DNA from: a virus
Virus record (IMG/VR): IMGVR_UViG_3300008108_000260
Span: 1 to 51,835 of that record
Length of the DNA: 51,835 nt
Direction: 5' to 3' (one strand)
Position numbers and translations under genes: made by a program. The notes beneath the pieces are model-generated. The model saw only the letters and a program-made list of their open reading frames with translations. It was not told the DNA's origin and searched no databases. Below, one piece after another: positions 1 to 51,835 of the stretch. How positions within the stretch are numbered: position 1 is the stretch's first letter; each line of letters begins with the position of its first letter.

Positions 1-789
1 CTGTGCTCTATTTCTAGCCGCTTGAGCCCTATTCTCCGTGTTAACTAAAGCAAGTACTTCGTTGCCTTTGCCTTTGGCCCTCTCACCGAACGACCCTGCG
101 CCCTTAGAGACAGCAAGCCTAATCTGGTTTTCGTCAATTCCTGGGAACTTGTCTTTTATTTTCTTAACCAAGAACTCGTAGTTTCCTGTAGAAAACTGAC
201 CAGCCTCATCGCCAGTCATGTTCATAAGGCCTTCTGTGATGACCTTACGCATGTCTCCAGCTTGATTTATATTCAACCCAAACTCAGTAACCATGTTTGG
301 CACAAAGCTAGACGCGATCATGCCTTCAGCTTCAGCTACTTGTCCAGCTTCGGACATGGCAGCCAAGCCTGGAGTTCTGAACATCACGGCTTGATTGGCG
401 TTTCTTTGAGACGTCATAGTGAAGAAATCGGCAGCTCTTATGCCGTTCCTGTTCAACATAGCGCCGATCTCTTCTGGGCGCATGTGCTTGGCTGTGCCAG
501 CTTTTACTTGCTCGATGTAATCAGCTACTTCTTTATGCTTATTGGGGTCTATTACGCCTGCTTCTGACATTCTTATCAAAGCAGCATAAGAGTTTGCAAA
601 AGGACTGTTCAGCCCAGCAGCCTGAGCTTCTCGGCTAAAAGCCAAGGCTTTTTCCTTATCCATAAGGTTAAAGCCAGTAGCACCTCCGAAGTTGGTCGCA
701 TACGCCTGCGCGAAAGCAGCTGAGTTAGTTGCAATTCCAGTAGCAAATGCTCTGTTTAGTCCATACCTGTCCCCAGCCTGCCCAGCCAT
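1..789 (-). CDS. Tape-measure candidate, downstream part (partial, runs off the window)
   Basis: An open minus-strand frame reaches base 1 without a stop, about 263 codons from the first ATG at 789. The protein is rich in Ala, Met, Asn and Gly (for example GQAGDRYGLNRAFATG near its start) and has the same composition as the product of the gene just upstream (756-1820), but it lies in the -1 frame relative to it. No Shine-Dalgarno sequence precedes the ATG at 789, so I infer that this is the continuation of the upstream gene across a frame break rather than a separate gene. Its position directly after the tail chaperones suggests a tape-measure protein. No domain is recognised. The C-terminus is outside the window. 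Confidence 0.55.
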   Translation of the reverse strand, partial: MAGQAGDRYGLNRAFATGIATNSAAFAQAYATNFGGATGFNLMDKEKALAFSREAQAAGLNSPFANSYAALIRMSEAGVIDPNKHKEVADYIEQVKAGTAKHMRPEEIGAMLNRNGIRAADFFTMTSQRNANQAVMFRTPGLAAMSEAGQVAEAEGMIASSFVPNMVTEFGLNINQAGDMRKVITEGLMNMTGDEAGQFSTGNYEFLVKKIKDKFPGIDENQIRLAVSKGAGSFGERAKGKGNEVLALVNTENRAQAARNRAQ

Positions 790-1820
790 GCCGATGTTGT
801 CATCTTCGACATATTGGCAGCATTTCGTACCATGCGCTCTACATCAGCGGGGTTCATGCTGCTTAAATTGTTTTGGGTAATAGCCTGCAGGGCATTGAAA
901 AGTTCTGCCATAGGCGCGTCTGAGCGCCCGTTCTCACCAAATATGTCTTTCATGGCGGCTACTGCGCCAGACATGGCTTTGATTTTGTCTGTAATTCTGT
1001 TGGCTTCAAACTGCTGTACTTTGTCGTTAAAGTCTGGCGCTTCAACAAGATCCTGCATTGTTCTTTCTAGCTCGCCTGGTCCTGCTGGACCTACGCGTCT
1101 ATTCAGCTGGTCTTGAGCGATTTGTCTAATAGACCTAGGAGCAGACCCTAGTATGCCTCTACGCGCCATCTCGTCAAACATAGAGCCAGCCTGTCCAGCT
1201 GTAACTCCACGCATTTCGCCTATGTCTCTTCCTTCAGCGAACAAGTTATTAAATACTTGTTCTGTTATTGTCTTTACAGTATCTCCGCGCATACCCACGG
1301 TGCCAGTGACAGGATCTGACACGTATCTTGAGCCAGCCGCCATTCTCTGAGCCATTACCGCCGCCGACCCTCTTGAGCCGTGCATGCGGTCAACAAAGTC
1401 TGGTGCTATCTGTGTAAGCATTGGCATAAACATGGCCATGTCGCCAGCCATTGTCTGAGCAGCCATTTGCTCACGCATACCGAAAGGAGTGCCCGCTAGG
1501 TTGGCGAAACCCCTAAACATTTGTTCGTATGTTTTTTGATCCAGAGCCGAGCCTCTGGCCATGGCTTGTTGCTGCATATCAAAAGCAGCGCGCTGCCTGA
1601 ACTGATCGTATAGATTCATCTGGGGCATAAACTGGCCAAATTGCCCCATGTTACTGCCAAAAATATTAGGCAGTATGCTCTGCATTAGCCCGTTGACTAA
1701 CATGGCAGAACCGCCAGACAGACCTAATGCCTGGGCTACATTAAAAGTCTGGGCTGGTGTGATCGGGGAACCTGAAAATACGGTCCCTGGTCCACCAAAC
1801 ATTTGTTGAATGTTATTCAC
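756..1820 (-). CDS. Tape-measure candidate, N-terminal part (frame-broken)
   Basis: Encodes 354 residues from a GTG start at 1820, which overlaps the end of the upstream chaperone extension by 8 bases. The product is long-helix-like and very rich in Met, Gln, Gly and Ala, with no enzyme motif. It follows tail sheath, tube, spike and chaperone genes, the usual place of a tape-measure protein that sets tail length. The frame ends in TAA at 756, while the -1 frame stays open for at least 263 further codons. The crossover must lie between about 756 and 835. One possible slip point is the GGGG run read as CTG GGG ACA. Either a programmed shift or a sequence error could explain it. Function is inferred from context only. 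Confidence 0.5.
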   Translation of the reverse strand: MNNIQQMFGGPGTVFSGSPITPAQTFNVAQALGLSGGSAMLVNGLMQSILPNIFGSNMGQFGQFMPQMNLYDQFRQRAAFDMQQQAMARGSALDQKTYEQMFRGFANLAGTPFGMREQMAAQTMAGDMAMFMPMLTQIAPDFVDRMHGSRGSAAVMAQRMAAGSRYVSDPVTGTVGMRGDTVKTITEQVFNNLFAEGRDIGEMRGVTAGQAGSMFDEMARRGILGSAPRSIRQIAQDQLNRRVGPAGPGELERTMQDLVEAPDFNDKVQQFEANRITDKIKAMSGAVAAMKDIFGENGRSDAPMAELFNALQAITQNNLSSMNPADVERMVRNAANMSKMTTSAWLGRLGTGMD

Positions 1821-2250
1821 CTTTCCAAATCCCCAGACGTTTTTGTCTTGCTTCTTCTACCTCTGCCTCTACTTTCTTTCTGAACTCTGGGTCGTTCCAA
1901 TCGCCAAATTCTTCTTTATAAGCGTCTATCAGCTCTCTATATGCATCATAATTCTTTCTAGGTTTCGTGTCTCTAGCAAGCCAAGGCTGCGATAGCTCGT
2001 CTATCACGTCAGCCATTTGGTCAAAACTGGAATAAGCAGACTTTACTAGCTCTAAATGGGGACTGCTGCAAATAGCTGAAGTTTTAAGCAACCTGAGTTT
2101 TAACAACTCAATCTGCTTAGTGTCTTGATACGCTCTAGCTATCCACAGCAGCCTTAATTTCCAACGGCGATCAAGTAGAGCGGCTTTTGAGAAGTCAAAA
2201 CCGTCTGCTGCCATCCTTACAAGTAAGGATGCTACTTGGTCGCCTTCCAA
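1813..2250 (-). CDS. Tail assembly chaperone extension (likely -1 frameshift product)
   Basis: Encodes 145 residues whose frame overlaps the end of the preceding gene by 19 bases. The only available start is TTG at 2250, inside a run of five T. The layout matches the lambda G/GT pattern: a short chaperone whose C-terminal extension is made by a -1 shift, directly before the tape-measure gene. Here tRNA-Phe on TTT could slip back one base and still pair, giving ...DF-LEGDQVAS. The product is charged and helical, with an acidic, Trp-containing C-terminal half. An AAAGGA lies three bases before the TTG, so independent initiation is also possible. Function is inferred from position; I recognise no domain. 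Confidence 0.55.
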   Translation of the reverse strand: MEGDQVASLLVRMAADGFDFSKAALLDRRWKLRLLWIARAYQDTKQIELLKLRLLKTSAICSSPHLELVKSAYSSFDQMADVIDELSQPWLARDTKPRKNYDAYRELIDAYKEEFGDWNDPEFRKKVEAEVEEARQKRLGIWKGE

Positions 2251-3317
2251 AAATCCTTTGATTCTGCCATAGCCTGCAGTTTTTCACACAACGAATTAAA
2301 CTCTGTGTAAAGATGCGTAATTGTGTTACGCATGGCTTCTGTAGGCATAATTTGACTAACTAAATCATCGAATAGCGCAAACAACTTGGTGTTAGGTTTC
2401 TTGTATGAAGCCTCATCTACATCGATGTCATTAATCGGCGGAATTTCTATTATGTTGTCAGTACTTTCAATTTTTTCTATACCCATAACAGCTCTATAGG
2501 CCATAAGCGTACGCCAGTAAAAACTGGTATCGCTAAGTATTTTGGATTGCAGGTCGTTTTGGGCGTCAACAATCAACTGTTTATAAGCCGTATCTGACTC
2601 TGCTGTGGTAAGAGCGCGAAAAGTTATGTTTAACCTTCCACCAAACACAGAATAGACTTTCTTAAAGCGTATACCTCCAAGTATCGACTGGACGAAGTCT
2701 AGTTTGTCCTCATCAGACACTTCTGTAAGTTCTGTCTTTGTAGTGTCCCATCCGCAGTGGGGACACATAACTGGCCCAGGTGACACCAGACCAGAACCAA
2801 CACCTTCGGCTATGGGCGCAGCCGTAGCTGTTTCTGAAGTTTTTTGTTCTTCTGGTTTTTTGGTAGAAGCAGGCAACAAGTCATCAATGATTTCTGGTTC
2901 TTTAAATATTTTTGGATCTAAAGGTGGATCAACATAAGCAGGTTTGTTGACTTGTTCTTTTTTCCTTTCTTCAACAGCTTCTTTGATAAAACCAACGATT
3001 TCCTTTTTCTTGTCGTCTGGTAGTTGACTGAAGTCAACAGGCTCTGGGATATGCAAAGGCTTATCAACCTTTGGCATTTCAACCTTAGACGTTTCCTTTA
3101 CAACGTTGTGAATCTTTTCAGCAATATTAGCTGGAAGATTCTCAGGGTTGTCTACAATACCCAACTGTTTTAGCCCTTCTCGTTCTACTTCTGTAAGGAC
3201 GGTGCCTGGGCGCATCATGCCAGGCAACCCAGCATTTGACGGTATGGTAGGCTTTGCTGGAGCTGGAGGAGCAGGCAGCTTTCTAAACGAATCTAACTTT
3301 CTGACAGGCTTATCCAT
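2232..3317 (-). CDS. Putative tail assembly chaperone / tail protein with one CPHCGW zinc-knuckle half
   Basis: Encodes 361 residues; the ATG at 3317 is preceded by AAAGGA. Residues 1-180 are Pro/Lys/Glu-rich and look disordered. A CPHCG motif sits near residue 185. The C-terminal 170 residues are ordered and contain KKVYSVFGGRLNITFRALTT, which resembles the folded part of phage tail chaperones that bind the tape measure. A gene that overlaps in the -1 frame follows, then the tape-measure candidate, which is the classical chaperone arrangement. The long disordered N-terminus is unusual for this family. Function is inferred mainly from gene order. Confidence 0.5.
   Translation of the reverse strand: MDKPVRKLDSFRKLPAPPAPAKPTIPSNAGLPGMMRPGTVLTEVEREGLKQLGIVDNPENLPANIAEKIHNVVKETSKVEMPKVDKPLHIPEPVDFSQLPDDKKKEIVGFIKEAVEERKKEQVNKPAYVDPPLDPKIFKEPEIIDDLLPASTKKPEEQKTSETATAAPIAEGVGSGLVSPGPVMCPHCGWDTTKTELTEVSDEDKLDFVQSILGGIRFKKVYSVFGGRLNITFRALTTAESDTAYKQLIVDAQNDLQSKILSDTSFYWRTLMAYRAVMGIEKIESTDNIIEIPPINDIDVDEASYKKPNTKLFALFDDLVSQIMPTEAMRNTITHLYTEFNSLCEKLQAMAESKDFWKATK
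2247..2255 (-). other. Candidate -1 ribosomal frameshift site
   Basis: On the minus strand the zero frame reads GAT TTT TGG and stops at TAG five codons later. Slipping back one base on the run of five T gives TTT TTG GAA and enters the 145-residue downstream frame. It is not a canonical X-XXY-YYZ heptamer, but the P-site tRNA-Phe can re-pair perfectly. No downstream pseudoknot was established by eye. Confidence 0.4.
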
Positions 3318-3329
3318 GACAGTCCTTTC

Positions 3330-3500
3330 TTAGACTTGTACGGTGGCTACGGCTTCAGGGCATTCGATAAACCTTTGATCAACAATAGTTATTTGTTGAG
3401 AAACAATAACTATTGGTTCTTCTTTAACTTCTGGAGGAGGTACTACGATTTCATTTCCGTCTTTGTCGTAGTAGGTTACTTGTTGAGCTTGCTCAGTCAT
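3330..3500 (-). CDS. Small virion-associated protein, unknown function
   Basis: Encodes 56 residues from the ATG at 3500, preceded by AAAGGGA; an upstream TTG at 3515 is less likely. The sequence is acidic and Val/Pro-rich (YYDKDGNEIVVPPPEVKEEP) with a beta-strand-like second half. It lies between the spike-like baseplate gene and the tail chaperone gene and is probably co-transcribed with them. I do not recognise the family. Confidence 0.6.
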   Translation of the reverse strand: MTEQAQQVTYYDKDGNEIVVPPPEVKEEPIVIVSQQITIVDQRFIECPEAVATVQV

Positions 3501-3511
3501 TACTGTCCCTT

Positions 3512-6175
3512 TCAAGCTATGACAGGATAGTTGCCATCAGCGGTTACAGCCTCTGGCAGTTCAGCCAGCGATGCCTGTTCATAATCTGGGCCTGCTGGTA
3601 TCGGCCCCAGACCATTATTACCTTTAACATACAGACTGGTGTTAATTTTTCTATAGCTCTGCCCAGTCCAAGCGTCTTCTCCTGGAAATGGATATGTTTT
3701 GTTTTCGTTTGCTTGTACTGGTTTTTCAACCCAAACGTTAGTGGACTGATTGTTCATCCTAGCCCGTTGAGCCCAACGGCTTTCATAAAGCATAAAGTCA
3801 GATACTCTGCTTTGCGCAGTGCTTCTGAACGAAAATCCCATAGTTTTAATTACAGTGTCGTTTCCTACACGCTGTTTAGCGTACAGATAGTCAGTGAATA
3901 CGCTTTTATATACTTTTGTACCTTCCTTGCTTGTTTCTTTGTTTTTCTCTTTGATGTCTTCATACACCTTCCCGATAATTTTTTTACCTTCTTCGTTTAT
4001 GTTTGGCACCAACCCTTCAGAAAATTCAGCAATTATATTACCATTCGCTATAATCACATCCCTGTTAAAAACGGATCCACCGCCAAATACTGAGTAGTCA
4101 GAACTCAAAGAAACAAACCGACCAGAAATTATTGTTTGTGCTTTTGTAAATACGTTAGAAGCCGTTACATCACCTGGCTGTCCGAAATAGGTTACAGTTG
4201 AATTAGTAACGTAATTCATCAGCTCTCTTGAGCTGGTGGTTATGGTGCCTTTGCCTTTTGCTGCGTCTAGAACTATTGAGCCGTAGTCCGAGCCTGCACC
4301 TGAGCGCAAATACAAGTCGCTACCCATGCAAGAAACCATGGATGACGATTTTATGATTACTCCGTTAGATATTACTTCAGATCCTGTCTTGCTGTAGTCT
4401 TGGTCTGGCTGTCGGCTCTTGCTTTCTAGAAGCAAAGCTCCAGTTCCAGAATTGCCAGCCAGTATTTGAGCATGCCTTTCTGCTTTGATCCTCACATCTT
4501 CATTAGTCGCGGATATTTCTACGTTACCGTTGGCTTTCAGTATGGCATCTCTACCAGCCAGGCTAATGAGGCTTCTGCCTGGACGCAGCACTACGTCTCC
4601 TGGGCAGCTTATTTCTATGCTGCCGCCTCCCATTCTTATTTCTTCGCCAGCAGGCCCAGATATTACGACAGTCCCGTCTCGAAGAATACCTACCATGCTC
4701 AAAGTATGGTGGTAGTTAGCTTGCTCTCTGTGATCTACGGTTAAAGGTGTAGCCTGAGGCTTTGTTAGGTATTGGGAAGAAGAAAGTTCGTTGTATCCCT
4801 GTGGTAATTCTTTCAAAGAACCAGGAAGAGTGGTCCAGTCTCTTGTGTGATAGTGGAAAGGATGCTCAGACCGCCACCTAACGCCGTAAGCAAGCTCATC
4901 GTCGGCTACAGAGGCCATGTGAGGGCCGACCAGCGTGGTAGCACCTGCTGGTCCTTCTTTTATTTTTTGATTTGATTCTGAAGAGCCAGCTGTGTAACCA
5001 GCTGGCGAATACCCGTCTTCTCTGTTGTCGCCTGTTTTGTCTTCTGGAAGTCGTATCTGTACAGGGCTTACAAACGGAGGCACGTGCGCGAATAGCAGTC
5101 CCTGAGCAGATACCATGTGGTAATTGCCGTCCATAGCCAAATGTTCTTCCCACACAGTTAGTGGGTTAGCTGGATTTGGCAAAGAGTAGGCAGTACCTGT
5201 AGTTATTTGTGGAGGTATTACAAGCTGCTGTTTAAAGCCTTGACCCAAGAATCCGTCAAATCTTTTAAGTCTATGAAACGGTATCTGTCCCTGGACCAGC
5301 AGATCAGTAGTAGCAAACTCAGACTGAGTCAGCTGTACTATGGTCGAGTCTCTGTTTAGGGACAGTTTTCCTGGAGTGAGTCCTCCAAGAGACTCCCACA
5401 GATAAGGGCTATACCCTGTTATTACAGACAACTCGTCTTCATCGTCTAAAGAGTATAAATCCATAGCTGCAGATCTGATCTGCAAATTATGGCCGTGCAT
5501 TCTTACAAGCTGGTCATGCCAGAAAGCCCAAAACCCAGCGTTTTCATCTGCACGCATGAAGGCCATGAAAGGATCGGAAAAGAATCCGACGCCCGTCTCG
5601 GCCATCTTGCCCCATTCGCCTATAGCAGTTTCATCTATAGGCGATCCGCGAGAAAACCTAAGCAGCTGAGGCAAACGTTGAGAATAGTGTTTAAGAAAAC
5701 CGTCAACGCCTAAAGTGTTAACGGCGGCTTGGCTTATGTAGTCGTGTACGTCTTTTTCTATTCCTAAGGAATAACCATTAAAAGAACCCAGAATTACGCC
5801 AGAACTGCTTGAAGTGTTTAGTATGGCGTACACTCTGGTGCCTGGAGCCATTGCGCCTATGGTGCGCACACCAACTATGGCAGCAGAGGTTTCTGCAAGA
5901 AGCTCGCAGGCTACATAGCCAGAATCGTCTATTTGAACGTTGTACCAGCCGTAAACCGACAGGCTGTCTATTACGGTTCCAGTTACAAGTCTTAAATTGC
6001 TATTTGTAGTCTGTAGATTAGACGACAACGTCCCGAAGCTGTCGCTCTTCGGGACGTTGTAATCTGTGTACCCTACTGAAGCTACTTTAGTTTCTAGATG
6101 TCTGATTCTTTCCTGCATCGACTGCAGATAAGCTACCAGATTGAAACTAGTACCCCCAGTTTTTGCTACTGCCAT
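3512..6175 (-). CDS. Baseplate spike-like protein (OB fold plus beta-helical region)
   Basis: Encodes about 887 residues; ATG at 6175 behind GAGGGTG. A short coiled coil at residues 15-35 is followed by a compact beta domain (about 60-135, VIDSLSVYGWYNVQIDDSGY) resembling the OB fold of gp5/VgrG-type spikes. Around residues 510-600 there is repetitive, Gly-rich beta sequence (IRMGGGSIEISCPGDVVLRP, then DAILKANGNVEIS) of the kind that builds triple-stranded beta-helices in membrane-puncturing spikes. No lysozyme domain is evident. It sits just after the tail tube gene. I infer a tail-tip or baseplate puncturing protein; a large fibre or hub protein is an alternative. Confidence 0.5.
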   Translation of the reverse strand: MAVAKTGGTSFNLVAYLQSMQERIRHLETKVASVGYTDYNVPKSDSFGTLSSNLQTTNSNLRLVTGTVIDSLSVYGWYNVQIDDSGYVACELLAETSAAIVGVRTIGAMAPGTRVYAILNTSSSSGVILGSFNGYSLGIEKDVHDYISQAAVNTLGVDGFLKHYSQRLPQLLRFSRGSPIDETAIGEWGKMAETGVGFFSDPFMAFMRADENAGFWAFWHDQLVRMHGHNLQIRSAAMDLYSLDDEDELSVITGYSPYLWESLGGLTPGKLSLNRDSTIVQLTQSEFATTDLLVQGQIPFHRLKRFDGFLGQGFKQQLVIPPQITTGTAYSLPNPANPLTVWEEHLAMDGNYHMVSAQGLLFAHVPPFVSPVQIRLPEDKTGDNREDGYSPAGYTAGSSESNQKIKEGPAGATTLVGPHMASVADDELAYGVRWRSEHPFHYHTRDWTTLPGSLKELPQGYNELSSSQYLTKPQATPLTVDHREQANYHHTLSMVGILRDGTVVISGPAGEEIRMGGGSIEISCPGDVVLRPGRSLISLAGRDAILKANGNVEISATNEDVRIKAERHAQILAGNSGTGALLLESKSRQPDQDYSKTGSEVISNGVIIKSSSMVSCMGSDLYLRSGAGSDYGSIVLDAAKGKGTITTSSRELMNYVTNSTVTYFGQPGDVTASNVFTKAQTIISGRFVSLSSDYSVFGGGSVFNRDVIIANGNIIAEFSEGLVPNINEEGKKIIGKVYEDIKEKNKETSKEGTKVYKSVFTDYLYAKQRVGNDTVIKTMGFSFRSTAQSRVSDFMLYESRWAQRARMNNQSTNVWVEKPVQANENKTYPFPGEDAWTGQSYRKINTSLYVKGNNGLGPIPAGPDYEQASLAELPEAVTADGNYPVIA

Positions 6176-6190
6176 CACACCCTCATCGGG

Positions 6191-6679
6191 TTAGTTCGAC
6201 CTCGACACCTGACCGCACATGCACTGAACATTCTCGTTGATGAGCATGTCCTGAGCTGCAACGGAGTAGCCTACGGAAGTTGCCACTACGGCGTCAGCGA
6301 TAATTTCAATATTAGCGCCAACAGCCCCACCAGCGTCCTTCCAGTTACAGGCCGAAGAGCCCATAGTGAACTTGAGGCGGTGAGAAGCTGCGTCACCTTG
6401 GCACACGTTACCAAGACGCTGCAGCAGCTCCAAGGCCACAACCTTAGGACCAACGATTCTACCGAAGCCGATAGAGCCGTTGGTGCGGCCAACCACATAG
6501 TACCTGTTGGAGCTACCAACTTCAAATACCTGGTTGACCTGCTGGTTATAGTTCACAGTCAGGTTCTGGACTAGAGAACCTGCTGCGTTTCCTCCCATGT
6601 CCCCAAGCTGGAGCTTGGACCTGTCTGCCGCGAAAGCGCCAGCAAAGGGAGAATCTTCGCGACCAAATACATCAGCCAT
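6191..6679 (-). CDS. Tail tube protein (putative)
   Basis: Encodes 162 residues with a strong GAGGAGG site before the ATG at 6679. It follows the tail sheath gene directly and in the same direction, the standard sheath-tube order of contractile-tailed phages. The protein is small, beta-rich and Gly/Ala/Val-rich, with NLTVNYNQQVNQVFEVGSSN near residues 38-57, similar in style to tube proteins that begin with a long beta-hairpin. No enzyme motif. The tube forms the inner channel through which DNA leaves. Assignment rests on size, composition and position. Confidence 0.65.
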   Translation of the reverse strand: MADVFGREDSPFAGAFAADRSKLQLGDMGGNAAGSLVQNLTVNYNQQVNQVFEVGSSNRYYVVGRTNGSIGFGRIVGPKVVALELLQRLGNVCQGDAASHRLKFTMGSSACNWKDAGGAVGANIEIIADAVVATSVGYSVAAQDMLINENVQCMCGQVSRSN

Positions 6680-6700
6680 CGATATAACCTCCTCAGGTTA

Positions 6701-9463
6701 TCAGATCACAAGCTTAAGCTCGATGTTGTTGAGAGGATAGGGGATAGACAAGTCAGCTTCGATCACAACGCGATCCTTGTACAGAGCGTGCTGACGGATC
6801 TGGATTACAGTACCGTCGATTAGCTGAGGACCAGTTCGGGTTGTGCCGTTTGACTTGAGGACCAAAGTCACTGTTTCAAACAGGGACTTCAGGATTATGA
6901 GCATATCGTCGGTCACGTTGGAACGACCGATGTATGGCTCGTATACGTTCTTGTACTGGTAGGAGATGGAGTCCACGTTAACGCGGACCATTTCCTCACG
7001 GCTGTTAAGGTCGGTTGGATCGCTGGTTACAGCGTGACGGTTGAAGATGTTACCGTCAACATCCTTGTGGATGATCCAGCCGCCAGACTCAGCGATTTGG
7101 TTTAGCTGGCTGCCGTTAAGACCGCTGATCAAAGCGCCAGTGTCGTCTATACCAGACAAGGTGACGTGGGTCAGACCTTGCTGAGGAAGGACACCAGAAC
7201 GAAGACCAGCAACAGCGGCTGCTGCGAAGTAGCCTGGGAACACTGCGCCGTCCAGACCAACGGTGCTGTTGGCTACTACGACGATACGGCGGTCCTTGTG
7301 CTGAGCTACCTGAGCCTTGGCCTCTAGAACCTTGTCAGCACGGTTCAAGGTGCGCCAGATTTCCACACGCTGGGCCACGGTGATGGCAGCGGTGTGGCCA
7401 GTGGCCAACCTTACTGAACCTTCAGACAGCACTTCGTCAATGACGAACTCGCTGTAGGTCTCGTTGCCGAAACCGTCAGTGCTGAACAGGAAGCGAGCCT
7501 TGTCGCCTGCGCGTACACCGTTGGTGACGAACTTGGCGTTGTTAGCTGGTACGAACAGCAAGGTGTACTGAGTGCCAGAGGTGGTTGGGTCGTCAGACAG
7601 CTTGGCCAGAACAACTCCGTCATCAGAGCTGGTGGCTGGGCTTACTACGGCCTTCTGGTCAGGTACGTCGATGCTGAACACGCCAGCCTTGTAGTTGCCA
7701 ACTTCTGGGGAGGACTCTGAAAGAATCAGAGACTTCCAAGCAGCCAACACAGTGCCGTTGGTGGTCAGAGGTACTAGGTTGTAGATCTGGGTCTGGCCGT
7801 CCAGAATTTCCAGAACGTCCAACCAGCTGTCTACGTCGTTAGGATCGGCAACAGCTGAGAAGTACACAGGCTGGTCGTTGGCGTTGACCAGAGCTTCGTA
7901 GACGCCCCAGTATAGGGGGTTGTCTGGGCTGGCCTGACCGAGCAGGGTGCCGATTTCAGAAATGTTGGCCACGCTCTCAAAGGCGTTGACGTAGTCAGCC
8001 AACCAAGCGCGATACTCTACGAAGAGAGTGCCGCCCTTCAGAGGAAGAGGCTGGGGAACGCCGCTGTCAGTCCAGCTATCGTCGTACAGAAGGATGCCAG
8101 ACTGTACGGTGATCTCGGTGTCTGAAGTTGTATAAGCTACGTTTGGAACGTCAGCGTCTAGATTCTTTTCAATCTGCAAGTTCTTGCGGATTGAAAGTTT
8201 CAGGTCGAGATCGGTAGCGGCAGCCAAAGCTTCTGGAAGGTCGTCAGCCAGGATTAGCGTCTTGACAGCGCCAGTCGAAGCAGCTGTAGCAGTGATGTAG
8301 TATTTGTCGCCCTTGCACAGAGCGGTCTGGTTGAGCGAAATGGTTACGCCGTAATTGCCTACAGGGAAAGCAGTGCTAGCTGCTGAAATCACTGTAGGAC
8401 CGCTGAGGTCATAACCAGTTGTGGTGGTCACAGTTACTTCAGGGGAAGCAGCGTAAGCGCCGCCCTTGGTAACTTCCACGATATAAGTGGTTGTGGAAGT
8501 ACCGCTGTAGGTACCAGCAGCTGTAGCCGTTGGAGCGGTGAAAGCCTGGTTAGCTACAACACGCCACTTCTGGCCTACAACCAAGTCATCTGGGCTGATG
8601 CCTTCTTCTTCAGCGATAGAAGAAGCAGAGGTAGCGGCTCCACCAGTCAGTTCGCTAAAGGTTACTCTCAGACCCCTTGTACCAATCGAAGTAGCAACGC
8701 CTTTTGCTGAAGGCGTAATGCTGGCTTGGTTGTCTCTGCCAGAGGCGCTAGTCACGCGCAATCTAGCAGTGGTGTGGTTACCACCAACCGAGCTGTTGAT
8801 AACTTCGATGGTGTAAGTTTCAGTGATGTCGCCAGATTCTCTGCCGTCATAGCTTGAGGCGTCGGCAGAAGCTCTGATAGCGTTGACCAAACCTAGGCTG
8901 GTCACGGTCACTGACAGGGTTTGAGTAGTCTTGTTGGTAGAAGCGCCTGAGGCAGAGCCGACAGAAGCGGCTACAGTCTCGCCAACAAAACCGCGAACTG
9001 AAGTATTGAGAACGTATTCGGTTCCGCTGACAACTCCGCGAACATAAGCGTGGTCGCCAATTTGCACATCTCTGTCTAGAAGAGATGCGGAGCGAGCATA
9101 GGAGCCGTTGGTCTTGAAGCTGGTACCAGCGTCACGCACGCGGTTCTTGTAGCCAGCTACTGGAGCTACTAGAGAACCTACACTGGCGGCGTTGCTGAAG
9201 TACTCAAGCAGAGCGTCTTCTGCAAACAGCTTTACGTAGCCGAAGTCAACCTGGGAGCCGACAGGGCGCTCTGGCCAAGCGTAAGCTTGGTCAGCAACAT
9301 CGTCGTATTCGCCTAGGTTGATAATTTGTTTTTCGTCTGAGTTGGCATAGCGGAACAGCTTGGCGTGACCGCCAGTGATGTGAGCACTACGGGGTGCTGC
9401 AGCAGCTGCTGTGGTTACGCTGAACTCTTGGAATACAGTTACTTGAGGAAGAACGTAAGCCAT
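6701..9463 (-). CDS. Tail sheath protein
   Basis: Encodes 920 residues; the ATG at 9463 lies behind GGAGGG. The N-terminus MAYVLPQVTVFQEF is typical of phage sheath proteins, and the C-terminal 80 residues match the conserved sheath assembly domain, with a long helix (ILKSLFETVTLVLKSNGTTR), the pattern LIDGTVIQIRQ and the end strands DLSIPYPLNNIELKLVI. The middle (about residues 120-420) is a Ser/Thr/Gly-rich beta insertion, probably decorating the outside of the tail. The protein is longer than T4 gp18 (about 660 residues). It polymerises around the tube and contracts on infection, so the phage is a myovirus type. Confidence 0.88.
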   Translation of the reverse strand: MAYVLPQVTVFQEFSVTTAAAAAPRSAHITGGHAKLFRYANSDEKQIINLGEYDDVADQAYAWPERPVGSQVDFGYVKLFAEDALLEYFSNAASVGSLVAPVAGYKNRVRDAGTSFKTNGSYARSASLLDRDVQIGDHAYVRGVVSGTEYVLNTSVRGFVGETVAASVGSASGASTNKTTQTLSVTVTSLGLVNAIRASADASSYDGRESGDITETYTIEVINSSVGGNHTTARLRVTSASGRDNQASITPSAKGVATSIGTRGLRVTFSELTGGAATSASSIAEEEGISPDDLVVGQKWRVVANQAFTAPTATAAGTYSGTSTTTYIVEVTKGGAYAASPEVTVTTTTGYDLSGPTVISAASTAFPVGNYGVTISLNQTALCKGDKYYITATAASTGAVKTLILADDLPEALAAATDLDLKLSIRKNLQIEKNLDADVPNVAYTTSDTEITVQSGILLYDDSWTDSGVPQPLPLKGGTLFVEYRAWLADYVNAFESVANISEIGTLLGQASPDNPLYWGVYEALVNANDQPVYFSAVADPNDVDSWLDVLEILDGQTQIYNLVPLTTNGTVLAAWKSLILSESSPEVGNYKAGVFSIDVPDQKAVVSPATSSDDGVVLAKLSDDPTTSGTQYTLLFVPANNAKFVTNGVRAGDKARFLFSTDGFGNETYSEFVIDEVLSEGSVRLATGHTAAITVAQRVEIWRTLNRADKVLEAKAQVAQHKDRRIVVVANSTVGLDGAVFPGYFAAAAVAGLRSGVLPQQGLTHVTLSGIDDTGALISGLNGSQLNQIAESGGWIIHKDVDGNIFNRHAVTSDPTDLNSREEMVRVNVDSISYQYKNVYEPYIGRSNVTDDMLIILKSLFETVTLVLKSNGTTRTGPQLIDGTVIQIRQHALYKDRVVIEADLSIPYPLNNIELKLVI

Positions 9464-9507
9464 GATGCCCTCCGTAGTGTCTTATGACACACTTGCTAGC
9501 TTTTAGT

Positions 9508-10137
9508 TTAAGGCATGAACTTCGACAACACAATACGCTTTAACACAGGTGCTTGAGGTACCAATGTCCAATTCTCGTCTGCAACGTAGGACACAGTTAC
9601 TGGAACACCGTATGTTTCTTTCCATTCTTCTAGTTCAAACAAGGAGCCTACAGAAACCAGAGAAAAGCGCTTTAAGTCCAGCTCGTCTCTGATAATTGGT
9701 CCAAACTGCATCATCTCCCTGTATACTTCTGCTGCTAGAATCTCCGCTTCTGTACCTTTTCCAGCTAAGCAGAAAAATGTATGGCTACCTGCTACTAGGA
9801 TCGAATGCTCCCTGTTAGCAGAAGTGGGCAAACCCCCGTGAAGCCTGTCGTCTATGCTTATTCGCTGAGGCTGCCAATCATTTCTTTTAATTATGATTGC
9901 TAGCTTTTTTTGCGTCAAGTCAGGACGCCATTGTGTTATAGATTCAATAACTATATCAGTTGATGCTACTGCTCTCCACAGTTTTCCTCTAAGTTCTTTA
10001 GCTTCGATGTTATCGGCGTTAGCAAAATGATTGATAAACCATTCCCTGAAGAATCCTGTCATCAGATGCGGTTTTGGGGCTATTGAGCACCAATTACTGT
10101 ATTTTCCAGGGTCACTTACTTGAGGCTGGTCGCTCAT
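9508..10137 (-). CDS. Putative tail completion / head-tail joining protein
   Basis: Encodes 209 residues. The ATG at 10137 lies within the last codons of a small upstream gene and follows GGAG, so the two are probably translationally coupled. It lies between neck-like genes and the tail sheath gene, where tail terminator or head-tail joining proteins are usual. The sequence is a mixed alpha/beta single domain with Trp-rich N-terminus and a beta-rich C-terminal part (FELEEWKETYGVPVTVSYVA). No family could be assigned by eye. Confidence 0.45.
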   Translation of the reverse strand: MSDQPQVSDPGKYSNWCSIAPKPHLMTGFFREWFINHFANADNIEAKELRGKLWRAVASTDIVIESITQWRPDLTQKKLAIIIKRNDWQPQRISIDDRLHGGLPTSANREHSILVAGSHTFFCLAGKGTEAEILAAEVYREMMQFGPIIRDELDLKRFSLVSVGSLFELEEWKETYGVPVTVSYVADENWTLVPQAPVLKRIVLSKFMP

Positions 10138-10273
10138 TATACTTCTCCAAGCCCCATGATTTGACTATTTGCTCTTTAAGATCGTCACTAGGCTCCCAGT
10201 TTCTAATACTGGTGGTTGGCAGCAGCTTTTTGTTTTTTGTCTTATCGTTAAGACTGGGATCTGGTTTTTCCAT
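10112..10273 (-). CDS. Small neck-region protein of 53 residues
   Basis: Starts with ATG at 10273 in a TAATG overlap with the stop of the upstream zinc-finger protein, and ends at 10112 inside the next gene, sharing 26 bases with it. The product is Lys/Asn-rich at the N-terminus (DKTKNKKLLPTTS) followed by an amphipathic helix with tryptophans (DDLKEQIVKSWGLEKY). The head-to-tail overlaps on both sides support translation as a coupled gene. Function unknown. Confidence 0.6.
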   Translation of the reverse strand: MEKPDPSLNDKTKNKKLLPTTSIRNWEPSDDLKEQIVKSWGLEKYNERPASSK

Positions 10274-11073
10274 TACACTCCACCCATTGGAATGTTGTAA
10301 ACCACGTCTGAAAAATTTGCTTGTCTAGCAGAAACGTTGGTGACTACTGGGTAGCCTCTCATCTCTGCAGCTGAAATTATCTCATGGATAATAAACCGTC
10401 TATCACTGCCAGAGTCCACAAACACATCATAACTGTCAGGCACAGGATCTCCAAGCATTCTACAGTTGCCAAATATGACGTCTTTTTTAGTTCCAACTGC
10501 TTGAACGTTGTCCATCTCTTCTCTGTGCTGGTGCAGAGCTAGCTCCATATTTGCTGGTATAGCTGCAAAATACCCTTGAATAATTCCAGTTCCTTTACAA
10601 ACGGTGCAATCGCTGTTTGTTACTTCGTCTGTTAAGTAATCTGTACAAGCGGTACAGCGAGTACCGTATCTTTTTCTTTTGAGCAAAAAGCCTTTAAGTG
10701 AAGTGTACTTTGAATGCCTAAGTTTTTCTTTTCTTAGGACATCTCTAGCCAGTCTCCAGTCTCTAAATTGAAGATTCTTTACAGCTGAAACTATTTCTGA
10801 GTAGTAGGTCCTCAAAGCTGTTTGTAGCTTTACTCTGTAGTAAAAATCCTGGCTTTGAGCGTATATTCTTTTTTCGTCGTCTTCGGCAAAGTAGACATTT
10901 TGTACAGGCAGACCTATATTCGCAAATTCCGTAGTAGGAACCGACGAAGCAGCGCCTTGTAGCGTAAATACGTGCGGACCTGGATCTGTAAATAGTCTAG
11001 AAATTACCCACTCTACTCTACTGCCTCCTGAGACAGAGTATTTGACGAAAGCCCTTTCAAAAGGGTTAATCAT
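10273..11073 (-). CDS. Neck/virion protein with a DnaJ-like CxxC zinc finger
   Basis: Encodes 266 residues from ATG at 11073, which overlaps the upstream stop codon (ATGA) and follows GGAGG. Near residues 140-165 it has CTACTDYLTDEV then CTVCKGTG: two CxxC pairs, the second shaped like the DnaJ CxxCxGxG repeat, so a single zinc ribbon is likely. The rest is alpha/beta with a conserved-looking VFVDSGSDRRFIIHEI segment near the C-terminus. It is placed between a probable neck protein and a tail completion candidate. A structural role at the head-tail interface is inferred. Confidence 0.5.
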   Translation of the reverse strand: MINPFERAFVKYSVSGGSRVEWVISRLFTDPGPHVFTLQGAASSVPTTEFANIGLPVQNVYFAEDDEKRIYAQSQDFYYRVKLQTALRTYYSEIVSAVKNLQFRDWRLARDVLRKEKLRHSKYTSLKGFLLKRKRYGTRCTACTDYLTDEVTNSDCTVCKGTGIIQGYFAAIPANMELALHQHREEMDNVQAVGTKKDVIFGNCRMLGDPVPDSYDVFVDSGSDRRFIIHEIISAAEMRGYPVVTNVSARQANFSDVVYNIPMGGV

Positions 11074-11999
11074 CGCCAACGACCTCCGTACTCGTAGCCA
11101 GACCCGAATGTACCATTCCAGTTTTGAGCGTTAAACTGGGCTTTCTTATTTTTAACCCATTGGTTGAATTCACCAACCATCATAGCGCCAAGTTGCTCAT
11201 ACTCGCTGGCTTTGTTTTTATCGTCTACTTGGATACCGCCTGCGCTATACGGCAGATGGTTACGACGATAGTGTTTTGCAGCTATCTGATACAAGTAACC
11301 CATTACGCCGTTTAGCAGAATAACTGGGTTGGGAAAGTTAGAAGTATCAAATTTCTGAGGAATAGGAGGTTGAGCTGAATTAAAGTGCTCAACGCAGCGC
11401 AGCGTACACTCAACTATTTCTGTGAGGTCAAATTCAAGTTCTGATAGCAAGTAGTTATCTTCTGGCGCACTGTCTCTTAAAAACACTCTTACATCGTTGG
11501 GGCTAGGCACGCCTACGTTGCGGTTCTCTAAGCCAAACTCGCCCCTGTCTACGAATAGGTAAAAAGGATAGGTAAATAGTATAGCGCCGTCTATGTCACG
11601 AAAGGCCCACTGCCCTCTGTAGATACCGTTTAGAGCTGTGACCTCAGGTTGTAGTCTGCAGCGTATAGTTCCAGAAGGCGCATCCCAGATTACGGCGTCT
11701 AGATCGTACGGCAGTTTGCTGTCAGATATATTTACAGCCTCTCTAAGCCTTCCAATAATTGAAGGCTCAAGGGTTCCAGAGCTTGAGCTGTTTGCTGAGC
11801 TACTGCTGGCTAGACTGCAATTACTTAAGTTTATAGGCCTGCCTTCTGAATCTCTTAACACCATTTCCATCACAGGACTTACGTTACGAACTGTGTAAAC
11901 TGACGGAATCTTTGCCAAGATCGGATTATTCTCGACCTTGGTTATTCTTGGTCTAATTATTACTTGTTCTGAACAATCTACACTTGATGGGTCAGGCAT
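11070..11999 (-). CDS. Putative neck / head completion protein
   Basis: Encodes 309 residues, AGAGGA before the ATG at 11999. It is the first gene after the terminator at 12081-12116 and so starts the tail transcription unit. The N-terminal half is beta-rich with a Ser-rich loop (about residues 65-75); the C-terminal half is helical with ILLNGVMGYLYQIAAKHYRR and a basic, aromatic tail ending GGRWR. The pattern is compatible with a neck or connector-associated protein. No family assigned. Confidence 0.45.
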   Translation of the reverse strand: MPDPSSVDCSEQVIIRPRITKVENNPILAKIPSVYTVRNVSPVMEMVLRDSEGRPINLSNCSLASSSSANSSSSGTLEPSIIGRLREAVNISDSKLPYDLDAVIWDAPSGTIRCRLQPEVTALNGIYRGQWAFRDIDGAILFTYPFYLFVDRGEFGLENRNVGVPSPNDVRVFLRDSAPEDNYLLSELEFDLTEIVECTLRCVEHFNSAQPPIPQKFDTSNFPNPVILLNGVMGYLYQIAAKHYRRNHLPYSAGGIQVDDKNKASEYEQLGAMMVGEFNQWVKNKKAQFNAQNWNGTFGSGYEYGGRWR

Positions 12000-12072
12000 A
12001 GCTAATCCTCTGTAGAAGTTTGGTTCATCTTATCACAGCTACAGAGCTGTCTGGTAGTTTAAATTAAAAGCC
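12000..12072 (-). promoter_or_regulatory. Probable promoter region for the tail operon
   Basis: The stretch between the terminator and the gene starting at 11999 must hold the start of the leftward tail unit if the terminator works. On the minus strand it contains GCTGTGATAAGATG, an extended -10-like element, but no clear -35 box. Because the phage encodes its own polymerase, a non-sigma70 promoter is equally possible. Confidence 0.25.
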
Positions 12073-12080
12073 TTAACGTG

Positions 12081-12116
12081 CAAAAACCCACCCTCTAATT
12101 TGAGGGTGGGTTTTGC
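12081..12116 (-). terminator. Rho-independent terminator after the head genes
   Basis: A perfect 13-bp stem (12083-12095 with 12102-12114) and a 6-base loop. On the minus strand it is followed by a short T run (GGGTTTTTGC). It lies after the stop of the last head gene at 12134 and before the tail unit. The flanking A/T tracts mean it could also act weakly on plus-strand transcripts. Confidence 0.8.
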
Positions 12117-12133
12117 TTCCCAAGGCTGTCTTA

Positions 12134-12484
12134 TTAGACGGTGTGGGGATCAGTGATAGAGCTGGAGTAGTCACCCCAGCAAGGATCGACATCGTTGACC
12201 ACGCTGTTCTGCACAGCGAGAATCTTCGTGACATCCAGAGTAGTGTCGTAATAGTGCGGAGTTGGGGTCTGCACAATTACAAGCTTGCCGTTGTTAACGG
12301 CATTCTGGAGGGCAGCGCGATGGCGCTTCTTGGTGATGGAAGAGTAAAGAGTGTCAACGCCACCGAAGTAGCTGTACTCTTCACCTGACGCTAGGCGCTT
12401 GCCGTGAGGAGGTAGAAAGCCAAAAAAGGCTTCCTTTCCGCTCATGTTACGCACCTTCGTCTGAAGGCAGGTAATTTCAGCCAT
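12134..12484 (-). CDS. Small head-associated protein (possible head vertex or decoration protein)
   Basis: Encodes 116 residues with GGAGG before the ATG at 12484. It is the last gene of the head unit before a terminator. The sequence is beta-rich with the phrase FFGFLPPHGKRLASGEEYSY, and a central basic patch (SSITKKRHRAALQNAV). No recognised domain. Small proteins next to the capsid gene are often decoration or stabilising proteins, but this is only inferred. Confidence 0.5.
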   Translation of the reverse strand: MAEITCLQTKVRNMSGKEAFFGFLPPHGKRLASGEEYSYFGGVDTLYSSITKKRHRAALQNAVNNGKLVIVQTPTPHYYDTTLDVTKILAVQNSVVNDVDPCWGDYSSSITDPHTV

Positions 12485-12495
12485 GTTAACCTCCG

Positions 12496-12882
12496 TTAGT
12501 TAGCCACATGCTGGGCTAGAGCATTGTGGTAAACAGCAAGTGCTGCTTGGACAGATGGATTAGCTGCAAGGTTCTCAGAAGCAGCCTTTACCAGGGCCTC
12601 TTCCTGTGCAACTTGTGGATTGCCGAAACCCATGGAACCCATGGCGTTTTCCAAGCTGGACGAAGCAGCGCCGATCAAAGATCCGCGAGCCTGGGCCTGC
12701 TTGATTTGCTCTTGTTCCTTGGCAGCTTCCAAGTGACTTGCGATCTTGAGAAGTTCTGCAACTTCCCCTTCGTTCTGGGGAACGATACCGAAGTCGTTTG
12801 CCAGCTTTTCGAGGAACACAGGCACGTAAACGTTCTGCATTAGAAAGCCGTGTGCCTGCTCTGGTGTGATCTGCTCTGACAT
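12496..12882 (-). CDS. Small alpha-helical virion protein, unknown function
   Basis: Encodes 128 residues with AAGGAG before the ATG at 12882. It is predicted almost wholly helical and Ala/Gln/Glu-rich (AAKEQEQIKQAQARGSLIGA), ending in a further Ala-rich helix. It follows the major capsid gene and is separated from it by a strong hairpin. No family recognised. Confidence 0.5.
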   Translation of the reverse strand: MSEQITPEQAHGFLMQNVYVPVFLEKLANDFGIVPQNEGEVAELLKIASHLEAAKEQEQIKQAQARGSLIGAASSSLENAMGSMGFGNPQVAQEEALVKAASENLAANPSVQAALAVYHNALAQHVAN

Positions 12883-12907
12883 TTAGATACTCCTTGTTAA
12901 GTAGGAC

Positions 12908-12937
12908 CAAGGTAGCCGTGTTGCCACGGCTACCTTG
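12908..12937 (-). other. Perfect 13-bp hairpin downstream of the capsid gene
   Basis: Arms 12908-12920 and 12925-12937 are exact complements with a 4-base loop. No T run follows on either strand, so it is not a standard terminator. It lies 11 bases after the major capsid stop and 25 bases before the next start, suiting a mRNA 3'-end stabiliser or processing site that raises capsid expression. Confidence 0.7.
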
Positions 12938-12947
12938 AAGTACCTTA

Positions 12948-13880
12948 TCATGCAAAGTCTGCACGGGCCAGAGAGTTGGTGTTGCCGATGGCTCCACCGA
13001 GGGTCTCATAGGCAAAGAACTCCAACATGTAAGCCTTGCGCTCGATGTACATGGTGGTGTCTTCGAGCAAGTAGCTCTTGCCCATGAACTTGGGATCAGC
13101 AAACAGGTACATCGAGTCGCTGGGGACCAGATCCTGCTTGATGGTGACGATCCAGTTGGCGTTCATGAAGTTCTGCTCGGACCAGCCATTCTTGAAGAGG
13201 TCCTGGCTGAAGTCGCCACCCATTTCTTCACGACCAAACTTCATGATCTCGCGGATCGTGAGGTTGTTCAGAAGAACGGTACCAGTCTCTAGACGAGAGA
13301 TGGTGCGGGGCAGAATCTTGAAAGCGTCCTGGAGGGTATCACGGGTGATACCGCCGTACAGGGTTTCCCACTGAACGGTGCCAGAGTTGGGGTTAACGGT
13401 GTCGGCAGAGCCGCCGAGGCCAGCGTTAACAGCAGCCAAGAACTTGCGGTCTTCTTCAGCCAGCATGTCCTTGATTGAGTTGTCGCTTAGAACCTGACGG
13501 ATGTCGATGTAATAAGTACGCAGTTCGTCAACGTCCTTCGTGAAACGAGGGGTGACGATACGGTCGAAGCTAACGCGGTAGCGCTGGCCACGAATGTACA
13601 GGCTCATCGGCAAGGTAGCGAAGGGAATGCTGACAGCGGCAGGGGAGTCTGGCTCGCGGTCAACAATCTTCACTGGCTTGTCGGTATCAACCTGACGATC
13701 AAGATCGTCATTGCTGATCTGGACAGGGGGTAGAATGCGGCGATAGAAGCCTTCTTCACGCATTCTGTAACGGGTGAAGTCATTCACTGCGTCAAGCGCA
13801 CGCTTCTCCATGCCTGGGGTCTCCAGGTAGGAGATAAAGGTCTCGTTGCGTAGCTTGACATCGTCATTAACGGATGCCAT
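12948..13880 (-). CDS. Major capsid protein (HK97 fold, putative)
   Basis: Encodes 310 residues from ATG at 13880 behind GGAGG; a TTG six bases upstream is less likely. The order N-terminal arm, RYRVSFDRIVTPRF strand region, long helix (DVDELRTYYIDIRQVLSDNS), central IKDMLAEEDRKFLAAVNA helix and C-terminal beta strands fits an HK97-type shell protein. It lies after the protease and scaffold candidates in the canonical order. Its codon usage is cleaner and more GC-rich than that of its neighbours, consistent with very high expression. The N-terminal arm is short, so little is removed if the protease trims it. Confidence 0.8.
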   Translation of the reverse strand: MASVNDDVKLRNETFISYLETPGMEKRALDAVNDFTRYRMREEGFYRRILPPVQISNDDLDRQVDTDKPVKIVDREPDSPAAVSIPFATLPMSLYIRGQRYRVSFDRIVTPRFTKDVDELRTYYIDIRQVLSDNSIKDMLAEEDRKFLAAVNAGLGGSADTVNPNSGTVQWETLYGGITRDTLQDAFKILPRTISRLETGTVLLNNLTIREIMKFGREEMGGDFSQDLFKNGWSEQNFMNANWIVTIKQDLVPSDSMYLFADPKFMGKSYLLEDTTMYIERKAYMLEFFAYETLGGAIGNTNSLARADFA

Positions 13881-13917
13881 GTTCAAAAACCTCCACGATT
13901 ACCTTAGGGTTAAAAAC

Positions 13918-14478
13918 TTAGTAGCCAGTCTTGCCAGGCTTGTAGACTGGCCAGAAGGACAACACGTAGTTACGGTCGCTCTGACGCTTGCGCTTTGCAC
14001 GGCTCACAACGCCAACAACGGCGGTTGGGTTGGTGCTACCGCTTAGCGAGGTAGAGTTTTCCAAGGTGGTAATTCCCTGGTTGGTTAGCTTACCCTTGGT
14101 GATGGCTGCGGTGTTGTCAGCCTTCAGGTAATCGTTGGGGTTGTAGGTTTGAGCGGTATCGAACTCGGTGGTTTCGAGTTCGTAAGCGCCCTTAGCCACT
14201 AGACCAGTGAGGTTACCGTCTGGTCCGATTGGATACCAGAGGCTACCGCCGCTGTTGGTGACGTCGCTATCTGCGTTGTTTTGCAACAAGAAGATAGGCA
14301 TCTGGCTGCCAGAGCAGCCAAGACGGAATTCACCGTTTGAGTCTAGATAAACTACGCGACCTGCGAAAGCATAAGCAGCGTAGGTTTCGCTTGCGCTGAG
14401 CTTGGCGGTGAAGTCAAGCGCAGCCATGTGGAACCAACCCTTGACAGCGTCTAGGGTGTGATCAAACATCTGAGCCAT
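13918..14478 (-). CDS. Head decoration / minor capsid protein (putative)
   Basis: Encodes 186 residues from ATG at 14478, placed eight bases after ACAGGAGG. The product is a beta-rich, Gly/Asn/Ser/Thr-rich single domain (RVVYLDSNGEFRLGCSGSQ; LVAKGAYELETTEF) with a basic segment SRAKRKRQSDRNYV near the end. It lies immediately upstream of the major capsid gene with the same strong ribosome binding site, which suggests near-stoichiometric expression. Small beta proteins in this position are commonly capsid decoration proteins. Confidence 0.55.
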   Translation of the reverse strand: MAQMFDHTLDAVKGWFHMAALDFTAKLSASETYAAYAFAGRVVYLDSNGEFRLGCSGSQMPIFLLQNNADSDVTNSGGSLWYPIGPDGNLTGLVAKGAYELETTEFDTAQTYNPNDYLKADNTAAITKGKLTNQGITTLENSTSLSGSTNPTAVVGVVSRAKRKRQSDRNYVLSFWPVYKPGKTGY

Positions 14479-14491
14479 GGAAAAAACCTCC

Positions 14492-14508
14492 TGTGTCATT
14501 TAGACACA
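14492..14508 (-). other. Small intergenic hairpin
   Basis: TGTGTC (14492-14497) pairs with GACACA (14503-14508) around a 5-base loop, just upstream of the ribosome binding site of the decoration-protein gene. A similar GTGTC/GACAC hairpin lies at 9477-9490 upstream of the tail sheath gene. Both may protect the 5' side of processed messages. Confidence 0.35.
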
Positions 14509-14515
14509 AATAAAA

Positions 14516-14902
14516 TTAACCCTTTAGCCCCAGAACCTCGTCAAACCGCAGATCACTGGCTCGCGCCTGGGAAGTGCGCGCTCCAACGTAAGGAGGATTG
14601 GCCGAAGCCTTCTTCTCCTGGACGGCGTGACCAAGCTGACGAGGACGAATCGTACGATTCGTGTCAGCAGTCTTTTCAAGGATTTCCAGTACCTTGACTG
14701 GATCCTTTAGCATGGCAGCGCACTTTTCACGATCTTTAGGATCGATGCGCTCATGCGCGATTAGGGCGTCAACAACAGCTGGAATCAGCGCAGCAGCTTT
14801 GTGCTGAGCAGCTTCAGCTTGTTTGACCAGCTTTTCAGCTGCGTCAAGGGCAGCAGCGCTGCACTCGACATAGTCAACAACGTCTACAAGATCACTAGCC
14901 AT
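14516..14902 (-). CDS. Small helical head-region protein
   Basis: Encodes 128 residues, ACAGGAGG before the ATG at 14902. It is alpha-helical and Ala-rich (AALDAAEKLVKQAEAAQHKA) with a flexible C-terminal third rich in Ala/Pro/Arg. It sits between the scaffold candidate and the decoration protein and is probably a scaffold accessory or internal head protein. No domain recognised. Confidence 0.5.
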   Translation of the reverse strand: MASDLVDVVDYVECSAAALDAAEKLVKQAEAAQHKAAALIPAVVDALIAHERIDPKDREKCAAMLKDPVKVLEILEKTADTNRTIRPRQLGHAVQEKKASANPPYVGARTSQARASDLRFDEVLGLKG

Positions 14903-14923
14903 TTAAAGGCCTCCTGTTAAGGG

Positions 14924-16195
14924 TCAACCAACGATTTCGGCAATGCACTTCTTGATTTCGTCGCGAAGCTTGCGCTGTCCAGCGGTCTTTGCGGATGAAA
15001 TCTGAAACTTGCCACTACGAGCGCGAGCCTTGGCAGCCTTCATCAGACCAAAAATCTGATTGTTGCTGGCTTTAGCGGAAGCCATTTTTGGAGCCTCCAT
15101 ACCAGCCATAGCCGCTTCAGGAGGCATGGCAGCAGCTTCAGGAGCCATGCCCATGTCGCCACCTTCGGCGCTTAGAGCTGCCATGACTTCGTCAGGGCTT
15201 ACGCCCATTTCAGCCAAAGCACCGAGAAGTTCGTCAATGGAACCAGCGTCGCCAGCTGGAGCGGCTTCGCCGCCCATAGCTGCTAGGTCGCCTTCGGTAG
15301 CGCCGATGTCGCCACCAGAAGCCATACCTTCATCGCCTTCTTCCTTTTCGCCCTTCTCTTCGCCTTCTTCCTTCTCGCCTTCTTCTTCAGCAGCCTTTTG
15401 AAGCTGTGATGTGAAGGCAGTCAGGTACTGGCCAGTAGCCGTAGCAGCGTCTAGAGCGCTACGAAGCATGTTTTCAGAAGCAACTTTGAAGAAAGCAGCG
15501 GTATCTTCTTCAGAAAACTCGCCACTCTGTACGGCTTGGTCGTAGCCGATAGCAGCAGCCTTCTTCTCATCTTCGTGCTTTTCTTCTTCCTTGCTTTCTT
15601 CTTTCTTGCCGTGGGTGGTTTCGCCCTTGTTAGAACGCAGTGCGGCAAGATCAGAACCAGTGATCTTGCCGTCCTTAGGGTTTACGTCAAGCTTCTCCTG
15701 ATTACCGTGGAGTTCAGCTTGCTTAATGATGTTAGAGATCTTGGCGAGTAGGGCGTTAGCCTTCTTCTCGGTAAGACCCTTGAGCTTATTGAAGCCCATG
15801 GAGCTGTACTTTTCGCCATCTTCGGTCTTTGCTGGATGGCTGGTACCTGGATCGTCCTTGGTACCCTTGTAGTTGTCTTCGTTGGCTGGGTCTTCACCAG
15901 TAGCGGTGGAAGTGATGCCAACGTCTAGCTGCTGATCTTCCTGGGAAGGAGGATTGTCAGTAGCTGAGTCAACGCCGCCAGCTGGTACTTGCTTCTTAAC
16001 GTCAGCGGTGTTCTCAGCGGAACGAGCGCCTTCGTTAGCATCGCCAGTCTGGTCGTCAACATTCTTTACTGGGTGGCTAGTGTCGCCACCACGGCTTCCA
16101 GCTTCGGTGTTAGCCTCAGCCTTCTTTGAAGAGGCAGCTTTAACCTGCTGTACTTCAGCTAGGAAGCTACGCAACTCATCGTACATGCTCGACAT
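14924..16195 (-). CDS. Capsid assembly scaffold protein (putative)
   Basis: Encodes 423 residues; AAGGAG before the ATG at 16195. It is extremely hydrophilic and acidic, with runs of Glu/Lys/Gly around residue 275 (EEGEKEEGEEKGEKEEGDEG) and a basic, helical C-terminus (residues 385-423, KAKARARSGKFQISSAKTAG). An acidic disordered body with a basic C-terminal capsid-binding helix is the usual design of phage scaffolds. The position between the protease and the capsid genes fits. Repeated Glu/Lys codons make it low-complexity. Confidence 0.68.
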   Translation of the reverse strand: MSSMYDELRSFLAEVQQVKAASSKKAEANTEAGSRGGDTSHPVKNVDDQTGDANEGARSAENTADVKKQVPAGGVDSATDNPPSQEDQQLDVGITSTATGEDPANEDNYKGTKDDPGTSHPAKTEDGEKYSSMGFNKLKGLTEKKANALLAKISNIIKQAELHGNQEKLDVNPKDGKITGSDLAALRSNKGETTHGKKEESKEEEKHEDEKKAAAIGYDQAVQSGEFSEEDTAAFFKVASENMLRSALDAATATGQYLTAFTSQLQKAAEEEGEKEEGEEKGEKEEGDEGMASGGDIGATEGDLAAMGGEAAPAGDAGSIDELLGALAEMGVSPDEVMAALSAEGGDMGMAPEAAAMPPEAAMAGMEAPKMASAKASNNQIFGLMKAAKARARSGKFQISSAKTAGQRKLRDEIKKCIAEIVG

Positions 16196-16289
16196 GGTTT
16201 AAACTCCTTGGAAAAAACAATCGTACAAAACCCTGCCGTGAGGCTGTTGCACTACACCTAAGTTTAATTGTCCAGATAGCAAACTAAGT

Positions 16290-16309
16290 CTGCAAGACTA
16301 ATCTTGCAG
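16290..16309 (-). other. Hairpin between protease and scaffold genes
   Basis: CTGCAAGA-type arms (16290-16297 and 16302-16309) pair perfectly around CTAA. It follows the protease stop by a few bases and precedes the scaffold gene by about 95 bases. The T run after it is weak, so it may be an inefficient terminator or processing hairpin that separates protease from scaffold expression. Confidence 0.4.
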
Positions 16310-16312
16310 AAT

Positions 16313-17791
16313 TTAAGCTAGGTAGTTGGAGCGTACGGCATGCTCTTTATACCAGCCAAAATTCGAGTCATTCTTGAGTTCGTTCAAGAAATATAACTGA
16401 TACGTAGCATAACGTCTAGCTAACTGCTCTGCCTCGTCAGCCGAAGCTGTCTTGATCAGATCATTAGCTCTGCCTCTAAAACTGGCAGTTTTTACACCGC
16501 CAGCTTTTACGAACTGAGACATAACTCTTCGTTCAAAGTTGTTTGTGGCTATAGACTTAGCTTCTGCAGTCTTCTTAGCCCAGCTGCTGATATTTTCTGA
16601 TGGAAAAGCAGCAGAAGGATCACAAACGCTTTCTGCGATGCAGTGCTCAAGGCTGCTGTGTTCAGAAATCATTCTGCTGAACACGCCAGGAAGTTTAGCC
16701 TCTATATCGGCTGCGCTGGCTGACTTAAGAACACCATTATCGAATCCAGAAGCAGCTACTACAGCCAGCCAGTCTTTTACGCTCAGGGCAACTTTTTCTC
16801 TGGCTAGGGCTCTCCACACCTGCATGTTGGTGAGTACACCAGTAGGTATGTTGGACACGCTGGCAGTCTTATCGTTAAGAATGACCGCGTCTTTCATAGA
16901 CGTTCCAAATTTTCCGTTTTCTAGATCTGATTCCAGATCGGCTAGCTCATAAGCAATTTTTACAAGCTGAGCTGTTTTTGGATCCATACTGTCAAATCGA
17001 AGACTGTAAGGCATCGTTACGCCCATTTCTTCGGCAAGAAGGGCACCACCAACAGGCTGATTAGACGCAGCTTTAAGATGACCAAAGACATAAGCTATGC
17101 GGTCAGCTGGACGATACACGTCGCTAATGTCGAACCATCTGGGCTCTGGGTTATCAACGTGCAGCACATGTCCGTCTTCAGCAACCTTGGTTAGGTTGTC
17201 CATGCAACCGCCGTACTTACATGTTCTGTCTGTGCAGTACTGCGCACGGCTGGGAGCTTTGTTTCCACAGCCAGAGCATACGTCGTAAGGAACGGAACAG
17301 GCCATGCTTACAGCTAGCTCTTTGTTGTTAGCCAGCTTTTCCATTTCTTTGTCAGCTACCAGACCGCCGTTACGGTCTGCAGCTTCTTTTGTAGCGTTTA
17401 GAGCTACCAGCAATTCAACGCGCTTCATCGCCTCGTTGAACGCCGACATCTTGATAACGCCATAACTTTTCGCTTGATCTTTATTTTGGTGGTTGCGGTA
17501 CCAGCGCGCGTGCTTGACGAACGTAGGATGGTACTTGCGACAAGTCGCAGACTTGAAGCCATCTCCGTTACGGTTTGGGCCATAGGCCTCCGTAGATCCA
17601 ATAGCAATAAGATGCACGAGCTGCTCACCTGGCGCGACGTGGACATCGCGAAGTTTATCAGCGAATTCATGGCCTGCTCTTTTTACGAATGAGCGAAGGT
17701 CGTCTCCGCGTAGACCTTTATTAGACACCTTGACCATTTCGGTCTGTGCTATATCAAGGTTCTGCGCGCCAGGGGTGATGATCTTTATCAT
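16313..17791 (-). CDS. Prohead maturation protease with a zinc ribbon (putative)
   Basis: Encodes 492 residues; ATG at 17791 after AAAGGTGA. Residues 50-130 hold a conserved block with LIAIGSTEAYGPNRNGDGF and a candidate catalytic His101 in KHARWYRNHQNK, followed by a GVIKMSAFNEAMKRVELLV strand-helix. Ser162 in ELAVSMACSVPYD is the candidate nucleophile. A Cys cluster follows (C172, C175, C186, C191, C196), likely a zinc ribbon. This resembles Ser/His prohead proteases that trim scaffold and capsid. It sits just before the scaffold and capsid genes. The C-terminal 250 residues are helical and unassigned, and may act as an internal scaffold. Confidence 0.68.
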   Translation of the reverse strand: MIKIITPGAQNLDIAQTEMVKVSNKGLRGDDLRSFVKRAGHEFADKLRDVHVAPGEQLVHLIAIGSTEAYGPNRNGDGFKSATCRKYHPTFVKHARWYRNHQNKDQAKSYGVIKMSAFNEAMKRVELLVALNATKEAADRNGGLVADKEMEKLANNKELAVSMACSVPYDVCSGCGNKAPSRAQYCTDRTCKYGGCMDNLTKVAEDGHVLHVDNPEPRWFDISDVYRPADRIAYVFGHLKAASNQPVGGALLAEEMGVTMPYSLRFDSMDPKTAQLVKIAYELADLESDLENGKFGTSMKDAVILNDKTASVSNIPTGVLTNMQVWRALAREKVALSVKDWLAVVAASGFDNGVLKSASAADIEAKLPGVFSRMISEHSSLEHCIAESVCDPSAAFPSENISSWAKKTAEAKSIATNNFERRVMSQFVKAGGVKTASFRGRANDLIKTASADEAEQLARRYATYQLYFLNELKNDSNFGWYKEHAVRSNYLA

Positions 17792-17800
17792 TCGTCACCT

Positions 17801-18703
17801 TTACTGTGGGAAGTCTGTGTTTAGCTGATCGATTATCTGATTGGCTCGCTGGTTGGATACGCCACCAGCAAAGCGCCTTAGGACAGGCACATAGCTAGCC
17901 CATCCAGGAGTGGTTTCCTTACTTAAATCTTTTAGTTTAGCCAGCAGCTGTGGGTTGTCTGCGCCAAGCCCTCTGTCTCGCATGCTTTGAATTACTGGAT
18001 TAAGCTCTGCAGACGTCTGTCCAGGGGTTTTGCCAGAGAACATAGCGTCAGCTGTTCCAGCGGCTAAACCAGTAAGCCCACCTACTCGCTTACTAAGTCG
18101 GTTTGGCACGTATTTAAATAGACTAGCTGCGGTAGGTCCTGTGAACCTAGCCAGCAATCTGTCCCTTAAACCTTTTCCGCCAGGAGTGCCGATACCTAAG
18201 GCTTTGTCGGCTAGAAGACTAGCCCCTACGCCAGCAGCCCCAGTACCTGCTAAATGGGCTGCGCCGCCATAAGAACGGTTGGCTAATCCAGTAGCATTCA
18301 CTCTGTCTCGCAGCTCAGCCATGGCTTTGCTGTCGCCAGAAGGTCTGCCAGTAATCTGCTCTATGGCTTTAGGGTCCATGACTAAAGTTCCAGCAGCGCC
18401 TAGACCAGCGCCGCCAAGAGCCCCTAACAAACCATGCGAAAGCATATTCTTAAATTTTTTCTTTTTCGAAAACAATCCACTTAGTGCGCCTGCGCCTAAA
18501 CCTATACCTCCCCCCAAGATCGCATTCTGCGCAAGGCTTGGAAGAGCATTGTAGGAAGATTTCAAGTCAGCGTAATGTTTTTCAGCTGTGTCTTTAAGAC
18601 TTTTAGCCCATTCAGGGTACTCGCCAGCCTTGATGACTCCACCAAGGCTACGAGAAACAACAGCCTTCTGAGCCAAATCTTTAGAAATGTCAGATAGTTG
18701 CAT
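17801..18703 (-). CDS. Virion protein with a glycine-zipper hairpin
   Basis: Encodes 300 residues, AAGGGA before the ATG at 18703. Residues 62-79 (LGGGIGLGAGALSGLF) and 90-107 (HGLLGALGGAGLGAAG) are two glycine-zipper segments joined by a Lys-rich loop (SKKKKFKN). Further Gly/Ala-rich helices lie at 140-170 and 205-220. Such hairpins insert into or cross membranes. The same layout is found in the products of 24448-27342 and 43846-44877. An ejected or internal virion protein acting on the host membrane is a reasonable inference. No homologous family is assigned. Confidence 0.5.
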   Translation of the reverse strand: MQLSDISKDLAQKAVVSRSLGGVIKAGEYPEWAKSLKDTAEKHYADLKSSYNALPSLAQNAILGGGIGLGAGALSGLFSKKKKFKNMLSHGLLGALGGAGLGAAGTLVMDPKAIEQITGRPSGDSKAMAELRDRVNATGLANRSYGGAAHLAGTGAAGVGASLLADKALGIGTPGGKGLRDRLLARFTGPTAASLFKYVPNRLSKRVGGLTGLAAGTADAMFSGKTPGQTSAELNPVIQSMRDRGLGADNPQLLAKLKDLSKETTPGWASYVPVLRRFAGGVSNQRANQIIDQLNTDFPQ

Positions 18704-18714
18704 GATTATTTCCC

Positions 18715-20076
18715 TTACAGGCCTTTACGACGATATGGGTCAATGTCACGTTCTTTGATTTTGTTTTCCATGTCTAGAAGCTGGCTTACTTCAAATGGGT
18801 CAATAGCGCTTTGACCGCCAGCCAGTCTTTTACGTAGAACAGCTCTTACAATGCCTTCTTGCCCAGAAGCTCTGGGAGCAATTTGGCTGATCTCGTTGTA
18901 ATGATGAATTACTTCTTCTGGATCGTACGAGCTGATGATCTCGTCGTTTGCCATAAGATCCGTAAGCAAAGCAGAAGTCTGCATATTACGCAGCTTTGCG
19001 GTATGCCCTGGATCTTGCAAGGCCTTCATAGCTTTGTTTTCAGCCACTTCTTTATCGAAAGTGGTCATTCCAGCTATGTCTTTAAAAATACCTTTAGAAG
19101 CTTCGTCTCTAGCCTTGGTCATTTCGCTAAGAGGGTTTAAAAAGCTTCTTTTTTCAACAGACTCCAGAACCCCATATGTTACTTGGGGGTTCTGGGCTTC
19201 GCCAAAAGGGAGGATCAGTTTCTCCATTTCAGCTTTAGTCTTTTTTTCAAAATCTTCAAACGAGGCTTTTTTCTCAAGATACTTGGCTGCTACATCCATG
19301 CAGTTGCGAACCAAGTTGTAAGGCTCTTGTTGAAAATTAACCAGAGAAAAGTACTCTCTGTCGGAGCTGGCTTGTTTAGCTAATTGTCTGTTCTTAGATT
19401 CAAGAATGTTGAACAACATGGAGGCCTGTTTGCCGAAAGTCCTCACCATATTATTCTTAACGCTAAGAAAAGGCTCACAGCCTGGCCTCTTAAAATACTC
19501 GGCAAGTTTGGTGATAGATTCCAGAAGAGTGTCGTGTAGGTTTGATACCTCGCCTCTTCTATTTTCTATTTCACGCTGCCTGTCTTTCATACCTGCATGA
19601 GCTTTCTTCATTACGCTCATGGGATCTACAGGCAGAGGAGCTACTTCTGTAACTACTTTGCCAGACTTGGTTTGCAAAGGAGGCAGAGTTTGATTAAACG
19701 TAGCTTTCTTTACCAGATCGCGGTGCCATACTGGAGGCAGACCGTATTCTGGAGAAACAACGCTTTCTGTTCTAGCTTCTGCAGCTGTCTTAACAGAGTC
19801 TGGATACATTTCTTTGAGAATGCTCTCAGCGTCTGCCAGATCAAACTCTGCAGCTTTTTCAAACACGTCATCGCAAACTTTTCGCTGAGTTTCGGTTCGC
19901 CCTGTGTTGAAAGCACTAACCATTAGGTTAATGTGCCCAGCAGGGATACCCTCAGCTGATGCGATTTTGACAATAGCGTCGTTTGGATTAACGCCATCAG
20001 CTACCAACTCAGCTACTTTTTCAAGGGCAGCTGTAAGGCGTTGCTCTGCTTGCTTGTTCAGTTTATTAATTGCCAT
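18715..20076 (-). CDS. Large helical virion-region protein, unknown function
   Basis: Encodes 453 residues from ATG at 20076. It is almost wholly alpha-helical, with two N-terminal repeat-like helical pairs (AALEKVAELVADGVNPNDAI; DDVFEKAAEFDLADAESILK), a Lys-rich coiled middle and a structured C-terminal part ending DPYRRKGL. It lies upstream of the protease in the position where portal-associated proteins occur, but I see no portal signature. Conserved context suggests a structural or assembly role. Confidence 0.45.
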   Translation of the reverse strand: MAINKLNKQAEQRLTAALEKVAELVADGVNPNDAIVKIASAEGIPAGHINLMVSAFNTGRTETQRKVCDDVFEKAAEFDLADAESILKEMYPDSVKTAAEARTESVVSPEYGLPPVWHRDLVKKATFNQTLPPLQTKSGKVVTEVAPLPVDPMSVMKKAHAGMKDRQREIENRRGEVSNLHDTLLESITKLAEYFKRPGCEPFLSVKNNMVRTFGKQASMLFNILESKNRQLAKQASSDREYFSLVNFQQEPYNLVRNCMDVAAKYLEKKASFEDFEKKTKAEMEKLILPFGEAQNPQVTYGVLESVEKRSFLNPLSEMTKARDEASKGIFKDIAGMTTFDKEVAENKAMKALQDPGHTAKLRNMQTSALLTDLMANDEIISSYDPEEVIHHYNEISQIAPRASGQEGIVRAVLRKRLAGGQSAIDPFEVSQLLDMENKIKERDIDPYRRKGL

Positions 20077-20090
20077 TTGCCATAAACCCC

Positions 20091-21038
20091 CTATTCGTCT
20101 GTAGTCTGTTCTGGTTCTGGCAGGGTATACCCTTCAAAGTCATTTTGAACTGTTTGGCCTGTTGCGGCTAGTAGCATTTCACTAGCCCTTAATTCTACTG
20201 GTTGGCTATCTACATCTTTCATAAGAGGAAGAGTTCGATGCTTCATCGTACCAGAACCAGTAGACCAATACAAACTGTTAAACACCTTACCCAACCCTGC
20301 TGTAATTACTTCTATACCACCACCAGCAGCGGAATCTTTTTCTATCTGTCGATAAGTTTGCTCGACTGTCATAGCGCTTACAGCAGTAAAGTTATTAATC
20401 GGGTTAATTACCATGGCTTTAGAAGCATTCATATTAGCTTGAACAGGTAGAGCCGAAGCCAACAAGCCGTTTGCCTCGTCTTCCGACTCAGCGTGTTGCT
20501 TTTTGATACCTATTCTTCTAATAACCATGTCTAACATCACAGGACCGCCAAAATAACCGTACATCTTCCAAAGAAGATCAAAGTCTCTTTCAGTCAGCCC
20601 CACGTGAATAGACCTACCCACCACACTGTGAATAATCCAGCTAACGTTCTCCAATCTGTCACTAACGTTAAAAAATATCTTCTCGTATGTGTTTATTGTT
20701 TCTATGTCCAAGCTCATTTTTTGAGCTATGCTGCTGTAGCTTTCTCTTGCTAACAGTCGTGCTTCTAATTCCCACCTGTGGCTGTTTTTTGAATTATCAC
20801 TATAAAAAGTATGAGCGTCGAATATGTGTTCGTTTTGCTCACATAATTCGACGCTGTCCATTTCGTCTTCTACTTCATCTAATTTTTCAGCAAAACAATA
20901 TGCCTCAAATAGATGAGCGTCTATTTTAAACCTAGACAGCCTAGACCCAAGTCTTCTGTACGCTTTTACTTTGAGCCAGCGCCAATCGACTGGTCTAAAC
21001 GGGCTTTTAGGTCTGAGATGGACTAACTGCATACTCAC
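20091..21038 (-). CDS. Protein with a helix-turn-helix-like segment near residues 90-120
   Basis: Encodes up to 315 residues. The start is either GTG at 21038, overlapping the upstream stop, or ATG at 21032. Residues 90-120 (LLARESYSSIAQKMSLDIET then INTYEKIFFNV) resemble the helix-turn-helix of sigma-region-4 or LuxR-type DNA-binding domains. Upstream is a basic N-terminus (WRWLKVKAYRRLGSRLSRFK). The C-terminal half is low in charge and ends in an acidic tail. A DNA-packaging or transcription role is possible, but the surrounding genes are structural. No firm assignment. Confidence 0.4.
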   Translation of the reverse strand: MSMQLVHLRPKSPFRPVDWRWLKVKAYRRLGSRLSRFKIDAHLFEAYCFAEKLDEVEDEMDSVELCEQNEHIFDAHTFYSDNSKNSHRWELEARLLARESYSSIAQKMSLDIETINTYEKIFFNVSDRLENVSWIIHSVVGRSIHVGLTERDFDLLWKMYGYFGGPVMLDMVIRRIGIKKQHAESEDEANGLLASALPVQANMNASKAMVINPINNFTAVSAMTVEQTYRQIEKDSAAGGGIEVITAGLGKVFNSLYWSTGSGTMKHRTLPLMKDVDSQPVELRASEMLLAATGQTVQNDFEGYTLPEPEQTTDE

Positions 21039-21472
21039 CCGACGTCAGTGTCGCCACCAATAAGCACATCCCAAGTAGAATCGCCAGATCCTTCTGGTGT
21101 AATTTGAATGTATATCTTTCTAACAGGGTTGGTGTAGGTGCCGTCCTGGTTACGGAACGAACGACCTACGCTGTCAGAAATTTTGAGAAGAGTTCCAGCT
21201 GTACCAGACTGCTCTTCAAAAACAACATACATTTCTGGCGAAGACACGCACTTCAAAGGGCCTGAGCCGTCTACATCACCGATAGATGATGACGGCTCTC
21301 CACAGCCTTTGATTGAGTTGTAAACTGTGACCTTGAAATTAACCAAGGTTCCGCCAGTCTGCTGAATTAGAAGACGCTTGATATGGGCTTCTGGAGGAAA
21401 GCCGATTTCCCAGCAGTTAGCCTGGCCTTTGGTGGCATGCAGACTGCACAGTCTTCTTTCATAGATACGCAT
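21035..21472 (-). CDS. Small beta-rich protein, unknown function
   Basis: Encodes 145 residues, AGGAGA before the ATG at 21472. The sequence alternates beta strands with polar loops (HIKRLLIQQTGGTLVNFKVT; VRKIYIQITPEGSGDSTWDV) like a single jelly-roll or immunoglobulin-like domain. Four cysteines lie in the first 75 residues. Its stop overlaps the start of the next gene, so the two are coupled. Probably a structural adaptor; not recognised. Confidence 0.45.
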   Translation of the reverse strand: MRIYERRLCSLHATKGQANCWEIGFPPEAHIKRLLIQQTGGTLVNFKVTVYNSIKGCGEPSSSIGDVDGSGPLKCVSSPEMYVVFEEQSGTAGTLLKISDSVGRSFRNQDGTYTNPVRKIYIQITPEGSGDSTWDVLIGGDTDVG

Positions 21473-21484
21473 TGGTGTCTCCTA

Positions 21485-23932
21485 TTAGTCAGCTGTGTCG
21501 CTGAGGTCACCGCTGAAGCCTTCTTCTGGGAATGGCTCAACAGTCTTCTGCTTAAGGAACAGTACAACGTCGCCCACAGCTTCAAAAGCGTTTCTCAGAG
21601 ACTCTTCCAGTTCTGGCATGTCGCGCTTGCCGTAGCGCTCTTGCATTTCATCTCCGTGCCAGTAGAAGCTGAACAGAATTCTACCAAGCCTGTCTACGCC
21701 TTTCATCAAGTCGCCAAGATACTTGTCCACGACAGAGTCACTACGAACGTTCTTTAGTAGTGAGCCGATCATGGTAGTGTCAAATACTTCCTTCTGGCCA
21801 GACTGTGCAGCTTGGTAGCCAAGAGCCATAGTCCTTGGGTCAGGCAACCGAGGGTCATAGATCTGCTCGTTACCTACCAAGTTAGCCGAAGTTGGAAGAA
21901 CTGGCAGAGCTTCTTGCTGTGGGTAGATGGACTGAACGCTACCAAGCATGGTCTGCTCAAGACCAGAAGGAGGCGATGGGAAAGGAGGAGAGCCAGTGAT
22001 TGACTGCATGGTCTGGTCGATTGGATCGCCAGGAGCAGCTTGCTTGGCAAACTCTACTACATATTCAGGGAAGGCCACGCGGTAGTTGACTACCTTCTTG
22101 GCCTCTGCGTTGGCGATTACAGCCTTGGCCTGCTTCTCACGCAGCATGAAGTTCTGAATCAGATGGGTCAGAGCGGCAATCTTGTCCATAGCCTTGCCGT
22201 TAATGCTGACTTCTGAGCCAGTATGGCGAACTTCCAAGCTGGAAGTCTTCTCAAAAATAGCCTTGTGTAGGTCTAGCTTGTTGCCATACTCCACAGCTGG
22301 CTTTTCGCTACGGTCGCCATGACCTTCGTAGTCCTTGGCTAGCTCGATTACCTTCATGCCCTTTGGCACATAAAACTCACCATGAAGGTTACGCATGCGC
22401 CCACCTTCTTTATTGGTGAAGTGCATAATGTCGGAGCAGCCGCAGCCGTAGCCTTCGCAGTCTACGCCATAACCCCAGTAAGTTTCCTTGTTACGATCTT
22501 CCAACTTAGGCAGGTGAGCTGGACGGTCTGCTGAGGACCAGTCCTTGAACTCTACCTTGAAGCTGGTTGAGGCGTCGTCTTCCTGAATCTTCTCTTTAAC
22601 AAGGAAAGGAGTGGTTCCTTCCTTGCCAGGAGCGATAAGGATATACAGACCACCTTCTTTCATGGCGCTTGGTTCAGCGTCCTTGAGGCTGTCAAACAGC
22701 TCTTTGTATTCGTCCTTGTCTACGGCTTTTTCTCTGGTGACTAGGTTACCAGGATGGATGTTAGTCCATTTCTTCTGGGAATCGTCTAGGTCGATAACAG
22801 TGGCAAAGTTTTTTGTGCCCTTGTTACCAACTGGTCCGTTGATTACCAGAGACTTGCAGAACGAACTGGGACGACAGAGTACGTCGTATATTCCAGTTTC
22901 TGTAGGACTTACTAGCTTAAGAGGCGTTTGGACCTCGTAAGCTATTGCGGTCTCTGGCCTTTCGTCGCGAACAGATATTCCGTCTGTAAGCAGCTCTTCT
23001 TTTTCTTTATCGGTTGGCTCAAAGCCAATACCACGCTGAGCCACAGTCTTAACGGTAAGAACGGCTACAGCTGCAGCCTTCTCACGCATGACTTTCTTTT
23101 CAACGTTGCCGTTGTAGGCTTCCATTACGCCCTTAGCGCGCTTTGGTGATTCGTCTTCTTCCTCTTCTCTATTTACTTGCTTCTGCTTTAGCCACTTAGG
23201 AGCCTTAGCTTCCTTTTGAGCAGCTTCAGCCATAGCTTGCTTGATGGTGTTCAGGTCGTAGAACTTGGAAATGGCTTCCCCGATAGCTGGGAACTGCTCA
23301 ATACCCTTAAGCAGGCTGTGGACTACTTCCATACCAGCTTCTTTGAGGAAGTTAGGAAGAGTCAGGCCTTCTTCTGCTAGTGGGTTGCTAAGAGCGCAAT
23401 AAGCAAAGGCAGCTTCGCCAGCTTCCATACCAGTAGCTGATGCAAACTTGGCTGGAGGACGAGAGAAGGCCTGCAGGTCTGGAGACAGCACACCCAGACG
23501 CTGAAGGTTACGGTCAGTCTTGTCGCCCATTACGTTGGGACGACGCTGAAGGATGTAGTTCAGCCAGTTCTCTTTGAGAGGAACGAACTGATCCTGGTCT
23601 TTTAGATACAGAAGCTCTGTACCCTTCATGTCGCCATTAAGGAAAAAGACAGGAGCATACAGCCACTGTCCACCAACCTTAAACCCAAAGATACCAATAG
23701 CTTTGGTGTTGTCTTCGTTACGATCCATCAGCTGGAAACCGACCTCATAGTCCAGCAGTGATGGAGCTTTGTCTTTAACAAAGGCGTGAGCCAAGTTAGA
23801 GAAAGCTTGTTCAAACTGAGTGTCGTTACCGTCGCCGCCTAGAGTAGCCTTTTTCTCGAAGATGGAAATACCATCATTCATCAAGGAACGGCACTCGTTT
23901 AGATGGCGTTGTGTTTCTTTTGAAAGGGGCAT
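21485..23932 (-). CDS. Large virion-like protein of 815 residues, unknown function
   Basis: GAGGTG precedes the ATG at 23932. Residues 60-170 form an alpha/beta domain with the phrase FKVGGQWLYAPVFFLNGDMK; residues 215-280 are helical and charged; residues 320-560 are beta-rich and contain a Cys cluster (CEGYGCGC); the C-terminal 180 residues contain a Pro/Ser-rich linker and then helices (LLKNVRSDSVVDKYLGDLMK). High, even codon usage suggests strong expression. Position within head genes suggests a major structural or internal protein. A portal could not be excluded, but no portal signature was seen. Confidence 0.45.
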   Translation of the reverse strand: MPLSKETQRHLNECRSLMNDGISIFEKKATLGGDGNDTQFEQAFSNLAHAFVKDKAPSLLDYEVGFQLMDRNEDNTKAIGIFGFKVGGQWLYAPVFFLNGDMKGTELLYLKDQDQFVPLKENWLNYILQRRPNVMGDKTDRNLQRLGVLSPDLQAFSRPPAKFASATGMEAGEAAFAYCALSNPLAEEGLTLPNFLKEAGMEVVHSLLKGIEQFPAIGEAISKFYDLNTIKQAMAEAAQKEAKAPKWLKQKQVNREEEEDESPKRAKGVMEAYNGNVEKKVMREKAAAVAVLTVKTVAQRGIGFEPTDKEKEELLTDGISVRDERPETAIAYEVQTPLKLVSPTETGIYDVLCRPSSFCKSLVINGPVGNKGTKNFATVIDLDDSQKKWTNIHPGNLVTREKAVDKDEYKELFDSLKDAEPSAMKEGGLYILIAPGKEGTTPFLVKEKIQEDDASTSFKVEFKDWSSADRPAHLPKLEDRNKETYWGYGVDCEGYGCGCSDIMHFTNKEGGRMRNLHGEFYVPKGMKVIELAKDYEGHGDRSEKPAVEYGNKLDLHKAIFEKTSSLEVRHTGSEVSINGKAMDKIAALTHLIQNFMLREKQAKAVIANAEAKKVVNYRVAFPEYVVEFAKQAAPGDPIDQTMQSITGSPPFPSPPSGLEQTMLGSVQSIYPQQEALPVLPTSANLVGNEQIYDPRLPDPRTMALGYQAAQSGQKEVFDTTMIGSLLKNVRSDSVVDKYLGDLMKGVDRLGRILFSFYWHGDEMQERYGKRDMPELEESLRNAFEAVGDVVLFLKQKTVEPFPEEGFSGDLSDTAD

Positions 23933-24004
23933 AGCCGCACCTCAGATTAGTTGTTCCTATTTAAAACTCTATCGCTAATCAAAAATTGTGTCTATACCGC
24001 AGCC

Positions 24005-24445
24005 TTAACCTACTTTAGCGTTAGCAGTGCTATTAGCAGGTGGTTGTATAGCAGGTGTTGGCGTATTAGGCTGTATAGGCGCGTTAGTAGGAGCTGGAGT
24101 AGCTTGAGGAGCTACTTGCCCAGGCCCTGCAGGCTGAGCTGGCGGTTTAGCTTGCTGGTTGTAGTTACCGAATCCTCCAGCAGTTAACGTCTGAAGGTTT
24201 TCACCACCTCTAAACATATCAAGCATTCCAGCCATACCTGGAATGCCTGCTACAGCACCCACACCTTTGAACAAAGGAGCTGCCATGCCCATGTAAGGCA
24301 TCATGGACTTCATGTCCATGCCCTTAAACATGCCAGACCCTTGGTCGTACAAGTACTTTATTATGGACATCAGATCGAACTCTGATGTCTTAACAAAGTT
24401 AGCAGCTGCTTCCTTTGCTAGTCTGTCTATTAACTGCTTGTCCAT
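24005..24445 (-). CDS. Small virion-like protein with a Met/Gly-rich centre and Pro-rich tail
   Basis: Encodes 146 residues starting at 24445, two bases after the stop of the upstream gene. The N-terminus is an amphipathic helix (MDKQLIDRLAKEAAANFVKT), the middle is hydrophobic and Met/Gly-rich (residues 38-85), possibly membrane-interacting, and the C-terminal 50 residues are Pro/Ala/Gln/Thr low-complexity. No family recognised. Its start resembles the short N-terminal helices of several other genes in this window. Confidence 0.45.
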   Translation of the reverse strand: MDKQLIDRLAKEAAANFVKTSEFDLMSIIKYLYDQGSGMFKGMDMKSMMPYMGMAAPLFKGVGAVAGIPGMAGMLDMFRGGENLQTLTAGGFGNYNQQAKPPAQPAGPGQVAPQATPAPTNAPIQPNTPTPAIQPPANSTANAKVG

Positions 24446-24447
24446 GG

Positions 24448-27342
24448 TTACTTCTTTGACTCTTTCTTTTTTGTTTCAGTTTCGCCAGCTGGCTTGCAGC
24501 TGTCTTCGCTGTATGGCTTCTTACCAGGAACTGGAACATAGCCTTTCCAGCAGCGAGCTTCTTTAAGTACGTTAGCCAATTTCTCAGAAGCGCTTCCGCA
24601 TTTCCATTTGCGTAGAGCCTTGTTGATGCGGCTATCTGGATCGTTAGCGGTCTCCTCCGAAGTCAGCTTGGCCTTCATGCCTTTCATACGAGCGCAGAAG
24701 CTGTCTTTACGAGGACCGCCTTCAGGCTGAGGGCGCTTGATGTCGTGGCCTTGAGCTTTCAGGCTGGCTCTGCCCTTGTCGTTCAAGCCGCCAGACTCAC
24801 TCTTGCCTTCAGAAGTCTGCCAGGCTGGAGCTGCTGTCTTCTCAGACTCTTCAGTTACCTTCTTCCAGTTCTTAGCGTCTGGGTAGTCCTTGTCTCCAGG
24901 CTTGGCTGGGGATTCTCCCCTTTGCCTTTTAGCATGAATATTTGCCCACAGCCCTGGCTTAGCAGCTGCGGCCTTTTCCTTTTTATCCTTAGTATCCTTT
25001 TTGGTTTCTTCTTTAGCCGTTTCCTCTTCTTCGGTAAACAGCTCTGGATAACTAGCGCGAATAGCGTCTTCTTTGGTGCGTCCTCGTAGCTTGTCATAGA
25101 TTACTTCTGGCAATCCTCTAGGAAAGCTTCTAGTAATTCCTGTTCTGCGAGGATGGTTCCATCTAAAGCCCAGATAGGGGTTTACGCCAATTTCTGATCC
25201 AGGATCAGCGTTCACTCCTATTTGAAAACCTTTGTTAGGGCCTCCGATGTCTAGGCCTCCAATAGGAATAGGTAGAACGCCTAGCAGGTTTGTATACCCA
25301 AGCTCGCCACCCACACCTAGGCCTTTGGGATGTAGACCCAAGCTGCCGCCGCCCCAAGCAAGAAAAGCTTTTTTATCAGCAGCAGTCTTATCGCTAATTA
25401 GGGGTAGAGACTTCTTCAGGTCGCCTGAAGTAAGGATGCCGTAGTCTCTAAGCAGGTTAGCTGTAGCGAGAAGCTTCTTGTTTTTTTCTCTGGCAGACAG
25501 ACCGCCTATAGCTGCGCCAGCGCCACCGCCAGCCAGAGCGCTGGTAGCGATGGTAGCTGGAGATCCTCCAGTTAGGTAGCTAAGAAGTCCCATTGGTACA
25601 GCACCAGCGAGGCCGTAGCCGATGGCTCGTCCTTTAGGGCTGGCTTTTACTTTGGCAAGATTTAACTTGCCAGCTGGGTCTTCGTCGGATTTGCTAGCTA
25701 TTTCGGAAGCTAGGTTCTCAAAGCCACCCCTGTCTACGCCGTACATTTTCAAATCTTCGTTGGTAGGTCTGGCAATAGCTCTAGCCTGCATAAGCATGTT
25801 TAGAGCGTGCCCCATAAGAGCACCTCTGCCACCTTGGGAAATGTCAGCCATAGAAGACAGATTCAAGTTGCGAGCTTGCTTTTGAGACGCAGCCTTACGA
25901 ATTTTTGGCTTTTCTTGGCTGTCTGATTCTTCTTTGGCTTTTCTTTCTGCTTCTTGGTCTTCGAGCTCTTGACCCTTACCAGCTGCCATGCCCAAGACTT
26001 TACCAGCCACCAAGCCAGGAAGCGGCATTCCCATGGTCAGACCGCCAAGATAGCTGCCGAAACCTGCTGGTAGCACTTCCCAACGTCTCTTAACTCGTTC
26101 CTTGTATTCTGGCGAGTCTTTGCCTAGAACTTCTTCAAGTGCTCTGTGACTTAGCTGGTTAGCCCTGGCTTCCTGTAAAAGCATAGACACTGGATTAAGC
26201 CCGTAGCTTACGGAATACAAATCGTGAGCTAAGCCTTTGGCTTGCCTTTTCAAAAACCCATCATCTTTAGAGCCTGGCCTTATGCCGTACAGCCTGTTGT
26301 GGTCCAAAGCGTGGCCTAGTTCGTGCTGTAGGATAGCGTGTTCGTTTGCGTATTCGCTGATAGTATCGGTAACTGGGTTGTAGTGAGAACCTCTAACCAA
26401 CGGAGTAGTCAACGACGCTGCAAGAACACCAGGAGCGCCTAGCAGTTTAGAAATTAAACCTGTTTTCTTATTGTGAAAAGTTCTACCACCAACTCTCTTG
26501 TACCAAGGGTCGTTTTCGCCTCTGTTCTTCTTCCAAATCAAATCATCAATTAAATTGGTACCGCCTAACCTGACTACGGTGTCAGAAAGAGCTTCTGGAT
26601 CATACTTAGCTATAGTTTCTGCTTCTTCTTTGTTTTTATTGAATTTTTCTTCATCTTTCCAGAAAATGCCTTTTCTAGAAGGGTCTACATAAGTGTTCTT
26701 TGAAAGAAGAAGGTTAGGCAAAGACCCAGGATTAACACGACCAACTGTGCTGGCTACCAATCTGCTAATTGGGCCGCCTTCTTCTACATACAAAGCTTTT
26801 TTCTGCAACTCAGCTGCCTTTTTACCCATGAATCCAGCGATAGTGTTGTATACAGGATCGATACCGCCAGCGGCTGCGCCCAGACCACCACCGAGTAGAC
26901 CGCCAGTTAGAGCGCTTGAGAGCAGCCCACGCTTCTTTTTCTTGTTGCCTTCTTCGTCTTCGTCACTACCGAACATGCTGCTAAGAGCACCAATGCCTGC
27001 TCCACCTAGCATGCCAATACCCGCGCCGCCCAGTGCTCTAAGGGCGCGCAATCTGTTTTCTCTGCTTAGATTGTTAGTCATGAAGTTAGTAGCTGCTTGT
27101 GGGAGCATACCAGCTACAGTGCCTTCAAAGCTGTCTAACTTCAAAGGACGTGCGTCAATGGCTTTGGCTTTGTCAGCAATGCTTTTACCGAAACCCTTAA
27201 TGTTGTCAAGCAAGCCTTGAGTTACTTGTGGCCCTAACTTGCTTGCGTTATTCGCAATGTTAGTGCCAGTCTGCACAGCTTTAGTAATGGCTGGGATGCC
27301 TAGGCTAACGGCTGCTGGAAACAAAGCTTGCTTGTCGTTCAT
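24448..27342 (-). CDS. Large virion protein with glycine zippers, an HExxH metallopeptidase-like motif and a Cys/Arg-rich C-terminal module
   Basis: Encodes 964 residues; ATG at 27342 after TGGAG. Residues 98-170 form a glycine-zipper hairpin (GGAGIGMLGGAGIGALSSMF, an acidic/Lys-rich loop, then GGLLGGGLGAAAGGIDP). Residues 340-344 are HELGH followed by D347 and H348, typical of zinc metallopeptidases, in a context of surrounding helices. More Gly/Ala segments lie near residues 425-445 and 575-620. The C-terminal part holds KDSFCARMKGMKAKLTSEET and DPDSRINKALRKWKC, a module I recall from other phage proteins (possibly DUF6321). I infer an internal virion protein that may pass or process a cell barrier. 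Confidence 0.55.
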   Translation of the reverse strand: MNDKQALFPAAVSLGIPAITKAVQTGTNIANNASKLGPQVTQGLLDNIKGFGKSIADKAKAIDARPLKLDSFEGTVAGMLPQAATNFMTNNLSRENRLRALRALGGAGIGMLGGAGIGALSSMFGSDEDEEGNKKKKRGLLSSALTGGLLGGGLGAAAGGIDPVYNTIAGFMGKKAAELQKKALYVEEGGPISRLVASTVGRVNPGSLPNLLLSKNTYVDPSRKGIFWKDEEKFNKNKEEAETIAKYDPEALSDTVVRLGGTNLIDDLIWKKNRGENDPWYKRVGGRTFHNKKTGLISKLLGAPGVLAASLTTPLVRGSHYNPVTDTISEYANEHAILQHELGHALDHNRLYGIRPGSKDDGFLKRQAKGLAHDLYSVSYGLNPVSMLLQEARANQLSHRALEEVLGKDSPEYKERVKRRWEVLPAGFGSYLGGLTMGMPLPGLVAGKVLGMAAGKGQELEDQEAERKAKEESDSQEKPKIRKAASQKQARNLNLSSMADISQGGRGALMGHALNMLMQARAIARPTNEDLKMYGVDRGGFENLASEIASKSDEDPAGKLNLAKVKASPKGRAIGYGLAGAVPMGLLSYLTGGSPATIATSALAGGGAGAAIGGLSAREKNKKLLATANLLRDYGILTSGDLKKSLPLISDKTAADKKAFLAWGGGSLGLHPKGLGVGGELGYTNLLGVLPIPIGGLDIGGPNKGFQIGVNADPGSEIGVNPYLGFRWNHPRRTGITRSFPRGLPEVIYDKLRGRTKEDAIRASYPELFTEEEETAKEETKKDTKDKKEKAAAAKPGLWANIHAKRQRGESPAKPGDKDYPDAKNWKKVTEESEKTAAPAWQTSEGKSESGGLNDKGRASLKAQGHDIKRPQPEGGPRKDSFCARMKGMKAKLTSEETANDPDSRINKALRKWKCGSASEKLANVLKEARCWKGYVPVPGKKPYSEDSCKPAGETETKKKESKK

Positions 27343-27404
27343 GGTTAAACTCCAAATGTATTCCTATATCTTAGCAGTGAGTTAAACTATCTATCAATTG
27401 TTAA

Positions 27405-28598
27405 TCAAAGAACGCCAGTGCTCTCGTTAGGCTTAGCTATTTCTTTAGGGTCAAAGCCTTTTATTTTTCCGCTTTGACCGAAACCTACAGACTTGGCTAG
27501 AGAAGGTACAAAAGATGTACCAGACTCATCAGCTATGCCTCCAGCCCACACGCTTTTTAGCGTGCCCTTCTGTAGATTGGACCCCAACATTCTTGTCATC
27601 CAATCTGGATCATACTGCAAATTGTCCAAACCTCGCAAGAAGTGAGGCTCAAATGGAGGAGGCTCTTGGTGAGCTGTAACCTCCTTAATGCCAAACTCAT
27701 CTAGTTCCTTGATTACTGACGGCGTAAGCCTGGTACCTACGCTGTAGTGAAGAGTAGGTCGTTCTAGGTATCGGTTACGAAGATTCTTGGGTGCGCCAAC
27801 TTGATAACCGTCTCTAGGCTTCCAGCTGCGCTCAAACATGTCATAAGGAATCACATCTTCTGGCATGTTCTCCCCAACTTCGTCAGTAAGACGAATATGG
27901 TTGATAAGCCCTCTGGAGAGAACTTCTATATTACGTCTGTTAGCTCCAAGCCCAGCATCTTGCATGGACTTCCTGAAAGCATTAACAAACTGCCTTCGGC
28001 CTTCGCCTAGTCCTTTGTGTCTTACGAACTCCGCTGGGTTTGGTACACCGTCAGTCAATATGTCCCCAGCTTCTACCTCATCTCCAACTTTGTAATTTAT
28101 TGCAGCGTCAGGGTTTACGTAATGCTGCATGCCTTTGATAGTTAAAAAATAGCCGCCTGTTGGAGCTGGCTTGATCTCGTCAATCTTGCCGTCTGCCTGA
28201 GCGTGGGTAGCCCAGTACGGAGATTGCTTTGGAGATTGAATTAGCTGGTTAAGGACTTTAAACCCAGAGATGGACTTACCACCAGCCACGCCACCTGAGT
28301 GTTTGGAAGATAGAGTGCCTTGGCTGATAGGCTCGCCTAGCGCTTGCGCTGCAGCGATGCCAACAAAGTCGCCAGTCCCAGGAAGGCCGCCACGTTCACG
28401 TATTCCCACATCTCTCGCATACAGCCCACCGTCTGGTGATCCCATAGCTACAGGACTTCTGACAGCTATTCTCTTAACGCCAAGGTCTTGAATAGCCTTC
28501 ATTACCTTGGGAGTAAGAACTGTATTTCTTTTATAGGGACCCACTGGAATAGCTAAAAGAGCGCCTTCGTTATCTGGGTCGTCTACGTCTACTGGCAT
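27405..28598 (-). CDS. RNA polymerase beta' subunit, C-terminal part (trigger loop and jaw)
   Basis: Encodes 397 residues from ATG at 28598, but homology begins earlier in the same frame, up to about 28675, without a start codon there. Residues 78-104 match the conserved beta' trigger helix: VGIAAAQALGEPISQGTLSS then KHSGG. Compared with E. coli GEPGTQLTMRTFHIGG, the catalytic His936 is kept, Met932 is Leu and Arg933 is Ser. Residues 180-240 match the VGD-GDILTDG and IEVLSRG region of the beta' C-terminus. The segment upstream of the ATG (QLGHRLIVTGRDAEDDEYAA) matches the end of the bridge helix, which indicates that the gene is broken at its 5' end. Confidence 0.85.
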   Translation of the reverse strand: MPVDVDDPDNEGALLAIPVGPYKRNTVLTPKVMKAIQDLGVKRIAVRSPVAMGSPDGGLYARDVGIRERGGLPGTGDFVGIAAAQALGEPISQGTLSSKHSGGVAGGKSISGFKVLNQLIQSPKQSPYWATHAQADGKIDEIKPAPTGGYFLTIKGMQHYVNPDAAINYKVGDEVEAGDILTDGVPNPAEFVRHKGLGEGRRQFVNAFRKSMQDAGLGANRRNIEVLSRGLINHIRLTDEVGENMPEDVIPYDMFERSWKPRDGYQVGAPKNLRNRYLERPTLHYSVGTRLTPSVIKELDEFGIKEVTAHQEPPPFEPHFLRGLDNLQYDPDWMTRMLGSNLQKGTLKSVWAGGIADESGTSFVPSLAKSVGFGQSGKIKGFDPKEIAKPNESTGVL

Positions 28599-28660
28599 GC
28601 CTCTGGTAGCCGCGTACTCGTCATCTTCAGCGTCCCTGCCTGTGACGATTAGTCTGTGGC

Positions 28661-29131
28661 CTAGCTGGGTAGAGACTTGAGGTTACCAGGTTTACCTCTA
28701 GAGCCTGACAATACCTGAAGAGCCAAGGGGTTCTGCTCAGCCTTGGACTCTTCCATAATGTCTTTTTCTAGCTTTGACTGGTAGCCGAGCACAGTCTCGA
28801 TAATTTTGTCGTTTTTAGCCTTATCGTCAAGAAGTGGGTTGCGCTGAATGTCTCGAACTTTAGCTTTTATTTCTAAATTAGCTTTCTTAGCTGACACAGC
28901 TGTGCTGAGAGAGTCCAAACCAAACGAGAAGCCACCAGTTGTATAGGCTACATCTCTGCCTACATCAAACATTTTCTTTAGAACTGGTCTGTAGTTGTCT
29001 GGATCGTTCTCTGCTATGTCCTGAAGAATTTTCTGTACGGTCTTACCGTCCATAACGCGATTGTAATCGCGGTACTTCTCTGGAAGCGCCTCGTTTACAA
29101 GGAGTTGTCCTATGGTGGCTTTAACTGGCAT
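28661..29131 (-). CDS. RNA polymerase beta' subunit, middle fragment (ends before the bridge helix)
   Basis: Encodes 156 residues. It begins with TIGQLLVNEALP, which aligns with the TVGR-LLADILP region of bacterial beta', continues through GGFSFGLDSL (equivalent of GISFGIDDM) and ends in VLSGSRGKPGNLKSL, equivalent to MADSGARGSAAQIRQL. The frame then stops at TAG (28661) while the -1 frame continues as the C-terminal part. About 50 residues that carry the F-loop and most of the bridge helix in E. coli are absent between the two pieces. The bridge helix is essential in known polymerases, so a sequence deletion, an assembly fault or an unusual solution must be considered. Confidence 0.8.
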   Translation of the reverse strand: MPVKATIGQLLVNEALPEKYRDYNRVMDGKTVQKILQDIAENDPDNYRPVLKKMFDVGRDVAYTTGGFSFGLDSLSTAVSAKKANLEIKAKVRDIQRNPLLDDKAKNDKIIETVLGYQSKLEKDIMEESKAEQNPLALQVLSGSRGKPGNLKSLPS

Positions 29132-29154
29132 ATCTGTGTACCCGCGTGTAGTAT

Positions 29155-29565
29155 TTAAGCCAGAGCTTGAGCAGCTTCTTTTTTACTTATTATGCCAAGA
29201 GCAACCATAGCCTGAACACCAGCAATTGTTCTTGGATCTGTTAGAACAATCTCGTCAGCTGCCAACATCTTGTCATACCACAATTTAACTAAGTCGTTTG
29301 ATTTGGTGGCTGTAACTACTTTTAGTTGAGTTTCTTGGCTAAACCTTTCCATAAACTGCAGTGAAGACAGCTTCTCTACCCCACTAGACGGTGGGGCAGG
29401 AAAGTCTAGACCTAGCAAGTCTATTTGCGCTTCGCACTCTTCTTCGGTAGCAGCTTCAAAAATGCTATGTATCGATTCAGTCAACCCTTCTGACTCAAAT
29501 AGTGATATAACAGTGCTGCCGTCGTGAACAAGACGCCAACTTTTTGCTGGACCAACTACAGGCAT
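29155..29565 (-). CDS. Small protein downstream of the adhesin, possible tail-fibre accessory
   Basis: Encodes 136 residues, CGGAG before the ATG at 29565. The N-terminal half is beta-rich (KSWRLVHDGSTVISLFESEG), the C-terminal half helical with LQFMERFSQET and IVLTDPRTIAGVQAMVALGI. I recall similar small proteins next to phage tail fibre genes. It follows the leucine-rich-repeat adhesin, 15 bases apart, and may be its assembly partner. No firm assignment. Confidence 0.5.
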   Translation of the reverse strand: MPVVGPAKSWRLVHDGSTVISLFESEGLTESIHSIFEAATEEECEAQIDLLGLDFPAPPSSGVEKLSSLQFMERFSQETQLKVVTATKSNDLVKLWYDKMLAADEIVLTDPRTIAGVQAMVALGIISKKEAAQALA

Positions 29566-29580
29566 CGCTAATACTCCGTA

Positions 29581-31158
29581 CTAGTTGTGCGTTACAGTAC
29601 AGCCTCTTGCCACCAGCGTCGCCTTGGCAGCAAGACCTGTGGCTGAAGGGGTAGCGCTTGTACCACCAGATAGGTTAACCGTTCTGCTGCTATAGGCAGG
29701 GTATGGAGCGTTGTTAGTTCCATCCATATAAGCCAACGCTACGAGAATGCCATCGACAGAAGCTTGGTTAAGCGCAGCTCCTGTGCATATAAAATTACCG
29801 CCATAATTCATTGGAGTTTGTTTAACTGTAAAAGTCGTCAGGGCAGCGCAGTTTGTTACATTGAAAGAAATGCTATTAGACGCGCCAGCAAATTCTAAGT
29901 TAGGCAGGTTTATAGTTGTCAACATAGGTGAGTTTGTTACAGCGAACTGGCCTCCGTCAGTAGTGTAGCCAGTTGGAGTAGTTGAAGAATTGTTTGCCCA
30001 AGTAGGCTTCACCAGACCCCATTTTGTAAAGCTAGGTAAGCTTATAGTGGTTAAAACATTAAACGTTATTGGACTGTTCTGCCCTGCGCCAAAAGGCGAA
30101 TTAAGTGTTTTTTTCAATAATGGAAAATTCATAGAAGTGAGGTAAGGCGCACTTGCCCAAAACCCTGTTGTGTAGTTAGCAATGCTGCCAGTGTACAGCA
30201 ACTTAGGAAAGTTTAGAGTTTGAGCATAGACATGGTTAAGAATCATACCTCCAAAATTATGTAAAAGCTCAGGAAAAGAAATGCTTACAAGAGAAGAAGA
30301 CGCGCCGAGGTAAATTGAATCTGCTGCTTTTAACTTAGGAAAATTAACAGTAGTTAAAGACGGAAATAGATCCGCTGTGCCTGCAAAATTGGTAATTTGA
30401 ATTTCGCCTAATTCGGCTTCTGGTGCTGAAACCGACTGCACTACAGAATACGTGTTATACAAGTATACTTTGCAAAATTTTGCTTTTGGAATACTTATGT
30501 TTTGAATAAATTTTCCAGTATTATTACCAGTTCCAGCGTATAAAAATACTTCCTCGGCTTCTGGAATACTTATTGACGCAAGCCTAGGACAGTTATTGTT
30601 GTTTAGATATATTTTTTTGGCGTTTGGAAAAGAAAGAGATGTTAGGTTATAAAATTCATAAAAATTTCCTGAAAATTGGTCTAATAGCCAAGTAATGCTT
30701 GTAGTATTTGAAGTTTGATCGTGATCTGGTTGTGCTTGAAAAGTAACATTTCCGCCAATTTTTCCGTTAAGACTATTTTGCTGTAATTGTTGAAGCCCGT
30801 ACAAAGGCTGATTCCAACCGCTATATGAAAGCTGCCCATTGTAATAGCATCTGAATAATTCTATGTTTGGATTAGTTATGGCTGGAGTGATTTGAAAAGC
30901 TCCAGAGCTGCCAAAACTAGATACTCCGTTACTTATAACCTCAGCAATAGACGCTTTACCAGCCACGCCAGTCGTAGCGTCGTTTACTATCAAGGTGTCT
31001 TGAGGTACAGGCGTTTTAGTTGTCAGCTGAGATCCAGTGTTTAGTATTTGAGCTGCCGTGCTTTTGCCAGTCTGCCCATTAAACGGATCAGCCACTGCCA
31101 ACACATCTGTAGATGATGGTGTTCTGGGAGCCAACTCATTAATTGGTTTTACTGCCAC
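29581..31158 (-). CDS. Leucine-rich-repeat tail fibre / receptor-binding protein (putative)
   Basis: Encodes 525 residues from GTG at 31158 behind GAGGA. The N-terminal 90 residues (PINELAPRTPSSTDVLAVAD, repeated as LTTKTPVPQDTLIVND) look like a virion-attachment module. Residues 165-440 contain irregular repeats of the BspA-type pattern, with LTSLSFPNAKKIYL, LASISIPEAEEVFL, LTTVNFPKLKAADSIYL and LTTISLPSFTKW. The C-terminal domain (NQASVDGILVALAYMD, then L-arm ending RGCTVTHN) is common in phage surface proteins. The gene is clearly more AT-rich than its neighbours, which fits exchange of a host-range module. Confidence 0.68.
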   Translation of the reverse strand: MAVKPINELAPRTPSSTDVLAVADPFNGQTGKSTAAQILNTGSQLTTKTPVPQDTLIVNDATTGVAGKASIAEVISNGVSSFGSSGAFQITPAITNPNIELFRCYYNGQLSYSGWNQPLYGLQQLQQNSLNGKIGGNVTFQAQPDHDQTSNTTSITWLLDQFSGNFYEFYNLTSLSFPNAKKIYLNNNNCPRLASISIPEAEEVFLYAGTGNNTGKFIQNISIPKAKFCKVYLYNTYSVVQSVSAPEAELGEIQITNFAGTADLFPSLTTVNFPKLKAADSIYLGASSSLVSISFPELLHNFGGMILNHVYAQTLNFPKLLYTGSIANYTTGFWASAPYLTSMNFPLLKKTLNSPFGAGQNSPITFNVLTTISLPSFTKWGLVKPTWANNSSTTPTGYTTDGGQFAVTNSPMLTTINLPNLEFAGASNSISFNVTNCAALTTFTVKQTPMNYGGNFICTGAALNQASVDGILVALAYMDGTNNAPYPAYSSRTVNLSGGTSATPSATGLAAKATLVARGCTVTHN

Positions 31159-31168
31159 GGCACAATCC

Positions 31169-31393
31169 TCAGATTGTTATTTCTTTGACTTCATTGCGTT
31201 GTTCTATGCCGAACTGCTTGAGAAGTCTTTTAAATTCTTCGTTCTCACCAGGCTTAGCTTTATAGACAGCTATGGTGTTGTTGTCGTATTCAATAGCCAA
31301 AAGAATAGGCTGGCCAAAGTTATCCTTTATGACCAGCCTATTCGCTTCTACTGATACTGAGTTGAACAAGCCATTGTTAAACTCAAGTTTCAC
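31169..31393 (-). CDS. Small protein, unknown function
   Basis: Encodes 74 residues from GTG at 31393 behind AGAGGT. The N-terminal 50 residues form probable beta strands (LVIKDNFGQPILLAIEYDNN), followed by a charged helix (PGENEEFKRLLKQFGIEQRN). It lies between the Pro-rich virion protein and the adhesin. No family recognised. Confidence 0.55.
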   Translation of the reverse strand: MKLEFNNGLFNSVSVEANRLVIKDNFGQPILLAIEYDNNTIAVYKAKPGENEEFKRLLKQFGIEQRNEVKEITI

Positions 31394-31395
31394 GT

Positions 31396-32103
31396 TTACC
31401 TCTTTCTGCTTAGAGCATTCAGCATGTGACGAGCAGCTTCTGCCTTCTCTGACAAGCTAGCCTGTTTTCCACCAATCGGCTCAATTGGCTTGATTGGAGA
31501 AATGCCAGAGATGTCAGAAGCTGTAGGAGGAGCTTCTTGCTTGCCTTCTCCACCTTCAGCGCCTTCTTCAGGAGCTGCTGGCTTGTCAAGAATGTTGTAA
31601 GGAAGGCTTAGGCCCAGACTTTCGTACAGATTGATAAGCAGCTTCTGCTGCCTTTCCATGTACTCAAGCAACTGAGCTGGGTCCACCTTGGCAGAGCCTT
31701 TGCTCTTAGGCTTGCCACCGTTCTCACCACCGCCAGTCATAGCCTTCTGGATTTCTTCCTGAATCAGCTGCTTGATCATAGCTGGATCAGTGCCAGAAGG
31801 AGGAGCTGGGGGTGCGCCACCCATAAGGGATGGGTCCATGGGAGGCATGGGAGGCGCACCACCCATAGCGGCTGGATCCATTGGAGGAGCCCCACCCATC
31901 ATTGCTGGGTCCATGGGAGGAGCGCCGCCCAGCATAGCTGGATCCATAGGAGGAGCGCCGCCTGGAGACATTCCACCCATAGCTGCTGGATCCATGGGAG
32001 GCGCACCACCTGCTGGAGGAGCGCCACCGCCTGGAGGAACAAAAGCTTGCTTGGAGGCCAGAGCTTGCTTTACGTTCCTAATCAGAATTGAGTTAAGAGG
32101 CAT
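31396..32103 (-). CDS. Pro/Met/Gly-repeat virion-like protein with the K-A N-terminal helix
   Basis: Encodes 235 residues from ATG at 32103 behind GAAGGG (an in-frame GTG lies nine bases upstream). It starts with a short amphipathic helix (LNSILIRNVKQALASKQAF) like the two genes upstream. Residues 28-103 are tandem GGAPPMDPA(M/A) repeats, clearly low-complexity and probably extended. The C-terminal part is helical (LIQEEIQKAMTGG; LLEYMERQQKLLINLYESLG) and could oligomerise. Function unknown. Confidence 0.5.
   Translation of the reverse strand: MPLNSILIRNVKQALASKQAFVPPGGGAPPAGGAPPMDPAAMGGMSPGGAPPMDPAMLGGAPPMDPAMMGGAPPMDPAAMGGAPPMPPMDPSLMGGAPPAPPSGTDPAMIKQLIQEEIQKAMTGGGENGGKPKSKGSAKVDPAQLLEYMERQQKLLINLYESLGLSLPYNILDKPAAPEEGAEGGEGKQEAPPTASDISGISPIKPIEPIGGKQASLSEKAEAARHMLNALSRKR
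31795..32020 (-). repeat. Tandem GGAPPMDPA-type coding repeat
   Basis: Within the preceding gene, a degenerate unit of about 33-36 bases is repeated several times in tandem and encodes GGAPPMDPAMM or GGAPPMDPAAM. The DNA copies differ at synonymous positions (for example ggatcc against gggtcc), which argues against very recent expansion. Copy number may still vary between isolates. Confidence 0.75.
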
Positions 32104-32117
32104 GTGTTTCACCCTTC

Positions 32118-33233
32118 TTAGTAGTTGCGACCGCCTGAAGTCCTAGCTGGAGGCACAGCCAAAGAACCAGCGTTACTTGGAATTACCGCATTAGTGACAT
32201 TTTTCAAAACGTTAACAGGCGGCGCTGCTGGTCTGCCAGGAGCATTACGATTGTAGCTAAAACCGCCTGCGCCCATGCCGCCAGTCGCTTGGCCTACTGC
32301 TTTTGCTATAGGTGAGTTTATAGCGTCAAGAGTAACACGCTTACCTTGGTCGGCTGCGTTACCTGCTGTAAAAGCAGCAGCGTCGTAGGCATTGCTAGCG
32401 GCATTTTGAATACCCACTCCAACGTTGCCAGCAGCGTTTACTACGTTATTGGCAGCGTTAGAAACTAGGTTTCTAGGGTTGATTGAATAAGGGTCAGTGT
32501 TTGACCCAAAGCTAGGACCAACGCTGCCTGCAGTAAGCGGCACAGTGCCTTCTGTCAGCGATCTAAACTGAGGAGCTGGTCTGAATGGAATACCTCTGTC
32601 GTAAGGCTTGGGGGTTGGCGCTGAGGGAGCTGCTTTAGGGGTTTGCGCAGCTGCCATCTGAGCGCGAATATTTCTAGCTTCTTCAATAGCCTTGTCCATT
32701 GGAGAAGGGCCTTGAGGAATTTTTGCTCTAGAAGCAGCCATCTGCTGTTCTTGATGCTGCCTATAGGCCGTAGGACTAACTGGTTGAGTAGCTGGAGCTG
32801 CAGGGGCTACGCGCTGTCCAGGTTTAATGCCTAGCGACCCAGCGTCTCCACCAGCTACATAAGCAGAAGCTGCGTTTTGGTCTGGGGCGTAGAACACTTC
32901 GCCAGTCTGAGAGTGGCGGAAGCGCTGCATGCCTGCTGGAGCTGGCTGATACATAGCTCTGCTGGCTGCAGTATCTTCAGAAGGCAAAGGACCTTGGTCA
33001 TATGGACTTGAAGGAGCCTGGACTGGAGCCTGCGCTGGAGCTTGAGCTGGAGCAGCGGCTCTTTGTTGATTAGCGTAATAAGCCTGCCTTCTACCAGGAA
33101 GAATAGGCACACCTCTTGGACTTATAATCCCAAAAGGACCAGCCAACTTTATTAAGCCTATCTCTGTGCCTGCTCTCTTAGCGTTAAGACAAGCTTGTTT
33201 TACATGACCAATTAGCTTTTTGTCGATTGCCAT
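32118..33233 (-). CDS. Low-complexity virion-like protein ending in GGRNY
   Basis: Encodes 371 residues from ATG at 33233 behind AGGAGA (an upstream in-frame ATG at 33263 is less likely). The N-terminus AIDKKLIGHVKQACLNAKRA matches that of the next gene upstream (FNYKLIGQIKKAMHK). The body is Ala/Pro/Gln/Ser-rich, with APAQAPAQAPVQAP near residue 60, and the protein ends in TSGGRNY. It is probably disordered, with a short helical region near residues 255-300. Start and end motifs are shared with the adjacent gene 33303-34424. Confidence 0.5.
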   Translation of the reverse strand: MAIDKKLIGHVKQACLNAKRAGTEIGLIKLAGPFGIISPRGVPILPGRRQAYYANQQRAAAPAQAPAQAPVQAPSSPYDQGPLPSEDTAASRAMYQPAPAGMQRFRHSQTGEVFYAPDQNAASAYVAGGDAGSLGIKPGQRVAPAAPATQPVSPTAYRQHQEQQMAASRAKIPQGPSPMDKAIEEARNIRAQMAAAQTPKAAPSAPTPKPYDRGIPFRPAPQFRSLTEGTVPLTAGSVGPSFGSNTDPYSINPRNLVSNAANNVVNAAGNVGVGIQNAASNAYDAAAFTAGNAADQGKRVTLDAINSPIAKAVGQATGGMGAGGFSYNRNAPGRPAAPPVNVLKNVTNAVIPSNAGSLAVPPARTSGGRNY

Positions 33234-33302
33234 CGTAGTCTCCTGTGTAAGGCGTGAATACATTATTGCTCAGAAGTACCTAGCTGTCTATAACGCTTGA
33301 TG

Positions 33303-34424
33303 CTAGTAGTTTCTGCCACCGCCTACTGGCTTGGCTGTAGAAACAGCAGGCAAATTAGGAGTTACAGGCTTGGGAGCAGACTGCTGAACAGGAGCAGCTG
33401 GCTTAGCTGCGTTAACGTCAGTTCTGCTAAACCTTCTGTCCAACATAGGTGCGCCTGCGTCCATATGGGAAGCTGGGCTGTATGGGATGTTAGGTTTGGT
33501 AGCAGGCTTGTTTGGGTCTACCCGTGGGTAGAAGCCTCCGTATCCTCTGTCAGCGTATGGAAACGCTTTTAAAGAATTAGCCGCTGTTTGCCCTAAGGTC
33601 GTTGGTAGTGAGTTTGTTACTACAGGCTTAGAGGGCGTAGCGTAACCCATTACTGCTCTTAATGGCAAAGACGAGGCCCAGGCTGTAGGGCCGTAACCCC
33701 ATCTTCCTTCAGAATTTCGCAATTTTTCAATATTGTCTCTATAGTTTTTAAACTTGCTATGCGCTTCTTCATAGGTAACGTTGGGGTTTTTTCTCATATA
33801 ATGAGTTGCTGCGTCTATTCCACTAATATATAACTTTTGACCTATTGCGTTGTTTACTTCTTTCAAGGTTTGTGGAATTTCTTGTAACTTTTTCTTAAAA
33901 GGGTAAAAAGTATTATTGTACCATTCGTTGTCTCTCATCATATTAGTAGCATTACGCCAGTCTGTGCCTCTAGGAGCATCCCCAGTTTGGTATTCGTAAT
34001 AGCGTTCTGCTAGGTCTTGTGGGTCAATAAGATTAGCGTCACGCATTAAAAAGTCTAAATTACGTTCTGGTTTTATTGTTTCTTCGTATTCTTTCATAGC
34101 CTCAGGTACGTCGTTAAAATCTTGGCGAGGTCTGAGGTTGTATTTTTCCCTAAGATTTCTCATTAACGAGTAAGGATTAGGCTGGGTGATTGGTACGTCT
34201 TTCCAGTCTGCCTCCAGCTTGTCCTTAGCCCTATCTTTTAAAAGACGTTCAGTAACGTCTCTGCGCATGCCGCTTTGAGGATCAATAGCAGCTGGCTGCT
34301 CTGGCTCCAAATACTCAGGCCTAACATAAGGCTTTTCTCCTGTTACTTCTTCTGGAGGCACAGGAGCAGCTAGCTTGTGCATGGCTTTTTTAATTTGACC
34401 AATAAGCTTGTAGTTAAAAGCCAT
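33303..34424 (-). CDS. Virion-like protein ending in GGRNY, paralogue of the neighbour by terminal motifs
   Basis: Encodes 373 residues from ATG at 34424 behind GAGGA. Its N-terminus FNYKLIGQIKKAMHKLA and C-terminus VGGGRNY match the ends of the 32118-33233 product, while the middle differs. The middle (residues 60-230) is ordered and charged, with many Asp, Arg and Tyr (RDANLIDPQDLAERYYEYQT). The last 120 residues are Pro/Ala/Asn-rich. It lies directly after the RNA polymerase fusion gene, five bases from its end. Function unknown. Confidence 0.5.
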   Translation of the reverse strand: MAFNYKLIGQIKKAMHKLAAPVPPEEVTGEKPYVRPEYLEPEQPAAIDPQSGMRRDVTERLLKDRAKDKLEADWKDVPITQPNPYSLMRNLREKYNLRPRQDFNDVPEAMKEYEETIKPERNLDFLMRDANLIDPQDLAERYYEYQTGDAPRGTDWRNATNMMRDNEWYNNTFYPFKKKLQEIPQTLKEVNNAIGQKLYISGIDAATHYMRKNPNVTYEEAHSKFKNYRDNIEKLRNSEGRWGYGPTAWASSLPLRAVMGYATPSKPVVTNSLPTTLGQTAANSLKAFPYADRGYGGFYPRVDPNKPATKPNIPYSPASHMDAGAPMLDRRFSRTDVNAAKPAAPVQQSAPKPVTPNLPAVSTAKPVGGGRNY

Positions 34425-34434
34425 AACCAAGTCC

Positions 34435-37398
34435 TCAATTCAATATCACTACTTTCTGGTCTGACTCAATTTCACCGTTCTTATAAGCTCTTATTGCGTC
34501 AGCCTTTGTAGCAAAGTATCTCTCTGGTTTATTAGACACGAAAGCTGTGGCGTGATACAGACCACCTTGGTACTCGTTCTTAGGCAGCTGGTGAGCCTTG
34601 AAGTTCTTGGTGCTCAGCAGGTTCTTGCTGGGCAGCATCTTCTCAAGAGCGTCCTTAACAGCTCCGTCAGAGACAGGAACGTGATAGTTCATCGTGTCTC
34701 CATCGAAGTCTGCACCAAAGCCAGTAACGATAGCTGGAGGAATCTGTAGAGTCTCAGCCTTGGTCAGCTGGGGCCTGAATGCCATTACGCCATACCTGTG
34801 AAGCACAGGTGCGCGAGTGATGATAACTGGACGCTCGTCCATCTCCTGTAGCAGAGCGTCCTTAGCTGCCTTATCCTTCTGCTCTACTAGCTCAGCAGCT
34901 CTAACAGGAGCAACGCCTCTACGCGCCAACCTTCGTACGATGAATGGCTTGTAGATTTCCCAAGCCTTGCTCTCAGGCAGACCTACTTGGTCCATGTCCA
35001 AGTCTGGGTTAGGTGTAATAACACCTCTACCCACCACGTCTACAGTCGTACTAAGCAGCTTGCGCTGCATGGTGGAGAACTTGGGGTTATCTCCAAAGAT
35101 GTACTTGAGTACGCCTTTGACCTGCCTCTCCTGGTTCTTGGGGCTTACTGGATCCCCCAACCCAGTAACAGCCTTGAAGCTCTTATAGAGCGCAGTACGC
35201 TCATCGCTTAAGTTGTTGCTGAAGCCTGAAGTTTCTTTTAGAGCTTCGTTAGCCTCGAACGCCTCTTTGTACAGATAGTTGGCATCTGCTACTAGGGGCC
35301 TGCCTGTAGCTCCCATGACAGACACAGGCCTGAAGGCTGGAGGAAGAACAGGAATCTTGTCCATCATCCATTCCGATGGGCTTAGTCCAAGCTTGGCCGA
35401 ATGCTTGAGCACAGACCAGCGCTTGAGAGCAGCGTCCTTTGTGGACTTTCTACCATTACGCCATTCGTACTCAGCTTCTCTAGTAGCTTTCTCTAGGTTT
35501 ATATTACTAAGCGCGTTCTTGATGGCTTGTGGGCCAGTCTGGTCGCCAATCGTGTCCTTACCAGCAAGAATATCCATGAACTTGTTCTTGGTAAGGCCCA
35601 GCACTCTGCGGATAGGCTCTTCCATTACTGGATTAGGCATGGGCTCATGAAGCTTGATGTAGCTCCATTGATTGCCTCCATGCCCACCAGTAAGGGATGG
35701 ATCAAACAGACCACCCTTGATTGGCTTCAAGCCTTCTTTCCAATCAACAGTCTCAGCAGATGTGATCTCTCTGCCTTTGGCTAGTTCATCAATGTCCTTA
35801 TTAGTTAAGGCCATAATCTGAATACGAGGTCCGTTTCTTACTGGGTTGATACCAGCAGAGCGAAGCTGATTGAAGAACTTGCCATACACCAAAGGAATCT
35901 TTGGTGGTGGGGGAGTCTTGCCAGCCATGAAGCTAGCCCAGTAATCCTGGTTCTTCTGCCCACGAATAGACTTGGCGTCTGTAATGACTTCCAGAGCGCC
36001 GTGGCTGAGCAGAGCATTCGTATCAGCAAGAGATACTCTCTTACTGCCCTGAGGCCCACCCTTGGCTGGAGTGTCTTCTGCTGTATAAGAACCAAGACCA
36101 CGGCCAGAGCCTTTGCTCTCAGCCATGTGGTGTAGCTTCATGAAGAAGCGATTGCCTGTGAATACGTTCTTTATCTTTCTATTGCTGTCTGGGTCTTCTA
36201 CATCTTCAAGGTCTTTCAGGCCGTGCTTCTTGAGTTCGTCTTTTGCGAACTGCACCATGTCCTTGATGTCAGAGAAATCTTTGACAGCGTATCGTTTGCC
36301 AGTCTTCTCCGCGATCTTACCTAGAGCAGCCTCGACCATTTGGCTTGGATTAGTTCTGGAAATGATACCAAGGGGGTTGACCAACACTTCAAAAGGCCTG
36401 CCTTCTGAATCCTTGGGCATCTTGTCATCTGGAATGATGTCAGCGATAACGCCCTTGTCGCCATAACGACCAGATAGCTTGTCAGCTACCTTCATTTCTG
36501 AGTAGCCTTTGACAGTAACAAGCATACCTTTTTTGGTTTTTTCTACGTCTGTAACTACGCCTGGGTCATCGTGCTCCCAAGTGATGCTGGAATCGTTGTA
36601 TAGTTGACCTCTCGACCTACCAATCTGGTTGTGCGCTCTTTCTTTTTCTTTTATCTGAAGAATAAGAGGCATATCTTTGTGTACTACAGTTCCTGGCTTA
36701 ACAACGCCATCGTCGTCTAGTGTTTCTAACACTTTTCTGTCATAAGAGCTTGGAAACATAGAGATGTAATTTTTCTTTCCGTGCTTTAGGCCCTCTTCGA
36801 ACTCAGTGTCGTGTTGATACATGTGCTCAGAAGCTAGCTTTTTAGCTGCTGACTGAGAGATAACAATAGCGTCTTCAAAGTTAGCGCCCTTGTATGGCAC
36901 ATAAGCCGTACGCAAGTTTAGGCCTAGAGCCGTAGCTCCTTTATCGTTTGTGAAGTTTGATTTGGCTAGTAGCGTATCTTTGTTAACCATGTCACCGACT
37001 TTTACTGTCGGCGTGTTGTGCAAGAAGGTTTTTCTGTTGTATGGCAGATTGTTATGCAGTTCGTGTTCTACAATCTTACCGTCTGCGCCCTTAATCTTTA
37101 TGACGTCAGGAGTTACTTCAACCACTTGTCCTTCTGCGTTGCTTTTGATAGCGCCCATGTAAGAGCCGTAGCGCTCTTCAAAAGACTCGTCTGCGTCACC
37201 AGGAACACCAGCCTGTACGAATGGAGCTTCAGCGTCCTTGAGAGGCAGAGCCTGAGTTGTCATTCTCGCGCCCATCATGACGCGCTGCCCCTTGGTGGCG
37301 CTCTTGAGCGGAATCATATTAACTAGAGGATTGAATGAATCTTCCATGTGAGGAAGAGTGAACTCTACTTGGTCTCTAGGTACGTATTTGATCAGCAA
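34435..37398 (-). CDS. RNA polymerase fusion: beta C-terminal half joined to beta' N-terminal half
   Basis: Encodes up to 987 residues, beginning at TTG 37398. Residues 171-181 are GANFEDAIVIS and residues 303-318 KVADKLSGRYGDKGVI, the beta active-site segments with both catalytic lysines kept. NPLGIISRTNPSQMVE follows near 342. From about residue 560 it becomes beta': GLFDPSLTGG, then IPVLPPAFRPV near 690 and the RAPVLHRYGVMAF block. Residues 895-901 are GADFDGD, the magnesium-binding motif, with Asn458 of E. coli replaced by Gly. Beta and beta' are fused without a stop, while beta is split from its N-terminal half and beta' from its C-terminal half. It overlaps the upstream beta gene by 23 bases in a +1 frame. 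Confidence 0.9.
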   Translation of the reverse strand: MLIKYVPRDQVEFTLPHMEDSFNPLVNMIPLKSATKGQRVMMGARMTTQALPLKDAEAPFVQAGVPGDADESFEERYGSYMGAIKSNAEGQVVEVTPDVIKIKGADGKIVEHELHNNLPYNRKTFLHNTPTVKVGDMVNKDTLLAKSNFTNDKGATALGLNLRTAYVPYKGANFEDAIVISQSAAKKLASEHMYQHDTEFEEGLKHGKKNYISMFPSSYDRKVLETLDDDGVVKPGTVVHKDMPLILQIKEKERAHNQIGRSRGQLYNDSSITWEHDDPGVVTDVEKTKKGMLVTVKGYSEMKVADKLSGRYGDKGVIADIIPDDKMPKDSEGRPFEVLVNPLGIISRTNPSQMVEAALGKIAEKTGKRYAVKDFSDIKDMVQFAKDELKKHGLKDLEDVEDPDSNRKIKNVFTGNRFFMKLHHMAESKGSGRGLGSYTAEDTPAKGGPQGSKRVSLADTNALLSHGALEVITDAKSIRGQKNQDYWASFMAGKTPPPPKIPLVYGKFFNQLRSAGINPVRNGPRIQIMALTNKDIDELAKGREITSAETVDWKEGLKPIKGGLFDPSLTGGHGGNQWSYIKLHEPMPNPVMEEPIRRVLGLTKNKFMDILAGKDTIGDQTGPQAIKNALSNINLEKATREAEYEWRNGRKSTKDAALKRWSVLKHSAKLGLSPSEWMMDKIPVLPPAFRPVSVMGATGRPLVADANYLYKEAFEANEALKETSGFSNNLSDERTALYKSFKAVTGLGDPVSPKNQERQVKGVLKYIFGDNPKFSTMQRKLLSTTVDVVGRGVITPNPDLDMDQVGLPESKAWEIYKPFIVRRLARRGVAPVRAAELVEQKDKAAKDALLQEMDERPVIITRAPVLHRYGVMAFRPQLTKAETLQIPPAIVTGFGADFDGDTMNYHVPVSDGAVKDALEKMLPSKNLLSTKNFKAHQLPKNEYQGGLYHATAFVSNKPERYFATKADAIRAYKNGEIESDQKVVILN

Positions 37399-38839
37399 TG
37401 TCCTGAGGAGACTTCCACTCAGGCGCTCCAGTCTTAACGTTAAGAAACTTCGTGTATATCTTGCCGTTTTGGCCTTTCATTGTGCTCATAGCCAAACGAC
37501 TATCTACGCCCACCTTCAAAGATTCAGGGGTGAGCAGAGGATCTACGTAACCAAAGTGAGAAGGCTGCACAGAGCGCGCTTCTTCTGGCACAGCGTCAAG
37601 AGATGGAATACCACCTTCGCCAAGCCTGCTCATACGAGTCAGCTGGCCGAGGATTTCAGCGTTGTTCACTTCTTCCGATGGCTGGCCTAGCCCTGAGGAT
37701 ATGATTGCAGCCTTAACGTGCTTGTCTAGAAAACCAGAAGATAGAGAAGATAGGTTGTTCTTGAAAGTAGCCTTCCACAGGATTGGATTGATTACCTTAT
37801 AAGCAGACCTAATACGTTCAGCGAAGAAGTCCTCTGGGCCATAGATCATCTGGTAGGCCATAGCGTCACGGTCATCTGGTTCAGCTTCTCGCTTCTGCAC
37901 AGCTAGAATCTTTCTTGTAGAGTCCAGCATCGCGTCAATGGACAAGTTCTTATATGGCTTGCCTAGCGTTCTATTGGTAACTACGTCATCAAGCTCCATC
38001 TTGTTAAACAGTTCTCTTAGCTTGCCAGTACGAGACTCTGCTCCTAAAGCAAAGTCACTTTTGCGAAGCATCTTTTGGGCTATCTTGTCTACAGCTTGTG
38101 GGTCGTTGTTTTTGGCGTTGATCTCGTATAGCTCGTTGCCCCAAGCCTTACGAATCTGATCGTCTTTTGCCCCTAACGCTCTTAGCAGAGGAAACAAAGG
38201 AATAGACGCCTGCCCAAGCGTCATCTTGAATACACCCTTCTCTGGGTCAAGAGTGTACCTGTGAGATACGCCCTTACCTGGCATTACGTTTACGTGGGAC
38301 TCTATCTCGCCGTTGGCTTTCTCTCTAGTGAATACCCCAGGACGCAGACGAGCTTGGTTAGCCAGTGTGTACTCAACACCGTTAAGTACAAACGTACCGC
38401 CATTGGTCAGCTTGGGGATACGCGCCATGGTTACTTTCTTCTCGTCAACGACATTGTCGTTGAGATCAACAAGCTGCCATGTGCCCTGTAGACGCCTCTC
38501 AAGGCTTTCTTGCCTCAAAATGGCTTTCTTACGCTCAGCGATTGTTGGCTTGTCGTTATCTACGTATTGGGCATTTACCAATCGCATCTTATAGCGATTA
38601 TTGGAAAACTCAGGCATCTCCTGAGCTGCCTTGAGAACGCTGTCATAGATAGACTGTCTAGTCTTGTCTATGTCCGCGAAGCCACGCATGCTTTGCTGAG
38701 GCATGCTGACTTCAGGCAATACGGCTCCAGGTAACACGCCCGTATTAGCCTTTGGAGTTATGTTCACAAATGGCTTAACAGCCGACCCTGTTGGCTGGAT
38801 CGGCTGTTCAGGTGACTCAAAGTCTAGTACCGAGGGCAT
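37376..38839 (-). CDS. RNA polymerase beta subunit, N-terminal half
   Basis: Encodes 487 residues; ATG at 38839 behind GAGGAAA. Residues 85-175 carry the start of beta (NRYKMRLVNAQYVDNDKPTI, then VKKVTMARIPKLTNGGTFVL), matching the clamp/protrusion segment IGEFPLMTDRGTFIINGTER. Near residue 430 EEARSVQPSHFGYVDPLLTP aligns with the conserved RDVHPTHYGRVCPIETPEG. The frame ends at TAG 37376, with the rest of beta in the next gene in the +1 frame. The cellular sequence has roughly 20-40 more residues at this joint. It acts with the next gene products in a phage-encoded, alpha-less polymerase, as in phiKZ-like phages. Confidence 0.88.
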   Translation of the reverse strand: MPSVLDFESPEQPIQPTGSAVKPFVNITPKANTGVLPGAVLPEVSMPQQSMRGFADIDKTRQSIYDSVLKAAQEMPEFSNNRYKMRLVNAQYVDNDKPTIAERKKAILRQESLERRLQGTWQLVDLNDNVVDEKKVTMARIPKLTNGGTFVLNGVEYTLANQARLRPGVFTREKANGEIESHVNVMPGKGVSHRYTLDPEKGVFKMTLGQASIPLFPLLRALGAKDDQIRKAWGNELYEINAKNNDPQAVDKIAQKMLRKSDFALGAESRTGKLRELFNKMELDDVVTNRTLGKPYKNLSIDAMLDSTRKILAVQKREAEPDDRDAMAYQMIYGPEDFFAERIRSAYKVINPILWKATFKNNLSSLSSGFLDKHVKAAIISSGLGQPSEEVNNAEILGQLTRMSRLGEGGIPSLDAVPEEARSVQPSHFGYVDPLLTPESLKVGVDSRLAMSTMKGQNGKIYTKFLNVKTGAPEWKSPQDIADQIRT

Positions 38840-38849
38840 GCTACTTTCC

Positions 38850-39743
38850 TCAGTTTTCTACTTGCACGTAAGGCTCTGGAATATTTTCGTTCATTCTAGC
38901 AAGTTGTCTGGCTTTGGCTGCTTCGTTTAGCAGCTTGGTCTTGTCTCTATCCTTGTAATACTTGTACGCCAAGTAAGCTGCGCTAGTAGGAACAGCTGCC
39001 AGGCCAAGTAAAGCTGGTCCAGTTACGTAGCCAGAAGCGTCTCTTAGCTTGTCACCACCAAGACCGATAGCGCCAAACAGCTTTGAATGCAGCCAGCGAC
39101 TAGCTGAAGTGATTGGTCCTGGTTCTTCGGATACTTTTAAAATAGTAGCTAGTTTCTCAAGGCCGTCAGAAATTTCTTTGACCATAGATGTTTTGCTTAA
39201 ACCCAGTTTTTTTGGATCATATGAGTTAAGCAAAGCTTGATTAAATTCTTCTTCTGCGTCAGCAACTTCTTGTTCCATATCTTGTTTTCTTTTTTCTTTA
39301 GCCATGTCGCTTACTAGTTTGTGTCCCAAATAAGCGGAGCCTAGACCCGTAGCTACAGCAGCCAAAGGAAACAAAGGAATGCTCAGAGGACTTTTAACGT
39401 CAACTTTAGGCGCAGCTGGGGCTGCGGGAGTGCCTCCAGCACCAGGAGCAGCTGGAGTAGGCGCTGATTTAAAGTCATCTCCCAGCAGATAGCCAAGCCA
39501 GGTTCTTTCACCAGCCATCTTCTCTACGTCATCGTCGTCATCTAGCCTGTTATCTACGCGAGTAGCTTCAACTCTTTTTGGATGTGGGATTTTCACCATC
39601 TGAGGAGCCATGGTAGCCAAATCGGCCATAGGCTTCTTAGTCTTTGATGCATTAGCCAGAGCGGCCAGTACGCCGCCCCCTACACCAGCGCCTAAACCTC
39701 CAGCTAACAGCCATCTTAGAGCTTGAGCCTGCGATTCGTTCAT
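38850..39743 (-). CDS. Membrane-associated virion-like protein
   Basis: Encodes 297 residues from ATG at 39743 behind GAGGAGA. Three hydrophobic Gly/Ala-rich segments are visible: residues 8-30 (RWLLAGGLGAGVGGGVLAAL), about 120-140 (PLFPLAAVATGLGSAYLGHK) and about 245-265 (ALLGLAAVPTSAAYLAYKYY). An acidic patch DDDDDVEK and an Ala/Pro-rich linker separate them. A charged helical stretch precedes the third. It starts the block upstream of the RNA polymerase genes. An ejected, membrane-inserting protein is possible; no family recognised. Confidence 0.5.
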   Translation of the reverse strand: MNESQAQALRWLLAGGLGAGVGGGVLAALANASKTKKPMADLATMAPQMVKIPHPKRVEATRVDNRLDDDDDVEKMAGERTWLGYLLGDDFKSAPTPAAPGAGGTPAAPAAPKVDVKSPLSIPLFPLAAVATGLGSAYLGHKLVSDMAKEKRKQDMEQEVADAEEEFNQALLNSYDPKKLGLSKTSMVKEISDGLEKLATILKVSEEPGPITSASRWLHSKLFGAIGLGGDKLRDASGYVTGPALLGLAAVPTSAAYLAYKYYKDRDKTKLLNEAAKARQLARMNENIPEPYVQVEN

Positions 39744-39744
39744 T

Positions 39745-40086
39745 TTAGAGTCTCCTCTGCAGGTGCTTGGGTAACACACCTTGCACTTCTGCCCATTCTA
39801 AATGAATTTTGATCTCTCGTCCATCTGTAGAGAGCATCTTTGTTCTGTCTAATTGCACATACTGCTTATTGGCTATACGGTCTCTAACGTCTGTATATTC
39901 CTTTAAGTCAGTAGTGTTGCTCAAGTCAAACACACGAACCTGAACATTCAACACATGCGGAATACTTTCAAACTCTTCCTGGGTAAGATTCGCGTTAACG
40001 TTACCATTGAGAGGAAAGCCGTAAGCAGTGGTGCCAGTATCTGGTTTATACTTGGCACCCATGCCAAACTGCCCCAGTATGTTCAA
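39745..40086 (-). CDS. Small virion-region protein, unknown function
   Basis: Encodes 113 residues, probably from TTG at 40086, which overlaps the upstream stop codon (TTGA) and follows AAAGGTGG; the first ATG is nine codons in. The sequence is beta-rich (LNVQVRVFDLSNTTDLKEYT; GREIKIHLEWAEVQGVLP) with a basic end, KHLQRRL. It is part of a tightly overlapping set of four small genes (39745-41263). No family recognised. Confidence 0.5.
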   Translation of the reverse strand: MNILGQFGMGAKYKPDTGTTAYGFPLNGNVNANLTQEEFESIPHVLNVQVRVFDLSNTTDLKEYTDVRDRIANKQYVQLDRTKMLSTDGREIKIHLEWAEVQGVLPKHLQRRL

Positions 40087-40643
40087 AAGCCACCTTTCCC
40101 TTCTAGTAACTTACGCCTCTTGGCAGCCATACGAGTCCTATCAGCCAGCCTCTTATACTCGTTAGCAAGTTCCTGACTTTTGATTTCTTCTTCTGCCAGT
40201 GGGTCTTCTTGGCTGTTAGCCATAAACTTACCAGCTGCCAGACCGCCTCCAGCCAAGCCAGCTAACCCTAAACCAAGTAAGGGCCAAGACCAGCCTTTTT
40301 CTGATGCTGAAGGTCCAGCTATGGCTCCTAAAGCTGCTGCCGTTGGATCGCCTCCGCTAGCTGCCCAGCCAGCTACACCTCCTCCGATATGCGGTACGGC
40401 TTTCTGTCCAAGGCCCCAAGCTGTGCTAGCGGTACCAGCAGCTGCTCCTAGACCAAGAAGTTTGCCAAGGCCTTTAAGACCCTTAAAAGCAATAGAGCCG
40501 ACTCCAGCTTCTTTCACCTGACCGTACTTAGACTCGGCCTTGGCTACAGCGGTCTTAACTCGCTCATGGATTTGCTCAAGGGTAAGCCCCTCCTCAGCGC
40601 ACCGACTAAGGAAGGCTACTTTGAATGATGTTACAGCGCTCAT
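40083..40643 (-). CDS. Small membrane-active virion-like protein
   Basis: Encodes 186 residues from ATG at 40643, which follows GAGG and lies beside the upstream stop. The N-terminal segment SFKVAFLSRCAEEGLTLEQI is a helix pair that I associate with other phage virion proteins. Residues 50-145 are Gly/Ala-rich and hydrophobic (KGLGKLLGLGAAAGTASTAW, then LLGLGLAGLAGGGLAAGKFM), a glycine-zipper-like region. The C-terminal 40 residues are charged and helical, ending RRKLLEGKGGF. Probably virion-internal; function unknown. Confidence 0.48.
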   Translation of the reverse strand: MSAVTSFKVAFLSRCAEEGLTLEQIHERVKTAVAKAESKYGQVKEAGVGSIAFKGLKGLGKLLGLGAAAGTASTAWGLGQKAVPHIGGGVAGWAASGGDPTAAALGAIAGPSASEKGWSWPLLGLGLAGLAGGGLAAGKFMANSQEDPLAEEEIKSQELANEYKRLADRTRMAAKRRKLLEGKGGF

Positions 40644-40645
40644 GA

Positions 40646-41008
40646 TCACCTCTGAGGAATGTTAAGGCCTGACAGTGATACGTAAACTTTTCTTCTTTCT
40701 TCTACTTGTTGGCGCAAAACTTCAGGATCTGTGGGCGTTCCTTGCTCTTCTGCAGCCAAAATAACTTCCATAAGTCCTTTAGCAGCAAGGAGTAACTCCT
40801 TGATCTCGTCCCTATAATGCCCCTGTCTTTGTCTCATGCTATCTGCCTCTCGGGCTAAGGCTATAGCGCGATATCGCATTACCATAGGGGCTTCTATTTT
40901 CATTTCTCCTGAGCGTTCGTCAATAATGTAGACCATTCCGTCCTGTGCCCAGTACTTCAGGTCCCTAAACGAAAGTACCTTTCCTTCCTTGACAATGTCC
41001 TTGCTCAT
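40646..41008 (-). CDS. Small helical protein, unknown function
   Basis: Encodes 120 residues, AAAGGAA before the ATG at 41008. An N-terminal beta segment (DLKYWAQDGMVYIIDERSGE) is followed by two long charged helices (MRYRAIALAREADSMRQRQG; EIKELLLAAKGLMEVILAAE). Its end lies three bases from the next start. No family recognised; it may be a chaperone or structural adaptor. Confidence 0.5.
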   Translation of the reverse strand: MSKDIVKEGKVLSFRDLKYWAQDGMVYIIDERSGEMKIEAPMVMRYRAIALAREADSMRQRQGHYRDEIKELLLAAKGLMEVILAAEEQGTPTDPEVLRQQVEERRKVYVSLSGLNIPQR

Positions 41009-41023
41009 AGCCTTCCTTTCGTG

Positions 41024-41263
41024 TTAGTTAGCCCTACCAGTCATGACTTCATACTGTTTAACTTTATCCTTTAACTTGCCTCTTAGCAACGACAAGGTTT
41101 CCAGGTCACTAGACACCTGAGGATCACAAGCCTTCTCGTTAGCCTTCTCCATCTCCTCTATGTCCTTATCCAACTTCTTGAGGTATTCGATAGTAAACTC
41201 GTATAGCTTCTCTGGAGTTAAGTTGCCTACAACATAAGCCATCATCATTTCTTCCATAGTCAT
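41024..41263 (-). CDS. Small coiled-coil protein, unknown function
   Basis: Encodes 79 residues, GAGG before the ATG at 41263. The sequence is a continuous charged helix after residue 15 (LYEFTIEYLKKLDKDIEEME). It is the first gene of a minus-strand set that runs down to the polymerase genes and is preceded by a 126-base intergenic region with a possible promoter. Confidence 0.5.
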   Translation of the reverse strand: MTMEEMMMAYVVGNLTPEKLYEFTIEYLKKLDKDIEEMEKANEKACDPQVSSDLETLSLLRGKLKDKVKQYEVMTGRAN

Positions 41264-41389
41264 AGGCTTATACCTCTTTAAGGTGTATTAGTCAGAATAC
41301 CTTAAAAAAGACTTTCGTAACAAGATGTAGCCGAGGGGAGGAAGGAATAGATTATTTTGTTTTTACATGTGTTTCTTAGCGTTAAGACT
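41264..41389 (-). promoter_or_regulatory. Intergenic region with a possible minus-strand promoter
   Basis: On the minus strand TTGTTA and TATTCT are 18 bases apart upstream of the gene starting at 41263. An imperfect inverted repeat (AAGGTGTATT, AGTCAG loop, AATACCTT) lies at 41279-41303 and overlaps the -10. It also follows the end of the four-gene set at 41390. Whether host or phage polymerase uses it cannot be told. Confidence 0.3.
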
Positions 41390-41887
41390 TTATATGTCTA
41401 TTCGCCTTAATGATGGAAGCGTTGAAAGCTTGTCTTCTGGCTTATGCGTTGGTCTGTCTGGAACAAACTTCTTTTCTACTTTTATTGCTTTCTTATCTAT
41501 CTTAACACTGAGAACTATTGAGTCATCATCTTCTGCTAATAGAAAAAGGTTATCAGAAGCTATTCTTGTTCCGTTTACTAGCAGTCCGCAGGGGATGTTT
41601 GAATTGGTTATTTCTATAAGGAGTTTGGGAAATACTGGAGGCCCAAACAAAGATGATGACACAGACACATTAGAGGCATATGGATACATGACGTATCCAG
41701 ACAGGTTTCTCTCCTGGTCTGGAACTGAGTTGAATATTCTAAAGTCTTCAGGTCTTGGGGTTGGATTTGTGCTAGATGTCGATGACTCTAGAGTGCTGTT
41801 CGCTTGTGTTTGATTGAAGTACTGGACTATTTGATCCAATATCTGGTTGGTCAACGCTGACAACTCTGGTTGAGAATCTGTGCTCAA
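41390..41887 (-). CDS. Protein with C-terminal LRRIDI motif (tandem set, member 4)
   Basis: Encodes 165 residues from TTG at 41887, supported by a GGGAGG site nine bases upstream; there is no ATG until residue 66. The start lies 116 bases inside the preceding gene in another frame. The sequence contains a beta domain near residues 95-145 (CGLLVNGTRIASDNLFLLAE) followed by a charged linker, and ends SLRRIDI. The three preceding gene products have similar ends. Function unknown; baseplate or virion component by context. Confidence 0.55.
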   Translation of the reverse strand: MSTDSQPELSALTNQILDQIVQYFNQTQANSTLESSTSSTNPTPRPEDFRIFNSVPDQERNLSGYVMYPYASNVSVSSSLFGPPVFPKLLIEITNSNIPCGLLVNGTRIASDNLFLLAEDDDSIVLSVKIDKKAIKVEKKFVPDRPTHKPEDKLSTLPSLRRIDI

Positions 41888-42692
41888 TTTCGTAATCCTC
41901 CCTAGGCAGAACGAATTCTGTTCTTACTATCATATTTTCTCCAGCATCAATAGTGCTAAGGCTGTTAACCTTTATCTTTGCTGAGTTCCCGATGCTGAAG
42001 GATTCGACAGTAGAGCCATAAAGGTTATTAGGCTCGGCTACTCTAACGTTGTTAATTTTAAATTTTCTTTTGGGTCTTTCTTCTGGAACAGTGGTTTGGC
42101 GATCTAGCCTACGGGACTCTACAGCGAGAAGTTCTCTAAATTCAGTAAACGCTGCGGAGCCGTGAAACTCTATAGCTGACATTTCTGTTCTTATTTCATG
42201 GCGGCATTCTGGAGGATGACTAAGCCTCTCCTCTGCGTTTATCAAAGCATTGAACCAGGAGTACAAGTCGCCTTTCTTTATTACCCTTTCGCTAAAGAAA
42301 GAATGCCTGAGGGCCTCCCTGTCTAGCGAGTACAGAGGGAAAGCCATGTCTGTTATGGCTAGCATTCTTTCGTTGTAGGCTATGAGAATGTCCTTGGTTC
42401 TTGACTTTCTTAAACGCGCTAAACCCCTTAGCTCGCAAATTATTTTAAATCTGTGAAAAGCGCAAAAGCCTGCTCTGGTGTTATATATAGATAGCATGTC
42501 GTTAGTTGTATCGCAAAAGCATTGCCCTACAAACCTGTTTAATGCGTCTCCGCGAGCTGTGTCTAGGTAAGAATCATACCTGGGTATGTTCCAACGGGAC
42601 AAAGAATACGAATCAAAAGTTGGTAATTCCAATTCCCAAGAAGACATGTTGCTTGGGTATATGTCATTAAATACTGGAGGATTGTAAGCCAT
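41772..42692 (-). CDS. Protein with C-terminal SRVIDI motif (tandem set, member 3)
   Basis: Encodes 306 residues, AGGAAG before the ATG at 42692. The N-terminal 190 residues are helical and aromatic-rich (DSYLDTARGDALNRFVGQCF; IICELRGLARLRKSRTKDIL). A beta-rich C-terminal domain (residues 210-275, RKFKINNVRVAEPNNLYGST) resembles the domain of its downstream neighbour, followed by a Ser/Asn-rich linker and the end SRVIDI. Its last 39 codons overlap the next gene. No family recognised. Confidence 0.55.
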   Translation of the reverse strand: MAYNPPVFNDIYPSNMSSWELELPTFDSYSLSRWNIPRYDSYLDTARGDALNRFVGQCFCDTTNDMLSIYNTRAGFCAFHRFKIICELRGLARLRKSRTKDILIAYNERMLAITDMAFPLYSLDREALRHSFFSERVIKKGDLYSWFNALINAEERLSHPPECRHEIRTEMSAIEFHGSAAFTEFRELLAVESRRLDRQTTVPEERPKRKFKINNVRVAEPNNLYGSTVESFSIGNSAKIKVNSLSTIDAGENMIVRTEFVLPREDYEIEHRFSTRVVSVDQPDIGSNSPVLQSNTSEQHSRVIDI

Positions 42693-42701
42693 GGCTTCTT
42701 C

Positions 42702-43547
42702 CTATAGCTCGATGCTTCTTGTTTCTGCGACAGGCGACGATATTGGATCATACTCCGATGACACCAATCTGGTAGGCCTCAGCACGCTAGACCTTGTTGT
42801 TTGAGTCAGAGCTGCTTGATGCGATTCAATCAAGTCAGGAATAAAACTTCTCCATGTTCTGTTTACCTCTAAACTTATAACCTTGAATGTATTGCTTGGA
42901 GTAAAGTTTCTCCATGGGCTAGCTATTTTAGATAAAGGCTGCATTGGTATTTTTAGCCTGTTATCCATTTCATTGGTTTCGTTTACTCCGAGATATTGCC
43001 TGAATATGAGAGCAAACTTTCCGAGTATGATTTCAGTTTCCCTCTTGGCTCCTACCAGAAACCTGAATGATGCGCTTGGAACTTCTCTATTTAAGTTGCT
43101 GTGCAAAGACTGTTGAAACTGTAATTCTCTTTCCAACACAGTCAGCAAACATGTGACCCATAATCCCATGGAGTCCAGATTGTATATCAGTGTTGATCTT
43201 CCATAATCCAAATCAACTAATTTATGTATGCAGTGCGCTTTTGGGTTATATAGGGTTTTTGCTGCTTTCACCAAATCCCTGCAGTATTTGGCTACGGTTT
43301 TAATGTAGATGCTTTCCGCTGTGGTCAAATACGACATTCTCAACGGATTGTGTTGCAGCGTTATTAGCTTTGAAGTGATATAAGCAATTTGCAATCTATA
43401 TATGTGAGAAGCGTTGTAAAAAAAGTCATCTGACAAAGGCGTGTAGGGATCGAGAGGAGCTAGCAGAAAGTCTGTAGACAGTACGGGGCTTCCAGGCCCC
43501 ATGTTGCAATCTATAAGGGGATGCTCCTTGTACATGCCTGTAGCCAT
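42702..43547 (-). CDS. Protein with C-terminal TRSIEL motif (tandem set, member 2)
   Basis: Encodes 281 residues; ATG at 43547 directly follows the upstream stop (TGAATG) and GGAGC. It is mainly helical, with HIYRLQIAYITSKLITLQHN and LLTVLERELQFQQSLHSNLN, and a C-terminal Ser/Thr/Pro-rich linker ending ETRSIEL. The N-terminal Tyr/Phe-rich style resembles the gene at 41772-42692, so the two may be distant paralogues. Function unknown. Confidence 0.55.
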   Translation of the reverse strand: MATGMYKEHPLIDCNMGPGSPVLSTDFLLAPLDPYTPLSDDFFYNASHIYRLQIAYITSKLITLQHNPLRMSYLTTAESIYIKTVAKYCRDLVKAAKTLYNPKAHCIHKLVDLDYGRSTLIYNLDSMGLWVTCLLTVLERELQFQQSLHSNLNREVPSASFRFLVGAKRETEIILGKFALIFRQYLGVNETNEMDNRLKIPMQPLSKIASPWRNFTPSNTFKVISLEVNRTWRSFIPDLIESHQAALTQTTRSSVLRPTRLVSSEYDPISSPVAETRSIEL

Positions 43548-43856
43548 TCAAAGCTCCAGTCGTCTTGATGGAGAAGCTTGTTCAGTAGTTTCAACAGTAT
43601 CTTCTTGTATAGGCAAAGGTCTAGGCGTGTGTATCAAACTTTCGTCCCTGTTTGATACGACAAATACGCAAGCTCCTGGTATTATTGGGATTTCGAGTTT
43701 CAGATTTGTTACGTTATCTGGTAGAGCTGTGAGTTGTATGCTGTTGCAAGGTATTGTGCGTCCGTTAAGTCTAAGCCCTATAGTCTGCCCAGTTCTTGGG
43801 CAGACTACCAGCTCCCAGAAGTCTATGTGTTCAGACAAACTGGCCTCACATTCCAA
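43548..43856 (-). CDS. Protein with C-terminal SRRLEL motif (tandem set, member 1)
   Basis: Encodes 102 residues, probably from TTG at 43856 just inside the end of the upstream gene; the ribosome binding site is weak. It is a single beta-rich domain (GQTIGLRLNGRTIPCNSIQL; LEIPIIPGACVFVVSNRDES) followed by a Pro/Thr/Glu linker and the end PSRRLEL. The LNGRTI phrase matches VNGTRI in the 41390-41887 product, which supports a shared domain. Function unknown. Confidence 0.5.
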   Translation of the reverse strand: MECEASLSEHIDFWELVVCPRTGQTIGLRLNGRTIPCNSIQLTALPDNVTNLKLEIPIIPGACVFVVSNRDESLIHTPRPLPIQEDTVETTEQASPSRRLEL

Positions 43857-44877
43857 ATAGACCTGGAACTACTGCCTTCAAAGCGCCAGCAAACATTCCT
43901 GTTTGTTGAAGAGTGTTTTGAGCTTTGGGGGTCAGCCCAGCCAAAGCCCCAAGAACTTTACCTCCCAGGTAGGCCTGAGACAAGCCAGCCCCCATACCCA
44001 CACCTATCCTGGCTATATCAAAAGGATTGATGATACCGCTGTTGCCCTTCGATTGGTCAGCAGCTTCAGTCAGTCCAACTGTGGCAGCTCGTATGGCTGG
44101 AGGGGTAAACGGATCCATCATTACAGTCCTGTTGAACGCGTCTACAGGAATGTCTGCCAGTATTCCTAGACCTGACCCAGACGTACCGTAATCAAAAGCT
44201 TCTTTGGTTGTGTAGACTTCAAGCTTTTCGTCAAAGAAAGTAGTCAATTCCTGGCTAGCTTGTTTTATTGCTTTGCTCTGCTGCCCGAAGAAAACGTTTG
44301 GCTCTATCCAAGCGTTGAATGAGCTTCTTTCTGGATCTTGCCAATTACGCTGACCTACAGTTCCTAGATAGGCTGCTGGAGCTGCGCCAGCCAAAGCGCC
44401 AAGAAGAGCAGTAGTCTTACGAAGCTTACCCCTTTCTACGTAATCTTCAGGCAACAGTCGTTCTGCCAAAGCCCCACCAGCGTAGCCTAGGCCTCCACCC
44501 AACAAGCCAGAAGTTAGCATAGAAAACAAAGGACTTGTGCCGAACTGACCTAAAGGCTTGTTCCAAGCAGCTGGGGCCAAGTTCATGGCTTGAGTTATCG
44601 GCTTAATTACTTTCCAAACAGGAGTGCCAGCTTTCTTGACGTAAATCCATTGACCTTTGTCTGAAAGTCTTGAGTCAATGTATCCAACAGCAAAACCTTG
44701 CTTTTCAAGATGTTCCTGAGTCTTGTAGCAATCGGTGTAAAGTGATGTGTGGCCGTTGTTGAACCAAACTACAGCTGAGTCGTTTGCCATAGCTTTTTTG
44801 ACAGAAGTGTAAAAAGGCAAAAGCTTTAAAGCAGTTTCTTTAACTACAGAAGAAAGATTTTCAAACGTAAGATTCAT
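43846..44877 (-). CDS. Virion-like protein with a glycine-zipper hairpin
   Basis: Encodes 343 residues, AAGGGG before the ATG at 44877. Residues 1-95 form a compact alpha/beta domain (SAVVWFNNGHTSLYTDCYKT). Residues 118-170 form a hairpin of two Gly/Ala-rich segments (SGLLGGGLGYAGGALAERLL, charged loop, TALLGALAGAAPAAYLG), like those in 17801-18703 and 24448-27342. Further Gly-rich helices lie near residues 295-345 (IGVGMGAGLSQAYLGGKVLG). It is the first gene of the minus-strand virion block. A membrane-interacting internal virion protein is inferred. Confidence 0.5.
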   Translation of the reverse strand: MNLTFENLSSVVKETALKLLPFYTSVKKAMANDSAVVWFNNGHTSLYTDCYKTQEHLEKQGFAVGYIDSRLSDKGQWIYVKKAGTPVWKVIKPITQAMNLAPAAWNKPLGQFGTSPLFSMLTSGLLGGGLGYAGGALAERLLPEDYVERGKLRKTTALLGALAGAAPAAYLGTVGQRNWQDPERSSFNAWIEPNVFFGQQSKAIKQASQELTTFFDEKLEVYTTKEAFDYGTSGSGLGILADIPVDAFNRTVMMDPFTPPAIRAATVGLTEAADQSKGNSGIINPFDIARIGVGMGAGLSQAYLGGKVLGALAGLTPKAQNTLQQTGMFAGALKAVVPGLFGM

Positions 44878-45014
44878 GTGTTTCCCCTTAACATTACATT
44901 TTGGTAAGCAAGCCTAAAATCGGTTTGATACTATGAAGGCTGCTTCCTACAATCCCTTAGTCATCGCCCAAAAACGGCGATGATTTTTTTATCCATCAGT
45001 CGGAGATTGCAAGA
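44878..45014 (+). promoter_or_regulatory. Divergent control region between virion block and nrdJ
   Basis: 137 bases separate the divergent starts. On the plus strand TTTGATACTATG (about 44925-44936) is an extended -10-like element with no clear -35. A bulged inverted repeat, AAGCaAGCCT with AGGCTGCTT, flanks it. The terminator hairpin at 44961-44990 follows, then CGGAG ten bases before the nrdJ ATG. I saw no cobalamin-riboswitch B12 box and no NrdR box. Confidence 0.4.
44961..44990 (+). terminator. Intrinsic terminator-like hairpin in the nrdJ leader
   Basis: TCATCGCC (44961-44968) pairs with GGCGATGA (44976-44983) around a 7-base loop and is followed by seven T. It ends 24 bases before the nrdJ start codon and points towards it. 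Either it blocks read-through from upstream antisense transcription, or it is an attenuator that controls nrdJ. Confidence 0.7.
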
Positions 45015-48000
45015 ATGGCTGGTAACGCTCGCTCTAAAGATATTGTCGCCAAATTGGAATCTAAGTTCAAGGTCTTGAAGAGGGACGGAAGAACAGAAGA
45101 CTTCAAAAGCAGCAAGGTCAAAAGCGCTATTAAGCGCGCACTGATTAACGGAGGACGCTATAAGGCTGAGACTGCTGAAACAGACTCAACTCGTTTAACG
45201 GCTTCGGTTTGTAACCTGGTAGCCAAGACTGGCGATACCCTTATCAAGGTAGACGCACTACAGGATATCGTCATTAGGCAGCTTTGGGCAGACAATCTGG
45301 ACGAAGTAGCTACTCACTACACCCTTTACAAGGAAGATCGTAAACGAGCCAGAGAAAGTGACCCTATCGATCCAGCTTTGAGGGAAATGATTGCCAAAGA
45401 CTCTGAGCACTTTGGTGAGCCCATTCAATACTTCCAGCTTATGACCAAGTTTGCTCGTTGGCGTGAAGACAAGAAGCGCAGGGAAACTTGGCAAGAAGCC
45501 TGTGAGCGAATCATGGGTTGGCTAAAGAAACAGCCTAGGTTGAAGAAAGTAGAAAAAGAAGCTTGGGAAGAACTTTACAACTATCTGTACAACCAGCAAG
45601 CCAGCCCAGCTATGCGCGTTGTGCAGATGGCTGGCCCACCTCTTGATCGTTGTAACGTGGGTGTGTTCAACTGCTCCTACATGCCCATCACTGACCTGTT
45701 CTCGTTTGTGGAGCTGCTCTACATTCTCATGCAGGGTACTGGTGCTGGCTTCTCTGTAGAGGACAGCTACATTGAACACCTTCCTCGCATCAAGCGACAG
45801 AAGGGCGGTGATAAGAAGAAGCACACAGTTGAGGATTCAACCGAAGGCTGGTGTGACGCTCTCAAGCTTGGCCTTGAGACTTGGTTTGAAGGAGACGATG
45901 TAGAGTTTGACTTCAGTAAAGTTCGCCCTGCTGGTGCCATTCTCAAGACAAAAGGTGGTCGTAGCTGCGGACCAGAGCCTTTGAAGGATCTGCTGCGCTT
46001 TGCCAAAGACCTTATCATCAAGCGTCAAGGTAAGTATCTTACCCAGCTTGACTGCCATGACCTGGCTTGCATGGTTGGCAAGATCGTGCAGGTAGGTGGT
46101 GTGCGTAGAGCTGCGCTTATCTCTCTGTCTGATCTAGACAGCGAAGAAATGCGTAACGCCAAGTCTGGAGCTTGGTGGCAGAACCACGTGTATCGTTCTA
46201 TGGCAAACAACTCTGCCGTATACGACGAAAAGCCAGACGCCATCAAGTTTATGGATGAATGGCTTAGCCTAGCCAAGTCAGGCTCGGGTGAGCGTGGCTT
46301 GTTCAATCGAGATGGCGTATTGCGCATGCTGCCTAAACGGCGCAAAAAAGCCAAGTTTGGAACCAATCCTTGTTTTCATGGTGATACACGTATAGCCACT
46401 GAAGTCGGGCTTATCCGCATTGCGGATCTGGCCAACGACGGAAGAGCTTTTAAGGTAGCCGTGGACAACCGTAACAAAGTTGGTCAGCAAGACTTCAGAG
46501 TAAATCTGATGGACGCTACTCCAGCCCAGGTTACGCAAAAGAATGTCATGACTTATAAAGTCACAACCGAGCACGGCAACGAGCTTATTGTGACCGATAA
46601 CCATGAGTTCCCCACTAACAGGGGGCGTCTGCAGCTGAAAGACATCAGAGTGGGTGACACTCTCATGCTTCAATCAGATGAAGGCTTTTTCGGTATGGAA
46701 GGCAATTACAGCGAAGGCCTAGTCATGGGCATAGCTGCTGGAGCTGGCCATATTGAAAAAGAAGGCCAACGACAGACGATGAACATTGAGAGATTCTTCG
46801 ACAATGTTCTTAACGCTAAGATGCTTGGCGATTGCAAACGCGCTATCAATCGCATCACTACCAGCGGAAGTGTAAAGCTAAAAGAATTAAAGTCGCACAA
46901 GTCAGTTAAGTTGTCTGGTACTTTGTTTACCAGCAAACTGCAAAGCATGTGCGGTTTTAGCTCTGTAGCTAACCTCAAAATGGAAGTGCCAGAAGAGATT
47001 ATGCGTGGCAGTCGCGGTATGGTGGCTGGCTACCTTGTAGGTTTGTTGTCATCTGGAGGAGTAGTCCAAAGGGTGAAGAACATTCACAACAAGCGCCTTG
47101 AGATGAATATGGTTTTGACTTCTGAAAGCCACCAGATGCTTTTAGACGTCCAAAAGCTGCTGCTGAACTTTGGAGTTGTTTCAAAGATTCGCAGAGCTAG
47201 CGACCGTAGCGTGTCTTCCGTGCCGTTGGTTGACGAAAAGCGCAAAAGCAATGTCGAAGCTTATTGTCTTATCGTTAACAACTACAACTGCGCCACACTT
47301 GTGGATCGCGTTGGTCTGGACGGAGCTTCTCTCAGTCAGCTGATAGAGTGTGTCAACGACGATAGCGCCGTAGACAAGCTCAGGGCTGAAGAGTACACCA
47401 CAACCATCAAGAGCATTGAGGAGTACTACAAGACAGACGTGTACTGCCTCAATCAGCCAGCAACTCACAATTTGTTGGCTAACGGCGTAGTCGCAGGCAA
47501 CTGCGCTGAGATCATTCTCAGGCCAAACGAGTTCTGCAACCTAAGTATCGCTGTGGCTCGTCCAGACGATACTGCGGAGTCTCTGGCCAACAAGGTCAGG
47601 GTCGCCAGCATTTTCGGTACTCTTCAGGCTACTTGCACCAACTTCAAGTACATTCGTGAAGCTTGGCACAAGAACTGTGAAGAAGAAGCATTGCTGGGTG
47701 TGGACATCACAGGTCAAATGGATTGCCCACTTCTGCGTCCAGGCGCTGAAGGTAGGGACAAGCTGCTACAAGACCTTAGGGACTTGGCAGTTAAGACCAA
47801 CGAAGAGTGGGCCAAGAAGCTAGGCATCAACAGGGCTGCTGCCGTAACCTGTGCGAAGCCTTCAGGCGACTCTGCCCAGTTCTTCAACTGCGGATCTGGC
47901 ATTCACGCCTGGTTCGGCAAATACTTCATTCGTCGTGTGCGTGAACGAGCTGCCACAGTGTATGTCGATCCGCATGAATGGCTCGAAACAGGAGCTTGGG

Positions 48001-48221
48001 TTCACAGACACTTTGACGAGATTAGCGGCGTCAGCTTCCTTCCTCGCGATAACGGTACTTATACTGGTACTCCCTATGAGGAGATCACGGAGGAAGAGTA
48101 CACAAAGAGAATGGCTGAACTGCCTAAGATCGATTGGAGTAAACTGATTCGCTACGAGACTGAGGATAATACCACAGGATCACAAGAGTTTGCTTGTGTG
48201 GCTGGGGGTTGTAACCTGTAA
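45015..48221 (+). CDS. nrdJ: Class II (adenosylcobalamin-dependent) ribonucleoside-triphosphate reductase with an intein
   Basis: Encodes 1068 residues including a 377-residue intein; about 691 after splicing, near the size of monomeric class II enzymes. It reduces ribonucleotides to deoxyribonucleotides using a B12-derived radical. Residues 15-115 are an ATP-cone (FKVLKRDGRTEDFKSSKVKS). The barrel follows, with CNVGVFNCSYMPITDLFSFV and VGGVRRAALISLSDLDSEEM. The radical-bearing NPC motif is interrupted directly before its Cys, which becomes extein residue +1 (CAEIILRPNEFCNLS). The protein ends ACVAGGCNL, the Cys-x4-Cys redox pair of this family. It supplies DNA precursors independently of host oxygen state. 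CGGAG lies ten bases before the ATG. Confidence 0.93.
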   Translation: MAGNARSKDIVAKLESKFKVLKRDGRTEDFKSSKVKSAIKRALINGGRYKAETAETDSTRLTASVCNLVAKTGDTLIKVDALQDIVIRQLWADNLDEVATHYTLYKEDRKRARESDPIDPALREMIAKDSEHFGEPIQYFQLMTKFARWREDKKRRETWQEACERIMGWLKKQPRLKKVEKEAWEELYNYLYNQQASPAMRVVQMAGPPLDRCNVGVFNCSYMPITDLFSFVELLYILMQGTGAGFSVEDSYIEHLPRIKRQKGGDKKKHTVEDSTEGWCDALKLGLETWFEGDDVEFDFSKVRPAGAILKTKGGRSCGPEPLKDLLRFAKDLIIKRQGKYLTQLDCHDLACMVGKIVQVGGVRRAALISLSDLDSEEMRNAKSGAWWQNHVYRSMANNSAVYDEKPDAIKFMDEWLSLAKSGSGERGLFNRDGVLRMLPKRRKKAKFGTNPCFHGDTRIATEVGLIRIADLANDGRAFKVAVDNRNKVGQQDFRVNLMDATPAQVTQKNVMTYKVTTEHGNELIVTDNHEFPTNRGRLQLKDIRVGDTLMLQSDEGFFGMEGNYSEGLVMGIAAGAGHIEKEGQRQTMNIERFFDNVLNAKMLGDCKRAINRITTSGSVKLKELKSHKSVKLSGTLFTSKLQSMCGFSSVANLKMEVPEEIMRGSRGMVAGYLVGLLSSGGVVQRVKNIHNKRLEMNMVLTSESHQMLLDVQKLLLNFGVVSKIRRASDRSVSSVPLVDEKRKSNVEAYCLIVNNYNCATLVDRVGLDGASLSQLIECVNDDSAVDKLRAEEYTTTIKSIEEYYKTDVYCLNQPATHNLLANGVVAGNCAEIILRPNEFCNLSIAVARPDDTAESLANKVRVASIFGTLQATCTNFKYIREAWHKNCEEEALLGVDITGQMDCPLLRPGAEGRDKLLQDLRDLAVKTNEEWAKKLGINRAAAVTCAKPSGDSAQFFNCGSGIHAWFGKYFIRRVRERAATVYVDPHEWLETGAWVHRHFDEISGVSFLPRDNGTYTGTPYEEITEEEYTKRMAELPKIDWSKLIRYETEDNTTGSQEFACVAGGCNL
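46371..47501 (+). other. Intein in nrdJ (377 residues) with a degenerate LAGLIDADG endonuclease
   Basis: Runs from Cys453 to Asn829 of the precursor, with the host Cys as +1 residue. Block A is CFHGDTRIATEVG; block B has the TxxH motif in VTDNHEF (Thr527, His530); the C-terminal block reads VYCLNQPATHNLLANGVVAGN before the cysteine. The usual penultimate His is Gly828. Between the splicing blocks two LAGLIDADG-like helices are visible, GLVMGIAAGAGHI (568-580) and GYLVGLLSSGGVV (672-684), followed by LLLNFGVVSKIRR typical of this family. Both acidic catalytic positions are lost, so the endonuclease is probably dead while splicing may persist. Confidence 0.92.
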
Positions 48222-48233
48222 TAAAGTCGCATA

Positions 48234-48273
48234 TACTGAACCTCACAACAACTGGTGTTTGTGAGGTTCAGTA
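48234..48273 (+). promoter_or_regulatory. 15-bp hairpin that contains the HNH gene ribosome binding site
   Basis: Arms 48234-48248 and 48259-48273 are exact complements with a 10-base loop. The 3' arm includes GTGAGG, the Shine-Dalgarno sequence for the HNH gene at 48276, so translation would be blocked when the hairpin forms on a message from nrdJ. No T run follows, so it is not a terminator. Confidence 0.75.
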
Positions 48274-48275
48274 TT

Positions 48276-48935
48276 ATGTCTTGGTACGACAATAACGGTG
48301 TACGGCATGAAGGAAGGAAAAAAGGCGTTAGAAACAAAGACAATCCAAATAAAAAAACTTATGTAAAAATTGGCGATAAATACGGAAGATGGTCTGTAGT
48401 TAAAGAAGTACCAGCAGAGAAAAAACTAGGAAGCAAAACACGTGGAGAAAAAGTATTCTTGTGCGTATGTGCCTGCGGCACAAAAAGACAGGTATTAAGC
48501 TACAATCTCAGAAAAGGAAAAACAAAAAGCTGTGGTTGCGACGTACCAAAGGCAAACAAACACAAACAATGGACTGGCTATGAAGGTATAAGTGGAAATT
48601 ACTGGAATCAGATAAATCATGGAGCTAGTGACAGGAAAGGTAGAAGTTACAGTCTAGAGTTTAACATCACCATAGAGTACGCTTGGGAGTTGTTTTTAAA
48701 ACAAGATAAAAAATGCGCTTTGACAGGAATCCCTATTACGATAAGTATTACAAGTAACAATAAAAGCAGAGCTGGACACACAGCCTCACTAGACAGGATA
48801 GACTCAAGAATAGGATACGTAAAAGGCAACGTGCAGTGGGTACACAAAGAAGTAAACATGATGAAAAGGACCATGAACCAAGACAGGTTTATAGAGCTGT
48901 GCAGACAAGTAGCTAAACATTTCTCTGATAGCTAA
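48276..48935 (+). CDS. Free-standing HNH homing endonuclease
   Basis: Encodes 219 residues from ATG at 48276 (an in-frame ATG seven codons upstream lies in the hairpin loop). Residues 25-85 form a zinc-ribbon DNA-binding module: GDKYGRWSVVKEV, then CVCACGTKRQVLSYNL and SCGCD. The HNH nuclease follows: CALTGIPI near residue 146, then TASLDRIDSRIGYVKGNVQW and VHKEVNMMK, with the His/Asp/Asn positions kept. It looks intact. Such genes spread by cutting intron- or intein-less alleles. It is AT-richer than nrdJ, which fits separate acquisition. The terminator follows two bases after the stop. Confidence 0.88.
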   Translation: MSWYDNNGVRHEGRKKGVRNKDNPNKKTYVKIGDKYGRWSVVKEVPAEKKLGSKTRGEKVFLCVCACGTKRQVLSYNLRKGKTKSCGCDVPKANKHKQWTGYEGISGNYWNQINHGASDRKGRSYSLEFNITIEYAWELFLKQDKKCALTGIPITISITSNNKSRAGHTASLDRIDSRIGYVKGNVQWVHKEVNMMKRTMNQDRFIELCRQVAKHFSDS

Positions 48936-48936
48936 A

Positions 48937-48977
48937 AAAAAGAAAGAGCACAGGGAAATCCTGTGCTCTTTCTTTTT
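48937..48977. terminator. Bidirectional rho-independent terminator
   Basis: A perfect 18-bp stem (48937-48954 with 48960-48977) with a 5-base loop, flanked by A and T tracts. It ends the plus-strand nrdJ-HNH unit and the minus-strand small-gene unit that converges from the right, with stops at 48935 and 48998. Confidence 0.92.
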
Positions 48978-48997
48978 CACTATTACTTAGTGCGCCG

Positions 48998-49102
48998 CTA
49001 GCTCTCTTCAAAGAACCGCTGCTGCTCTTCCCAACGGGTGGAAAACATAAGATAAAAACTGCCAAACAACACTACTGCGATAAACACCAAATTATCCAAC
49101 AT
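48998..49102 (-). CDS. 34-residue single-pass membrane protein
   Basis: ATG at 49102 follows AGGAGG with ideal spacing. The product has a hydrophobic helix at residues 4-20 (NLVFIAVVLFGSFYLMF) and a charged C-terminal tail (STRWEEQQRFFEES). It is the last gene of the small-protein unit before the terminator. Short phage membrane proteins of this type often act on the host envelope or host enzymes; no specific role is claimed. Confidence 0.7.
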   Translation of the reverse strand: MLDNLVFIAVVLFGSFYLMFSTRWEEQQRFFEES

Positions 49103-49115
49103 TGTAACCTCCTGG

Positions 49116-49328
49116 TTAATCGTAAATTCCTAAGTAATACGCTTCAGACTCAGCCTTGACCTTTGGACCCATAAGCTGGGCCATGAGCAAATCTAACGAC
49201 ATCTGCTCTGGACCGTTGTACTTGTCGAAAGCCTTTTCAATTTCCTCTTTGAAAAGTTCCCGAGCAGCGGTCCACTCTAGTTTATTCCTGTTTACAGCAT
49301 CTCTTTCTTCTCTGGCCATAGTCCTCAT
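49116..49328 (-). CDS. Small charged helical protein, unknown function
   Basis: Encodes up to 70 residues. The start is either ATG at 49328, overlapping the upstream stop (ATGA), or ATG at 49319 after GAGG. The product is a charged helix (ELFKEEIEKAFDKYNGPEQM) with a short C-terminal segment. Cytoplasmic by composition. No family recognised. Confidence 0.55.
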   Translation of the reverse strand: MRTMAREERDAVNRNKLEWTAARELFKEEIEKAFDKYNGPEQMSLDLLMAQLMGPKVKAESEAYYLGIYD

Positions 49329-49669
49329 CCTTGATGCCTGACTACCTTGAAACCGACTCCAGCTTTTTCACAAGCGCCTTTGGCTGCGTTTACAACCGAA
49401 AGTTTCGCTTCAGGAGTGACCAGCAAAGTCATGGTTTTGTTGGAATTCTTCGCAAACTCCAAAACCAAAACCATGTCCATCACCCTATTGTTAATATCGG
49501 TAATATTCTTACCGATTTTGAAAGTGGTAAGAGGATCAAACTCTTCCGCTTTAGACTCTGCTACTGCCCTGACTTGCTCAGTTACTTTAGCCTTTTCGGT
49601 CATAGTCCCAAACAAATATGCAGCGAGCACCAAACAAGAAACAGAAACGACCAGCATGAACTTGTGCAT
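49325..49669 (-). CDS. Small exported or membrane-anchored protein
   Basis: Encodes 114 residues from ATG at 49669 behind GGAGG. The N-terminus MHKFMLVVSVSCLVLAAYLF is a signal peptide or anchor. The rest is a charged alpha/beta domain (KVTEQVRAVAESKAEEFDPL; TMTLLVTPEAKLSVVNAAKG). It belongs to a set of small envelope-directed genes. Function unknown. Confidence 0.65.
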   Translation of the reverse strand: MHKFMLVVSVSCLVLAAYLFGTMTEKAKVTEQVRAVAESKAEEFDPLTTFKIGKNITDINNRVMDMVLVLEFAKNSNKTMTLLVTPEAKLSVVNAAKGACEKAGVGFKVVRHQG

Positions 49670-49691
49670 CAGATAACCTCCATTAATGTGA

Positions 49692-49955
49692 TTAAAGCCT
49701 ACCCCAACCAACAAAAGGAATTCCTACCAGTTGAAAACTGCTGTCTCCAACTTTCAACGTAGCTGTTCTAAAGACTATAAAATCAGAAAACTCAGCTTTG
49801 ATAACTCCAAGGCTATAAGCCGTTTTGACAATTGCCTTGTTGTAGGCAGCTACGTTGGCGTTAGCCGTAATTGAATCTAAACTGGCTTCTGGCAAATTAA
49901 GCCTCAGAAGACAAACCATAGCAGCGAACACAACAAAAGAAACAAAACTTTTCAT
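49692..49955 (-). CDS. Small exported protein, unknown function
   Basis: Encodes 87 residues, AGGAG before the ATG at 49955. The first 28 residues (MKSFVSFVVFAAMVCLLRLN) look like a signal peptide, then a short alpha/beta domain ending GIPFVGWGRL. It shares its expression unit and general build with its neighbours. No family recognised. Confidence 0.6.
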   Translation of the reverse strand: MKSFVSFVVFAAMVCLLRLNLPEASLDSITANANVAAYNKAIVKTAYSLGVIKAEFSDFIVFRTATLKVGDSSFQLVGIPFVGWGRL

Positions 49956-49979
49956 GGCGCATCTCCTAATTGGTTAAAC

Positions 49980-50282
49980 TTACTTGCTCTTTTCCCAAAA
50001 CCTGTTTACGCCAACAGGAGTAACCGTAAGCGTAAAACGATAGCAGCCCTGTTCAACATCTTGAACAGTTACAGACTTGATGTGATACTTTTTCCAAAAC
50101 CCACCAAACACACCCAGATCTTTTTCCATACGACAATCAGCCGTTTTGAAAAAAGTGCAATCTGGTTGGCCGTGCCTGTCCATAGCAGGAAAAGCGTACT
50201 GAGATACGCTCTTAGGCAACTCGCTCTCATTGAGAACGGTGTAGCCTACGCACTTAATCCTTGCGATATTGATCTCGTACAT
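49980..50282 (-). CDS. Small cytoplasmic protein, unknown function
   Basis: Encodes 100 residues, TAGGAG before the ATG at 50282. It has no signal peptide. It contains four cysteines and a basic/aromatic segment (GVFGGFWKKYHIKSVTVQDV). It starts the leftward small-gene unit after an intergenic gap. No family recognised. Confidence 0.6.
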   Translation of the reverse strand: MYEINIARIKCVGYTVLNESELPKSVSQYAFPAMDRHGQPDCTFFKTADCRMEKDLGVFGGFWKKYHIKSVTVQDVEQGCYRFTLTVTPVGVNRFWEKSK

Positions 50283-50553
50283 GGGAATCTCCTAATTGGT
50301 TAAAACGATAAAACTACTTACTTTGAAATAAGTAAGTATTGCTCATTTGAGTATGACGGGTTTATTGGCTGAATTAAGCTGTTTGACAAGTAAAAAAGAA
50401 TCAAACTACAGGTTCGGACCTGTGCTCCTTCACGCAATTCAACGTGGAATTCCAGGAGTCAACCACCGCTTGGTTGATTTGATTGTAATTGTGTTATTGA
50501 TTTCATTTTATTATGACTGGTTTATTTAAATAATTAAGTTAGCTGTTAATAGA
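50283..50553. other. Intergenic region without a convincing gene
   Basis: About 270 bases before the terminator. It holds small inverted repeats (50409-50422 CAGGT/ACCTG, 50459-50477 TCAACCA/TGGTTGA), an AT-rich right end and a plus-strand open frame without a ribosome binding site. It probably includes the promoter for the genes starting at 50282. A tRNA was looked for and not found. Confidence 0.5.
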
Positions 50554-50600
50554 TAAAAAAAAGTACATTATTACGTCCATGTAGGACGTAATAATGTACT
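50554..50600 (-). terminator. Rho-independent terminator of the right-hand small-gene unit
   Basis: Arms 50562-50578 and 50584-50600 are exact 17-bp complements with a 5-base loop, and on the minus strand eight T follow (50561-50554). It lies 16 bases beyond the stop at 50617. Confidence 0.93.
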
Positions 50601-50616
50601 ATGGCAGAACGGGGCG

Positions 50617-50994
50617 CTAGCCGACAGAAACAGGCGTTTCTGCAAAGTTAATGAGTTCTTTTTCCAAGAACTCTTTGAAGCGCGTGACCATAATCGCGTC
50701 TTGGTTTTCAACAAAGCCGCTCAAATAGAGAATAACCCCCATATCGATAAGGTTATTGCGAACTGTACCGAGGTTACCGTTTCGCGCAGATTCCAGCAAC
50801 CGCTTTCCGTAACGCTCGACAGTCTTTCTTAGGAACTCAGAGTCACTTGAGAACTTGTTTTTTGCCTTGGTTTCCAAAACATCCTGTTCTTCGCTTGTCA
50901 TGTCCACTCCTGTGTTATCAAAAGAAGGATAGGCGTGACCCGCGAGGTACACGCCTAGTAGAAAAAAAGAACACAAAAACACAAACTTAAACAT
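50617..50994 (-). CDS. Small exported protein, unknown function
   Basis: Encodes 125 residues; ATG at 50994 after AAGG, overlapping the upstream gene by 8 bases. The N-terminus MFKFVFLCSFFLLGVYLAGH followed by A-Y is a signal peptide with likely cleavage near residue 21. The mature part is helical and charged (FLRKTVERYGKRLLESARNG). Periplasmic location is inferred. It is the last gene before a terminator. Confidence 0.65.
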   Translation of the reverse strand: MFKFVFLCSFFLLGVYLAGHAYPSFDNTGVDMTSEEQDVLETKAKNKFSSDSEFLRKTVERYGKRLLESARNGNLGTVRNNLIDMGVILYLSGFVENQDAIMVTRFKEFLEKELINFAETPVSVG

Positions 50995-51364
50995 ACTTGT
51001 AGGCCTTGCTATCTACCGCCTCAAGCCAATCGCCCATACTTTCTTCAGAAAGTTTTAGCGAGTAAATAAGGCCTTCTTCCTTAGAAGACCATAAAGGAAC
51101 AATTGTCAAAGTCTTTGGAGCAGACTCGACTATGAGTTTAAAACGTTTTTTAGATAAACGTTTCCAACCCCACAAAGGCATGTACCTTCTAAAAACAGAG
51201 GAAGGGTACATTGTTTCAGAGTGTCTTAAAGAAAGACCCTCTTCTAGTGACACGAACAGCTTAGTGCTGAACGACATTTCTCCTTTATGCATGAAAGGAG
51301 TAAAAGACATAACCTTGGCCTCTCTTTTATGAGTAGACCTGCCAGCGTTTACTTTCTGAATCAT
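50987..51364 (-). CDS. Small protein, unknown function
   Basis: Encodes up to 125 residues from ATG at 51364 after GGGAG; later in-frame ATGs are possible. It is basic and beta-rich (MSFSTKLFVSLEEGLSLRHS; RRYMPLWGWKRLSKKRFKLI) with a helical C-terminus. It lies between a lipoprotein gene and an exported-protein gene, with a short overlap downstream. No family recognised. Confidence 0.55.
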   Translation of the reverse strand: MIQKVNAGRSTHKREAKVMSFTPFMHKGEMSFSTKLFVSLEEGLSLRHSETMYPSSVFRRYMPLWGWKRLSKKRFKLIVESAPKTLTIVPLWSSKEEGLIYSLKLSEESMGDWLEAVDSKAYKYV

Positions 51365-51370
51365 CCTGAT

Positions 51371-51556
51371 TCAAATCTCCCGTTTCCACCTCGTTTTTAC
51401 CGAAGCGCAGTCTTCCTGGTACTTCGATTTCTCGCTGTGCGTATAGCCCAGCTCAAGTTCAATTGTGGTCTTAGGCTTAGCTGCCGTATGGCGACAGCAT
51501 GTTGACCTGCAACCAGTCAAACTAACAATCACCAAAAGGCAAGCCATGAGTTTCAT
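51371..51556 (-). CDS. Small lipoprotein
   Basis: Encodes 61 residues; ATG at 51556 overlaps the upstream stop (ATGA) and follows GGAG. MKLMACLLVIVSLTGC is a type II signal peptide with lipobox LTGC, so Cys16 would be lipidated. The 45-residue mature part has three further cysteines (CRSTCCRH) and is charged. An Rz1-like spanin subunit is possible by size, but no partner inner-membrane gene overlaps it. Confidence 0.68.
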   Translation of the reverse strand: MKLMACLLVIVSLTGCRSTCCRHTAAKPKTTIELELGYTHSEKSKYQEDCASVKTRWKREI

Positions 51557-51765
51557 TTGACAGACTCCACTACGGCAAAAGCTTTAATCGCGTCAACGAT
51601 TACTGCTTCTGCAGTTTTCAAATCCTCATTCTTTTGCTCATCGTCAAGTTGAGATGAGCAAGCATCAGTGACCTGTTCGGCCAAAGAGAAGACATTAAAA
51701 GGCTGCCCTTTGTTCAGCAGCTCGGTGGCTTTGCGAAAAGCTACTTCTTGAAGAGTCATGCACAT
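51553..51765 (-). CDS. Small helical protein, unknown function
   Basis: Encodes 70 residues from ATG at 51765, six bases after GGAGG; an upstream TTG at 51780 is less likely. The product is alpha-helical and acidic (LQEVAFRKATELLNKGQPFN; EDLKTAEAVIVDAIKAFAVV). It is coupled to the lipoprotein gene through an ATGA overlap. No family recognised. Confidence 0.58.
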   Translation of the reverse strand: MCMTLQEVAFRKATELLNKGQPFNVFSLAEQVTDACSSQLDDEQKNEDLKTAEAVIVDAIKAFAVVESVK

Positions 51766-51766
51766 G

Positions 51767-51835
51767 TCACTTACCTCCAAAAACAGTTTTAGCCGCAGAA
51801 AGACCGTAGCGAGTTTTCACTCCTACTTTTTTTTC
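51767..51835 (-). CDS. C-terminal end of a gene cut by the window edge
   Basis: The last 22 codons and a TGA stop are visible on the minus strand, ending VKTRYGLSAAKTVFGGK. The stop lies one base from the next ATG, and the GGAGG that serves that ATG is inside this coding end, which supports a real translated gene. Identity unknown. Confidence 0.5.
   Translation of the reverse strand, partial: EKKVGVKTRYGLSAAKTVFGGK

Follow-up and report, generated by a model that had tools for sequence, protein, structure and literature searches.

A C-terminal peptide shared by four tandem phage genes recurs on unrelated proteins of related phages: a putative docking tag

Background

Four adjacent genes of a phage end in nearly the same few residues, and the question is whether this ending is an accident, a trace of common descent or a signal in its own right. 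The genes lie on a single 51.8-kb viral record, here called the window, by which we mean the whole stretch of DNA that was analysed. A first-pass annotation had described the ending as R-x-[IL]-[DE]-[IL] at the free C-terminus and had suggested that it binds one common partner.

Data sets and patterns

The comparison covered all C-termini of 17 related phage records, some of which are fragments, with genes called mechanically. The internal background of the pattern R.[IL][DE][IL] was pooled over related proteomes, giving a count of 61 in 588,210 positions, i.e. 1.04e-4 per site. Wider tail patterns were defined after the data had been seen.

Results

The four genes and their endings

Four adjacent ORFs on the minus strand (41390-43856), all present in the ORF list, end in LRRIDI, SRVIDI, TRSIEL and SRRLEL (Table 1). 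The ending is indeed unique to them, as 0 other ORFs in the window match the motif. It is non-random: the motif is seen at 4 of the 59 C-termini of the window, all adjacent, vs 0.006 expected (probability ~5e-11).

The codons of the four tails differ, and selection therefore acts on the peptide; for the same reason, a recent DNA repeat and an artefact of ribosome-binding sites are both ruled out as the origin of the tails. Synonymous codons of the tags vary beyond the window too.

Table 1. Array genes, tails and flanking markers in the window
Feature	Position	Strand	Description
Conserved 343-aa Gly-rich hydrophobic protein	43846..44877	-	Upstream flank, synteny marker
ORFa	43548..43856	-	102 aa; beta domain, linker, tail SRRLEL (ending SPSRRLEL)
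Predicted beta domain, ORFa residues 14-57	43686..43817	-	From sequence alignment; low-confidence AF2 model, pLDDT mostly 60-71 there
Tail codons RRLEL, ORFa	43551..43565	-	AGA CGA CTG GAG CTT
ORFb	42702..43547	-	281 aa; mostly helical (low-confidence prediction); tail TRSIEL (ending AETRSIEL)
Tail codons RSIEL, ORFb	42705..42719	-	AGA AGC ATC GAG CTA
ORFc	41772..42692	-	306 aa; Ser/Asn-rich linker; tail SRVIDI (ending QHSRVIDI)
Tail codons RVIDI, ORFc	41775..41789	-	AGA GTC ATC GAC ATC
ORFd	41390..41887	-	Up to 165 aa, TTG start uncertain; weak beta-domain similarity; tail LRRIDI (ending PSLRRIDI)
Tail codons RRIDI, ORFd	41393..41407	-	AGG CGA ATA GAC ATA
Conserved 120-aa protein	40646..41008	-	Downstream flank, synteny marker

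With the listed TTG start, ORFd and ORFc share 116 nt; the true start of ORFd may therefore be further downstream.

A similar beta domain had been proposed for at least three of the four products. This holds only in part: ORFa has clear homologues in relatives (see below), the likeness of ORFd and ORFc to ORFa is slight (phmmer E 0.04 and 0.4, respectively, in a six-sequence database), and ORFb shows no such domain. Homology of all four bodies was not detected, every pairwise comparison of the window ORFs falling short of E 1e-3. Searches of PHROGs and Pfam with the four ORFs gave 0 matches above threshold. The AF2 models of ORFb (pLDDT 34) and ORFa (pLDDT 52 overall) are uninformative, and the ORFa model had no match in the PDB with E below 1.

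The array sits between the 343-aa hydrophobic protein and small conserved genes, upstream of RNA polymerase (RNAP) and head genes on the same strand. The window phage has a tail-sheath gene at 6701-9463, together with weak matches to a major head protein (12948-13886) and to a head-maturation protease (16313-17791, E 0.0017). RNAP beta/beta' ORFs are found at 34435-38839.

Further features of the window were recorded alongside. RNAP beta/beta' is split there into two overlapping ORFs (37376-38839 and 34435-37398) and is one ORF of ~1480 aa in the two closest relatives, L002 and L003; the split may be a frameshift, an assembly error or real. A ribonucleotide-reductase-like gene (45015-48221) carries an intein-like insert, identified by eye, between CFHGDTRI and VVAGNCAEI, and the corresponding genes of L002 and L003 carry inserts as well. 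Two adjacent proteins of 381 aa (32118-33263) and 375 aa (33303-34430), with no blastp homology between their bodies, both end in GGRNY, possibly a second shared ending in the window.

The closest relatives

L002 and L003 share the neighbourhood of the window, and their RNAP beta part is 78 and 71% identical. At the syntenic locus they have one gene each, of 481 and 329 aa. Loss of the motif from these ends in related phages had been named beforehand as the refuting outcome; the motif is kept at the syntenic gene, as NDRFMDL in L002 and, slightly altered, as DRVLKLD in L003. With the tails removed, blastp still identifies ORFa as a homologue of the C-terminal domain encoded by the L002 gene (6.5e-7), and the L002 gene as a homologue of the L003 gene (4.5e-4). 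The match between the L002 and L003 proteins extends through the tail.

Profiles A6 and A8 found the family nowhere else among the 17 records. With ORFb, the L002 gene, the 120-aa gene and RNAP as queries, the only viral contigs recovered were L002 and L003, and bacterial and archaeal genomes gave no matches. The L002 and L003 genes, the 343-aa gene and the DUF3150-like protein described below were without a match among cultured phages.

We infer, as the simplest history, that the four window genes descend from one gene. A tagged ancestral gene, of which the two closest relatives still have a single copy, would have given rise to four fast-diverging tandem genes, the bodies of which would have diverged beyond recognition while the tag was retained.

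The ending on unrelated proteins

Outside the window, the strict motif of the first-pass annotation is found only at two adjacent genes of G005. Related endings are more widespread, and in more distant relatives about a dozen protein families without mutual homology carry the tag. Exactly three predicted genes of G002 (189,675 b) end in [LIVMF]x[LIVMF][DE], and all three have RxLxLD; these carriers are scattered, being the syntenic gene, a 474-aa protein and a 388-aa DUF3150 protein. A second tandem array, of three adjacent genes, is found in G005 with the endings RRRIEL, RRRVDIT and RRMIEL, and the DUF3150-like 354-aa gene of this phage ends in HRALDLG. Two genes following the latter (G005 90345-91303, L095 10345-11303) end in RRGISLDD and RRNISFEE, close to the RTLSLD of G002.

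Counts for the pattern R.R.[ILVM][DEN][TVASIL] near the end, one of the patterns set after inspection, are 10 proteins in G006 (226 kb) vs 0.5 expected, 6 in G017 vs 0.4, and 5 in G016 vs 0.2, where one of the five is a doubtful ORF. The G006 carriers, mostly RxRx[IV]D[TV], comprise a portal homologue, an AAA ATPase, a DUF3150-like protein, SWIM-like proteins and orphans. Tagged small proteins adjoin replication genes. In a pattern-free comparison of C-termini, a six-member cluster of G006 stands out from the null. Taken by themselves, the three proteins of G002 stay within the null of general C-terminal similarity.

The tag is C-terminal in every carrier. Counted from the C-terminus, most carriers have the same register as the window, with Arg at -4, a hydrophobic residue at -2 and an acid at -1. 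Degeneracy of the motif shows in G002, where the acid at -1 is missing and a terminal Asp is added, and in the AAA proteins, which have Asn in the motif plus two extra residues. With the tails removed, the carrier bodies fall into 17 groups at blastp 1e-3. The tag is absent from the relatives G003, G004, G008, G010 and G011.

Added tails and variable linkers

Portals of G006 and G017, the former matching the annotated Arash portal (E 2e-54), carry an extra tagged C-terminal extension. The tag is thus an add-on, since the portal orthologues of G002, G004, G005 and G008 are without the tail. For the DUF3150-like orthologues, an R-containing tail of this kind is present in 5/5 phages.

Linkers before the tags diverge, whereas the tail is retained. 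Among the SWIM-like genes, three phages share the ending R[ST]RxxDT behind linkers varying in length and sequence, and a pair of 167 and 207 aa keeps RTRVIDT. The stretches before the tags have a lower content of order-promoting residues (0.22 vs 0.31, p 5e-5, one per family).

Other shared endings

In the tag-negative G008, seven tandem genes with lysine-rich ends surround a C39-like peptidase (80205-86932, i.e. L070 205-6932), and four of the seven share the ending KLKKKNR, encoded by nearly identical DNA. Related lysine-rich endings occur at this locus in G010 and G003 too. Two genes of Pseudomonas phage SM1 (L158 4266-7555), which follow a similar AAA ATPase, end in VRTPRRR and RRGRTPR, perhaps another shared ending.

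Discussion

We consider the endings to be a probable modular C-terminal docking tag for a putative single partner. The tag would be a short linear motif, R-x-[ILVM]-[DE]-[ILVT], placed at the free C-terminus after a flexible linker and sometimes followed by one or two more residues. Tagged proteins within one phage appear to use a similar version, and the versions have presumably drifted apart between lineages, a pattern to be expected of tags with one common reader. We infer that the tag binds something, and that one partner reads it is well supported. The proposal of a common partner gains strength from the tag being kept at syntenic genes and recurring on non-homologous families, where its register is mostly unchanged and the linkers before it vary. 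Docking in the virion or baseplate, the site first put forward, is only one option for the putative partner, and a processing signal, also put forward, is likewise no more than a possibility. A purely virion role does not follow, because the AAA ATPase/DUF3150/SWIM operon and small proteins next to replication genes are also tagged. The literature searched, mostly outside subscription papers, contains no report of the tag.

Known systems suggest what the partner may be. In T4, the capsid-targeting sequence (CTS) is N-terminal and is removed by the head protease. T4 internal proteins are a highly diverse set in which only a short terminal peptide is conserved (PMC3012670), and the tandem genes of the window, diverse in body and alike only in the terminal peptide, are similar. 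By analogy, the tag might attach a variable set of internal proteins to the prohead core, together with the portal in some phages, and the attached proteins would then be packaged and injected like those of T4. This reading is possible but somewhat doubtful. The position of the array upstream of RNAP and head genes agrees with it, as does the tagged portal homologue of two phages. However, the shared peptide is C-terminal in every carrier, unlike the N-terminal T4 signal, AAA, DUF3150-like and SWIM-like proteins are tagged as well as the portal, and the portals of four relatives are untagged.

A phage operon of AAA ATPase, DUF2997, a small conserved gene and a DUF3150-like protein was found at L142 1742-6029, with SWIM-like genes, and at L026 5140-8850; no paper was found in the literature that joins these domain names with phage. 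It is rather unlikely, although conceivable, that the tag is a client or assembly tag of this AAA/DUF2997/DUF3150/SWIM module, which would bind or remodel the tagged proteins. The module is present in 5/5 checked tag-positive records and its own members are tagged. In a blastp comparison of gene content, the sole family found in G002, G005 and either G006 or G017 and absent from G003, G004 and G008 was the small gene of the operon, and DUF2997, missing from the same three, shows the same split. The split is suggestive, but a single evolutionary event may account for it. Some records are incomplete, and there is no direct sign of recognition.

A disordered linker ending in a conserved recruitment peptide is also known from the C-terminal tip of SSB and the C-terminal peptide of FtsZ. 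The architecture is alike, but there one carrier has many binders, whereas here many proteins carry the tip. Another parallel is given by the T4 clamp-binding C-termini (gp43, gp55, gp33), where an interchangeable hydrophobic/acidic motif follows linkers divergent in sequence and length on unrelated proteins that meet at one hub (PMC2988020). We regard it as improbable that the tag is a docking peptide for a phage or host clamp or for other replisome proteins. The architecture of divergent linker and hydrophobic/acidic tip is the same, and tagged proteins of G006 adjoin DNA polymerase and recombination genes. Unlike the T4 peptides, the consensus here has Arg at -4 and there are more carriers; moreover, the DNA polymerases are untagged (that of G006 ends in DEYLGK, its G002 homologue in FYGAG), and no PF00712 or PF02916 clamp was found above cut-off in tag-positive genomes, where a host or divergent clamp is possible.

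Plain duplication would make the four ORFs paralogues that share the C-terminus by descent alone, the tail having no separate function. The tandem arrangement, the single gene in the two closest relatives and the homology of ORFa to both of their genes agree with this. However, no pair of window ORFs reaches E 1e-3, yet the tail persists, and non-homologous proteins of G002, G005, G006, G016 and G017 bear the same tail. These unrelated carriers largely refute the explanation, which we consider to have little chance of being right.

That the ending is an artefact, arising by chance or from ribosome-binding sites in the ends of the genes, is extremely improbable: the next start codon is close behind the ends of ORFa and ORFb, but ~120 nt downstream of ORFd are without any listed gene, the differing codons rule out a ribosome-binding-site origin of the tails, and 15 matches vs 0.86 expected were counted over 2253 C-termini (Poisson p 3e-14, with orthologues not being independent).

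Returning to the docking tag, for the window array we tentatively place first a targeting into the prohead or virion interior, by analogy with the T4 CTS. Second, as a less probable option, the tagged proteins might dock on the AAA/DUF2997/DUF3150/SWIM module or be handled by it; a replication or host hub comes third and appears unlikely. A reading of the hydrophobic-acid-hydrophobic core as integrin/VWA-like is purely conjectural.

The observation is larger than first reported, as the tag is not confined to the window array. It might even reflect proteome-wide addressing in the large phages of the group, a speculative reading in which a lineage-specific C-terminal code is read by one co-evolving phage receptor that sorts or assembles the carriers. 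RxIDI, RxLxLD, RxRxVDT and, in others, KLKKKNR are perhaps such codes. If the tag is an address, a single receptor could be identified for a dozen uncharacterised phage proteins in one step; the carriers together would mark out a functional machine or compartment, and the tail peptide could serve as bait. As the tag outlives recognisable homology of the bodies, it provides a sequence handle on phage proteins to which no function has been assigned.
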